Of a stretch of 64,000 nt of DNA, positions 1 to 64,000 are shown one piece after another (the first letter of the stretch is position 1; the number at the start of each line of letters is the position of its first letter). This stretch comes from Membranipora membranacea (Eukaryota; Bryozoa; Gymnolaemata; Cheilostomatida; Membraniporidae): contig OU612068.1 of assembly GCA_914767715.1 (NCBI GenBank), positions 27,590,001 to 27,654,000 of the forward strand. The letters run 5' to 3'. The notes beneath the pieces were generated by a model. It was not told the origin of the DNA, searched no databases, and saw nothing but the letters and a program-made list of their open reading frames with translations. The position numbers and the translations under genes were made by a program.

Positions 1-81
1 TTAGTGTCAAACAAATGTCTGATGTGAGGTATCAGTTGAACATTTCTCTGTACATTCTGAATATTTATATATCTATTTCAG

Positions 82-3000
82 GCCAGCTGTAGCGCTCTCA
101 ACCTCAAGATGTGCTCACTTTGCAATCGACTTCAGTGTGGAACTCCGGTCACGAGGAAATACATGAAGCAGCTTGTCAAGAATTCAGATGAATTTGACAG
201 CATCGGTGCAAACATGAATATTGTGCTCAGCAGTTTAACACCGGGTCAGTCTCTAATTTGAATATTTGGGTGCAGATATTTTCCCTTCATAGCCTGACTA
301 CTCCGAGCAATAAATATGATCAAAAGGGTGAAATATGCTTGAAAAATCTACTAAAGCTTATTTTGGCTGTAAAAGGTTCTTAACTTTATGATGGGTCGAC
401 GGCTAGTCTTAGAGAATTCTTCATTTCTACTTTTAGTTGCCCATAAATGTTTCATTTCTTATTCATGAAGTTGTGATTACAGGAGAAATGGTTGAGAAAG
501 TTATTGTTGGTATGATTGACAAAGGAACTGTCTCCACAGACCGGATAGATGTGATGATAGACATACTAAATCAACAAATATCTGAAAGAATTGGGTAAGC
601 ATCTTTGCAATAGTGAAATCACACTGATTGCATCACAATACAATACGATATGTGCAAATTCACTGAGGGCTGAAAAAGTCTAGGAATGAGATGCTCATCA
701 ACACACAAGGGTGGCTCCATGCTGCTGAGGTCAGCTATCAGGATGTTGTACTAAAAAGGCCTCAAAGCAGGGCTAGTTGAAGGCTAGCCTGTCTTGACCA
801 GCTTTGTTGAGGGGATCCCCTCCCCCACAACAAAGGATGTCAAGACAGGCTAGTTAAGGACCTGAGTGTTGTACTGTGTTCTGCGCACCACTGTATGGTG
901 CACTCAATTAAACTTGTCTCAGATAGAACTATTTGACTATAGTGACGATGACAATCAGGTCAAAAATTATTCATTCGATTTTTTATGTACTGCTGCGACC
1001 TAATAAATTCAAATGAATGGATGTTGCATTATATTTCACACCCTCAAGATAGTTGAATTTTTGTACACCTGTTTTATATGGGCTAAAATATGCCCTCCTC
1101 CGGTTTCAAAAATCTAAAAATGAGTTATCGAATGCACGAGCTTCCGTTACACTGGCTTATATTTCTGAAGTTTTGTTTGATGACTTATGCCATTGGAAAG
1201 GTGTAAGGAACACAAAATATTATATCTCAATGCTAAAGGATCGCCCAGAATTAGGCATGTATTGAAGCACTAACCTTGATGTCAAGGTTGTAGGTTTTAT
1301 CTGATGGGTGCCATATTTCAAATAGCTGCTTCACAACTTAAGCATATTATTTTACCATACAAATCATTTTCTCTTGGGCGTATTCTACAAAGAGTACACA
1401 TTTTGAAAGTTGAGTTTATGACAGTAAAAGTACAGAGTATCTTTGTTATTAATCATTGCTATTTATCAATGTCAACATTGCCATCGTGGATCATATATCT
1501 ACCATGATGTTGCCTGCTGCATCCTGATAACTATGGCAACTCAAAAATTGACAGCACAAACTGGAAAGTTAAAACCTGTATAAAAGTATTCCGAGGTAAC
1601 GCATATGTATAGGGAGGCCCACATTTTCCCTATTACATACGTACACCAGTTTACCAAATGCTGGTTGGTGCCTGGTTATGGCGACAATAATTTCAAATAT
1701 GTGTCAAGTATGTCCCATATCCCGGACCTAGTAAACAAGTTTTTTTTTTCAAAGACAAACAGAAAATGATATTTGCATACTCAAACTAACCCCATAACAC
1801 GGTCTCAAATTTATTTCCACCATTAATCATCATCAACTCACCATTCTAAGAAAATAAAATATGAAAGCAAACATCGGATCAGTGTTTTGAATCTTGTCCA
1901 TCATAACACGTTTTCAAATTTATTTCCACCATTAGTAATTAACTCACCATTCTAAGAAAATGAAATGTGAAAGCAAACATCGGATCAGTTTTTTGAATAT
2001 TGTCTCTGCATATAGCATGAAAACAAAAATTTAATCTATAGAATTGCCTATGTGAAGGATTTTTTATAAAGCATTAAGTTGAACAGTACCTGTCATACCA
2101 TCAAGAATTATAAAGGTACCCACCCAAAGTACCCTAGTTCTGTACTCCAATTTATCGCATAGAGCAACGCTCATCTTACATTCAGATCACACACTTATGG
2201 GTAGGCAAAACTTCTAAACCTGTATTTGCAATGCTTTTGATCGTCTATCTTTGATATTATGGGAATGAAGTAATACTGATAAATGATATATACTTTTTTA
2301 TTGGCAACCAAAGCCATCTCATTGGAAATGTTTTGCACTCAGTGCCAGAAAAAAAATTGACTTTCTCCCGTGTAGCAAAGAGGTACATTGCTTGTTACTA
2401 CCATGAAAGTCATTCATGTGTTTTCTTTTTCTAGGATCTGTCAGGGAACTGGTGACGCACTGCTTCGACTTGCCAGAACAGATGGAATAGCAACTCCTGA
2501 CCAGACAAAAATCCTTACTACCATCATTACTGCATGTAACCGCAATATGATACAACTCGAAGCTGAATGTTTCCGACCAGTTTTAGAAGGTTCTTATTAG
2601 GCCTATAGTTCCACAATACTTTTTTTCGGCTTTGATGTATGGTTGCAGTTCTTAGGCTGGTTCTAGCACACACAAGCCACTGCAAAAATCATAGTAAGAC
2701 TCATTAGTTATTGGTTCCTTGGCTACTTGGGTCTAACAATCTAGCACTTTTGACTTAAATTTTTGGGAAGTTTTTGTTCATAATCTTCATATCTTTAAAA
2801 CTTTGGTCATACTATGTAGAAAGATTATTGAAGCTGACTAAGAAGTATGACTCTGTTGGAAAAGAAGAAAAGTCGCAGTCAGCGGATGAAATGTGTCAGC
2901 TGAGGATATTGTTCAGTATGCTTCATAATGTAGAGGAAATCTCGGAGAAGGAACTCAAAATACTGTTGAACACAATATGGAGGCCTTATGTGGTAAAACC

Positions 3001-6000
3001 TGACCTTATAACGCTTATAATGGAAATCCTTCACCAAAGGTCAGTTGTACTATTATTGCAGATTTTCTTACTGAACCATTTATTACACCAGGATCCCTTA
3101 TACTGGCGCTCCTACTCATGAGTTTGAATGTGTGTCATTGAATTTGCTATTTCAAAACTATAAACTACGTCATAATCTGGCCTGTGTAGTAATTGTGGTT
3201 GAGCCAGACAACCTAAGTTTTTTTTATTACGATCGAATATGGTTAATTCTCTAAATATAGGTTCTTCATAATTATCAGATTTTTGTTATTTCTCCCCTAA
3301 CTATTGATACAGGGTGATTTCTTTCACCTTTCACTTTCTTCTTGGCTAGAAGACATGAACAGATATATAGATATATTCCCTCATGAGCATCTATCTCTAT
3401 TATATGTAACCTAACTTGATATAATACTTTTGGTTGTGACAAGCGCAAACAGGACGTGTATCAGCTTGAGCTAGATTTACAGTCACAGGTCGTCGATGTA
3501 AGCCGAGATTTGATTATCTTTTCAGAACTAAAGATGGAGGATTACCATTTGAGATGTATATAAACTTTCTATGTACTCTGGTGCGTGGTAGTGGAGATCT
3601 GATGTATGGTGAAACAGAATTGGTTCATCAATGTAACATCATAGCTAAAGCTGTATTCCGCCACATGAACAGAGCCATAAACCCAGAGGTTACTGCTGAA
3701 TTTGTCGAGGCTTTCTTCATCAATAGTCTTAACAATGAATCGTTGAAGAATACCACCTGTTATTCCCTGATGATGAACTCCGGAAACTTGAACCTCAGTT
3801 TTCTGAGTAGTATGCTGAACGTCATGATGGAACTTACGAGAAAGTCATCTCCCACTGGTATGCTCTAATCAATATATAATTTTTTCACAGCATCGTAGAG
3901 TCCTTATATAGTGTAAGAGAAGATGGCAATAAAATAATGACAAAGCGTGGACTTAGGTAGAGACACGGGGGTCAGCAAATATGGGCTTTCTATACACCGT
4001 TGGAAAGCTGCCGAGCCACTGATCGTTACTAACACTTCAAAATTGTGATTGGATGACGTTGCGTCATTTTATCGGAGAAATGAGGCCGAAAATGCTGTTT
4101 TTAGCAAAGCAGATGGCTGAGCTAATTTGATTGCTAGAAATTTCAAAACAGGCTTTTATTATTCTTATAGATATATTTCATCCTAATTTTCGGTAGAAAA
4201 TAATATTTGATGAGCCCAAAGTGGCTTTTTACGTCACGTCATAATGCATGTGGTTTTTAAAATTTGATGATATAATGCAAAATTTTAAGCAACAATTTGA
4301 GACAGATCGAATAAGTAAGAGCCAATTCTTTTGCTATTTTCCACTAGAGTGCTGTTTGAATGAGATTCACATCAATTTTCAGCAGTATAACATATGTATC
4401 AAGATCAGCACAGACCATCAAAGGAGTCCTTTTTCCATAACGTCAAACATCCTGTCATAAGTACCAGCCTTGAGGCCATACAAATTTTTTTCTTTTTAAT
4501 TTTCACATACGCTTTGATTAAGCATAGTACAAACAGGAAATACCAACAGCATATGGCACTATGTATTAGTTTTCCCCGAATTGCGCACCACAGAATGCAC
4601 AAAACAGCCAATTTAAAAGGCGTTTTTGGGTGTTCTGTGGTGCGCAATTCGAGGAAAACTGATATGTAATGCCATATTCTGTTGCCATTTCCTGTTTGCA
4701 CTATGCTTAATCAAAGCGGCTTTGTATGTGAGAATTTTCAAAAAAAATTTGTCTGGTTTTAGTAATGGTCCTTTTGACAGCATGTTTGACGTTATGGAAA
4801 AATGACTCCAAATGTATCTACCTTTGATGGTTTGTGCTGATCTTGATACATTTGTTATACTGCTGAAAATTGATGTGTATGTCATTCAAACAGCACTCTA
4901 GTGGAAAATAGCAAAAAAATTGGCTCTTACTTATCCGATCTGTCTTACTTGTGCGAATTTTGCTAAAAACAGCATTTTCGGCCTCATTTCTCCGATAAAA
5001 TGACGCAACGTTATCCAATCACATTTGTTATGAGCTAGTAACGATCAGTGGCTCGGCAGCTTTCCAACGGTGTATAGAAAGTCCATATTTGCTGATGACC
5101 CCCGTGTCTCTACCTTAATAGTAGTGAGTCTATGTGATACAGTGATAAATGCATGACTCTAAAATGACTCACTTGCTACCTCTGAAACATGAGCGTACCT
5201 TTGCAAAATTGAGTCTCACATTCTGTAGTAATCCAGTTGCCTGACTCCCTGCTGTTGGTTGTCATGTGTCCTAACTTATTTACTCTTAGTTTAGAAATTG
5301 TCCTCCCATGTACAAGTTCAGAGCTAGTTTTTACTGAGTATTCATAAAGGGATTATTTCTTGTTCCCTCTGGCGCGGTGCCATGACCCGTGACTATTGTA
5401 AGTTTCCAGCCACAACAAAACAAGAGGGCACAAGACTGTTCTAGCTGATATTAGTTTGATGTTGGTTCCAAAACTTGAACTACATTCTTTGTACATGCAG
5501 AACACTAGCGACAGTAGCACTGACAAGAAAGTTCCCTTATGACATTCACTTGGTATTTTGGTAATGGTATTGAGTAATTTATCAGTGATATACATGCCCA
5601 AGTCAAGATCACAATGGTGTCAGCATGCTTGCCTATGCCCAATTTTGGAAACTGAGAATAAGAAGAAAAAAGGCAAACTTAGATATGTGAGGTTACCTGT
5701 TTTTGCGGAAAACCAAAGTTCCCAACCATTGGTGATCTCATTACGCTATTGTTCATTTGTGTTTTTGCAGAGAAAGTTTATAATGAAAGCATACTAAGAT
5801 ATGTGAAGTTACCTGTTGATAGTGACGGTAAACCGAAGCTTCCCACCATTGGAGATCTCATACAGTATTACCCATCTACAGCAGAGGATTTACTCTGTCA
5901 CTCTACTAATACATGTGAGTCATCGTTAACATTCACACAACACTGGTACACAGCACTGCTATAGGCAACACTGCTGTAGACATTAACACTATCGTAAACT

Positions 6001-6439
6001 TAAGTACGGTATAAGTTGTGGAAACTTAATACTTTTATTCAGCAGCCTCCAGTATCCAGCCAGCCTACAATAATTCATGATATAACCACAGGGTAGGGAG
6101 ATATCCTTGCTCCGTGTTGATATCAAGTCATTTTATCAACTGACCCGTCACAGTAGCAGTTAGCTCTGTATATGGGAGCTTCTGCTCCGATCATGTACAT
6201 TAGTGTGTAAATGTTCCGCTACCTTCTTTTATTTTGGGACGGCCCCCTTCTCTCCAAACACAGACAAATTGTTTTTTGTTGCAGATTTTGAGGGTTGTAT
6301 AGACTATGGAAAGCTGATTCTATGGAGCGAACTGCTACATACAGCACTGCTGAACGAGAAAGAGAAGAGGAGACAGACTTGGAGTGCTTTTTGCAAAAAT
6401 GCTATGGAGAAATACGGAGCATTAGGTGCTGAAATGTAG
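82..6439 (+). CDS. 3' part of an unrecognised spliced gene (7 exons, 426 codons plus stop)
   Basis: Exons 82-244, 483-594, 2435-2589, 2820-3039, 3526-3857, 5771-5914 and 6285-6439 each have AG acceptors and GT donors. Their phases join into one frame that is open from the first acceptor to a TAG at 6437-6439. The total of 1281 nt is divisible by three. The product is soluble-looking: mostly helical, Leu/Met/Lys/Glu-rich, no membrane segment, no signal peptide in view. Readable landmarks are a Cys-rich start (MCSLCNRLQCG), a large fifth exon (LPFEMYINFLCTLVRG), a 'YVKLPVDSDGKPKLPTIGDL' block and a basic C-terminus (NEKEKRRQTW). The 5' part lies outside the window, so the true start is unknown. 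I do not recognise the family and assign no function. Introns hold a tandem duplication (1799-2004), a hairpin (about 774-861) and a foldback element (3956-5114). Confidence 0.8.
1799..2004. repeat. tandem duplication, two units of about 108 bp
   Basis: Two adjacent copies start at 1799 and 1907 and share blocks such as CAAATTTATTTCCACCATTA and GCAAACATCGGATCAGT with scattered substitutions. The repeat is intronic in the first gene and has no coding content. Confidence 0.85.
3956..5114. mobile_element. foldback (long inverted repeat) DNA element with TTA target duplication
   Basis: The two ends are inverted copies (GGTAGAGACACGGGGGTCA at the left, its complement at the right), and the complementarity continues through nearly the whole element to a centre near 4610. 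TTA flanks both sides (3953-3955 and 5115-5117), the kind of 3-bp duplication made by PIF/Harbinger transposases. The left arm carries about 150-180 bp (around 4110-4290) with no counterpart in the right arm. No transposase frame is visible, so the element is non-autonomous. It sits in the fifth visible intron of the first gene. Confidence 0.85.
5660..5752 (+). pseudogene. decayed partial copy of the exon at 5771-5914
   Basis: The stretch 'CTTAGATATGTGAGGTTACC ... CCAACCATTGGTGATCTCAT' closely matches 'CTAAGATATGTGAAGTTACC ... CCCACCATTGGAGATCTCAT' of the real exon about 110 bp downstream. Small gaps destroy the frame. The copy lies just before the true acceptor. It is most simply an internal tandem duplication whose upstream copy has died; an alternative exon is possible but the frame argues against it. 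Confidence 0.75.
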
Positions 6440-6444
6440 GAGTT

Positions 6445-6450
6445 AATAAA
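6445..6450 (+). promoter_or_regulatory. poly(A) signal of the first gene
   Basis: AATAAA lies six bases after the TAG stop at 6437-6439. This is unusually close for an animal 3' UTR, but the sequence is canonical. AT-rich low-complexity DNA follows. Confidence 0.5.
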
Positions 6451-6499
6451 TTTTAAATGCACTTCAATACTTTCACACCAGACACAACACATGACTTAG

Positions 6500-6658
6500 T
6501 AATACTAAGCTATGCTACAAAACATTATACTATACATACAGTATTGCAATTTACTATATGATATTATATTGTATGATCTGTACTATACCATATAATATTA
6601 TGTTATTTAGTATAATACAATATTATATGTCAATTCTATACTGTATAATGTTGTATTT
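6500..6658. repeat. AT-rich low-complexity sequence ending in the LINE target site
   Basis: Runs of TATAAT/TATATT-like words with no frame or gene signal. The last bases, TTGTATTT at 6651-6658, recur at 9947-9954 on the other side of the LINE. Confidence 0.6.
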
Positions 6659-9600
6659 GACTTGACTTACTTGACTTATGATGCTGAATGTCTCGTGACA
6701 CATAGCGGCTCCCATAACAGCTTCCCAGTTGCTTTCCACTTCTCCCTATCTTTCGCTATATCTGCTGCCTCATTCAAGGTCTTCACACCAACTGTCTTCA
6801 ATCGCTTCATAACCACTCTCCTCCAAGTTTCTTTCGGTCTTCCTGTCAGTCTCTTTCCTTCCGGAGCCCAGCCGAGACTTACAGCCATGCTCGAATCCTT
6901 TCTCCTCAAAGTGTGCCCCAGATATCGCCATCTTCGACTTTCCAGAGTGTGCTCCATCTTGTGTTGCTTGGTTTTCTCAAGAAGATCCTTGTTGGTAGTC
7001 TTATGGAACCATCTCAGCTTTAGTATTCTCTTGGTATACTTTGTTTGGAAGACTTGTAGTTTCTCCATTTGAACTTTAGTGAGCTTCCAAGTTTCACATC
7101 CATAGAGTAGAACTGATATAACATTAGATTTGAAGATCTTAATCTTCAGATGATTGCTAATTGAAGAACTGTTCCAAACCTTTATTAGTCTGTAAAAGGC
7201 CACTGTAGCTTTTCTTATACGCTATGTGACATCACCATCTGGTCCTCCACCCTTGTCTACTTGGCCTCCGTGGTATGTGAACTGTTCAACATACTGTAAT
7301 TCCACTCCATCAACCTTTATGCTAGAAGATGCTGCAGTATGTACTCCAGCCTTTAGTACCTTAGTCTTTTCTTTATTTATCCTCAATCCTATGGCCTTTG
7401 CTGTTTCTGATAGCTGTTCTGTATAATCCTGCATGCCTCTCCAAGTCGTAGCGAAGAGAGCTATGCCATCAGCATAAGCCAAATAATTCAATTTAGTTGT
7501 GAAATTCCATCTCAATCCGCTCCTGTGTTGTGCACTGATCTGTTTCATGATGAAGTCTGTGGCAATTATAAAGAGGAAAGGGGATATAACACACTCTTGG
7601 CGGACTCCTGTCTTGACATCGAACCAAGCTTCTGCTCCCTGTTGCTTCACCGAACCTTTGTAGTTGTCATAAAATATGCGAATGAGACTGATCAACTTGG
7701 TAGGTATGCCGTAGTATACTAAAATCTTCCAAAGCGTGTCTCTATGTAGACTGTCAAACGCTTTACTAAAATCGATAAAATTCACATATAGGGGGAATCT
7801 CCATTCCTGACACTGTTCTAATATATTCCTGAGTGTAAATACATGGTCTGTGCAGCTTTTACCGGCTCTGAATCCTGCTTGCTCGTCATCTAAAATATTC
7901 TGTTCCTCAAATACTGTAGCGATCCTCAGATGAATTATTTTAAGAAATATTTTACTGATTACCGGAGGAAGAGTTATTCCTCTCCAATTATTTGGGTAAG
8001 CTAGATTTTCTTTCTTTGGCAACTTGATGATTAAACCTCTTCTCCAGTCGTCCGGAATATGTTCTTCTCTCCAAATTTTTCCAAAGAGAATATGTAAAAC
8101 GCTAGCAATAGTTTCTGTGTTGCATTGTAGGAACTCGGCTGGTATGTTGTCTACTCCTGGTGCTTTTCCACGCTTTAAACTCCCAATTATTTCAAAAACC
8201 TCTGAGTACATAGGCGGGTCCTCAAAGATATCTAAAGTATTCAGCGGTTCAGGTATGTGTAGATTTACAGAAGGCTCTTCTTGGTTTAATACTGCTCTGA
8301 ATTGGTCTGTCCAAATTTCCGCTATCTTCTCTTGCTCAGTTACCATAGATCCATCTTTATGCTTCAAACTTGCTACTTCTCTTCTTGCTCCACTTGATAG
8401 TTCCCTAGTGATGTCGTAAACTGCTTTCATATTGCCTTTATCGGCAGCATCTTGTGCACACTGAGCTATTGATTCGTAGTAATCTTCTTTATCAGCCTTT
8501 GCTTGTTGCTTAATTCGTTTATTAAGAAGTCTGTACTGTTGCCTAAATGTTGCTTTGATACGTTCAGATTTAGTTGACACAATCTTACAATGCAGTTCCT
8601 GTCTCGAGCCAATTAGATTCCATGTGTTCTCCGACATCCACTTTGCTGGACTCCTTCTTTTCACCTTTCCTAAAACTGATGCTGCAGTATCATCATAAGT
8701 ATCCTTAATATCTGTCCACAGTTCCTCTATCTGCTTGTCGTCTGCTTGATTCAGTAATACTTGAAATCTATTTTCAATTTCACTATTTTCAATTTCAATG
8801 GAGAACTCATCCTTAACATCACTCATCTTCAGCTTTGCTCTGTTCCATGCTGGGTTACTCCTAGTTGATACTGACTTGGCGCAGGATAGTTTGAGATTGA
8901 TGTTGGTTATTACAAGAGAATGATCTGTTGATACATCAGCCGACCTCATCACACGTACATCACTCATAGAGCTCCTCCATTTCATGTTTATAAGTACATG
9001 ATCAATTTGATTCTGATGTCCTGTAGGCGATGTCCAAATAAACTTATGTATATCTTTATGCTGAAATATTATCCCTCCGATGACCATGCCAATGGATGCA
9101 CAGAAATGTGTGAGTAGTTCACCATTTTCATTTTGAGTTCCTTTTCCATTTGTACCCATGAACTTCTCGTAGTGCTGATTATCAGTTCCCACTTTTGCAT
9201 TCAAGTCCCCAATAATGAGAATGACATCATGCTTCGGACACCTTTCACTGATTTCTTGCAGGCGGTCACAAAAACCCGTCTTGGAATCTTCCTTAGCCTC
9301 ATTTGTTGGAGCATAACAGGAGATAACAGAAAGGTTGGTGTATTTTCCTTTGAAACGTGCTGTAACTAGCCTCTCATTAATCGGCTTCCAATCTACTAGC
9401 GCTTGTCGCGCTTTCTTGGTCATAATGATGCCAGTACCTTGATAGTGTAGATTATCAGCTCTTCCAGAATATACCATTGTGTAGCCCTCTTTGAGCTTCT
9501 CTTCTCCGTGTCCTAGCCATCTAATTTCACTTACTGCAAGCACTTCTAATTTAAATCTCTTCATTTCTTTAATCACCTCTTCAACCTTTGAATCCTCTGT

Positions 9601-9946
9601 CATCGATCGCACATTCCATGCGCTGATTCTCAATCCACAACGTGGGGCCAGCAGCACTTTGTCACCGAAATTCTCAGCAGAGCCTTCCCGGGGTAGGCTT
9701 TCACTTCTGCCAGTCATAAATCCATCACGTGTTCGGCATCCTCGGTATCTGTGTCCACCCACAGCAGATTGAGTAGAAAGGGTTCTGTAGTTGTCTGGGT
9801 TTGCTGTCATGTTCATTTCGTTGTCTGTTTGTCATTAACATTTTACGAGAGCAGGTCGACATCTGAAGCTCAACCTTCCTTCTTTATCCGGGCTAAGGAC
9901 CGGCTGCGAGCTGTACTGGCTTGTCCAACCCCCAGGCGAAGTTAAT
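6659..9946 (-). mobile_element. APE-type non-LTR retrotransposon (LINE), nearly full length, inactive
   Basis: The element reads on the minus strand from a GC-rich 5' leader (about 9817-9946) through one long ORF with an N-terminal endonuclease and a reverse transcriptase. It ends in a short (AAGTC)n-like tail rather than poly(A). The 8-bp word TTGTATTT flanks both sides (6651-6658, 9947-9954) and is a candidate target-site duplication. The domain order and the C-terminal GRPKETWRRVV motif fit animal LINEs often mis-annotated as 'craniofacial development protein 2-like'. I cannot assign the clade. Confidence 0.93.
6676..9816 (-). pseudogene. LINE ORF: endonuclease-reverse transcriptase, broken by one TAG
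   Basis: The frame is open from the ATG at 9816 to a TAG at 7222-7224, and resumes in the same frame to a stop at 6676-6678. One nonsense codon therefore splits a protein of about 1046 codons. Residues about 60-320 are an EEP/APE endonuclease (NVRSM, EIRW, GDLNAKVG, IDHVLI, TDHSLV). The reverse transcriptase follows from about residue 570 (NNWRGITL, AGFRAGKSCTDH, FIDFSKAFDSL). The RT active-site box reads YADG instead of YADD, losing a catalytic aspartate, and the usual RQGxxxSP motif reads RQECVISP. Three independent lesions in an otherwise intact frame suggest a fairly recent copy that can no longer move itself. Confidence 0.93.
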
Positions 9947-9954
9947 TTGTATTT

Positions 9955-11751
9955 TATTATACTTATAATATTTAACTTTATAATATCATTTGTCTAGAAT
10001 ACAAGACTCTGTTCATACTCCGCCTCAAATATCAGCTAATTTATCCCCTCCTGCGTCTTGTGGGTGGATGTATGGCTGTTTTGATCACAATTAAACCATA
10101 ATAATGCTAATTTTGAATTTAGCAGTCTCGAATCTATTAAATTAAAAAAAACAGTACATGATGCCAATTTGCCATGGCATTTGGCCTGATTTCCATTGTG
10201 GATTTCTGTGAATAGAATAGAATTCATAGAAAAACCTTTAAATAAAATCTGTGATGCATATTTTGCTCCTCAAATCTATTAAAATTAATAAATAATAAAG
10301 ATCTGAAGTTAATCTTAATTAGATCTGAAGTCTTCCAGGAAATGTTAATGTTACCTGGAAGACTTCAGACCTAATTAAGATTAAATCTACTCCTTTTGAC
10401 AACTCACACATTTGCACTATGAGAATGGTTTGGCACGCTTGACTAACTATATATCATGATAGCACAGTAAATTTGGATAGCTCTGAAAAGCTTAGGTGTA
10501 AATCTTGGGCTACAACAATATATCATAAAAAAACATAATCGAAACAATTGAGCTAAGCAAATCTCAACAAGGCATGAGTGATGGCAGAAATTCAAAAGTA
10601 TTTTCAAAATATGCCTGGCACCATGAACTTAACACCCTGGTGAACTTGCATGCCATCAATTAGGGAAAATGCGAACCTTCCGATTCGGCTGAGTAACATT
10701 TTCTATGCTGTTGTACTTAAATAACACAGAAATGTTTGTAGGTTTGAGGTTTTGTATGTTTGCGCAGTCATTTCTTCTGTATTTTAAGAGTTTTTTTCAC
10801 ACACAATTAAAACGTTCCAAATGATGAATCGTTGAACACTTAAACCAGTCATGTCACCACAATTGGAAATTCGCAGATGAAAAAATGGCAAAGGGCTATT
10901 TTTGTCACCAAACAAGCAGTCAAACGACATTTTAATTTGACCAATACATCCCCTTATCGATCTGACACTCAATTGGGCTCCTCAAGATCTGGTCAGTTAG
11001 AAGCGTACACAGTTCTAATTCTTCCTGTTAAAATGTAGGCCTTCACAATTCACCTAGTTTAGTGGCGGGATGCTGGTAGAGGCATTTCATTATCAACCAC
11101 TTGGTCTCTTTAAATCTGCTTCATCATCTTCTTGAAAAATACGTTCTATTTTTGGTGAACATCATTTGGATTGTGATATTTATTTCAGAACAAAAACTTT
11201 ATTGTTGAAGCCAAACAATATTTAGTTGCAGGTGTTGTTATTATTCTGATTTTTATAAATAAGTGACCAAGCGGTCAATTTATGATGAAGACCTCATTAA
11301 TCAAAAAAAAACTAATCAAATCGTGGTCAGTTCCAATGTTTATCAAATCTATAATAATCCACAATGTTAACATCCTGTAACAAGCCTTGCGTGTCATTGG
11401 ATATGTGTGTCAAAATGTACGACACTTAACATTGACAGGAGGTTAGTCTGAGCCCCCAAGACTTTTGCCTCTCGTCCGACGCCCCCCCCCCCCCCCCCCC
11501 GGCGAGAGAACAGGAGGTGTAATTATATATACGTCATTGTTACCTCGTATTTTACTGTCATCGTATCATACATAAAACTCTAATCTCTTCAGAGAAACCC
11601 ATTCAGGTTTTGGCTACCAAATCGCCACCTAAGAAATTTATCACAAGCATTTCAACATAAATTACTGTATCAAGACAAGCTGTGATCTAGCGTATCTGCA
11701 CACCGCTGCGTTTTGTCTATCTAACTGCAAACTAGCTAGCAAAGGCGCACT
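9955..11751. other. intergenic region between the LINE and the SLC5A gene
   Basis: No coding exon is seen. It holds a strong hairpin (10309-10384), a dispersed GC-rich motif (11443-11470) and a run of about 20 C residues near 11480-11500. The SLC5A promoter and 5' UTR should lie in its last part, but I see no convincing TATA box or initiator. Confidence 0.6.
10309..10384. repeat. near-perfect hairpin, about 31-bp stem and 14-nt loop
   Basis: The left arm ends in GAAGTCTTCCAGG and the right arm begins CCTGGAAGACTTC. The pairing extends outward through TTAATCTTAATTAG with one mismatch. No frame is present. It may be a small MITE remnant. Confidence 0.8.
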
Positions 11752-14700
11752 ATGGAGTCCACGTATTTTCATTGGGCTGACTATCTCATTTTTGCTCTGA
11801 TGCTGGGTTCGTCCGCTGCTATCGGGTTCTATTATGCGTGCACTGGGGGAAAACAGAAAACTACCAAAGAATATTATCTAGCTGATGGGCAGATGCACTG
11901 GTTCCCTGTAGCGTGTAGCCTCCTTGCTAGGTAAGAATTTTATTATTTTAAACGAACCTATACATGGTTGCTCTTTCACTGGAGAATCGTGGTCTATTCT
12001 ATAAAAAAAGCTTAATTACCCATGATTAAATTGCAAACATTTATGATTAGATGCAACATATTGATAATTCTTGCATTCCCCATCATGTCACAATTGACAC
12101 AATGTACGAGCACAGGTTCTGATGCCTTCTCATCCTACCTGATCATACACAATACTCATCACTGCAGTCCATCGACTACTGGGGTTTAGTTGGCCCGCAG
12201 TGTGCTCAGACCTGCCTGCAAACAGAGAGCAACCTGGCGCAGATATTGCAGCCTAGCCCCTAAGGTAACTAATAGTTTTCCGCCCATGCTTCAGGATGCG
12301 GCATGTGATATGACAACTTGATTTTAATCAACCGTTTTTAATCAACCACATTCAATATTACAGTTACGTATCCTCCACGACGTTGATCGGAGCCCCCGCA
12401 GAGATCTATTCCTATGGTACAATATTCATATATCAGGCTCTTGGCGTTTTCATAGGAACCATATTGGGGTTTTTCTTTTTATTACCTGTGTTTGAAGAGC
12501 AAGGTGCGCTAAGTATATTTCAGGTAAGGGCTATAGTCTATTAAGCTGTTTTCTTTATGATTTAGCATGGATGAATGGGTTTAAATAGAGTACATTAAAA
12601 GCCAAATGCAAACATTTTTAGGTGTATGCCCTCCCTGGTCATCAGCATCGTAAATATAAGATGTCTTCAGAGTAAATAATCTAAATCGTGCTCAATGCCA
12701 ATGTTCAGATGATTATCTGAGCTCGTCACCAAAAATATTATTTTTTTATCTACTATTATATAATTTTGGTCAATTTCATGATTACCATGCCACCAGTGTT
12801 GTTCTAGTAATATGCTACTCTAATATGTATCAAAGAAGTGTGCTGTTTAAATGATAGCAATGCTAATGCTGACGCTGGTTGCGCCATAATTGATGTTGAT
12901 GAACAGATGGGAATGACAAGGGGTAATATAGGAAGGAAAAACTGGATTAGCAAATCACTCGGTAGTAGGCAGTGTAGCAAACAAATGATTCCCAAAATAA
13001 TACCTTTTATCCTGCAAAGTGCATTATCCAAGTTAACCAGATTAAAAAAATAGCATTGCAAATACAGGATTAGAAGCTTGGCCTATTCATAAAAGCAGGC
13101 AGGGAGAGAGAGTATATCACAGCCAGTCCACTCGTCATACTGCAGCCATGTCAGTTGTATGACTTGTGAGTGAGAGTTGCAATTCTCTACGTGTTGTGCC
13201 TTGATAGCCTGGCCGATGTCAAGAAGATAATGATGCTGGGGTGCAGCTCAACTCAATGGTTTATAGAGAATCCTTTACATAGGTGCCGCATTTTGAGTCA
13301 GAATTCCATACGACATAATATATTTATTTTTCTTGCAGTATATAGAGATGAGATTCAACAAGCCGCTCAAGATGATAGCCTTCATCATTTATATTTTAAG
13401 TGTGGTGAGTTGAGGGTAAATGGTGATGCACGTTTCTGCCTTAATCGTTTATTGTTCAGACTTAAAAACCGTTTAATTGAACAAGTTTAGGCGAGCAACT
13501 GTCACCGGTTTTTGTTTTAAAAATAATACATATTTGCTGTGCCCAGAATATAGGGAATGCATATCACAAAGTCAACACTATCTTAATCATTTGCCAGGCA
13601 CAAATGAACATGGGATAACATGGTGAACTGGCGAGTCACCGGGAATATATTGGCCTCACTAGTCCCTATACAGATGCATTTCCATTTATTGACTTGGCGG
13701 GTTTTATCTTTTTAGTCAGTCCCGTTTCCATGTGAGCTGTCATCACATTAAATATGGCTCAATGTAGCCTGTCTTGACAAGACATGCTATGCTCTGTGTA
13801 ATTACCGTGATCTCATAAGTTTTTAGGATTTAATTTGGAGCATAGCAAATTGGTAAATTAAGTGTCATATAAAAAATGTTGGTCCATATTATTACTCCCC
13901 GCACAAGTAAATCCCTGTACATAGACTACCAAGTGTCTACAATTAATGCTGGATCTAAATTACACTCCATCTTTAAGTGAGCTCACCAGCGGTTTTTGTC
14001 GCGTTCCATCCTCAGCCACAAGCTTAAAATGGCTGCTTGATACTTGAAACTCCCGAAATTATTTAAAAACTTGGCTGTGTATCCCACATGCACATAAATA
14101 TGACATATATATGTTGGTTAGGGCCTATATGAAGTTATTTTTAAATAACTTAAAAACCTTAGATGATTTTGGAAATGTCACTGTAATTGAAAATTTGTTG
14201 GCAAGAGATGTTTCTGCTTGATGATGCTCATGACGTTCCATGAACGTCATTTGTGAGACACTTTTAGGATTCGATCACTATGAATCATATCATATGGACG
14301 ATTCTTGTCCTTCCCAGCTAAAATGTGTGCCTAAACTCCATGGGATCTTTTCAACCTGCAGCATCGTCATTTTTCTCAAGCAAATATTTCATGGCAAAGC
14401 AGTTAGTTGGCTGTGACTCCTTAAAAAGTTGGCAGAGTGAAACAGGATTTCAACTGTTCAGAATACAACCTCAATTATGAATATAATACATTATGTTATT
14501 TTTTATTTGTATTATATTCACTATAATATTTTTGATGTGTTTATTCCGTTGTGAATTATGTATTTTTCAGATGTTTTACGCTGCTCTAGTTATTTATGGA
14601 CCAGCTATTTCTATAGCGGCAGGTAAGGCAAAACTGTAAACAGCAACTTTCTTGATGATCAGAGGTTATGAAAAAAAGACAATAAAATTATCAAAGCACA

Positions 14701-17700
14701 TGCCGCGCGGGTCTTTTTCATGCAGCTTGAAGAGTACTTTTACAAAGTTCAAATATCATATCGGATGATATATCTGGAGCCCTTGTTTGACCTTAGAGTC
14801 AACAGATGAGATTACAACACAGAGTATGGATATCCTTACTCTGAGATTACAAGATGCGTTGGCTTGTTAGTTATCTGATATCTTAATTCACCTTAGAAAA
14901 CATCTTTTTTGTGTCAGTCATTGCCCTTATTTATAACTGTAATGCAGTTATTATTACAACATGGAGATGGCTAATCAGCTTGGTTCACATGCTTTTCTTC
15001 CTGTTTTTTTCAGTGACTGGAATGAATTTATGGTTAGCGGTTGTGTCTATATCTGCAGTATCTATACTGTATACCCTTCTGGTAAGATGATATTATTTAT
15101 ATGACATGTTGACAAGTGATGTGACCTGCCGTCAGATCCCAGTCATGACCTAGAGGTGGCAACTTTGTTATCTTGTTGAGACATGATGTCAATATCAATT
15201 TGATATTATCACACAGTCAGTATATCCTTATTCTGTGATGATATCACAGAGTAAGGATCCTTACTCTGTGATGATATGCAGCGTTGGTTTTTACATATGG
15301 TGTTCCATAAATCTAAGCATGAACACATATGGAGCTGTTGTAAAGGTAGCTGGATTTCGAATAGGCCTTAGCAAAACATTTCAAAATCTCCAACTGAAAT
15401 TTGCTTGAAAACAGACTGCCTTATTCTTCTCCTAGCCTGGTGGCACTTTCTTTGAGTAGGAGTAGGAGGTGGCTCAGTTGGTTAGAGCACCGGACTTCAA
15501 CACGCAAGTGTTGAAGGTCGTGGGTTTGAATCCCACTGCAGTCCATCTTCTACTGGGGATTGGTTGGTCCCCCAGGTGTGCTCCGACCTGCCTGCAAACA
15601 GAGAGCAAATTGGCGCAGATATTGCGGCATTGCCAATAAGGCAATAAAATTTCGCCGCATGCCTCGGGATGGGCTAGTGATAAGACATCGGATTTTAATC
15701 AACCTTTAATCAACCGACTAGATTTGTATAATACAGGTGTAATTAATAGAGCTTTGCTCAATACTGTGCAATTAGCCTGAGAGGTCAAGACTCTATGGAG
15801 GAACATAATACAAATTGTTGCTTCCTTGTCACATGTTTGTAATGCCTAAATTTTTTCATTTCTTTTTGCATAACCTGCCAAAAATCATGGAAATACCAGG
15901 AGTCATTCTAACGCTATAGTGGGGTCTTTTTTATAGGGAGGACTGAAAGCAGTGCTATGGACTGATGCCGTACAGCTTTGTATCATGATACTTGGTGTGC
16001 TTATAGTAGTTATCTATGGTAGTATAGCTGACGGCGGATTCTCCAAAATCTGGGAGGTTAACAGACTCAGCGGCAGACTCGATATCTTAGAGTAAGTATA
16101 GTATTATAGGCACGCAAAGAGGCACGTGATCGTTGATCATCGTTAAACAGGCACGTGGTTATATCCTGTCACTCAAACCACACAAATATTACCATGATAT
16201 GATAATATGATTAACAGGTTTCAATATTGAAAGTTTTGGAAATGTATTAGATAAGGTATTATGCAAAAGTTTAACCTCAGCAAATTTCATAACTTATTAG
16301 CAATTTTGTTCCTGTAAGGGATGATTAGCTGCGTTACTTTTAAAAATATGTTCCAAAATTATTAATTTTAATTTGTAGTCAAAACCTTGATTCCACCTGA
16401 AAAATATCAATCTTATAGCTCAGAGAGTTGTCATGTGTTTCATAACACTGCGATATGGGATTATTAAAAGCCAATGATTGATGTGACTTTCATCAACACA
16501 GTGTCATAAAATACTGGCTATTCGATGACAGGTGAGAAAATGATGTTCAAATTCATTTTCACTCGAGAATTCAAATTCATTTTAGACCACACCTGCAGCA
16601 CCCTAAGGCATAAATTAATTTCTCATGATGATGATAGTAATATTTGTATAATGACGTACTGAGGATGACATTGCATGTTTGGCTAGGTGACGTCACAGAG
16701 TATCCTTACTCAGTGGTGACATCCTGGTAGGAAATGCTGTATCATCTCCACCATGTGGCTAATTTTTCCACTCCATTTTAACCTCCTGACCGCATAATAT
16801 AGAGTTTAATTGAGGTAACAATAGCGCCTGTGAGGAGTTTAACAATTGTTCCAAGATATTTATACCCAATAGCAAATGTCATCCACTTATATCACATTCT
16901 ATTTACATTTTAATTTTTTAGTGCAGAGAAATCGTTCAGTTTTGATCCGAGGATGCGCCATACCATATGGGGCGTACTGATAAACATCTCTTTCATATTC
17001 ACTTCTACATATGGGGCATCTCAGATTTCAGTACAGAGGTACCTGGCACTGGGAACTAAGAGGGATAGGCTAATGTGAGTTACTTTTATTTCCTAATATT
17101 GTTGTTATTATTTTCATTATCGTAAGTGTTATTATTTAAGCTCTCGTGTTTTGATAATTTTGTGTATGTATCTGAACCGTAGCCAAAAATGCCTCCCGCT
17201 GTGAAGTCATTGTTGCTAACGATTCATATACGCCTCCTCCGCCACACATCGAATCAACACGGTTACTCAAAGCAAATGAAGAAACACCAACCAATGCGAA
17301 CGGAACTTGACCTAAATGCTAATCCCATATGTCCATCACCCCTAAAATCTACGTGACATTGACATTTATGGAAACATAGCTTACTTTGCAGTCATTTCTT
17401 ACCTTGACCTGATAGGAATTCCATTCTTCCTGGTTGGTAAATGGCGAGTGACGGGCTGAATGCATTTATAGCTTTCAGACAAAACGCTTAATTTGTAGAG
17501 CGTACATGTTTACCTTTTTTGCAGAGCGTACATGTTTACAGCAGTTGGATTAGCAGTTCTCACCATCCTCAGCTGTTTCATCGGACTGCTGGCGTTCTCT
17601 CACTTCAGGCACTGTGACCCGTTAAGTAATGGAGAGATTTTCTCTAGAGATCAGGTTAGCCTGAGAGTCAAATATTTACCTGTGAAAGGAATCAGATATG

Positions 17701-20700
17701 TAGTATTTCAGTATGTATCCAATTAGTTCTAGATTTTGAATTGCAAAATTTTCCAGCCGTAAAATCGTAAATCGTTAATCCGTAGAGGAATGAATTTTAT
17801 AAGGTAGAGTTTGATTTAGCTAGTTTTGCGGTGACTTAATGTTAGCTGGCATCATATTTTGGTTAATTCATGCTGGTGCGAAGCACGAACTCTTCCACAT
17901 ATAAATACTGTACTCCTCTAGGGTACATGGTCTTGCAGGTTACAAAATTCAATGTTTCATGTTGGTATGGTTTATACAAAAGGCCAAAAAGGTTTCATGC
18001 GGAAAGATGTACAGATCTATGTTGATGGAAAAAGTAATCATTGATAGAAAGTAGAATGTATTATTGCCAACTGTATCTCCCTCTTGTCAGGTTTATCCCC
18101 TGTATGTGATGAGATTATTGGGTCATCTTCCGGGACTGCCAGGACTCATACTATCCTCCATATTCAGTGGCTCACTCAGGTAAGTGATGTCACAATATGA
18201 TACATTGTACATGATTATTATATATGATATATGACATATGCATATGATATATGATATATGACATATGACAATACATATGACATATGACATATGATATATG
18301 ATATATCAACTGTAAGGATGGTATTTGGCATTCTAAAAAACAAATTGACCATTTCCTATTGGTCAGAACACAGAACCGTTTTATCTACAATATAGTACAG
18401 TTGTTGTGTTTGAATTCTACCTGAATTCACTCTGTGTGGTATTGGAACCATACCAGAATATAGAACTGTTCCTTTGCTTCTAAATTAATAATGATATATC
18501 TGTGTCAGAGCCCAGAAGACATTTTTGAATAAAAAGACCCAACCGCTTGTATCAGATAGAAACAAGAATATTGAGCTAATGAGTAAAAATGGTTTTAAGA
18601 TTTTATTGGAATTGGCTACACCATTTAAATATCTACAGGCTACATAATTAAAATATCTTGGTCTTGAGCGTTTCACTAGAACTACCGGAAGATTTTATAG
18701 ATTTTTTTATTTAACACCAAAAATTCATGGATGGCACCATTTTACTATATATTTGGCGGAAGCTGGTTAAAAAAGATTGCAATAATATTCATTATACAGA
18801 TTACTTGTGATATATGTGTTTGCTGCTTGTTTATGGTGATTGTTGTTTTATATTTTCAGCACTGTTAGTTCAATATATAGTTCTTCAGCTATGTTGATTC
18901 TCCAAGAGTTCATAAGACCATTTAAGCCGAATCTTAGTGAGAATGTGGCCACTATTGTATCGAAAATTCTCGTCCTTGTATTCGGAGCCTTGTCCATAGT
19001 ACTTGTCCTCTTCACAAGATACTTTGGAGCTGGACTCATGTCGGTGAGTAGCCTGAGTACCCAAACTGTTTTGGTCTAGAGGGTCGTAGTGTCTTCGTCC
19101 ACTAACAACCAATAGATTTTGAAGTGTGATGTTTGTGTAATGTAGTTTAGACCTACCTTTGACAACAACACTGGTATGTAAACTGCAATGACATGCAACA
19201 CATAGACTGTACCCTACCCTTCATCTTAGTACCTGCAATTAGCTGATTTGGCTAGGTGATAGACCCATAGGTTATTATTAGTCTGACCCACCCAGACTTT
19301 TGCTCCCACATCCGATGGGCAGAGCATTTAATGTTCTCACATAAAATAGTCAATTAATCACACATTATTTTGTGATTATGGGTCTTTATCTCATTGATAT
19401 TGAATATGTACCATTTTAAAACAAAATGTAATTGGCTGGGAAAGAAAAGAATTCAATGATACTGTTTTATAAAAGTGATACTTAATTTATATCCGATTAT
19501 TTACTTTTTATATATTATCTTCATGGTTGCGTTTTGTAGATGGTGCTGGCTATCAGTGGCATATTTGGTGGGCCAACAACAGCACTATTCTTATCTGGAG
19601 TATTTCTACCTGTTGTAAACTGGAAGGGTGCTCTAATAGGATTCTTATCTGGATCAGGTCAGTAGGTCACCTTGATACTCAGAGTGCCACAAAACTTGAA
19701 ATCAACTAGTAGCCTGAGCCCCCAGACTCTTCCCCCCCTCCCGACTGTGATTGTGTCTAACAATTGTTCTTTCTTTGAACTGAGTATTGGATCAGAGTAG
19801 ATTTATTAACATCTATCAATCACCAGGTGTTACAGAAACAAGGGAGCATGATACTTCCATAAACACAAAAAAACCGAAGCCTAAAATTTGGTACATGTGT
19901 AATTCAAATCTCAGAAATAATGGGGCCAAGATAGTTTGCATCTTTTTACACCTTTCAGAGTGTCTCTTGTCCTTTGCGTGAATAAAGGTAATCATGATCA
20001 ATATTTTAATGGGATGTCATGATGCCTTTGACAAAACAGACCAGACACTTTATTAGAAAAATAGCCACAACCGCCTTAATTATGAATTTTGTCTATGCGA
20101 AGGTTTTTATTTTAGCTTACGGAGGTTTCATAGGCCTAGGTGCATTGATTAACAGACCATTTGTGTACCAGTACCCAGTCTCTACTGCCGGCTGTAATAT
20201 TACGGATCCAGCTATGCTCAGTAATCTTACATCTCCTCTGTACGACCCGTCTACGTGGGATCCACAATCACATTACAGGTATGGCTTGTAAATCTTGTAT
20301 CTAGATCGATTTTTGTTAATACGGAGTGTGAAAATAACAGGTTAATTATAACAGGTGTGATCAAGGAGTCTTTAACTCCTTCGTGTGACGGAACGACAAA
20401 CATGCAAATGTAAAAATGACTCAATGGTAGCTAGGTTTCTGTTAGGGCAAGTTTGATCCATTTGCCAGCGTTAGAGATTTCCCTTACTGACACGCTGAAC
20501 CGTTTTTGCTTTCGGCGTGTCAAGATAGTGGGGGGCAACTCCTACGCTGGAAAAATGGAGCAAACATGATCCACGTTTCTGGTTTCTAGTTGGTGTTTTT
20601 GTATTGTGATAGACTTGTATTAGTGTGTGTCAGTAAATCCTTGTAGTCTATGGTAATGACCGTTTTGTTTTAGGTCAGGTATAGACTCCCTTTTTGATCT

Positions 20701-21729
20701 CTCCTATGTATGGAACGGAGTCGGAGGAGGTGCAGTTACTGTCATTGTCGCCATTATATTCAGCATCATATTATGTGAGTATGGTTCTGAGAACTTGTGT
20801 TCTTAGGGTGTTATCTACTGCTAAATTAAGAGGGTATTGCACATGACAGAAGAATTGATGCTGATTCATTTTTACACGCATATTCCATTAGTGAGTCATT
20901 AAATTCTCATAAAAACTCATAGCACGCGTCAAAATAATGGCAATGTTGATAGATGATGATAGATATATGACTCCTCATGGCACGGTGTGGCATGCCAAGG
21001 TTGAGGTGGTGGCATTTTCCAAAGTGTCATGTCATATCATATATTTAACTCTTTCTTTTAGAGACTAAAATTGAAATTTGCTTGGAATGAAAATTAATGG
21101 AAAATATATGAGTGACATCTCATGACTTTCCGTTTGCAGGTGGTGACTTTCCAAAAGTTTCATGTTGTTACAAATTTTCCTCGCCATTCAAATTCATCTT
21201 AAATCTAATCATTTAAACATCTAATTCATAATCTTTATTTAAAGCCAAGGAGGACGACCCACTTGTTGAGCAAAATCAACTGTCGCCTTACCTGGAGAAA
21301 GCCTGCTGTATAATGCCTTCGTCATGGAGAGCCAGAATAAAAAAATCAGATCTGACCAACAGTGCGGTCAACTTGGAAGACAAGGTAAGCTGCGTTGAGC
21401 TCCGGTATTCCTTGTGTTGTGTGCATCTATCAATTAGATCAGAAACTTTTGTTTTGTCGACCCTGAGTGTCCCAGCTATTGGGCTGGCTGAGGCCTCCCC
21501 TCTAAAAGATCAACAAAAAGCAACCTCATGCAGCCAATTGTAATATTCTTCAGTTTAAATATATCGAATATGTGAGGCAATCTCTTGAGGTTGATCTTAT
21601 AATACCGAGGTACTATATGACTGTACTGAGTTCTATCATTATTTTTAGGAAAAAGAGACCGGTGTGGATAACTCCGCCTTGTCTGGATCTGATAGTGGTT
21701 TGAGTAATGCCAGCACCACAAAGATTTAA
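11752..21729 (+). CDS. SLC5 family sodium-coupled transporter (SMCT/SMVT-like)
   Basis: Fifteen exons: 11752-11930, 12364-12523, 13339-13404, 14571-14622, 15014-15081, 15937-16091, 16922-17074, 17525-17654, 18091-18179, 18860-19043, 19540-19657, 20065-20278, 20674-20774, 21245-21384, 21649-21729. All phases agree and give 1890 nt (629 aa), close to the 610-635 aa of human SLC5A8 and SLC5A6. The N-terminus has the family's first membrane segment (WADYLIFALMLGSSAAIGFY). Exon 3 matches the 'YLELRFNK' block, exon 6 the 'GGLKAVLWTDAVQ' block, and exons 9-10 the sodium-site 'GSLSTVSS' segment near residue 350. Two N-glycosylation sites (NIT, NLT) lie in the loop of exon 12. It should move Na+ together with a small organic anion across the plasma membrane; the substrate cannot be read. 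The C-terminus TTKI fits a class I PDZ ligand. The acceptor at 20063-20064 has a poor pyrimidine tract and is the least certain junction. Confidence 0.93.
12160..12347 (+). mobile_element. SINE, 5'-truncated copy 1
   Basis: It matches the body and tail of the tRNA-derived SINE at 15465-15715 (CACTGCAGTCCA, GACCTGCCTGCAAACAGAGA, TTTTAATCAACC repeated) but lacks the tRNA head. It ends 16 bp before exon 2 of the SLC5A gene. Confidence 0.85.
14818..14848. repeat. dispersed palindrome (CACAGAGTAAGGAT type), copy 1
   Basis: CACAGAGTATGGATATCC followed by TTACTCTGAG is a near-perfect inverted repeat. It lies in intron 4 of the SLC5A gene. Confidence 0.65.
15202..15276. repeat. dispersed palindrome, copy 2 (two palindromes in tandem)
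   Basis: An imperfect copy (ACACAGTCAGTATATCC then TTATTCTGTG) is followed directly by a perfect one (CACAGAGTAAGGATCC then TTACTCTGTG), separated by ATGATAT. It lies in intron 5 of the SLC5A gene. Confidence 0.75.
15465..15715 (+). mobile_element. tRNA-derived SINE, full-length copy 2
   Basis: It begins GGAGGTGGCTCAGTTGG (A box) and has a B box GGTTTGAATCC at 15523-15533. It continues through a tRNA-unrelated body and ends in two TTTAATCAACC units. The A/B boxes would be the internal RNA polymerase III promoter. A 9-bp perfect stem (CTTCAACAC/GTGTTGAAG) closed by GCAA replaces the normal anticodon arm, so this is not a working tRNA. It lies in intron 5 of the SLC5A gene. Confidence 0.92.
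16693..16723. repeat. dispersed palindrome, copy 3 (degraded)
   Basis: CACAGAGTATCCTTACTCAG is a shortened relative of the copies at 14818 and 15202. It lies in intron 6 of the SLC5A gene. Confidence 0.5.
18190..18305. repeat. minisatellite of ATGACATATGATAT-like words
   Basis: Irregular tandem repetition of ATATGACATATG and ATATGATAT words just after the exon 9 donor of the SLC5A gene. Non-coding. Confidence 0.75.
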
Positions 21730-21854
21730 TCAGCAATACTGGACAATTTTTATTGAACAATCTTTGCATTTTTTTTATAATATATTTTCATGGAAGGATG
21801 ATCCACGGACCTAGGGACAACATACTCATTCCTTGGTGAACACTATTTTTTTTG

Positions 21855-21860
21855 AATAAA
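21855..21860 (+). promoter_or_regulatory. poly(A) signal of the SLC5A gene
   Basis: AATAAA lies 126 bp after the stop codon at 21727-21729. It is the first canonical signal after the stop. Confidence 0.6.
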
Positions 21861-23417
21861 AATATGATATTTGATTCTGCTGCATTAAAGGAGGGGTCAA
21901 GTCTATTCCAAAATCGAGCCAAAGAGTTCAATTAAAACAAAATATGAATCCGATTATATTATCTGTGTTACTCAAAATTGTCATTTGAACCTGTGTATCA
22001 TAATTATGAACTTTTATATCTGTTGCTAGTCTATGTGCTGACGGCTGCAATGTGAGTTAGTGACATTACATTATATATGTGTTAGACTAATCTGTTGCAT
22101 TTGTTCCTTCTTTATTTTTAATCCTCTTTTCCGTTCTAATATTCTATTTTTTTCTCCCATCCTGTATTACTGTGTATGATTAGGACTACCAGTAAATTGG
22201 CTTGTTGACCAAACTCCCTCAATGTCATTTTATCGTGGAAATCCAATGTAGATGGTGAAAAATATGAACTTTCATGTTGCCCGCATAAAGAGCGCAACAC
22301 GTAACAGAAGCAGAACAAAATATTTGATATTTAATTACCATGAAATCTGCTACTTTCAATAAACATAAAAACTTTAATTATTTGTTATCGTACCACTAAA
22401 ATCACAGCAGTCTTAGGAGTCTCAAGACTTTTGCGGGTTTTGCAAGACCAATCTCAGAATATAACAATGTCAGATTACCGAGATCGTTGCAAGACAGATA
22501 TCATAGTGAATATAATTGTGAACAATAGGGCTGGATTTTGGCTGTATATGTTATAATTGCGCTAAGAATTTGGTTCTCAAATTAAATTTTGTAGATTCTG
22601 CAATCGATTGTGAACCACAATCTTATAAGCTGAAAGATCATTTCACAATCCCCATAAGAAAAATCTTCTTATGTTTCTTACGAGAGCTTGAGCAGGAATA
22701 GTTGACACATAACATAGTGCCAATTGTAAGCAATTACTTGTTGATCTCTCAGAACTGAATTGAAATTGATCAGTTATTCAACACAGTTGCAGACTGCAGG
22801 CCAACGATAACCACGGGTCAATTTTTTTTTCTACAATTAAGTGCCTCAATGCAATGATAAGTGTAGTGTAACTTCTGTATTTATTATATTATGGTCGTCG
22901 GTTTATGATGTAAACCACCAAGTAGGCCCAGTTCCAAAGAGAAAACATCATTTTGAGTTGTCCATCAGCGTAGTTAATCCATATAGTTAAATTTTCAAGT
23001 GTGCTTTCTAATGAGTGGTCCAATAAAATGTTGAATCAATATTATTATTGCTGTAGAGAGTTCCCGTAATTGTGTGGTTGTCCTCTCAAGCACGCAGAAA
23101 AGACAACTCCCAGTTTTATACTATTTCCTGCTGATCGAACTCCAGTTGTTGATTTCTAAAAGGGTATCTTATTTCAAGTGATATGTCTCAAAGAAGGAAA
23201 ATAATAATATGATTGCTCGCTAACGCTTATAGGTGCCTGAGCTAATTATTATAAAGGATAGCCATAGTCTACTCATGGACAATTATGATTTTTGTTACAA
23301 AGGCTGGTAAATGAGGCACTAATGTTCATAATTAAAAATTTTCATCTTAAATTTCAAAATCCGGCTGATGAGCTTTTTTTATGAATATGATAAACAACCA
23401 CATGAACTATTGCATGA
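21861..23417. other. intergenic region between the SLC5A gene and repeat-protein gene A
   Basis: AT-rich sequence with short random frames only. I see no gene, RNA gene or repeat family member. The two flanking genes converge here. Confidence 0.6.
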
Positions 23418-23423
23418 TTTATT
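23418..23423 (-). promoter_or_regulatory. poly(A) signal of repeat-protein gene A
   Basis: On the minus strand this reads AATAAATCATGCAATAG, the same context as at 30009 (gene B) and 34175 (gene C). The conservation across three paralogs supports its use. Confidence 0.65.
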
Positions 23424-23631
23424 ACTTTAAACTTATATATAGAAAACAAACATAACAGTCCAGATGAAGCAACAATAATAATTTATCTGAGTTGATAAAA
23501 GTAGTATTAACAGCAATACTAAACCACAAACACCGCTGTCAGTTAGACATGCAAAATGTAGTGAGTTGAAATTTATTTATGATCATGTTTACTGGTAGCC
23601 AGAGAGTGTTGAGACTTCTTCATGATAATGA

Positions 23632-24898
23632 TTAGTGGTAGCCAAATCCGTGTGGTAGTCCACTTTTGTTTCCATTTCCATTTCCATTACCGTTGTTTCC
23701 ACTGCCACGGTTTCCGCTTCCGTTGTTGTTTCCGTTGTTTCCAACTCCGTAGTTGTGGTTTCCATTTTTGTTACCACTGTCACCGGATCCGTAGTTGTAG
23801 TTTCCATTTGTGTTACCATTATCTCCTGATCCGTGGTTGGAGTTGCCATTGTAGTTTCCATTGTCACCAGATCCATGGTTGTGGTTACCGCCGTAATTTC
23901 CGTTATCTCCAGATCCCTGGTTGTAGTTTCCACTTTGGTTTCCGTTATCTCCTGATCCCTTATTGTTGTTTCCACTTTGGTTTCCGTTGTCTCCGGATCC
24001 CTTGTTCTCGTTTCCGTTGGCATTTCCATTGTCTCCCTTTCCGTGGTTGTTGTTTCCGTTCTTATTTCCATCGTTTCCGGATCCGTAGTTGTCATTTCCA
24101 TTCTTGTTTCCATTGTCGCCATATCCGTAGTTCTTGTTTCCGTTGTAGTTGCCATCATCACCAGATCCGTGGTTGCGGTTTCCGTTGTAGTTTCCGTTGT
24201 CTCCGTATCCTACGTTGAGGTTTCCGTTGGCATTTCCATTGTCTCCATCACCGTTGTTCTTGTTACCATTTGCATTTCCATTGTCTCCATAGCCTTGGTT
24301 CTTGTTACCACTGTCGTTACCATTGTCACCATAGCCTTCATTATAATTGCCATTATCATTTCCATTGTCAGGGGTGTCCTTGCCATATCCCTCACTGTGT
24401 TGGTATCCGTACCCCTCATTGTGTGGGTATCCGTCTCTGTGTAGGTGATCTTGTCCATATCCACCATCGTGTGGGTGTCCGTGTCCATATCCGTCATTGC
24501 GTCCGTATCCATATCCGTCATTGCGTCCGTATCCGTACCCATATCCTTCATTGTGTGATTGATATCCGTACACAGGGTAATCTCCATATGTGCTTTGCTT
24601 TCCATGTCCATAAGAATCATATGCTGTCAAGTATAATACAATTGTTCATGTCATAATGAGTTTAACGAACAAAGATAAGACAAGAGTCTTCCCCTCCCCC
24701 CAACATATTTCTCAGTTTTTATGAAGATTTTGCACAGTAAAGAGTTCCATATCATAGGTTTGTTTAGTTCCCTGACCTAAAGTGGTAGCTTTATACCCAG
24801 CAATATTTTTAATCAAAACTGTATGACTATGATGACTTACAAACTGGTGATGCGAGAGCAACCACTGCAAGGCAGGCAAGAGCAATGAGGACCTTCAT
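23632..24898 (-). CDS. secreted Asn/Gly-rich 14-residue-repeat protein A
   Basis: Coding exons 24841-24898 (58 nt) and 23632-24623 (992 nt) are joined in phase 1, giving 349 aa. Exon 1 encodes a signal peptide (MKVLIALACLAVVALASPV) that ends at the splice site. The mature protein starts with about 100 residues rich in His, Gly and Tyr (HNEGYGYGYG, GRNDGYG, GYGHGHPH). It then has 16 complete units of consensus D-N-G-N-x-N-G-N-x-N-x-G-x-G plus a partial unit, and ends SGLPHGFGYH. There is no cysteine in the repeat region. A non-coding first exon ending at 25310 and a TATA box at 25381-25392 lie upstream on the minus strand. The protein is exported and probably structural or matrix-forming; this is inference from composition, and no known family is matched with certainty. 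The repeats leave several other frames open on both strands. Confidence 0.9.
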
Positions 24899-25184
24899 TG
24901 TGACCTGGGAAAAAAAAACATTTAAACATCAAAACATCAATTGAAGTCAGCACTCTTATTGTGATAGTAGCGTAAACTCAAATATGCAATATGGCTGTGT
25001 GTAGTATAGTAATTCTGAATTCTAGATTCTGTATTCTCTCTGTGAATTCTGACCAACTCAGAATTCACAGCAGAACATGCAGAAATAAAAAGGCTGAATA
25101 AGTGATGATAATTTCGACATTGAAAAAATATGAATCCTGTCACTAATTCGCCTTTACCAAGGAATTCTCCTAGCATTCAAGCCA

Positions 25185-25209
25185 GGGCAGGCAGGCAGGC
25201 AGGCAGGCA
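25185..25209. repeat. (GGCA)n microsatellite
   Basis: Six tandem GGCA units in the 5' UTR intron of gene A. Confidence 0.85.
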
Positions 25210-25380
25210 AGAATTTTGATTGCAAAATATTAAATATTGATTCATAGGCAATATTTGACCACACCTGTCAGAGTATAAAAGTGAAAAGAAGAAGCAATGA
25301 TCTGCTCACCTGGTTTGGATTTCTTCGTTCTGTGCAGAAGCTGTGCTGAGAAGAGAATGATTTGAGTTGTGTGAGCTGTT

Positions 25381-25522
25381 CCTTTTTATACGAAAATCTG
25401 ATGAGTTTTAATTAATGACAAGATATAAAATGCGGCAGATGTGGATGTAAATCATTATTCATATCTTCAGATTGATCTTTATGTCACCTCTCGAGCACAT
25501 CCGAAAATATGGACCCATTATG
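25381..25522 (-). promoter_or_regulatory. TATA promoter and conserved upstream block of gene A
   Basis: On the minus strand a TATA box (CGTATAAAAAGG) precedes a first exon containing ACAACTCAAATCATTCTC, and a GT donor follows 25310. Upstream lie TGCCGCATTTTATATCTTGT, CTCGAGAGGTGACATAAAGA and CCATATTTTCGGATG, all shared with genes B and C. The octamer site seen in B and C is ATTTACAT here. Confidence 0.8.
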
Positions 25523-27263
25523 AAAAATGGTCTTCATTTACCAAAAATAGCGGCATTATAAACAAAATGATCAGAGACTAAGATAATGTTCACTCCCAAT
25601 CAAGCATTTCCTTTATCTTAACCAACTTGAATGTAATCGTTTTCATGCCAAAATTCTTCCTGTATTGTTTTAAGTAGTTGAGAGCTTTGTGATGATCACA
25701 TAATAATCATTATACATGATAAATATCTAGTTCCACCACACCTTAAAAATACTTATAATCAATCACACTCTACTGCACTCGATATTGGAGAGAAACCCAT
25801 TTCCTTCACTCACATATCTCGTAACCATCATGTTATATACATACATGGATATCTCAAAATGATCTCACTGGGAATTGCATTGTGGGAATGTGTTGTTCAT
25901 GCCATGTTGCCAGCACACAGAGCAAAACATGGTGCCATATGGTAACAGACATGCCCTTGCCTGTAATTTGTGATTTTCATGAGATACAAATGCAAACGCA
26001 ATTATTACTCGATTTCCTGATCTAATCACACCTCTTTATTGCCCTCCCCTTCCCCTCAGTCCTCCTATACCTTTGATAGGTTCTCTCAACAGCTTTGCAT
26101 TTAACTCACAATTTTCAGTAATCTCCCAATAAGTCATAAACCTAGGGTGTGGCCTTTGTTTTATGAGGTCCGAATTCAACAGCCAGCACCAAATGTTATT
26201 CCTGAATTTTTACAGGCGCTCCGTATATTCACGCCAGGTCCTTGCAGAGAGGGATTGAAATCACAGAGGTTTTTCCGTGTGTTTGCATCCCCTACACACT
26301 GTTAAAAGCTCAGCCACTAAACCTCTTTCCTATATCAAGTGAAGCTGGAATTGTATATGATTGAATATGGCGCAGCTTATGTACCACAGATGCCAGTAGT
26401 TGTACTCTAGGACTCTTCTCTGTACGTTAAAGACTTGGCTTAGTCATAAACTGAACATATCCCCTCTGTATTTAATAAAAGCCAGTCTTTTGGGACCATG
26501 TTATCCCTCATTTACGTCCACTAAACATATACAGCTTCATATGTTGATTTATTCTTTTAAACCAAATTTTACCAGCCTTACTTGATCATGTAAGACAATG
26601 TAATGGGCGTTGAAACCCAGCAGGCAGTATGATAGATTTACTTTTAAATATTTACAATTCATGCAGAACTAATGCTATGACATTAGTTTGTGGAGAGCAC
26701 ATTCTTATAAGCCTTTAAAATTATGTTGGTTTTCAATTCAGGTATTTTAGTAGGAGGCTATTCATTTTTATGATCCAGGATACAGATGTTCAGTTTCAAT
26801 TGTATGAGATCAATAAAGGATATAATGGTACAAAAATTGACGACAATGCTGATAAAGCTCAAAATTATGATTTTTACAAACAAATCTGACAATGACTTCA
26901 GCTGGACTAAGAATGGTTTACCTATTTCCTAGAAGTAGTGTGATACCACTATATGGTTACGCCGTACGATACAAATGAATCAATGTAGTACCAGGCCCTT
27001 ACTGGAGGGATGCGGTTGGCACATTTTTGTAGGATCTGAGGATTTTCTTAATAAAATCTTTCCTCAATAAAATCATTCAGATGAGTATCAATCCAAAACA
27101 TATTGATATATTCTAGTCTTGACCAACACCATTCAGCTTTACCGCATATACAAGCTCTAGCTATTTATAACAACTACACAGTTGACATGATTTTCAAAAT
27201 GGCTACAATGAGATACAGCCGAGTTTCTATAGATGAGCTGCCAGGAAAATAGAGACCACATAT
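25523..27263. other. intergenic region between divergent genes A and B
   Basis: About 25563-25830 continues the similarity to the DNA upstream of gene C (36372-36625), including CTAGTTCCACCACACCTTAA and CCCATTTCCTTCACTCACAT. The duplication unit for A and C was therefore larger than the gene. No coding exon is seen in the rest. Confidence 0.65.
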
Positions 27264-27390
27264 ATGGAGTCAGCATTTTGTAGTCTATATGGTTTCTGCT
27301 CGATAATGCAATGGAGGAAAACTACCACAAATATTATCTAGCTGACGAGCAGATGCATCCGTCTCCTGTAGCCTCCTGGTTAGGTAACTA
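27264..27390 (+). pseudogene. relic of the SLC5A first exon
   Basis: It starts ATGGAGTC like the SLC5A start at 11752. After an internal deletion it carries AATATTATCTAGCTGACGAG and a CAGATGCAT..CCTGTAGCCTCCT..TTAGGTAA segment that matches the end of that exon and its splice donor. The frame is broken and no further SLC5A exon follows. It is a decayed duplicate about 15.5 kb from its source. Confidence 0.8.
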
Positions 27391-27894
27391 CTTGGACATC
27401 AGATAATTCATGTTAATGAAAATTTCAAACTTTAAAATGGTCACAATGAATCAATGTGGCTGTAACATCACTATTATCATGAAGAAATTTTCAATATTTG
27501 GATTCACTATCAAGACTTGCCGATATTACCTGTTCATGATTTTGAAGTTATGTGGAATTTTCAAGTCTATACAGAGCTCCTCTCGAAATTCACCCTTGTG
27601 ATCAATAACTATGTAAGTTTAGAGGCAGCTGGCCGGGTGAGGTAGCAGCTGCAGCGTCAGATGGGCGACAATGTTCTCTTATATGTCTGATCGAGAGGAG
27701 AACACTCATTGATTAACAAAGCATATAATCACTATGTAATATTCTTGAACAGGTGTAATATTATTTCTATGAATTATAATTTTTCAACTCAACTTTGGCA
27801 CAATAGTGAGACACACATTTTAGGGTACAATTATTTTAATCATCAATCATTTTGTTTCCTAGACCGCTATTCCTGTTTAACAAAGATTACCTGT

Positions 27895-28044
27895 CATAAT
27901 GGGTCCATATTTTCGGATGCGCTGGAGAGGTGACATAAAGATCAATCTGAAGATATAGTGATGATTTGCATCCCCTTCTGCCGCATTTTATATCTTGTCA
28001 TCAATTTTGACTTAGTTGAACCCATCAGATTTTCATATAAAAAG
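27895..28044 (+). promoter_or_regulatory. TATA promoter and conserved upstream block of gene B
   Basis: CATATAAAAAGG surrounds the TATA box at 28036-28041. Upstream are an exact octamer ATTTGCAT (27964-27971), TGCCGCATTTTATATCTTGT and CCATATTTTCGGATG. The first exon is non-coding, starts near 28065 and ends at 28118 before a GT donor. The coding exon begins at 28449. Confidence 0.8.
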
Positions 28045-28454
28045 GACTGGCTCACACAACTCAAATCATTCTCTTCTCGTCCCAGCATCTGCCTACAGAA
28101 CGAAGAAATCAAAAACAGGTGTGCAACTTTACTGTTTCTTTTCATCAATTTTAGATGCTGATTTTGATCTTATGCTTCAATAAATGCTACTTTTTACTAC
28201 ATGCTCAGTTATACATAATTTTAATGTTTGGAATATTGTTAATGAAAGGCTAGTAATCATGCGATAGAATTCATGAATTTTCTATCGTTGAAATTTCATT
28301 ATACATTCAGAAGTTTCAATTTTATATTTGATGTGCAGAGAGTTATGCGTATATAGGTATATGCACTAGGAAATATTACATGAAGAACATTACCTATCAC
28401 TGATGTTATATATATTTAAATAACCTTAATTTTTTGTTTGTTCCTCAGGTCACA

Positions 28455-29839
28455 ATGAAGGTCGTCATTGCTCTCGCCTGCCTTGCAGTGGCTGCTCTTG
28501 CATCACCAGTTTGTAAGTGATTATCTTAAAAATGTTTAGATTGTAGTTAAACATTTTTCATGTTTTCTATAGTCTCTGCGCAAGTCCAGTATATCTGTAT
28601 ATCCTTCCTATATAATTGATAATTGATAAATACGCAACAACAAGATCTGCCGACTTGGATTGTGCGAAGAAAAATATAAAAAAAAACAATGCGGTATAAT
28701 TACCCGACCACTCGTTAACCGCAGATGATATGAAGACTTCTCTTATCTTATTACCTTTTTTACCATTTTTTCCTCCATATGGCATGACGATGAGATAATC
28801 TTTTTACAAATTGACAGCATATAATTCGTACGATGGACATGGAAACCCACATACACACGGAGATTACCCTGTGCAAGGATATCAATCACACAATGAAGGA
28901 TACGGATATGGGTACAGACACGGACACAATGAGGGATACGGACGCAATGACGGATACGGACACGGACACAATGACGGATACGGGTACAGACACCCACACA
29001 GTGTTGGATATGGACAAGAACACCCACACCATGGCGGATACCCACACAATGAGGGGTATGGTTACCAACACAGTGAGGGATATGGCAAGGACACCCCTGA
29101 CAATGGAAATGATAATGGCAACCATAACGAAGGCTATGGTGACAATGGTAACGACAGTGGTAACAAGAACCAAGGCTATGGAGACAATGGAAATGCAAAT
29201 GGTAACAAGAACAACGGTGATGGAGACAATGGAAATGCCAACGGAAACCTCAACGTAGGATACGGAGACAACGGAAACTACAACGGAAACCGCAACCACG
29301 GATCTGGTGATGATGGCAACTACAACGGAAACAAGAACTACGGATATGGCGACAATGGAAACAAGAATGGAAATGACAACTACGGATCCGGAAACGATGG
29401 AAATAAGAACGGAAACAACAACCACGGAAAGGGAGACAATGGAAATGCCAACGGAAACAAGAACAAGGGATCTGGAGACAATGGAAACCAAAATGGAAAC
29501 AACAATAAGGGATCAGGAGACAATGGTAACCAAAGTGGAAACTACAACCAGGGATCTGGAGATAACGGAAACTACGGCGGAAACCACAATCATGGATCTG
29601 GTGACAATGGAAATTACAACGGAAACTCCAACCACGGATCAGGAGATAATGGTAACACAAATGGAAACTACAACTACGGATCTGGTGACAATGGTAACAA
29701 AAATGGAAACCACAACTATGGTGTCGGAAACAACGGAAACAACAACGGAAGCGGAAACCGTGGCAGTGGAAACAACGGCAATGGAAACGGAAACGGAAAC
29801 AAAAGTGGACTACCACACGGATTTGGCTACCATTACTAA
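28455..29839 (+). CDS. secreted Asn/Gly-rich 14-residue-repeat protein B
   Basis: Coding exons 28455-28512 and 28818-29839 are joined in phase 1 (359 aa). The signal peptide is MKVVIALACLAVAALASPV. The N-terminal His/Gly/Tyr-rich region is longer than in gene A (extra HGHNEGYGRNDGYGHG-type units). It is followed by the same 16 complete 14-residue units in the same order and the tail SGLPHGFGYHY. The gene is inverted relative to A and C, and A and B are head to head. Differences from A and C in the repeat region are single residues only, and no repeat unit is gained or lost. Function is unknown; an extracellular matrix, mucus or adhesive role is inference from the signal peptide and composition. 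Confidence 0.9.
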
Positions 29840-30004
29840 TCCTGATCACAAACAAATTTCAACTCACTACACTTTGCTCGACAAACTGACTGCAGTGTTT
29901 CTGCATTAGTATTGTAGTTATTACTACTTTTATCAACACAGATAAATTATTATTGTTGCTTCATCTGGACTGTTATGTTTGTTTTCTATATATAAGTTTA
30001 AAGA

Positions 30005-30014
30005 AATAAATAAA
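30005..30014 (+). promoter_or_regulatory. poly(A) signal of gene B
   Basis: Two overlapping AATAAA hexamers in the context AATAAATCATGCAATAG, about 165 bp after the stop and shared with genes A and C. Confidence 0.7.
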
Positions 30015-33000
30015 TCATGCAATAGTTCAATAGGTTGGATACCATATTCATGAAAATGTTAGGATTATGTTTGGGACTAGTGAGTTACAAACATATCCTG
30101 ATACATATGTGTGAAATTCAAATTATAACCACAGGGCAGCTATAATTTCCCATTGTTCTAACAATTTTAGATCATTCATGGCAAGTCATGTCACCAGCAG
30201 AATTTCCCAAAAAATAGCAAATAAGCAATATCTAACAGAGAAATTTCCATTTCACACTTTCTTAGCAAGTTGAGCACAATGCGCAGCCATCTTTGATTGT
30301 TCTCAGAATGCAAAAAAAAAGAAGGTGGACATAAAAGCTCAAAAATTTGAGGGAATGGACCCAGTTGCCCCAAAAGAGGGGTGAAACCCCCCCCCATATA
30401 ACAAAGCTAGTCAAGACATGCTAGCGTGGACATGGTAGTGAGCTGATTGACCGCAGTATGTAACTTATTCGATGACTGAATTGACATCTACTGCTATGCG
30501 TTTTTAATCCACAAGAGTGTGCTGAGAAATGTTATCAACATGGAGCAATCAGGATTGGTTGTAAGGAAAAGACTCACTAGACAACTTTTGACTCTGTCGT
30601 CTTTGCTATTTAAACTTTCAGTTGTCTCTCCGCAAACACTAGACTAAAATTCTGCTGCAAATATGTATGATCAAAACACACTAGAGCTAGACCTTTCTGA
30701 GCAGCAGAATAATTCTTTTTTTTTAACATTTTATTGACAACAATCTTCATCATTTGAATGTGTTCTTCTGAATGTGCCAGAGGAAGCAAAACAATAAAAT
30801 AATAAAAATGTAAGCCATAGACCGCGTTTGCCTTTATACATAAAAAATGATATATGAATGTGTGCTGTCTGAATTCTTTCAGACCTGATGTGTTGTGGAA
30901 GGCTATTGAATACAATTGAAAGATTGCAAAGAAAAGTGTTTGAAGGGGGTTTCAAGATATGTGTGTCTCTCATTGGAAATCGATGTATAGGAAAAGAAAA
31001 CTGCTCTCAAATATAATCTGGAGTCAACATATTGAGAATCTTATAGCCGTTGTGGCAGAGAAATGACTGGCAAGCTGGGGCAAGGGGAGAAGATTTAAGG
31101 ATCTTGTTTTGGAATGAAATGTGCATAGACGATAAACCTAAAAGCCCACTTCTGTAGAAAAATTAATGGATTTGTTAAATGAAAAGGGTCGACGTTATGT
31201 TATAGTAAATATGAATACCATAGATTCGGTAACAAATAATGAAATGATGGTAAAAGGTCATCACCGCTTTCCTTCCTTCGTATTCAGAGCATCCCATAAC
31301 GATTTCTCATTATGTGGCTCACTATCTTTTACTAGATTCTCCATTTGCAATTTCTTATCTAACGCATCAAGTTTGTCACAAGATTTCTTTTAAATGCGTG
31401 TTGTGAGATGGAATGAGTTGTCCTCTCCCAGATAGAAGGGACACAAATTCCAAAAGTTGCTTAACGCCGAGCTTAGGTTGAAGAAATGGAAACAAAAGCA
31501 CACACATAATAAACATATAACATCAAGTTTGACCATGTGATAGGAACAAATATAGAATTCAGAATTTTGACAATTTTTATAATATGGTGTTTCCATTTAT
31601 TACGGCTCTGCATTTAACTTTCAATATTACCAGTGATGTTAGCTATTTATAAAAATACCTTGCCACTTCAGGCACTTCACATGTTAATCCATTGTTTGCT
31701 ATTTTCTTGCCCTCCAGTACTTTAGTGCGCTAAAAGTGTGGGGGAAGAAACTGTCATTTTAGATACAATCTACATCTTCAAAAGACCGAATGTTAACAAG
31801 GATTAGTCTGTTTTAAAGCTGACACGACCGGGGCTTCATTGCCTATCGGGCAGTTTTCTGCCCTTATACCTCCTACGGCGTCAGTCAAGGCGTGGTAACT
31901 ATAATGTTAACTCTCCACGACTACTTCTACTACTTCCCTACAGTTACCCTCTATACAGACAATCTATATGAAAAATCAACTTCACTAGAATCTCATACAA
32001 CATGCATAACTTCCTCATGACATATTGTTTCATATAAACATTTTATTTCTTCATGACATGTTGTTTCATATAAAAATTTTATTTCTTCATAACGTGTTGT
32101 TTAATATAAACATTTCATTTTGTCACGCTAGTGACAATTAAACAAATATGTAAAATCATAAATACTTCAACTAATTACTCAATCCAAATATGTAAAGCAA
32201 AATGACCGGTGCGCATACAGTTTCTACAAAAATTCAACATATTCATAATAAACATATTCAACGGCAATAAACCAAATGTGGCAACCCAAACACCTACAGG
32301 CACGAAGGGTTTCATTCCCATCAGGACGGTAGGACACCCCTATAAATAGTCATTTACGGACGAGGGGCTAAATACGTTGGCATTCAATTGTCACTTCATT
32401 TATTCCTGTCAATATAAATCTAATTATTAAAATACAAAGGCGTACACTCGCCAGTACCTTACAACATCCTCATCACTATCAAATGGACCATATTTCAATA
32501 TTAGGATAATAACATTATCCTTGAACAAAATTACTTGTTTTAAAACACAGCCAAAAAAATAAATTACACACCAGTCATTAAGCTAACATTTTTTATTTTT
32601 GCTACTGCATTCAATATTTTATTGTTATTCATAATATGCCTGCAAACAGAGGCTTTTTCTGAACTATTATAAATCTGTACACAAAAATGAAAAAATACTA
32701 ACTATCAAGTGATAAATAGAAAAAAAACATTTGTAGATATACCAACAGCTATTGAAATCACAACAGAACCTCCTAGTAGCATGAAGCCTGGATGGCCATC
32801 TGAAATAAGAGCAAAAAGAAAACCCGTTAGCTCTGTAACAGACAAAGAACCAGTCGAGCATTACACCACTGCATCTGATGATGTTCTTATCACAACAATC
32901 CCAGCACAGATACTGGCTGACAGAAGAGGAGTAGGAAGTGACGGGATCTTCTTTGTTGTACTCATTGGTGTTCCTTTTGTTCCTTTTCCTTTGAATCGAT

Positions 33001-34169
33001 CACCTCAAAAGCACAGAGTATAAATCTGCCTACTTTGTAGCGCTGCTGACATCTCTTTTTCCTGTCACATAAATTCACAGTTCGGCCAGCATCTAAAAAC
33101 CTGAATATAATGTGTTGAAGTTTCTATCACATATTAGTTAATAAACATCAGATATTACAATAGCTACTAAATATTGCTCAGATGCAGTCAAGGTTTGGTG
33201 TTTGCTGATTAGTTTCATTGAATTGAAGATTGCAAAACCTGATTGATAATTTACAGACGCTCCTGGTTCTTGTGGCTGTGTTCATCGTGGATGAAGTTCT
33301 TTGAAGAAGAAAATACACTCAAGTAGCCTACCCAGACAGATAGACGTTCATAAAGCAGCCATTTTATTTCTCCCAATATTTTGGGCTCAATCAAAGCCTG
33401 CTTATTATACCTTAGACAGACAGGGTAAGTGAGCGCTGAAACTGGCAAAGTATTTTACTTTAAAATAGTTGATATTTTTGTTTGATGTTATTTGTGTCTA
33501 TGATCTCCTTAGTTTGTTCAGGTTTGGTTAAGCGTATTTATCACTATTACTTAGTCGGCAGTAATATTTTCTGTTCATTTTTTCTGTGAAACAAAACTAT
33601 GAAAAATATGTATTGCAGGAAAAAATTATAATTTATACATCCTACATGATAATGCAAATATGAATAATATGATTTGTATTGATTACAACATTTAATTGTG
33701 GAATTAGAAATAAAAACACGACAAAATACATGGAGTTAAAGTGAAGCAACACAAAATATTTGACGCAACCTGAAGTACTTTAGGTCTTGTACAACGGTAC
33801 GTAGGCAGCTGTTGCTATATCGTGTAAGAATCAATCCTATTGCTTGCTTAGTGTTTTGATCATAGCTGTTTGGATGGAGAGCAATATTTGCTAAGATGAA
33901 ATCGGAAAATAAAACCTCAATATGCTGTATATTTACTTTTTATGTTGATTCCCTGCAGGTCACATGGCATGCCATGATATATTGAACATTAATTCATTTA
34001 AAGTCAGCTGCCACTGCAATACGCTTCAAGGGATACGAAAATTGGTCTGTGAAAGAAATCTGAGCTCATTTACAAATGTCATGAATTATTTTGGCTCAGA
34101 ATATTATTTTTGCAATAGCCCCAAGCATAATCGAATTCGTTTTTTGACTTATTTTATACTATTGCATGA
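30015..34169. other. intergenic region between genes B and C
   Basis: Mostly AT-rich with no spliced gene model. The one stretch that looks coding is about 32700-32960 on the minus strand: hydrophobic, glycine-rich residues (SVTELTGFLFALISDGHPGF, MLLGGSVVISIAVGIS) with an in-frame TAA. It may be a relic of a multi-pass membrane protein, but I could not place it. Confidence 0.5.
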
Positions 34170-34175
34170 TTTATT
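34170..34175 (-). promoter_or_regulatory. poly(A) signal of gene C
   Basis: AATAAATCATGCAATAG on the minus strand, about 165 bp after the stop codon, identical in context to genes A and B. Confidence 0.65.
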
Positions 34176-34341
34176 ATTCAAAACTAGAAAACAAACATAA
34201 CAGTACAGATGAGGCAACAATAATAATTCGTCTTCATTGTAGTAGCAAAATAAGATAGCGTAACAATAAATATTTCATATAATACTGCTTGTTCATCGCT
34301 GTTTCAGTTTGACAAGCTTAGTGTAGTGTCTTGGATCAGGA

Positions 34342-35816
34342 TTAGTGGTGGTAGCCAAATCCGTGTGGTAGTCCACTTTTGTTTCCGTTTCCGTTTCCAT
34401 TGCCGTTGTTTCCACTGCCACGGTTTCCGCTTCCGTTGTTGTTTCCGTTGTTTCCGACACCGTAGTTGTGGTTTCCATTTTTGTTACCATTGTCACCAGA
34501 TCCGTAGTTGTAGTTTCCATTTGTGTTACCATTATCTCCTGATCCGTGGTTAGAGTTTCCGTTGTAGTTTCCATTGTCACCAGATCCATGGTTGTGGTTT
34601 CCGCCGTAGTTTCCGTTATCTCCAGATCCCTGGTTGTAGTTTCCACTTTGGTTACCATTGTCTCCTGATCCCTTATTGTGGTTTCCGTTTTGGTTTCCGT
34701 TGTCTCCGGATCCCTTGTTCTTGTTTCCGTTGGCATTTCCATTGTCTCCCTTTCCGTGGTTGTTGTTTCCATTCTTATTTCCATCGTTTCCGGATCCGTA
34801 GTTGTCATTTCCATTCTTGTTTCCGTTGTCCCCATATCCGTAGTTCTTGTTTCCGTTGTAGTTGCCATCATCACCAGATCCGTGGTTGCGGTTTCCGTTG
34901 TAGTTTCCGTTGTCTCCATATCCTACGTTGAGGTTTCCGTTGGCATTTCCATTGTCTCCATCACCGTTGTTCTTGTTACCGTTTGCATTTCCATTGTCTC
35001 CATAGCCTTGGTTCTTGTTACCACTGTCGTTACCATTGTCACCATAGCCTTCATTATGGTTGCCATTATCATTTCCGTTGTCAGGGGTGTCCTTGCCATA
35101 TCCCTCACTGTGTTGGTATCCGTACCCCTCATTGTGTGGGTATCCGCCTTGGTGTGGGTGTTCTTGTCCATATCCAACACTGTGTGGGTGTCCGTACCCG
35201 TATCCGACATTGCGTCCGTGTCCGTATCCGTATCTGCCATTGTGTCCGTGTCTGTACCCGTATCCTTCATTGTGTGATTGATATCCGTGCTCAGGGTAAC
35301 CTCCGTATGTGTTTCGGTTTCCATGTCCATAAGAATCATATGCTGTCAATTAATAAAATAAATTTTTCAAATCACCATTTCCTATTGAAATAAAGGTATC
35401 AAGATAAGATACAAGTCTCAGCAGGCGGTGAGAGAATAGACTGCAATGTCTTATCATAGTTTTCTTTGCATATATTGACGTTGGCAGCATCCACTCGCTT
35501 ACATATAAAGTTTGATAAAAATGTCACATAGTAGGATGAACAGAACTATACGAGACTTGTGTGGTTCTGTCATTCCAAAGAAAAAAAAGGGAGATCAGCA
35601 AAATTTAAGAGAACTCTTTTGAACAGTTCATTTTAATGTTGCAGTGTGTAAATGTCAATATGAGTACACCAATGCTGTTGTGATGAATTAAGACAGGTCT
35701 AGCCTGCCTCATACTAAGCAATATTTATAATAAAAACTGTATGACTATGATGACTTACAAACTGGTGATGCGAGAGCAACCACTGCAAGGCAGGCAAGTG
35801 CAATGACGACCTTCAT
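34342..35816 (-). CDS. secreted Asn/Gly-rich 14-residue-repeat protein C
   Basis: Coding exons 35759-35816 and 34342-35342 are joined in phase 1 (352 aa). The signal peptide is MKVVIALACLAVVALASPV. The N-terminal region has GYGYRHGHNGRYGYGHG-type His/Gly/Tyr units. The 16 complete 14-residue units follow in the same order as in A and B, ending SGLPHGFGYHH. The non-coding first exon ends at 36148 and a TATA box lies at 36221-36230 (minus strand). The promoter and first exon resemble those of gene A most closely over their full length. Likely exported; role unknown. Confidence 0.9.
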
Positions 35817-36220
35817 TGTGACCTGAGGAACAAATAAACAAATCATGAGATCATTGCAGCAGTCATTATTTCACAGATATACAATACAATATGACCATGT
35901 GACAGTCATTCTGCACCAACAACACAGAATTGAAATTACTGGATGAGTGAATAAAACTTCAACGATTGGCCCGAACTGAAGAAATTTTCATACAGCCAAA
36001 TTATAGGTAAAAGAAGTGAGCTTACAGTAACAGTAGAATTTAAACCAGCACCAATACATTCAAAAACAAATAGAGGATAATATATTGAAATATAAAATCA
36101 TTTTCTGTGTCATAAAATTAAAGGAACAAAACCAAAAAGTTGCTCACCTGTTTTGGATTTCTTCGTTCTATGCAGATGCTGTGCTGAGAAGAGAATGATT
36201 TGAGTTGTGTGAGTTGTTCC

Positions 36221-36349
36221 TTTTTATATGAAAATCTAGTGGGTTACCAAGAAGTCTAAATTAATGACAAGATATAAAATGCGGCAGAAGGGGATGCAAA
36301 TCGATTGATTGATCCTTATATCACCTCTCGAGCACATCCGAAAATATGG
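36221..36349 (-). promoter_or_regulatory. TATA promoter and conserved upstream block of gene C
   Basis: On the minus strand CATATAAAAAGG is preceded by TGCCGCATTTTATATCTTGT, an exact octamer (ATGCAAAT on plus at 36294-36301), CTCGAGAGGTGATATAAGGA and CCATATTTTCGGATG. The order and spacing are as in genes A and B. Confidence 0.8.
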
Positions 36350-39197
36350 TGATCGTAGCCAGCATTAGAAACAAAAAGATCAGAGACTTAGATAATATCC
36401 ACTCCCCAGTGAAGCATTTCCTTTATCTTACCCAAAATGGTCGCATCATTTTATGCCAAATATTTGCTGGTATTGTTTTATATACATAAGTGCTCTGTCA
36501 TGATCACATAATAATCATGGTAAATATCTAGTTCCACCACACCTTAAAAATACTTATAATCAATCACACTCCACTGCACTTCCATCAGCTAAAACCCATT
36601 TCCTTCACTCACATATCTGCTAGCAAATCTTTGAGTTCAATAATTGTACAAAGCACATTTAGACATAAACACCTGAAGAATGGCATGCCTTCCAAGTTTC
36701 TGGCTGCCTGCTCTGATACAACGGCTTCTAAGTTTTTGTAATCACTTGACTTTTTTGGCAATTAATGAAAATGTACCAAAATCCCCTCCACTAAAAGGTA
36801 GAATGTACTCAAAGTTTGTTTCCATGATTTTGTGGGTTGATGAATATTCCGTAATGATAGTACATGTACGAGGTATCTGATTAATAAAGTAGTTAAGTCA
36901 GCCTATCTTAAAATAATAAAGAAAGCTGAGGGTCAGCTAAACCAAATTCATAAATTATTTCCTCACAATCAGTAAGCCAATCCTAAAATTGAATATTAGT
37001 GCATTTAATCGCATCCTGTTCCTCAGTTTTAGTTTTTATATTTTACCCTCTCTATCTTCCATTTTGGTTTCCTCTCTTTCCTCACACTATTAATTGCAGT
37101 CGGCAGCAGCAGAGGAGCAGCAGCAGCCAGAGGAGCCTCTCTCTCTCTCTCTTCTTGGCTGTCTCCCGATTCTACCTATCCTAACACAAGGTAGTCTGAG
37201 CCCCCAGACCCTGCCCTCCCCTCGCCCAGCGCTTTTGGCTTGGCACCAGTATTGATTGTTGGTTATTACGTGAATATATTATATCATTTAGTATATTTTT
37301 AAATGTACAGAGGATAAACAGGTCAGTTAAATCAACATTTATAGTCAGTTTGTCTGGTACTGAATAACCGATCCTTCAGTCACTGCTAGCAGACCCATAC
37401 CCTTCTCCCCTGGCAGTAGTTATACATCATGCTCTCTGGGTATCTTACACACAGTTCCAAAAACTTTGCTTCAAGTGAAAGTTTCTAGCTTTTGAATTCT
37501 GAATTCATTTTTACTCAGACTTTCAAAAATAGTGTGGTAGTTTTACAGTTTATTGGCTCAGCACCATTCCTCAATGGCTTTCAGTAAGGGTTTATATTGG
37601 TACATGCACTCTCATTATTTTGTTTGTGGACGATTTTCGTCGGGGTGCTTTCGCAAAATCCATATTGCCTACTGCTTAATATAAGCAAATCATTATTTAT
37701 TTCGAGCATTTCTTTCTCGCTTATTGTGAAAATGAGGTGAGAATAGAAATTATCACATAATATAGTAATTGTGTCTATGATAGCAGAAGGTGTCACTGGA
37801 AGTTTAATGTAGAGATTAAAAGTAAGATACTGGCAGCTTAGAAATACCAGAGCCGTGCTAATAAAGATTGAATTGATTAACATTATTGTTTTACGGCATC
37901 TTATCTTTTAATAGCTCTGTGCCAGGTCTGTTCGTAAACTATTCCGTGTCAATAACCCGCATGCAATATGAAATTCCCATCTGCCCGGCTTTACTTAAGT
38001 GTGCAAAGTTGACGTTCGTTTTGTGAGGGAGACAAATCCAGACTTTTTCGTGGAGAGCAGTTTTAAGAGGTATAGTTGATAGAATATTGTCCTTCCTTTA
38101 TACAAGAGGAAACAAATCTCATCACATTTCAAAGGGTCCTTATTATTGAAACTTCTACTGATAAGTAAACGCTTACACATCTTAGATCACTTTCATCAAG
38201 CGGGTTTGCGTGCGCCCTGATCTGAATTTGCATCACATCATATATTAAAAACTGTGTAGTTATAAGTAAGTCATTGAACTGGAAAGCTATGTATTTTGGG
38301 TAATAAATTACTTTTATTGGTTGAACAAAGGACCGTCACATACAATCCATAAGTCAAGTAGCAAAATCAAAAGTACAGCTCACATACTAGATCAAATCTG
38401 TGTTCAATTTTGAAGTTCTGTCTTTCTGTTTCATTTGAAAAATTTCACCTTTCAACGACATCTCTGTCACCAGCTTTTCAAAAACTATCTCAGAAGTTCC
38501 ATAGCAACACTTTCAGACAATAACATATTCCCAGAATACACTTTTGTACTATGTTATTTATGCATGGTTAGCAAGATAGACAATTACATTTTAAATATTA
38601 AATATACCACACATGAACCATAAATCAATTTTTTGACGATTAAGAACAAGTTTCTATAGAACAATTACTTGTTGCATTCATTTTTGGATTTGAAGGATAT
38701 TTCAGACATTAGTCGGATCAAAAAATTGAGTGAAAATCTGATCGCTCTCTAAATCATCATTGCTTTCAGGGACCATCGAGTTAAAAGACGTGTAAGTGTT
38801 AATATATGGTAGCTACAGTGCATACTTCATCCAAATACTAGTGCTGTGAGCACACAATTGGTAGACACAATGGTACTCTTATAGAGATGTGGCAAACTTA
38901 TTCTACCAAACCTGCCGAATACTGTTCGGGCAAACTTGCTACCTGTTCTACTGCTTGAAGCTACCCTGCAGTTATTGTCCACCCCTGTTATAAAAGAGGA
39001 TAACTTCAGACCACTGAACTCAATGCTTCAGACACAGACCCTCACTATATGAATTCACTTGCATGTATTGTGAGAAAGAAAAAATGAGTACAAATAATGA
39101 GTGCATTGCAATAATAGAAAAAATAACAACTCAGGAAAGCTTGTTGAATATTTATGTTTTATACGAGAGTGCCTGGCACAGACTGGTTGTTGACTAA
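36350..39197. other. intergenic region between genes C and D
   Basis: About 36372-36625 is the extended duplication shared with the DNA upstream of gene A. A CAG/CTCT-rich low-complexity patch lies at about 37100-37160 and a copy of the dispersed GC-rich motif at about 37191-37225. No exon is recognised. Confidence 0.6.
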
Positions 39198-39258
39198 CCA
39201 ATGTCCAGCTCTGATTGGTTGGGATCCTCAACCCAGCCAATCAGAGCCGACACGTTGG
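39198..39258. repeat. inverted repeat containing two CCAAT/Y-box sites
   Basis: Arms with AGCTCTGATTGGTTGGG and CCCAGCCAATCAGAGC flank an 8-bp spacer. Each arm carries an inverted CCAAT box (ATTGG/CCAAT). It lies just beyond the stop of gene D. Confidence 0.75.
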
Positions 39259-39290
39259 CTATGCTTTGACACAAATATAGCATAAGCGAT

Positions 39291-41867
39291 CTAGTGCATA
39301 TTAAGCAGTTGACTGAGTCTGCTGTGTGATAGTTTGTTATTTTCATTGCCATTTCCATTACCATTTCTACCAGACCCGTGATTACCGTTTCCGTTTCTGT
39401 TTCCGATATCTCCGCCATCTTCATTTCCATTCCCGTTTCCGTTTCCATTGTCACCCGTTCCGCTGTTTTTATTTCCATTTACGCTTCCGACATTTCCGCT
39501 TCCATTTCCACTGTTTGTGTTTCCGTTTCCGTTCCCGCTGTTTCCTGCACCTTTGTTTCCATTTCCATTTTTGTTTCCGATGTCTCTGTCGCCTTGTTTC
39601 CCTGCCTGATCATTATCGTTACCGTTACCATTTCCGTTGTGTCCAGTTCCATCATTTTTGTTCCCATTTTTGTTTCCATCATCTGTGTTTCCAGTGTTTC
39701 TATTACCATTTCCGTTTCCGTTGTGTCCGTAGCCAGAATTTTCATTTCCATTTGTGTTACCATCATCACTGTGTCCATAATTCTCATTACCATTTGTGTG
39801 TCCGTTATCGCCTGACCCATGATTTTTGTTTCCGTTGCTATTACCCTGGTTTCCAGATCCGATATTCAGATTCCCGTTTGTACTGCCATTGTCTCCCGAT
39901 CCATGATTGTAGTTTCCATTTTTATTACCGCGGTTTCCATCTCCCTTATTGATGTTTCCGTTCTCACTTCCATTGTCACCTGTTCCACTATTATGATTTC
40001 CATTTTGATTACCGCCGTTTCCATCTCCACTGTTCAAGTTACCATTGGTGTTTCCGTTGTGACCTGTGATGAAAATATTTTCACAATAATTCACAATTTA
40101 TTCTCTACAAGGTGTGTTGATTATGATTATCATAGAGCTATAAGAGTTATCTTTCACATTGTTGTGTCTGAGGGTTATTGAGTGGCAGGATAAGACCCGA
40201 ACAAGAAAAATTCTTACTCTAACTCCTTGACTAGACTATCTGCAATAAAAAGCGGTGTCTATCAACTATACAAGAGACACACAAAGGGAGGACCCACCTT
40301 TGCCTGAATTGTGATTTCCATTTTGGTTTCCAGAATCACCAGGGCCATCGTTTTTGTTACCGTTTCCGTTGCCATTATACCCATATCCGGTGTTATGTCC
40401 TCCGTTACTGTTTCCATGATCACCTGACCCATTATTGTCATTTCCATTCTTATTTCCATTTTCTCCAGGACCCGTGTTATAATCGCCATTGTCATTACCT
40501 GCAAAATGCGAGAGTGTGGTATGAATTTGATGATGTATTTTTATCAAACAATATTATGTAAATTTGATCTGCTTTTGATCAGATAGACCAAATTGAAATC
40601 AGCCACAAATCTGCCAACTTGGTCTCCATTCAGAATTCAATGAAGCAATAACTTTGCAGTTTTTGAATGTTTCTTATGATAGAGTTGAAAAAGTTGATAT
40701 ACTACCCTACCATTATCCCCAGAGCCAGAGTTTCGGTTGCCATTGTGATTGCCATCATCACTGATGTCAGCACCGTGGCTGTGATGCTCTGACTCGGACT
40801 GGTATGTCTGTTCCTTGGTATGTTCTCTTGTGTAGCCAACAGAAGGTTGATGGGGATGGTATTCCTCAGCACGGCCATCTCGGTAGTTTGATGGTGTGTC
40901 TCTTTCATCATGATAGTCTATTGCCTTCAAGTCTACATCTAAATCACATAACATCCGGTATACATGAAAATAGTAAGTACATAAGAATGGACCTAATAAT
41001 CAAATGATTTATCGCTAGTGTAAAGAATCGTTAAAGAAAACACCGTCTACTAAATATTGGCATCCACTGTGCAATGTTTATCGAGGGAGTTATCAATCCC
41101 TCAACTGTGAAAAGTATACTCTGAAGTAATTTGAAAGCACCAAAATACATATATCTGAATTCACTAACACTGGAACAAGGCATATCGGTAAATTATGTGT
41201 TTCTTGGAGCAAGAGTAAAGCTGTTGGAGGTAGTTAGATGTTTTCAGTTTGTCGGGGTTATTTACGAAAGGAAGACAGGACAAATAAGAACTTCATGTCA
41301 TATTATAAAAAATTTTGTAACATGACAAAGTATGCGCACATAAATCGATTAACATATATATTTATACATAATATATTTATACATAATATATATTTATACA
41401 TAATATATTTATACATAATATATATTTATATATAATATATTTTGGCATCTGGAAATATATTAGGGTGATGGTGGGAGGGGGGGGGGCTATGACCTCTGTG
41501 TCATTCGCTTCTGTTGGTTGTGTTACATTAAACCAAAGTTGAGAAGTTGATCAATAACCACTAACATCTATCTACTTCAGTTATGTTTGAAAATACACTT
41601 GATCCATTATTACATTAGAAAACCAAAACACTTACCGAAATGGTAGACGGGAGAATGACTGCTGTAGCTATTTTCATAGCCATAGCCTATGTTCCTTGGA
41701 GAGCCAAACCAAGAGGCGAAGTAATAACTACTGGGATAATATTTGTCATTATTGTAGCCTTGATATCCCTGAGGATGTTGAGGGTAGCTAGTGTACTCCT
41801 CGTGTGTGCAGCTGACCAGTGATGTGGCAGCAGCCACCACCGAGAATATCATAATCTTTGCACTCAT
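39291..41867 (-). CDS. secreted Asn/Gly-rich 14-residue-repeat protein D (divergent member)
   Basis: Four coding exons, 41636-41867, 40711-40938, 40298-40498 and 39291-40063, all joined in phase 1, give 1434 nt (477 aa). The N-terminus is a signal peptide (MSAKIMIFSVVAAATSLVSC), then a Tyr/Pro/Ser-rich stretch (YPQHPQGYQGYNNDKYYP) and a His/Glu-rich stretch (SESEHHSHGAD). Repeats begin at the end of exon 2 (DDGNHNGNRNSGSG) and fill exons 3 and 4. They follow the same 14-residue consensus as A-C but are much more diverged, with one interrupted unit (QAGKQGDRDI). Introns fall between repeat units in the same phase, so units could have been added by exon duplication. A TATA box (plus 42081-42086) and a short non-coding exon ending at 42026 lie upstream. 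The last exon ends KLSHSRLSQLLNMH, unlike A-C. Function is unknown. Confidence 0.85.
41345..41445. repeat. AT minisatellite (TATTTATACATAATA units)
   Basis: Tandem repeats of about 15-17 bp built from ATATTTATACATAAT, in intron 1 of gene D. Non-coding. Confidence 0.8.
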
Positions 41868-42025
41868 TCTGAAACCAAATTAACAGACCTCAGCAAAAGT
41901 GACATAAGCTTCATCAATACCTAAAATGTCAGCCGTTGTTATGTTGCTGTTAGCTGGTAAAAATTATTATTGGTAGCTGGGTAGCTTCAATGATCTGACA
42001 TGACAATAGAAGCAAGATGTCTTAC

Positions 42026-42086
42026 CTGTATCTGGGTATGAAGTGTTTGGAAGTGTCATTTTGAGTGCAGCAATCAAGACTTTATA
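42026..42086 (-). promoter_or_regulatory. core promoter and non-coding first exon of gene D
   Basis: On the minus strand a TATAAA (42081-42086) is followed about 30 bp later by a short exon ending in CAGATACAG at 42026 before a GTAAG donor. The acceptor adjoins the ATG exon at 41868. Confidence 0.6.
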
Positions 42087-42470
42087 GTTGGCGTTTGATA
42101 AAATCAAAGCATTGCACCGGCACATAACGGTCGCTCACTTGGCTGAGTGGTTCTCAATCTCAATCAGCGCCCAGGCCCAGAGACAGTCATATTATTTGGC
42201 AGCAGCGCACCACTTTCTCATATTTTTAGTAACATTAAATTAATGACCAATGTACAAATCAGAGATGTTTATCAACCCTTGTCAGAAATTAGCGATGCTC
42301 TAATGTGTATAAAGAAAATTTCTAGATAAAATAGGAAACATTGTGAAAGTCGTTAACATAAAAGAAACATAAGGATAGAATGCAGAGTGAGGCTTATGTC
42401 TCCATCCATTAAAATTAGTGTAGATGGAACAGATAGGCATTATGAAACAAAATTCTCAAGATGCTCTTAA

Positions 42471-42847
42471 AGGGCAACCAAGGTTTCGCAGCAATGCATT
42501 AACGGGTAGTAAATAATGTGCTAGGCAGCATCAGCTTTGTGCATTACGCGATGCAAAACTCAAACTAGTTGCTGACTCTAGGCTGTGTAACACTTCGGTT
42601 TAGGGGAGGTTCCAAGACATTGCTGTAATGATGATAGAGCACAGGCTAAATAATAACAGGAACAGGAAACTGCTCTGTGGTATTCTATTTTAGCTAAGTT
42701 TGAGTACCTGATGGATGAAATGTTTCAGAAGAATTCTGGCTGAATAATCATCCGAATTGGATTTTGTCTTTTTCCATCTGCAGAAGGTGCAATCTGCTAT
42801 TAATCAATGAGGGCCGACGAGAAGTTGTTTGAAACCCTGGTTGCCCT
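42471..42847. mobile_element. MITE with AGGGCAACC terminal inverted repeats, intact copy
   Basis: The ends are AGGGCAACCAAGGTTTC and the complement of AGGGCAACCAGGGTTTC, with TTAA on both sides (42467-42470, 42848-42851). TTAA is the piggyBac-type target, but the alternative reading with a TA duplication cannot be excluded. No ORF is present. A second, inverted copy is at 59711-60085. Confidence 0.8.
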
Positions 42848-42851
42848 TTAA

Positions 42852-44125
42852 TCGAATGTCAGACAACTCTGATCTGATAAATTTCAAGTTTCATTACATT
42901 ATTACTTCCTAAAGAAGACAGAAATGACCCATATTATGGTCAGTGCTGATTGGTGTTGAATCATAGTGTATTTGATATCAGTTACAGTTATATTTCTTTC
43001 CGAAACTAGATAACAACAAAAAATATTTAATGCCACTGATAAAAAAAACTACACAAGTTTATGCGACCTATCTTATTTTAGGCGACCCGGGAGAAATTTA
43101 TTACAAATTTAGCAAGATGAGCCATGGGGCAACATTGACATGGATTGTACGTAAAAATAAAAGGCAATATTTTTAATTATAAATAATATAATTGTCGTTA
43201 TATAAAAATCTTTGTGAACATATATAGGTCAATGAACGATGATTGACGCCATTATCACAACATGGAATATCAATTATGACTAGATTATAAGGCGATTGCT
43301 TCATACCATGACTATCATACATGTAGAATTAAATACCAAAACAAGGAATGCTGCAATAACGAAACTAACATAGATTATTGGTAATATAGCATATAAAAAA
43401 TGAAACGAATTCTACAAGAAAAATATTAAATACCATATACATACATAAAAAAATATTGATTTAAGATATTAGGGTCCAGTATGATTTCATTTATATTAAG
43501 TCTAGTGGATAAAACGAACTTCCTGGACTAGAGAAAGCTCCGACAAGTTACAATGAGGGCAATATGTTGAACACAACAGGTCGATTGCGGATACAGCAAA
43601 TTAAAAAAGTTCTTCTAGCTTCATAAACTGAAAACATCAACAATAAAAAAATAAACTCTTTGGGTATTTGTATCGATATACTGGCTATATCTAATGGATA
43701 ATTGTCTAATTGAAGGAAGAGTATTATTGCTGGAGATTTAGATTCTAGGCAGTGATCAGAAAGACACTACCTTAAAAGAATATGAAGATTGATTCAAACA
43801 AAAGAGAGTATAAAGCACTAACCTCTTTAAGAAAAATTACATAAATAATATTTTATGATTTAAGAGGCACAGGTTGGATAAATATCAAAAAAACCTATTT
43901 TGGTTTTCACAGAATATATTCATGCTTCAGTTAACGGCACTGTTAGAGATGGCAGCCATTCAAATACCGTTATCAGTTGTAATTCTAACATTATATATAA
44001 TCTCCACACATTATATATATATATATTCATATTCTCTGTGTTCATGTGATAATACATTAATACTGACTAGTTAAGATTAGTGACTATACTTGACAGACTT
44101 TGCTGCACTAATACCATCGATGGTA
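42852..44125. other. intergenic region between gene D and the SGSM gene
   Basis: AT-rich sequence with no exon. It should contain the 3' UTR of the SGSM gene, but I see no convincing AATAAA on the minus strand near the stop. Confidence 0.5.
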
Positions 44126-47100
44126 TCATTTGTTTTCTATCAGACTCTGTAGCCTGTGGACCAGATCTCTAGCTATAGATAACACTTCTCTTGCATTGTG
44201 TTTCTCTGCCATTTCTAAAACAGACAAACGACAATTTTACTTCCGATAACTGAACTGATTGATTGAAATCTTGGCTATATTATCACAGCTTTTTCAGGTG
44301 ATAATTATACAGGAAAGCTAGCATTGTCACATGGCTGCTTTTTTATATCTACATGACAAGGCTACAGTAAAGCTACATAGTCAGTTTATACTGGCTGTTT
44401 CCAGAATTAGAGTCTAAGTCCCCATTTAGCCGGGATATTTCAACTAGATGGTTGTTAAACTGCCAACTGCCATCATTTTTGGTTGTTGAAAAATAAAGAG
44501 ATTGAAAAGAATCTTACCGTTGAAGAATTTCATAACATCGATGAAGTCCATACTGTTATCTAGTAGAATATCTCTATATGCCTCTATCATAGCCAGAGCT
44601 ATGAAAGCTACATAACTATCTGAGCATACATACTTAGCAGACCATATACTCTCCCAAACGAGAAACACATCATCGTAACACATCTCTAGAAAAAAAAACA
44701 TATAATCAAGGTGAGATAACTATCAAAATAGGATTCGGAGAAAACGAGTTAATGGTACCGAACTGACCCCTTTACTCCGGATATGAAGAAAACACCAATG
44801 AAATAGACACAAAATATAGACTCAGATGGGTAGGATGATATGCAAATGAAGCTTCTTTTATTGACTTGCATAACCTTGGATTATCAAATTACTTTCATGC
44901 TGACCGCTCGACAAACTTTTATTGCTGGTTTAGTGGCTGCATTTGATATTTTTACCTCGTTTGAAGTCTAAGAGCAGCCATCGGTAACAGAAGAAGAAAT
45001 GCGTGTAATCACCATTGTGCTGCATCAGCTCAAATAGCTCGGGATCTAAAACCTGTAATTAAAATTAATCTTCTTTATAACTCATCTATCTGTTGCTGGG
45101 TGAGCATGAAGTATTTTGAATCACATTTCCGGGAGAAATTTCATTGTAGAAACTCAGCCATAGGACTTGACATCAAAGACATTTTGAGACATGAGAAGTT
45201 GATGGGTTTCTTAATGCTTCAGGGGAAAATAGAATAGTTTTGTGGGAGATGCCTCACATTTGAGTGAAATTGGTAGAATATTTTGAGGCGGTTAGGACTT
45301 GGACTAGGCATTGAATTCTCTGCAGAAATATGAAGAAACATGGCAATGAAGGTTATGTGGGCAAGCAAATAAGCCAACACATAATTCACAGATCAATCTG
45401 GAGATTACAGACTACAGATTGAGGTTGAATGATTGGACACATTGTCATAAGACATTGCCTTACTAATAGGAATGACCATAACAGCCATGATACTCACTCT
45501 TATAAGAGATCTCATATTAGCCAGATGATTGTCCATAGCATGACCACTAGGGAAGTTATCTACCATTCTCTTCATAAGCTCGCAAAAACATGAATATGTC
45601 AGAGCCTCTGTAAAAATCAGGTCATACAATATATTTAGTTATTTCCTGTGGCTTTCTGATCAAAGCCTTTCAGGCCGAGGTGTCACTATATGTGGATTGG
45701 TATTTGATACCACATGAATAAACATTTACAAATCTTTAGAATGCCAATATTTCATGCAGCAACCATGCACACTATTATAGATGTAACCATAGATATAAGG
45801 CACCCTCAAGAACATTGAGATGGTCAGGTTTGATGGATTAATTGGTCATGCTTTGCGGCCTGCATTTTACAACCCGCTGAACATTAATCAGATTATCAAA
45901 ACTGTGCGAAGTAATACAGTATATTTGGATGTTATTGTTCTCACCATAATACCAGCCGCTAATGGTGTGTGGTACTGGATAATCTATCAGATATATGGAT
46001 TACACATAAGCCTTTCGGGTACCATATTTATCAATAACTGTTTGGAAAATATTTTGTATTCAGTTTGATGCGCCTATGTCTCAAATATTGCTGAGCTAAC
46101 ATGACATTGCAAAATCAGAGGTGCACCGAAATTTGACTTTTTAATTTTAAAACTCAAGTGGACTCAAGATAAAATCACCAACAAGATCTGAAATTACATC
46201 AAACTAAGCTGTGTGCGATGTTTTTTAGCAGCACGGTCATATAAATGACACGTTTTTTTTCAATTTAAAGTCTTTGCCTCGGTGGACAATACAGTAACCC
46301 AAAGTCCACATGCATTGAAACTGTGGGGGATGGCAAGGGCGTTAAGCCCACCATAGATTCTTTTCAAGGTGTTCCTTAGTTGGAACCCTCCAACCTTTTT
46401 TTCTCTGTCTGACAGTCAGGATGTTACCGATTTTGCTAACATATGAAGTTACATACCATCATCAAATATAACAAGCAGAGGAGCCACTAGGTCACACATC
46501 CCTTGTATGTATCCTATCTCTAGATTCTTCCACACGTACGTACACATTACGTTACGTAACTTCTTCAGATTATTCTCAGTGAAATACCAGTAAGTTCTAT
46601 CACAGCGGTGAACATCCTGTTTGAAGATGCAGAATTATATATCAGGTCAAAGAATCAGCATATATATAATCTATTGTATTGTAAAACAGTAGCAAAGAGA
46701 TAATGAGTTGAGAAGAAATATCATCAGCATCTATGCTATATTGGCGTTGCAATGTAAAATTACCGGCATCGGGCCTGCCCTTTTTAGATTCTGAGCTGTC
46801 TGCACATGGTTGGTATTACCTTGTCTATTCTGTGTAGGTTGAGGTCTAATTCCTCCAGTATTTTATCATTATGTTTCTGTAGCTCCTCATCAGTAGGAGA
46901 AGGGGAATCTGCACTGTGATGACCATTCATCTCCTCTGACTTATATCCACCATCTGTAGTAGAAAGAGAAACGTGAGATATTATATCGGCTGTCTGCTTA
47001 ATGTCCATGTTAATACAATAGACTACACAAAGCCTCTTGGCAGTGTTTTTCAGATGAGCAAATACTTCACAATCTGGTTCTAGCAGCTGAGAGAACTATT

Positions 47101-50100
47101 TAATGATTGGGGGGTAACCTGCAAACGACTTAAATATTACTTACATGACATTGACATTTTGACAGCACAGAAATCCTCCCTGTATGTAGAGTCGTATGTA
47201 TGCCACTTAGTTAGGGGTGGTCGTCTGTCCGTGCCCTGAGTAAACTCTTCAGTTCCTACCTCCGCTACTATTACTGTGTCCATAAACACCTGGAAACAAG
47301 AGAAGATTTATCTATAATTGTGCTGTACTGGATAATAAAATGCAGAGAAAGAGTGAGGATAAAAACTTCTCAGTCAGCCACATGCAGTTCTGGTCTCACA
47401 CTTTTGAAAGATATGGTTAATGTGTGTAAATTATAGTTCATGTTTGAAGTGCGTCAGTTGATTTAAAATAGTCAATTGATGAAGAAGTTAACATTTTTAC
47501 ATATTATCCAACCAAACCACAGACATATACATGACGTTAGAAGATGCTGCCTTCATCAGAATTGGGACTAGCCTGTACATATTATTTAGTCACACAGTGC
47601 TAGAGCAAATATATTGCAACAAAAATAAGCAAGCAAGGATAAAATTACACATCAATGTTTGAATCACATTGGAATTTCCATCGTGGTCAACACTCTGAAA
47701 GTTGCATCAGAGATATTATTACAACAGACTTTTAGGATGGTTATACCTTATAGTTATACGCTGTACGAGCCTATCACGAACAAAATATATGAGGAATTTG
47801 AGTGAATATTTGGACGGTTAACCAACTCAAACCAAACTTAAATATTAATTTGTTGGCTCAGTCAAATACTTATAAATACTCAAGAAAATTTTTGTGAGGT
47901 GCGATGATGGTAAACAATTGTTAATTCATTTTTAAGAATTAGAAAACATCACAGAGTGCATATAGAAAAAATACAACCATTTAGAAGAAAACTATGTCTC
48001 GAAACACTTGCAAGAGCCATATCATGTAGTCAGCCTTGCAATCCATGCAGGTTGGAGCATATTCTAATAAGCTTGGGCGGTTTTTTATGCTTGAAAAAAA
48101 ATATAGGTAGAGATCACTGCATAGATGATGACAAAGCCTTTTCCCTATTTGACTACTATCTTGAAGAGAACTGCTGGATTGAGGACTGGGGAAATTCAGT
48201 GAGATGCTGATTCCCACACCTTATTACAGAGACACCCAGTGATAGTCATTAGACAGTGTGAATGAACCCCAAGGTAAACATGCCATTAGCAACCAGTAAG
48301 TGCAGAATGTGAGTGTAGGCTGTGTTAGCCTCTCGTGGATAGAATCTTTAATCCCAGCCTTCACTGTCACTATCCTATTTATTTGGTATCCAAATCCAAG
48401 TAAATGCCCCAACAGGTAACACGGCCATCACAAACATCTCGAACATAATGATATCGATATCTTATGCACTTAATGAATTGGCCAACTCTGAGACAATAAT
48501 GAGACTGTATAGTAGTAGGTGTTGGGCAGACAATGTTACATAATACATAATATATAAGACTGACGCAGGCTCTACTACTTTATAATTCGCTATTATACGC
48601 TATAATACACTGCTTGTACCTGAGTTCCTGATGTAGAACTACCATTGTGTGAGAGGATACTCTGTAAATTTGCATGTATAGAATGAAAAACCTTGAATAT
48701 GAATGTTCGTATATAGATAATTCTTTATACCAAATACACACTGAAAGCCATGTATAATTTGAATCAGTTCTTGTCGTTATGTTGTGTGACGGTTCTGAAA
48801 GCTGAGCTTAAACTTTATTAGCGAAAAACATGGATGGCAGCTGAATTGTCACCTGTGCTTTCATTAGAACTTGGCTGGGGCATCTAAGCTTTTTACTCAA
48901 AATTTTTTCTCAAAGTGTCTGTAGCTCCAACTAATACAGATTCATGAAATAAATACCCTTAGCACTCACATCATTACTGAGATTAGATATCTGCCTATCG
49001 AAGGATCGTTTAGCTCCATTATCTCCTGCTGGCAGCGGACCGACCACATCACCAGCTGCACTGCTGCCGGTAGATGAGAATGTAGGTTTAGATTTAGTAC
49101 CTCGTTGTTTTAATATTATCTCTGCATTCATCCACTCATCTCTAGTGTCCTCATAGAGCCTGAGGGACACTATATCTCTCTTCTGTCTGTCAGCCTAAAA
49201 TTTCGATGCAATCAGAAAATATGTATCTTTGTAAAGCTTGTTGAACAGTCATTCAAGTTGCCGGTATCTCTATTACTTTGCTAGCAGTGTGGGTGAAATC
49301 AGGAGAGCTTAATTAGTTACCAGGCCGTATAATCAGGAAAACCGACATAACCAGACGGAGTACAATAAATAGCCTATATACACAAAAAAGTAGGCCCCCC
49401 CCTCACATCCTCACTGATATCATAACCAATTATAAAGTAGTGAAATCATATAAACTTTTCCAACATGCATTATGAGGAGAAACCCTCATGTCTAAAATAG
49501 ATGTGGACATTCTCCTTGGTTATCCCAAAAAAATCTTGCTAACCTCAATATGTTTAGGGTTGTGTAATCAAGGAGTTAGAGACACTTGGTGTAATATACA
49601 ATGTAGTTTACCTTGGTACTCCCGAACTTATAATGTCCCAGCAGATATGGCCATACTTGTTTCCTAATACTGTGTGATATACCACCATAGTAAATTCTTC
49701 GGTAGACCTCGAACTGACGTAACACCTTCAATCAAAATGACAAAATTTATTGGAGATGGGACAGGATCATGGTGTCTTGCATTTGAATAAGTGAATAAGT
49801 TGTATGGTTCATTCAATGGAAGAATAAACAAAAAATCCTATGAGGGATTTATATATGACCTCTCATGAGTCATTTATTTGATTCTCATCAGTTTTAAAAA
49901 CCAGATTGGCAGGACCAATTATTGAAAGTGTAATAATACCATATCTTTGTCGGAGAGGCCTTCCCAGAATTCTCTTGTTAGTGATTTCTCGTTTTCTGCA
50001 GGCACTGGGTTTATAACTTCGCCGCTGTAGACTAGCCCCGATAAATGTTCTCTGACAGTCTTCAGATGTTTGCAATGAGCAAGCCCTAAGCAATGAAAAC

Positions 50101-53100
50101 AAAAAAATTGTGTACATAAGAGGGTCTCTTGTACATGTGATATATATGTGAGTGGATGCAAGTGCGACTCAACGAATCAAATCTTTTAAAATCAATAGAC
50201 AGTTTTCTGAGCTCTGATTTAGGCCTCAATTCAGAGTTGTCCTCTCTCCAGTTTGGTACTTTTAACCCACGCCGCATCGGAAAAACGTGCTGAAAAGAGG
50301 GTTATCTTGAAAACCGCTTATAATAGGATAAAAATTATTTTTGATTCAGAATCTGCAACATTGAAAACTCATATGGACATAGTTTGGGAATTAATTATAG
50401 TATTTGGATAGTCACTTATAGCATTTTCCGCCTGTTTTGCGGACAATTTGGCAGAATCTTTTATGAGTTTCTTCACTAAAATAAAGATTTATCAACATTC
50501 AAGCCTCCAATGAATTGGAAACCCTGTCTCACAGGGTTTTCAATGGTGCAGACTCTGAATCAAAAATCATTTTTATCCTTACATTAGCAGTTTTCAACAT
50601 AACCCTCTTTCAGCAGGTTTTTCCTATGCGGCGTGGGTTAAAAGTACCAAACTGGAGAGAGGACAACCCCGAATTGAGGCATTAATAAGAGCTCAGAAAA
50701 CTGTCTATTTTGCCACACGTAATCCTACATCAAGCTTAGAATCTAACAGTTTCACCTAATAATGTATATTTAAAATGTAGTAAAAAAATGAAGTCGTGGA
50801 CATTCCAGACTCTAAGTCATGCGGTGGCGAAGGTAGAGTGACTCACATCCATAGAAAGCTCTGGATAAGATTCTATGTTTCATAGTAGAGCACAGTCTCT
50901 GTAGGGAATCTCTTGTCTGTAGAGGTGGTTTGGCTGGTATATCCTATAATTAATAGATGTACATGTCAAAAACTTCAACTGAGAGATTACAATTATGTCT
51001 GAGGCAAGCTGATTGCATGAACAGGTATACCCAGAAATATTGCAAGTCCAAATAACGAAACTATGATAACAGGGTGGTTTGGCGATTCTCCTGTGAATAG
51101 GAGCGGTCTGGCCACCAGGTTTATGATGATGAATACATATGTCATATGACATATAACATATGATTTAACACATATTATATTCTCATGTGATGCCTGATAG
51201 TGTTAGCTGTGTTTTGTGTATTACTTACCTCCCTGAACTCTGAGTGAGTAGATGAATCATGAGTACTGTTTGTATACATGTCTAGTGAGTCCGCCCGATG
51301 TGGTGATTCTCTACCCGATGATGAATTCCAAGGTAGACGGAAGCTTTTGATGGTGTCTAAACTCAAAATACTCAGTTTCCTGGGATCAATCAATTCATCT
51401 ATCAAAAGGAAAATCAAACGAGTAATAATTAGAATTCCTAGTTATAGAGTTGCCAGTTTCCAGATAATGGTACAATGTCTCAGACTATGCAATGTAATTA
51501 TTGTACTGTAGAAACAGGATTAAAAATCAAAAGGTTGATTAAAAAAAGGTTGATTAAAATCCGATGTCATATCACTCGCCCATCCCGAGGCATGGGCGGC
51601 GAAATATTAATGCCTTAATGGCGAGGCCGCAATATCTGCGCCAATTTGCTCTCAGTTTGCAGGCAGGTCGGAGCACACCTGGGGGCCAACCAATCCCCAG
51701 TAGAAGATGGACTGCAGTGGGATTCGAACCCACGACCTTCAACACTTGCGTGTTGAAGTCCGGCGCTCTAACCAACTGAGCCACCTCCTACTTCTTAAGG
51801 AGAAAGGAACACCAACATTATCCAGGTTATGCACCCTAAAATATAAAGCGTTATTATACAGTCAAGACTCAAACCCATTCTAACCTACATAAGATAGAGT
51901 AATACTCACGTAGAGCTTTAGGCTTGCATGCTATAACTATCCTGAACACATAATCTATATCAGCATCAGTAGAAGGCGGAGTAGATCTAACTGACTTATC
52001 AGAACCTGATAGCTTCTTTCTCAGCTTTGGAAATATTCTACCTGCATGCAAAGGGATATGAAAGTTGTACTATCCATGCTTAGGGAGAGAGATTCAGCAT
52101 CACATGCACGCAATGATTAAATTTAAGGTAATTGTCTGAGCTACTCTTCGAGTCTAGAACCATACTAGATCAAACCTTGTACTGTACATTGCTAGCTTGA
52201 TACTTGTGAGGGACAATGAGAGAAGAGCGATTGTTACATGCTCTCAGGAAGATATCAAAGCTATGCTAATATAAATGCAGAGGTATATCTATATATGTAT
52301 GGAATATTTTAGTTGAGTGATAGAAAACCCCTGAGTGATGAATTAGATTAGAGTGTTTTGTAGACAAGGCTCTGCAGCTTAAATATTGGTTGATCTTATA
52401 AACCTGAAATCTACCAGTGACATAACTACAGCACTACCAGAAAAAATCAATGTTAGATATTTATTTAGAAGTCCAACTGCAAGCATCCCACAATCAGTGC
52501 AAGCTACCTATGAGCGGGTACAATACCTAGCACTGGTGACTGGCTCTCAGGCTGCTCATCTTCTAGAATTCGTAACATATATCAATGCAAGTGCCAACCA
52601 AACCAAAGAGATAAGCTGCGTCAATGATGACTTGGAACGCAGGAGACATGAGAGGGAAATCAGCATGCATGCTGATTCAATGGAAAGTTTTATGTTTATG
52701 ATGACTTGCTTCCAATCGCCGCTATAGTACACATGCCGTTAGTTCAATGGGGTACTTAGAGACTGAGGTAATCTTGAACAAAGGTTATATTTGGTCCCAC
52801 CAACAATAGACCAAAACTGTTAACACCTACCAGTATCTTTGTGTATCCACAGTGGCGGGTCTAGTCTAGCATTAGGCTGTAGACCCGTCTCAAGGCATGT
52901 GAGGAATGCTAGTAGATGTCCTCCGTAAGGGAAGTGGAAAGCGGGGCTCTGTACTCCGTCCACCCCTACCATTATCAGTATACCACCACATGAACCTGTA
53001 AATAGATCAATCTAAGGCTAAATCCAAGTCAATTGATTCATATTAACATTGTATTCCACTCTCCACTGCATTACATTTTATTTTCTATTTTCTTGCTTGT

Positions 53101-56100
53101 CTAAAAAATTATTTTCAGCAACGGCACATCGAAATTTATGAGCGTCATAGCCCGTATTGTCATATTTCTCAGAATCAACCATTGCCATCAACATAATGTA
53201 ATTGTAGGTCATCCAGCACACACCACAGATCAGTGATACTGCTTCCAGCATCTATTATAACCAACTTATTATCTAATGGTAAGATATTTCCAAGCATTTA
53301 AACATACCATCAGAAAAACAACCAATATATGACATTATGTTAAAGAGTTCGTTAAACACATTCATCCTCAAAGTCTGTCATATTCATGCTGAGTTATACT
53401 GGAACTAAGTACAGACCGTTTGGTCAAGCAACAACTCAATTGTCAGTACAAAAAAATTAAGTACCTGGAGGAACTTTGAGATTTGTTTACATGCATTCAA
53501 TCATCGAGAGGATGGTATTGAAAGCTTTGGATGCATGTTTGGTCAACTATAATATGGGATTGCAATCAGTAATCATAAAACTAGGAACCACCAGTAAGAA
53601 ACAATCTCAATATGAAAGAGCATGGGGAAAACCTGTTGATATGTGTCATGGGGAGAACCTGTTGATATATGTCATTATTACCTTGATGGTGGCAGTGTAG
53701 GTAAACTATCTCATCCATGTTAACATTGATAGCACAGTCCCACATCAACCTACAAATATGTAATCAGAAATGTACAGTTCAATTTCCTCTTCTTCTAGTC
53801 AGGGTGAAAGTGACAGATCAAGAGAGTATCATTCATTTAGTCTAGGTTAAGGCTTGAGTTAGTATGCAATCAAGTTAGTATGTCGGAGAAAACACCTACA
53901 TAGACTATGTCGGAGAAAACACCTACATAGACTATGTCAAAGGACACCTCTCATATTATCCGAGAGGGAATCGATAACTTCATATAATTTGTGAGACAAA
54001 ATTGTGAGATGATACCATAGACAAAACACACAACACTGTGTTGTGTGTTTAGTCTATGGATAATACACTGAATGACCTCGTGAAATTTCAAAATTGGCAT
54101 TGAGCTATTTATTTCCTGGTAAAATGCTAGCTAGGGGAATGCCTTTATATTGTTTGCCTCAACCAGGAAGATTGTACATGCTACAACTATCTGCCGAAAG
54201 AAAATACTTATGTATTAGTGAAGTAAAAATCAGTTGTAGTGGCCGATGATGGTAAGAAGTGACATGCCAAATAGAGGTCTTAGTGCTTGATGCTTTATTT
54301 TGTATCACTTACTGAGGACGCCTGCTAAGAAATCTGGAACCTGAGGTACAAGCTTTTTCATGTGAAGATTGTTTAGAGAGTGGTCTACTGCTAAAGCTAT
54401 AAAATGAGGAGGAGTGAATAAAAATATTGGTTAGCAAAGGTTAGTATCCAAAAAGGCTAAAACACAGACATGCACTTCAGTTATAACATTCAACTTCTAA
54501 GAAACTGATTAATAACCACAGTATTGTTACCTTACTGTTAAATTAGGTGCTCAAAAAATGTAAATTGCCAAGCCCTACACCCTGACTACACTCTGACTAA
54601 TCCCCACACCCTACTGACAAACAACAACTGGTTATTGTACCAGTTCGGAACTAGCTGCCACACTATATATTGCTTTGGTCTTTCGGTGTGAATAACAGCC
54701 AGATAGATCTGTTTATAAGACTTCTGACAGAGCATATTGAGTCACCAAAGTATGATAAGGAAATCAATAGCTATAAGCTAGTCCTGGAAACTACTCTACA
54801 TAATTACAATATACAAAGCTTAGTATATCACCACAACTCTCAAGGACACACAATCTCTCACCCATTCTCAGTTCGGCCCTCAGTAGATGGGAGAGTTGTC
54901 TCCTCTGTATGAGTGTGTAGTTTATCACCAGTGCTGCTCTGTTTGCTGTTGATAAGCTGGTTAGGAGTCCACTTAAGATTAAGACTTTCACACGTCTGAT
55001 GTAAAGACAAATATCCTGGTAATAGCTCATCTCCTTCTCTCTACAAGCAGAGCCATTCAAAATACGGCATGACAGCAGCAACACATCTGAGCATATGAAA
55101 AACTGCCCAATTCCCCCTTAGTTCAATGTTTCGAAATGCATGCATGTTGTAAAGTTCTTCTTTTTATTTTAGATAATGGCAGTCATGATCTAAGCTGAGG
55201 TATTTGAGAAGCCCAGGAAGACAGTCCAGTGTGGATGTCAGTGGAATAATTTACAGTTGTGTCACTAGATGTGCATGTGGCATCAAGCCAGTCTCTAAAA
55301 AGTAGTTGACATTGGTGATCTACTGACAAAAAACTGGTTGGTCAGATGAAATAAAATTCCACATATTATAATTAAAAAATTTAGACTGTCATCCAATCAA
55401 ATATTAAAGACAGCAAGCCAGCCACCTGTTAGTAATCTCAGTAAAGGGTTACAGTATGGCAAATTTCGCTGCCGACAGTTGATTGCAGAATTTTATTGAA
55501 GGAGGCAGATATAACCTGTGGCAGCCTTATAGTTCATCAAGAACTGACAGCTAACCATAATTACTCAGGTACGCTGACGGCAAAAGACAGATTATCACAT
55601 CTCACTTACAGGTAAAACGCGGACATTGTTCTTGCCGTAAAGTAAGTTAGCCTTGCGATTCTGATGTAGAGATTCGACATATTCTCGGGCGTGTACCGGG
55701 ACACTCCTTGTACTATCTTCTGAGCTGGAACTTGTGTTATTTCTAGCTCTCTAAAAACAAAACCATTACAAAGTGTTATTGTAGAAATGCAGTAATTAAG
55801 GTATGATTCAGTGGTGCCAACTCCATCCTCTCTATAAAACCTTGAGCCAATACCAATCATTAAATCTCGTCACAGAGAAAGCTGCAGGGGTCTTATAGAA
55901 ATCTCATAATCTGTTCTGGCACATATAGAGTGCTGCCTTCAACCAAGGAGTCTTTAACTCCTTGCTTCAACCATTTCCATTATCAGGCATTGTCATCATT
56001 GCAAATAGTCAGCGTTCAATTCCACAATGCATGTTGCATGATGTATTTAGTTAGGTCGCAGTTGTGCTGTTTTGAATGTTGAAAAATGAAATTCCAAGTA

Positions 56101-59100
56101 CATTTAGAAAGATGCCTGGGTTGAAAATAGAAAAGATAAGCTCGCATAAGTTGCGCTCACTGCATTAGCCTAATTGGTTGGAAAGAGGTGGTTCGCGAAG
56201 ATTTGAAATTTCAGGGTAAAATTAATCAATGTTGATTGAAGCAGACAGTGTTGGATTCAAAGTTTACCATTTGCCATGCCCATCTTGCAATCTGCAGCTG
56301 AACGTGTGAGAACAAATAACACATAAAAATCAATATCCAGGTTGCCTAGCTTGAATCTATATTGCACTGAATGTACTAGTCAAGATGGGATCACCTGTGA
56401 ACAGCTCAAACTTCCTTTACCTTTTCCCATTGGATCATGGCCTGGACATTAGTGATGGACAACTCTGACATTGGGGCGATGTGCACTGAAATTTAACTCA
56501 AATTTAAATTTTGACTCACATCAAGGAGTAGCACGATGACTCCTTTGTCGAAGTTCTAAACAGAGTTGTCATTTTTTTCAATTCATATGACAGTGTGATG
56601 TTTATTTTTATCCTCGATGCCAATTTAGATTTCCAGTCAACAAAATTATGTATGCAAAGCATGCTGTACTTCAATAATTTATATCCCTCAATCACCTTAC
56701 AAAATGTCATTCGACCAGTCATAAATAATACAGCTACTCTCGACTGTATGTAATAATTCAATTTTGTGTGGGTTAGGGAAGTCTAGTCCCAGACATATGG
56801 GCAATAACTGGGGTCACACATACTCCCGATCTAGACCGTAGGCCGAGATGAGTACACAGGATTGGGAGTGAGCTAATTATTTAAGGTTGACCGCAGTGGC
56901 AAAGGGTTGAAATATCAAGCTTCAACATGAAAGATTTTGCAGTGATCTAGCAGCAGAGTCATATCACTGATAGAAATATATATATATGTATATACATATT
57001 TGAAGCAGCTACTGTCAGTGAGCAGAGCGTATAATAAAGTAGCTTGTTCAGATAATATGTGAAACTATTGAAGGTTCTTGACCATTGTTGAGACATCATC
57101 ATTAGGTGAACATTGAAAGGTATTAGATGATAGATGATGATGATCATATGGCATTAAAAAAATTTCCCACTGGTTGAACCTGATAAGGCCAGCAAAGCTG
57201 GTACATTAAATGTGAACGTATCTTATAATCTGTTTCACTATTTAGATTTGATTTTTTTGCTACTCTTTCCCAACTATACAGTTTATGGTTAAAACATAGC
57301 ATTGTCGAGCCAAAAGTTTTGACCTTGCCTTGGTACGGTCTTATAAAGCCTTTTGTATCCTACCCTACTGTAGATCTTACCCCGAGTCCTAGAGCAGGTC
57401 TCTTGTTAGGAGATACAGTAGAAGTCTGCCCTACCAAACTAGCACCACTATGTAACCGATGTCTGAGAACCAACTCATCTGCATTAGGGTCAGTAAATAA
57501 ATGATCTGAGGTCTTCATACGACTGTACTCCAAAGCGCACGGACCCTCTGAAAAAAAAAGTTAGTATATATACTGATCAGGAGGGAGTATTTTTATGTCT
57601 TTTCAATCTAAGCCAATGCCAAGCAATCCAGGTAGGTACAGCAGCTTCCTATTCATTTCCATATAATTCTCATAAAATAAACACAAGCCCTCATTTTTTT
57701 GCAATTCCAAGCCTGGTAGAAATTTACAACAAAAAAAATATGGAGGGGGGTCCCATTTCATCAATATGTCATCGGCAGCCGCAAGCATCAGCATCCTGAA
57801 CGAAAAAACTTACGAGGTGTCTAATTTAGATTGCAGCAAAGTGAAATTGCTACCGTGGGAATCTTTGCTAGTTTGAGAAAAACTATATATACATCTGTAG
57901 ATATGGCAATAGATAAATAGAAAATTCATATAGATTTATCATCATATAGATGCGATTTTGAGAATGAAAATGACACTCTCAGTCTCTTTCCATTTGTGTA
58001 CATTCCTGTATTCCTATTAAATGCATTAATTCTTTGTTGTGAGGTATTAGCCTACATACCAAAGAGGATGAATTATCATATTATATCATATTGTATCACA
58101 AAGTCAGGATATATCCTTACTCTGTGATATCATAGCAGCATTCAGTGTGGCATAATAATTCCCTTTGGTATTGGTAGCCATTGGGCAATAAATGTCCTCA
58201 ATAAATCAGGTGGGTGGGTAATTATTTACATGCTACGAAAAGATAAGCACTGCTGTTTATCTAAATTTCTAAATAAACAATGCCTCATCTTTATTATTAG
58301 GTATGTGTTTTTTTGTGAAAAGTCTTATGGAAAAATACAGTTTCCATATTTAGGAAAGAGGTGCAGCTTGGTGAAGCGTGGCCGAGGTAATGCAGAGACA
58401 TGTGATGTTGATAAAAGATTTGTAAATGTGACAACTTACTTCTCAATCATTGAAAATGTTACAAAAACATGGAGATTCTTTGTTTCTAGGAAGCATTTCA
58501 TATTCTCTATGGTAATCATATTTGCGGTATTTTAAACGTCTTAAAACAGTACGCGACCAACGACGCATACACACAGCTTCTTTCAGTTATAAGTTGCTGC
58601 TTGCATACGGAAATACCAGTATAGTTATTACATGACTGTATCGTTAACGATTAGGTAAAACGTGCATCTACAGTTTAGTATTCGCTTATAATAAGCTGAC
58701 AGAGTCACCAACCTCGACACACAGATGCCAGTGACACCACATTCATTAAAATGTCCATTATATCAGTGGTTAGTCTGCTTCACTAGCAGCTAACTGTCAT
58801 ATTACAAACTTGTTGGCATTGGCAAAGACAGGGATAGGAAATCAATATTTTGAATCACAAAATGTAAATTATAAAATAATAAGGAATGTTCTATCGTTAC
58901 AAGGTGGGTGTTTAAGATGGACTAGAGTTTCAACTGATTTAAGCTGCTGTCCTGTAGGCTGACAGTTATAGCAGATTGAATAGAATGATGAAGTTTTTCT
59001 CATACAGTGGGAAATAATAAGAGAGTTAGACACCTCCATTAATTACTGTTATTACAGATCCACCTGAGTTTATTTTAGTCCATTGCATTCTTTATGTACA

Positions 59101-62100
59101 AAATTACCCAGCAGATTCAGAGCAAAGTACATACCAAGGAGCTGGGAAAGTAGACTTCCCTTCGACTGATCTCCTATTAATGACGCCGCTTCGTAGTACT
59201 TACTGTAAAACAAACACAAGAGAACAACATGATTTTGTGTAGATGAAATAAGAAAACAAAAAGGCAAAAAACATAAAATATTAGCAGCTCACGAGCCCCT
59301 GAGACAATACAAGTTGTATTGATTACCTGGACTACACTAACGGAAATCAAAGCTATTCCGGATAAAATTAAATTAGACAGATCCCAATTTTGGTGACAAA
59401 ACTCAATACTATTGCATGTCTGGACATTGTTGATCGGAATCATTGACTAAGGTAATTATCAGTTTATTTGTCTCATGTCAATTCTGACACAAGCCAATTG
59501 AAAATTCACCATTTTGTAATCAGGTTTTGAACTCCCTTGAGAGATTGTGAAATACTGCGAATGATCAAGGTACATGAATGAATAAAACTAAAAATAAAAT
59601 ATTAGTCAGCAAGATATGACTGCCCACCTATAAACCCGTATTTTTAGATATACCTGTTTTGGTAACACATTTAAACAGTGTACAAAGTTACTCCATTCAA
59701 GTTTTATTAAAGGGCAACCAAGGTTTCAAACAACTTCTCATTGATGGCCATTGATTAATAGCAGATTGCACCTTCTGCATGGGGAAAAAGACAAAATATA
59801 ATTCGGATGACTATTCAGCCAGAATTCTTGTGAAACATTTCTTCCATCAGGCACTCAAACTCAGCTAAAAGAGAATACCACATAGCAGTTTCCTGTTCCT
59901 GTTATTATTTAGCCTGTGCTCTATAATTATTACAGCAAAGTCTTGGAACCTCCCTAAACTGAATTGTTACCCAGCTTAGAGTCAGCAACTACTTTGAGTT
60001 TTGCATCGCATAATGCACAAAGCTGATGCTGCCCAGCACATTATTTCCTCCCCATTAATGCATTGCTGCGAAAACATTGACCGTTAGCACAAATGGCGTT
60101 CCATGACCAATAAATATTAGATGGCCATCTAGGTTGTCTACCTCCAACCTAATCATGTAGCATCCAGTACAACAAGCGACTACCGCCAAACAGAATACGA
60201 CATGGGCGTGAGGGTGTCAATAAGTAGAGACAATTTAATCAAATATATGACCCAGGCTGCCATAAGATATGTGATAATTATGGATCGAAAACATCCCAAC
60301 AACAATGAACCTCTCTTAACATCATTCGATAAGCAACCATTTAACTTGACAAAGGTCAGTTGGTAGGCCTGCTACATGCACTTTTGAGACTCAAACGCTC
60401 TATGAGTTGAGGGGACAGTTGTTTCTTGCTCCTGATCTGACAAAAAAATTTGCCAGATAAACTTGAAACAAACGGATAAAAAAGAATTTCAGAGGTCAAC
60501 TCTTTCCCTCTGTGAAGGGGCTAACCTCTATTTTGGCGAATGGCCTACCTGCTATGCTTGACGAGATATTCAACTATAGTTGCTAAAACCCTGTTGAACA
60601 GAGCTACCCGTATCCACGTGTATTTAACACCACCGTTCTGCTTCGGAGGGGTTTTAGTGCCATCCAAAGTTAGATTCTTCAGTGAAAATCTGAAAATATA
60701 AAGGAAGTATTAAGATATCAGAATAATGGTGGGTGAAATATTATCAATGTTATTATCAATGCTTACGGCGACCAGCATAAAAATAACCAACTTATATACT
60801 CCAATCACATACTATTGAGATAAATATCATAATATGTTTATTGTGAGATCCTGGGAGAAATATAGCCAAAATGGGAGGAATTTTTTGCATGGTCCATCAT
60901 TCCATTGATTTGCTCTATAACTGTGCAACTCGATGGATGGATATATTTTAAATCACCTACTCCGCTACTTCTTTTATTCCAGCGTGCCAGGATATTTAGC
61001 TAATAAATTAGCGAATAGGAAAATTTTGATGATGGCTTATATCACCTTGAAAGAGGATCGTTTTGGCTTTCGATCTCAGCTACTGTTTTCGACGTTTCCT
61101 TTGCATCTTCCAAAGTTTTGGCAACTTTGTGTAGCAGAGCTGTCGTTGATGAAGCGTTGTTGAATAGCCCTAATGACTGCTTCTTCAGTTTATATTTGAG
61201 ACAAGTGTCAACGGCCCCTAAAATCGAGAAGAGCTCAATAAAACGTTATACAAACACCCTGCATATGGGTAAAGTGCGAGGCGCACCTCGACAAAAACGT
61301 GAGTACAGGAAATGTCAGACTAGTAACATAGCGTTTGCAGAGATATTATAGATTTTCTAAATGAGTAGAGACTAAAGTGTTATATTAATATACATGTCAA
61401 CAACTCGATAGAATGTCATGGAAAGTTATGAGTTGCATAACAATCACATTACTATGACATTTACTGCAGCTTATAAACAGTCCTCATTAGCTTGAAGCCG
61501 GGAATAGATAGAGCATTCCTAATTTCTAATTAACTGAGAGGGGTCAATGTTTTTTGTTTTATATACACTTCACAGCTTAACCCATCCATGCATCCTAGGC
61601 ATAGAAATTGTATCCCAAAACCGTCTTGTTAAAGTGAAATGAAAGACAGTGTCTGTTTTCTTCTGTACCGACTAAATGAAGGCAGTCATCAGTGAAATGG
61701 AGAATTTATCTCGTGGTGACATTCTTATACCACTTAGGCTGATTAGCCAACTAATTCTTTGAAGCGCCAGTCTTTAATTTCAGCAGATGGTCCGGCATAG
61801 AGGTCAAAGAATGATAAATATATTCAAACTTTATATCTTTAGTATCAGTTATAATTTGGATGTATCAAATCGGATTGAGTTCTAACAGGTCTATAGCTTT
61901 CTTAAGTCATTTATGTAAGTCTGCTTTGAGATGAATATAGTTAGTAAATTACCACAGAGAGTAGTGACACTAGCACTGTCTTCATGTATGAACTTCTTTG
62001 TGACTGCTTCTTCCATTATCTGCTTCACCTGAGCCAATAAGAAATGGTTATGGTAATAACTAGAGTAGATAGATAGATATACTGATCCCCAACATTGATA

Positions 62101-63104
62101 CATAGATACCACAAGAAACCCAGAACAAGACAACTGTCCAATGTTGGTAATGATCATCTGGATATTGTTTATCAAAACTATAGCCAAGTACATGCCAATA
62201 CACATCAGACCCATTAGTTGTAAACAAACTCTCTAGGCATAGATACATATATGACGTAACCAGCATTACCTCTCGTTTGACTGCAGCAAGCAATTTATCA
62301 ACTGCATCACCTCCACAAACATCTACAAACAGAGATTAAAGATTGTCATAAATAAGTGAGTTAGTTTTTGGCACAAAGTCAGGCCAAGTTGCTCTATGTG
62401 TCCTTTATTCAATGGCTGATTCATTATTAATATTACTCTCGTAAAATCTAGGCCTATTTGGGGTGCTGTTTAAGTAGATTTGTTAGTAACATCTTTGGCT
62501 GAAGTTTATCACAGTCAAGAAAAGGCCGTGCAAGCATTGAAGAGGGAGTTCATTGGTACAAGTTACCAAAAAGTAATCTGTGTGTACTCAGACCAATGAA
62601 CTCCCTCTTCGAAGAGGGAGTTCATTGCTCAGACATACCAGTCTAGTATCAAACATACTACCATATATTCCCCTCTACCATAATAAACATTCAATGACCC
62701 CCATATATAAACTCCTAGGGTCATCCAAGGCACATAATTCCAGTGTAACATCAATGAGATGATTTATAACCGACTGAAGCATCTATCTAGATTAGTTAGG
62801 AGTCATTTAGATCAAGCCAAAGGAATATTCATTGTGCTAGCACCCCTATGTGTGGGGTGTAGTTGACACAGAAATGATTTTATTGCACTGTGAAAGAATC
62901 TGCAAACCTTCCAGAGATGAGTTTGTAACCCTTTCTAGCTACCTTAGTAAAGTACATATACATAATAGTCATACTCATTCATAGGCTTCAGACCAGTTCA
63001 TACATGCATACACACCCAGCAATATCTCCTTTTTACAGTGATGATATACCTCAGTGGTATGAATACATACCTTGTACATTAGATTGCCTCCTGAACATTT
63101 TCAT
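44126..63104 (-). CDS. SGSM1: small G protein signaling modulator 1/2-like RUN-TBC Rab GTPase-activating protein
   Basis: Exons in transcript order: 63071-63104, 62270-62322, 61953-62028, 61046-61217, 60549-60689, 59135-59202, 57381-57547, 55610-55750, 54929-55040, [uncertain 54309-54396], 53682-53749, 52831-52995, 51910-52041, 51229-51398, 50847-50943, 49940-50085, 49612-49725, 48970-49194, 47145-47289, 46820-46953, 46457-46616, 45498-45607, 44956-45052, 44518-44685, 44126-44214. Phases agree elsewhere. With the uncertain exon the product is 1023 aa (human SGSM1/2 about 1000-1150). The N-terminal RUN domain includes [18 protein letters not shown] middle Rab-binding region follows ([35 protein letters not shown]). 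The C-terminal TBC domain has [15 protein letters not shown], then after a linker the arginine finger IDKDVHR and glutamine finger YIQGMCDL, both intact, and ends SLIENK like human SGSM1. It should stimulate GTP hydrolysis by Rab/Rap proteins at membranes. The 34-nt first exon is chosen by its ATG and matching phase. Confidence 0.94.
50194..50710. mobile_element. foldback/MITE element of about 515 bp
   Basis: The left end (ATAGACAGTTTTCTGAGCTC) recurs inverted at the right end, and the arms stay complementary for about 200 bp (e.g. GTCCTCTCTCCAGTTTGGTA, ACCCACGCCGCAT, TTTTTGATTCAGA). The central part is short and non-coding. No clear target duplication is seen. It lies in an SGSM intron. Confidence 0.8.
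51533..51788 (-). mobile_element. tRNA-derived SINE, full-length copy 3
   Basis: Reading on the minus strand it has GGAGGTGGCTCAGTTGG (A box), the 9-bp CTTCAACAC/GTGTTGAAG hairpin, a consensus B box GGTTCGAATCC and two TTTAATCAACC tail units separated by extra T residues. It is closest to a functional Pol III promoter of the three copies. It lies in an SGSM intron between exons 51910-52041 and 51229-51398. Confidence 0.92.
53879..53938. repeat. short tandem repeat, 27-bp unit, two copies plus a partial
   Basis: TATGTCGGAGAAAACACCTA is repeated with a 27-bp period in an SGSM intron. Confidence 0.85.
54015..54059. repeat. hairpin of about 22 bp per arm, almost no loop
   Basis: CCATAGACAAAACACACAA and TTGTGTGTTTAGTCTATGG are inverted copies with one mismatch. 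Intronic in the SGSM gene, no frame. Confidence 0.8.
54309..54396 (-). other. SGSM1: candidate linking exon of the SGSM gene
   Basis: The confident exons 54929-55040 and 53682-53749 cannot be joined directly: the phase fails and a stop arises. This stretch has a strong acceptor (CCTCCTCATTTTATAG) and an open frame ([20 protein letters not shown]). The best donor (CA|GTAAGT at 54313) leaves the wrong phase. A weaker overlapping donor four bases on (AA|GTGATA) restores it. The residues do not resemble the human linker at this place. The true link may instead be a short exon that I missed. Confidence 0.35.
55945..55963. repeat. 19-bp mini-hairpin AAGGAGT/ACTCCTT
   Basis: AAGGAGTCTTTAACTCCTT, identical to 20363-20381. 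A similar hairpin with a different loop is at about 63825-63845. Confidence 0.7.
58093..58132. repeat. dispersed palindrome (CACAGAGTAAGGAT type), copy 4
   Basis: TATCACAAAGTCAGGATATA followed by TCCTTACTCTGTGATATCAT, the same family as in the SLC5A introns. Located in an SGSM intron. Confidence 0.7.
59711..60085. mobile_element. MITE with AGGGCAACC end, inverted and one-end-degraded copy
   Basis: It matches 42471-42847 in reverse orientation along most of its length (e.g. GCATTGCTGCGAAA near the end), with TTAA before its left end (59707-59710). The right terminal inverted repeat is lost. Intronic in the SGSM gene. Confidence 0.8.
62539..62627. repeat. three copies of GAAGAGGGAGTTCATTG in direct-inverted-direct order
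   Basis: Copies at 62539-62556 (+), 62593-62610 (-) and 62611-62627 (+). The last two abut as a perfect palindrome. Located between the first two SGSM exons. Confidence 0.85.
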
Positions 63105-63478
63105 GTCTGCATTTCAACATTAAATGTACTCAATAACTCATTCAATGACATATCCATATGTGGCTAATTATTGTACAGACTTGCTTTCCAAGTAAACTTC
63201 AGCTGTTTTGTGAAAAAGAAATTGATAAAAGCAGTCATTGATATCTTTATACTTCGCCCAGCTGTTCACAGATAACTATCTTAAATTATAAGACACATCA
63301 GTGTAACTGAAAACAACTCTAACATTAGATGTCAATCATAGCAAATGATCATTAATTATATATAACACAGAAGTGAGGCTCTATTTGATAGTCTCATAAA
63401 TGCAGTTCAATAGTATTTCTAAGTTCCCAAGCTACTATATGGTTGCTTCTAAAAAAAATTAGAAATCAACCAGCCAGA

Positions 63479-63572
63479 ATGTCTGACAGCTTATGCTCTT
63501 CTCCAATTGATGGAAATGAGAGTAATGATTATGATGATCACTTCTATGGGGGAAGAAATTCTAGAGGCGAAG
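63479..63572 (+). CDS. possible first coding exon of a divergent gene leaving the window
   Basis: An ATG in a fair context (CAGCCAGAATGTCT) opens a 31-codon acidic, serine-rich frame (MSDSLCSSPIDGNESNDYDD) that ends at a GTAATT donor in phase 1. It starts 375 bp from the SGSM start codon on the opposite strand, as in a bidirectional promoter. No later exon is visible before the window ends. It could be chance. Confidence 0.3.
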
Positions 63573-64000
63573 GTAATTGTCAACAGTTACGCATTATTAT
63601 CCTGTGCTCTAATTGATGGTGTCTGAATTTTGCCTCATCTTCTAAATCTAGTACTAGTACAGTAGTTCTACCTAAAAAAAACATTCCCATTCCCATTTAT
63701 TATTGACAATGATTGAATGATTATTACTGTTCAAGCCTATTTATATTCTTGTACTGACACAAAAAAGCTGCAAAATCATCTACATACTCATTTGTTGCTT
63801 CAGTCTTCAACTGTCTATGTTAGCAAGGAGTAACTGTTACTCCTTCAGTCCTTGATGTTAACAGGCTTGGCCCATAGTCAAGTCCTGGGACTGATGAGTA
63901 AAGCTCATATCAAAATAATTACCCAGGCAAGTCAGTCACTTAATACATATGTATCACTATTATAAAGGCTCTCATCTGCATTGGTTTTTTTCTTCATATT

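Follow-up and report, generated by a model that had tools for sequence, protein, structure and literature searches.

Clustered genes for predicted secreted proteins with a 14-residue Asn/Gly repeat in the bryozoan Membranipora membranacea

The window analysed here is a stretch of 64,000 nucleotides of Membranipora membranacea (assembly GCA_914767715.1, contig OU612068.1, positions 27,590,001 to 27,654,000, forward strand), whose genome of 339 Mb is assembled in 18 contigs, one of them mitochondrial. Four genes, A to D, sit where a sequence-only reading had placed them: position 23632 is the end of the stop codon of A and 41867 is the A of the ATG of D. The gene models, with their TATA boxes and putative untranslated exons, were read from the sequence and comprise the following features.

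23632..24623, minus strand: gene A exon 3, coding part; leader and 17 repeat units, with the stop codon ending at 23632
24841..24904, minus strand: gene A exon 2; MKVLIALACLAVVALASPV, phase-1 donor
25310..25390, minus strand: gene A TATA box (start 25390) and putative untranslated exon 1 as far as the donor
28036..28118, plus strand: gene B TATA box (start 28036) and putative untranslated exon 1 as far as the donor
28449..28512, plus strand: gene B exon 2; MKVVIALACLAVAALASPV, phase-1 donor
28818..29839, plus strand: gene B exon 3, coding part; leader and 17 repeat units
34342..35342, minus strand: gene C exon 3, coding part; leader and 17 repeat units
35759..35822, minus strand: gene C exon 2; MKVVIALACLAVVALASPV, phase-1 donor
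36148..36228, minus strand: gene C TATA box (start 36228) and putative untranslated exon 1 as far as the donor
39291..40063, minus strand: gene D last exon, coding part; main repeat array, C-terminal LSHSRLSQLLNMH
40298..40498, minus strand: gene D coding exon 3; repeat units
40711..40938, minus strand: gene D coding exon 2; acidic/His leader and repeat unit 1
41636..41868, minus strand: gene D coding exon 1; predicted signal MSAKIMIFSVVAAATSLVSC with the ATG at 41867, Tyr/Pro-rich leader
42026..42087, minus strand: gene D TATA-like box (CTATAAAGT, start 42087) and putative untranslated exon as far as the donor

All frames of A–D are open, and the spliced products of A, B, C and D are 349, 359, 352 and 477 amino acids long, respectively. 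Each model runs from a signal exon through a leader to a repeat array, and each of the six introns lying within coding sequence is in phase 1. Signal peptides were called from hydropathy and by eye. The signal-like exons, the His/Gly/Tyr-rich or Tyr/Pro-rich leaders and the repeat units described earlier can all be seen in the spliced models.

The unit shared by A–D has 14 residues and reads [D]NGNxNGNxNxGxG. A, B and C each hold 17 adjoining units, the last of which is degenerate (16 units under a stricter pattern), and D has about 21 recognisable unit cores with an irregular 3' part, in agreement with an earlier count of 16 or more units per gene. Across 36 ORFs from the window and related loci, 481 unit cores were observed against a mean of 13.7 and a maximum of 24 in 50 within-protein shuffles, a contrast that is somewhat inflated because these ORFs had been chosen by their NGN content. 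Core-to-core spacing is exactly 14 in 368 of 445 cases. The 14-residue periodicity is not a product of chance. The Asn positions of the unit are all even-numbered, and the odd positions 5, 9, 11 and 13 are variable. Gly and Asn make up 61–65% of the arrays, the hydrophobic residues V, I, L, M, F, W and A amount to 11 of the 331–341 mature residues in each of A–C, and Cys is absent from mature A–C and occurs once in D (counting from residue 19). The repeats of A, B, C and D contain 30, 32, 32 and 46 NG dipeptides, or 1.7–1.9 per 14 residues. The arrays contain few Lys or Arg residues. Those of A–C are acidic overall, with a net charge (K+R−D−E) between −8 and −10, and the fixed Asn and Gly positions are encoded by mixed synonymous codons.

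Pairwise comparison of the repeat regions of A, B and C gave dS of 0.11–0.17 and dN of 0.003–0.009, hence a dN/dS of about 0.03–0.05, whereas the leaders of the same genes gave 0.38–0.82. The leader of A–C was thereby shown to evolve faster than the repeats, which are under strong constraint at the protein level. Units at the same position across A, B and C share 96.9% DNA identity, but units inside one gene share only 69.2%; therefore each array was duplicated as a whole and conserved afterwards. The TATA-containing upstream blocks of the three genes are 77–80% identical over 283–529 columns, and their introns have no aligned block longer than 60 bp between genes.

The four genes are present in the window as a cluster, although calling them a cluster of four gives a local view of a much larger family, whose related loci number about 55 and are spread over four contigs, so that the gene amplification proposed earlier extends far past the window. 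A stop lies within the matched part at 6 of the 55 loci, and 49 are without one. Of 13 further members inspected, 11 had a signal exon, in a scan that itself required a phase-1 donor. Together with the signal-like exons of A–D, these predicted signals bear out export, and the strict Asn/Gly tandem arrays bear out low complexity.

A Pfam scan covering the gene C repeat exon and the last and signal exons of gene D gave nothing at E ≤ 1. No YadA or Hep_Hag repeat was accordingly recorded in the C repeat exon or the D last exon. Protein searches scored only the 7994 candidates that had most words in common with the query and are therefore no proof of absence elsewhere. Of 99 pattern matches in viral contigs, none was confirmed, and the arthropod RR cuticle domain had no match, its control likewise matching nowhere. 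No description of the 14-residue unit as a family was found in open-licence literature, a search of it for adhesive glands gave nothing, and for strings like NGNYNG the open-licence texts, as excerpted, offered pearlin as the sole relevant case. The 14-residue repeat matches no family in the searched libraries, as the sequence-only reading had anticipated.

Two proteins resemble A–D in repeat period, namely the YadA-like beta-roll head of BpaC (7o23) and the ryegrass ice-binding protein 3ult. The former is a bacterial trimeric adhesin and the latter a grass protein, and each has a motif of its own, unlike that of A–D. In phmmer the array aligned with BpaC without gaps over 172 residues at a whole-sequence E of 1.5e-6, but this score is biased by composition, with a bias of 55.7 for a 27.6-bit domain. 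Two structure models reached a pLDDT of 56.9 and, for the array alone, 46.2, with strands mostly at unit positions 4–6 and 9–13; in the second model the first 60 residues are nearly without strand. The best Foldseek E was 0.34, with no match at E ≤ 0.001. The residue pattern and these weak models hint at a 14-residue beta-roll in A–D, but repeat sequences are a case in which AlphaFold2 reportedly predicts spurious beta-solenoids (PMC11795689, as excerpted).

Among mollusc shell proteins, domains rich in Gly and Asn are found repeatedly, as seen in nacrein, N66, pearlin, Haliotis GAAP and a Gly/Asn-rich protein of Lottia (excerpts of PMC6599672, PMC7677314 and PMC3374290). It is possible, if unlikely, that A–D are likewise biomineral matrix proteins. 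Their N/G array would then do the work of the NG domain in nacrein, N66 and pearlin by retaining Ca2+ or restraining crystal growth within shell or another mineral, and the net acidic arrays of A–C would fit such a role. Nacrein and N66 are, like A–D, secreted with a long Asn/Gly-rich repeat domain (PMC6599672, as excerpted), but they carry a Gly-Xaa-Asn repeat, unlike the 14-residue unit, and carbonic anhydrase domains. Carbonic anhydrase had 22 matches in the genome and none on the contig of A–D, in a search whose control matched in 1 of 14 control genomes. Because no carbonic anhydrase exon was matched on that contig, nacrein was ruled out as the identity of A–D; as a precedent it had been aptly named for N/G richness alone, and the accompanying statement that no carbonic anhydrase domain is present agrees with this result and with the Pfam scan of C and two D exons. 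N16, N14 and pearlin are also secreted and Gly/Tyr-rich with an NG repeat domain, but in the excerpted text of PMC7677314 the longest named NG domain has 20 residues, and conserved Cys and acidic regions are described, four short ones in pearlin/N16; the near-absence of Cys from A–D, complete in mature A–C, speaks against this kinship. Lottia Lotgi1|239447 and Haliotis GAAP share a Gly/Asn-rich region with A–D and are shell proteins set apart from nacreins; the former has 55% Gly and 28% Asn over residues 41–105, followed by a Cys domain, with no 14-residue unit mentioned in the excerpt (PMC3374290).

Asn-Gly is known for its instability as the fastest deamidating pair, and it is also a favoured beta-turn pair. 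Slightly less probable than a mineral role is that the arrays are disordered and purposely unstable, with 30–46 Asn-Gly sites per protein deamidating after secretion and charge growing with time; a mussel study, "Hyperunstable matrix proteins", reportedly proposed such deamidation for byssal thread matrix proteins. The NG counts of all four genes favour this, but the beta-turn preference could protect the pair. The mussel byssal thread matrix protein TMP-1 is secreted and rich in Gly, Tyr and Asn, and the Tyr-rich leader of A–D may be seen as reminiscent of byssal chemistry. The TMP-1 consensus GYGYGNYGYGY (PMC6474901, as excerpted) is unlike NGNxNGNxNxGxG, and a mussel thread matrix protein was ruled out as the identity of A–D on the repeat; Limnoperna TMP is treated in the excerpt of PMC5911496 without sequence for comparison. 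The ryegrass protein motif is Asn-x-Val-x-Gly. An ice-binding or antifreeze-like beta-roll is very improbable, given that this motif is not the A–D unit, that hydrophobics are nearly absent from A–C and that 3ult, though among the sequence matches, had non-significant E-values (0.52 and 0.34; 2.4 in Foldseek). Low-complexity DNA or repeat expansion without protein function is hardly credible: the stops at six loci and the long open frames also found on the opposite strand would fit it, but it is at odds with the repeat dN/dS, with the mixed codons at fixed Asn and Gly, and with A–C having conserved their splice sites, signal exons and upstream blocks, and for A–C the dN/dS already largely refutes it.

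Like the sequence-only reading, we favour a bulk extracellular material: with a rough probability of 0.6, A–D belong to a large secreted structural protein family made in bulk for a coating, tube, fibre, capsule or gel. The predicted signal peptide, low-complexity tandem repeat and clustered paralogues are shared with silk, shell, byssus and cuticle-like materials. The Tyr/His-rich leader, once exported, may be the cross-linking or binding part, a role guessed from composition since no leader homologue was found among 1631 candidates. The nearly hydrophobic-free Asn/Gly array would be a water-loving scaffold, either as a beta-roll of extended form, whose Asn-Gly turns would fall at positions 2–3 and 6–7 and whose Asn side chains would share one face, or as a disordered gel former. 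A bolder and doubtful extension is that the unit is a new animal structural fold, a beta-roll without hydrophobic core that has Asn ladders at even positions, Asn-Gly turns and a variable surface at positions 5, 9, 11 and 13, the family having grown to about 55 loci so as to supply chemically different variants of a single secreted material. Many biological materials are founded on secreted repeat proteins, among them silks, byssus and shell matrix, and a new repeat code is a new building rule; that of A–D is strict, Asn-Gly-rich and almost free of hydrophobics, and in A–C it stays nearly unchanged while its own leaders diverge. If the array folds, it may serve as a design template; if not, it offers a test of the purposeful use of unstable Asn-Gly sites.

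Three entries of the protein database (P0002–P0004, source "lgn") have, by eye, the same 14-residue unit as A–D, but differ from them in sharing a basic tail and an insert with Cys on either side. P0002 has 43% identity with P0003 and 41% with P0004, and P0003 is identical at 313 of 317 residues to the locus C4:27.693 Mb, about 39 kb past the window on the same contig.

Six-frame reading and a gene-model script found four genes in the window, A (minus), B (plus), C (minus) and D (minus), which bears out the earlier claim of four repeat-protein genes. Their splicing is read from sequence, and the predicted products have 349, 359, 352 and 477 amino acids, respectively. A, B and C each show a TATA box and a proposed untranslated exon. 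The ATG lies within a 64-base exon encoding MKV[VL]IALACLAV[VA]ALASPV, followed by a phase-1 intron and a single long exon, which encodes a leader of 85–94 residues rich in His/Gly/Tyr, an array of 17 units of 14 residues (the final unit being degenerate) and a short tail. The plan of D is similar, with four coding exons joined at phase 1 throughout, a leader that is first Tyr/Pro-rich and then acidic/His, and units distributed across three exons. The arrays of A–D are 61–65% G+N, while each mature protein of A–C has 0 Cys and 11 V/I/L/M/F/W/A residues.

The host genome comprises 339.3 Mb in 18 contigs, and the window lies at C4:27590001-27654000. At E<=0.001, gene C as the query gave 69 genome matches and a member on contig C11 gave 78; these counts are lower bounds. 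All 69 gene C rows and the 10 C11-member rows lying elsewhere were taken (79 rows), four were discarded (a low-identity pair containing 8 and 31 internal stops, and a pair at 22% and 35% identity), and same-strand rows at most 2 kb apart were merged. This yielded 55 loci: 25 on C4, 20 on C11, seven on C10 and three on C1. The cluster of four described in the sequence-only reading is thus only the local part of a family of at least 55 loci. No stop interrupts any match at 49 of the 55, which is no proof of intact genes. Sequence inspected around part of these loci shows leaders and tails that vary by cluster while the unit persists; the 26.1–26.3 Mb group, for example, has the leader PAPGPFNG... 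and the tail ...LNKLIAQRSGGY. Dense long-array paralogues occupy C4:26.11–26.26 Mb (L009–L017), several with ORFs of 436–446 aa, some near-identical, with broken copies interspersed. The longest member seen is:

C11:13811466-13814081 (L023), open frame of 872 residues whose units are mostly 13 residues long, with a linker rich in PTTTQPP

A scan for a hydrophobic start with a phase-1 donor after it revealed a clear signal exon in 11 of 13 upstream regions of further members; C4:27.693 was ambiguous, and the other had no signal exon of its own.

The unit was examined in 36 ORFs, fragments included, from the four window genes and loci L009–L031, chosen for at least four NGN. Its core occurs 481 times, versus a mean of 13.7 in 50 within-protein shuffles. 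In 480 full units, Gly occupies positions 3, 7 and 12, as the search pattern demands, and position 14 in 84%; Asn occupies position 2 in 69%, 4 in 96%, 6 in 85%, 8 in 91% and 10 in 98%. Those frequencies are partly built in, since the pattern specifies Gly at three positions, limits position 4 and demands three of four Asn; positions 1, 2 and 14 and the variable positions are free of this bias. Position 1 is most frequently D (40%) or N (17%), and positions 5, 9, 11 and 13 vary among mainly polar or small residues. Successive units are spaced by 14 residues in 368 of 445 cases, by 28 in 18 and by 13 in 19, chiefly within the C11:13.81 protein.

The repeat-protein genes are real and strongly selected. 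In the repeat region, dS is 0.162 (A–B), 0.171 (A–C) and 0.112 (B–C), with dN of 0.007, 0.009 and 0.003; for the leader, dS is 0.289, 0.118 and 0.155, with dN of 0.109, 0.097 and 0.068. The fixed Asn and Gly positions are encoded by mixed codons, and therefore the constraint acts on the protein. Between genes A–C, units at the same position have 96.9% DNA identity, against 69.2% for different units within one gene, so whole arrays were duplicated. Among A, B and C, aligned blocks reach 85–93% identity in the signal exon, 88–93% in the last exon and 77–80% in upstream blocks of 283–529 columns; their introns gave no aligned block above 60 bp. A fifth gene, located at 27.774 Mb, aligns with C across the intron preceding the repeat exon (83.7%).

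AF2 on most of C exon 3 with three window relatives gave a mean pLDDT of 56.9 (70–78 mid-chain), with strands chiefly at unit positions 9–13 and 4–6. The array alone gave 46.2, with strands at the same unit positions in its later part. Foldseek against the PDB returned 86 matches with E up to 10 and not one at E<=0.001; among the 50 of 86 listed, many are GlmU, LpxD/LpxA and BpaC entries, which are beta-solenoids or beta-rolls. With phmmer, the array matched only BpaC 7o23 (1.5e-6, with heavy composition bias), 3ult (0.34) and 3s6l (0.72) among PDB sequences at E<=10, that is, two YadA-like heads and one ice-binding protein.

Scoring covered the 7994 candidates with the most words in common, out of a database of 5.8 billion proteins; low-complexity corrections weaken searches of this kind. 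Gene C found one match, P0002, and an alignment query including P0002 found seven at E<=10. P0003 probably comes from the host species itself or a sister species, because it is identical to the C4:27.693 Mb locus at 313 of 317 residues. A Cys-flanked insert is common to P0002, P0003 and P0004. Another entry, P0007, begins with a signal-like segment, contains NGN runs and ends in a Cys-rich part resembling a chitin-binding domain by eye, with no Pfam match at E<=0.1. P0008 is a bacterial-looking, secreted-type protein with 13-residue NGNxNGNxNVGxx units, near the animal 14-mer. A Pfam scan of five further members gave none above the curated cut-off and one sub-threshold match (E 0.0043). A search for the arthropod cuticle domain, whose control also matched nowhere, gave no matches.

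Mollusc shell proteins are established carriers of Gly/Asn-rich domains, according to excerpts on nacrein/N66 (PMC6599672), pearlin (PMC7677314) and Lottia and Haliotis proteins (PMC3374290). Nacrein was rejected, as none of 22 carbonic anhydrase matches in the genome lies on contig C4 and the repeat is not Gly-Xaa-Asn, and pearlin was rejected on the lack of Cys in mature A–C. The mussel TMP-1 consensus, as excerpted from PMC6474901, differs from the 14-residue unit. The family resembles secreted bulk proteins already described but belongs to none of the families tested. It is a large, putatively secreted family, of which the open-licence literature, Pfam and protein searches made gave no description. 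Most likely it forms structural extracellular material.

Apart from the other 17 contigs, contig 18 is a mitochondrial genome of 14,741 bases in a rearranged, two-strand gene order. With protein genes named by eye from translations, one strand carries cox3, nad1, atp6, nad6 and the large rRNA, and the opposite strand cob, cox2, nad3, nad5, cox1, nad2, nad4L and nad4. From this gene set, the host is therefore an animal. Elsewhere in the window lie:

2759-3868, plus strand, open frames of 120 and 132 aa resembling exons of an ordinary large gene, with no Pfam match above the curated cut-off
6676-9831, minus strand, LINE-type retroelement with a reverse transcriptase (RVT_1, E 5.9e-32), an N-terminus that resembles an endonuclease, and part of DUF6451 in the adjoining frame
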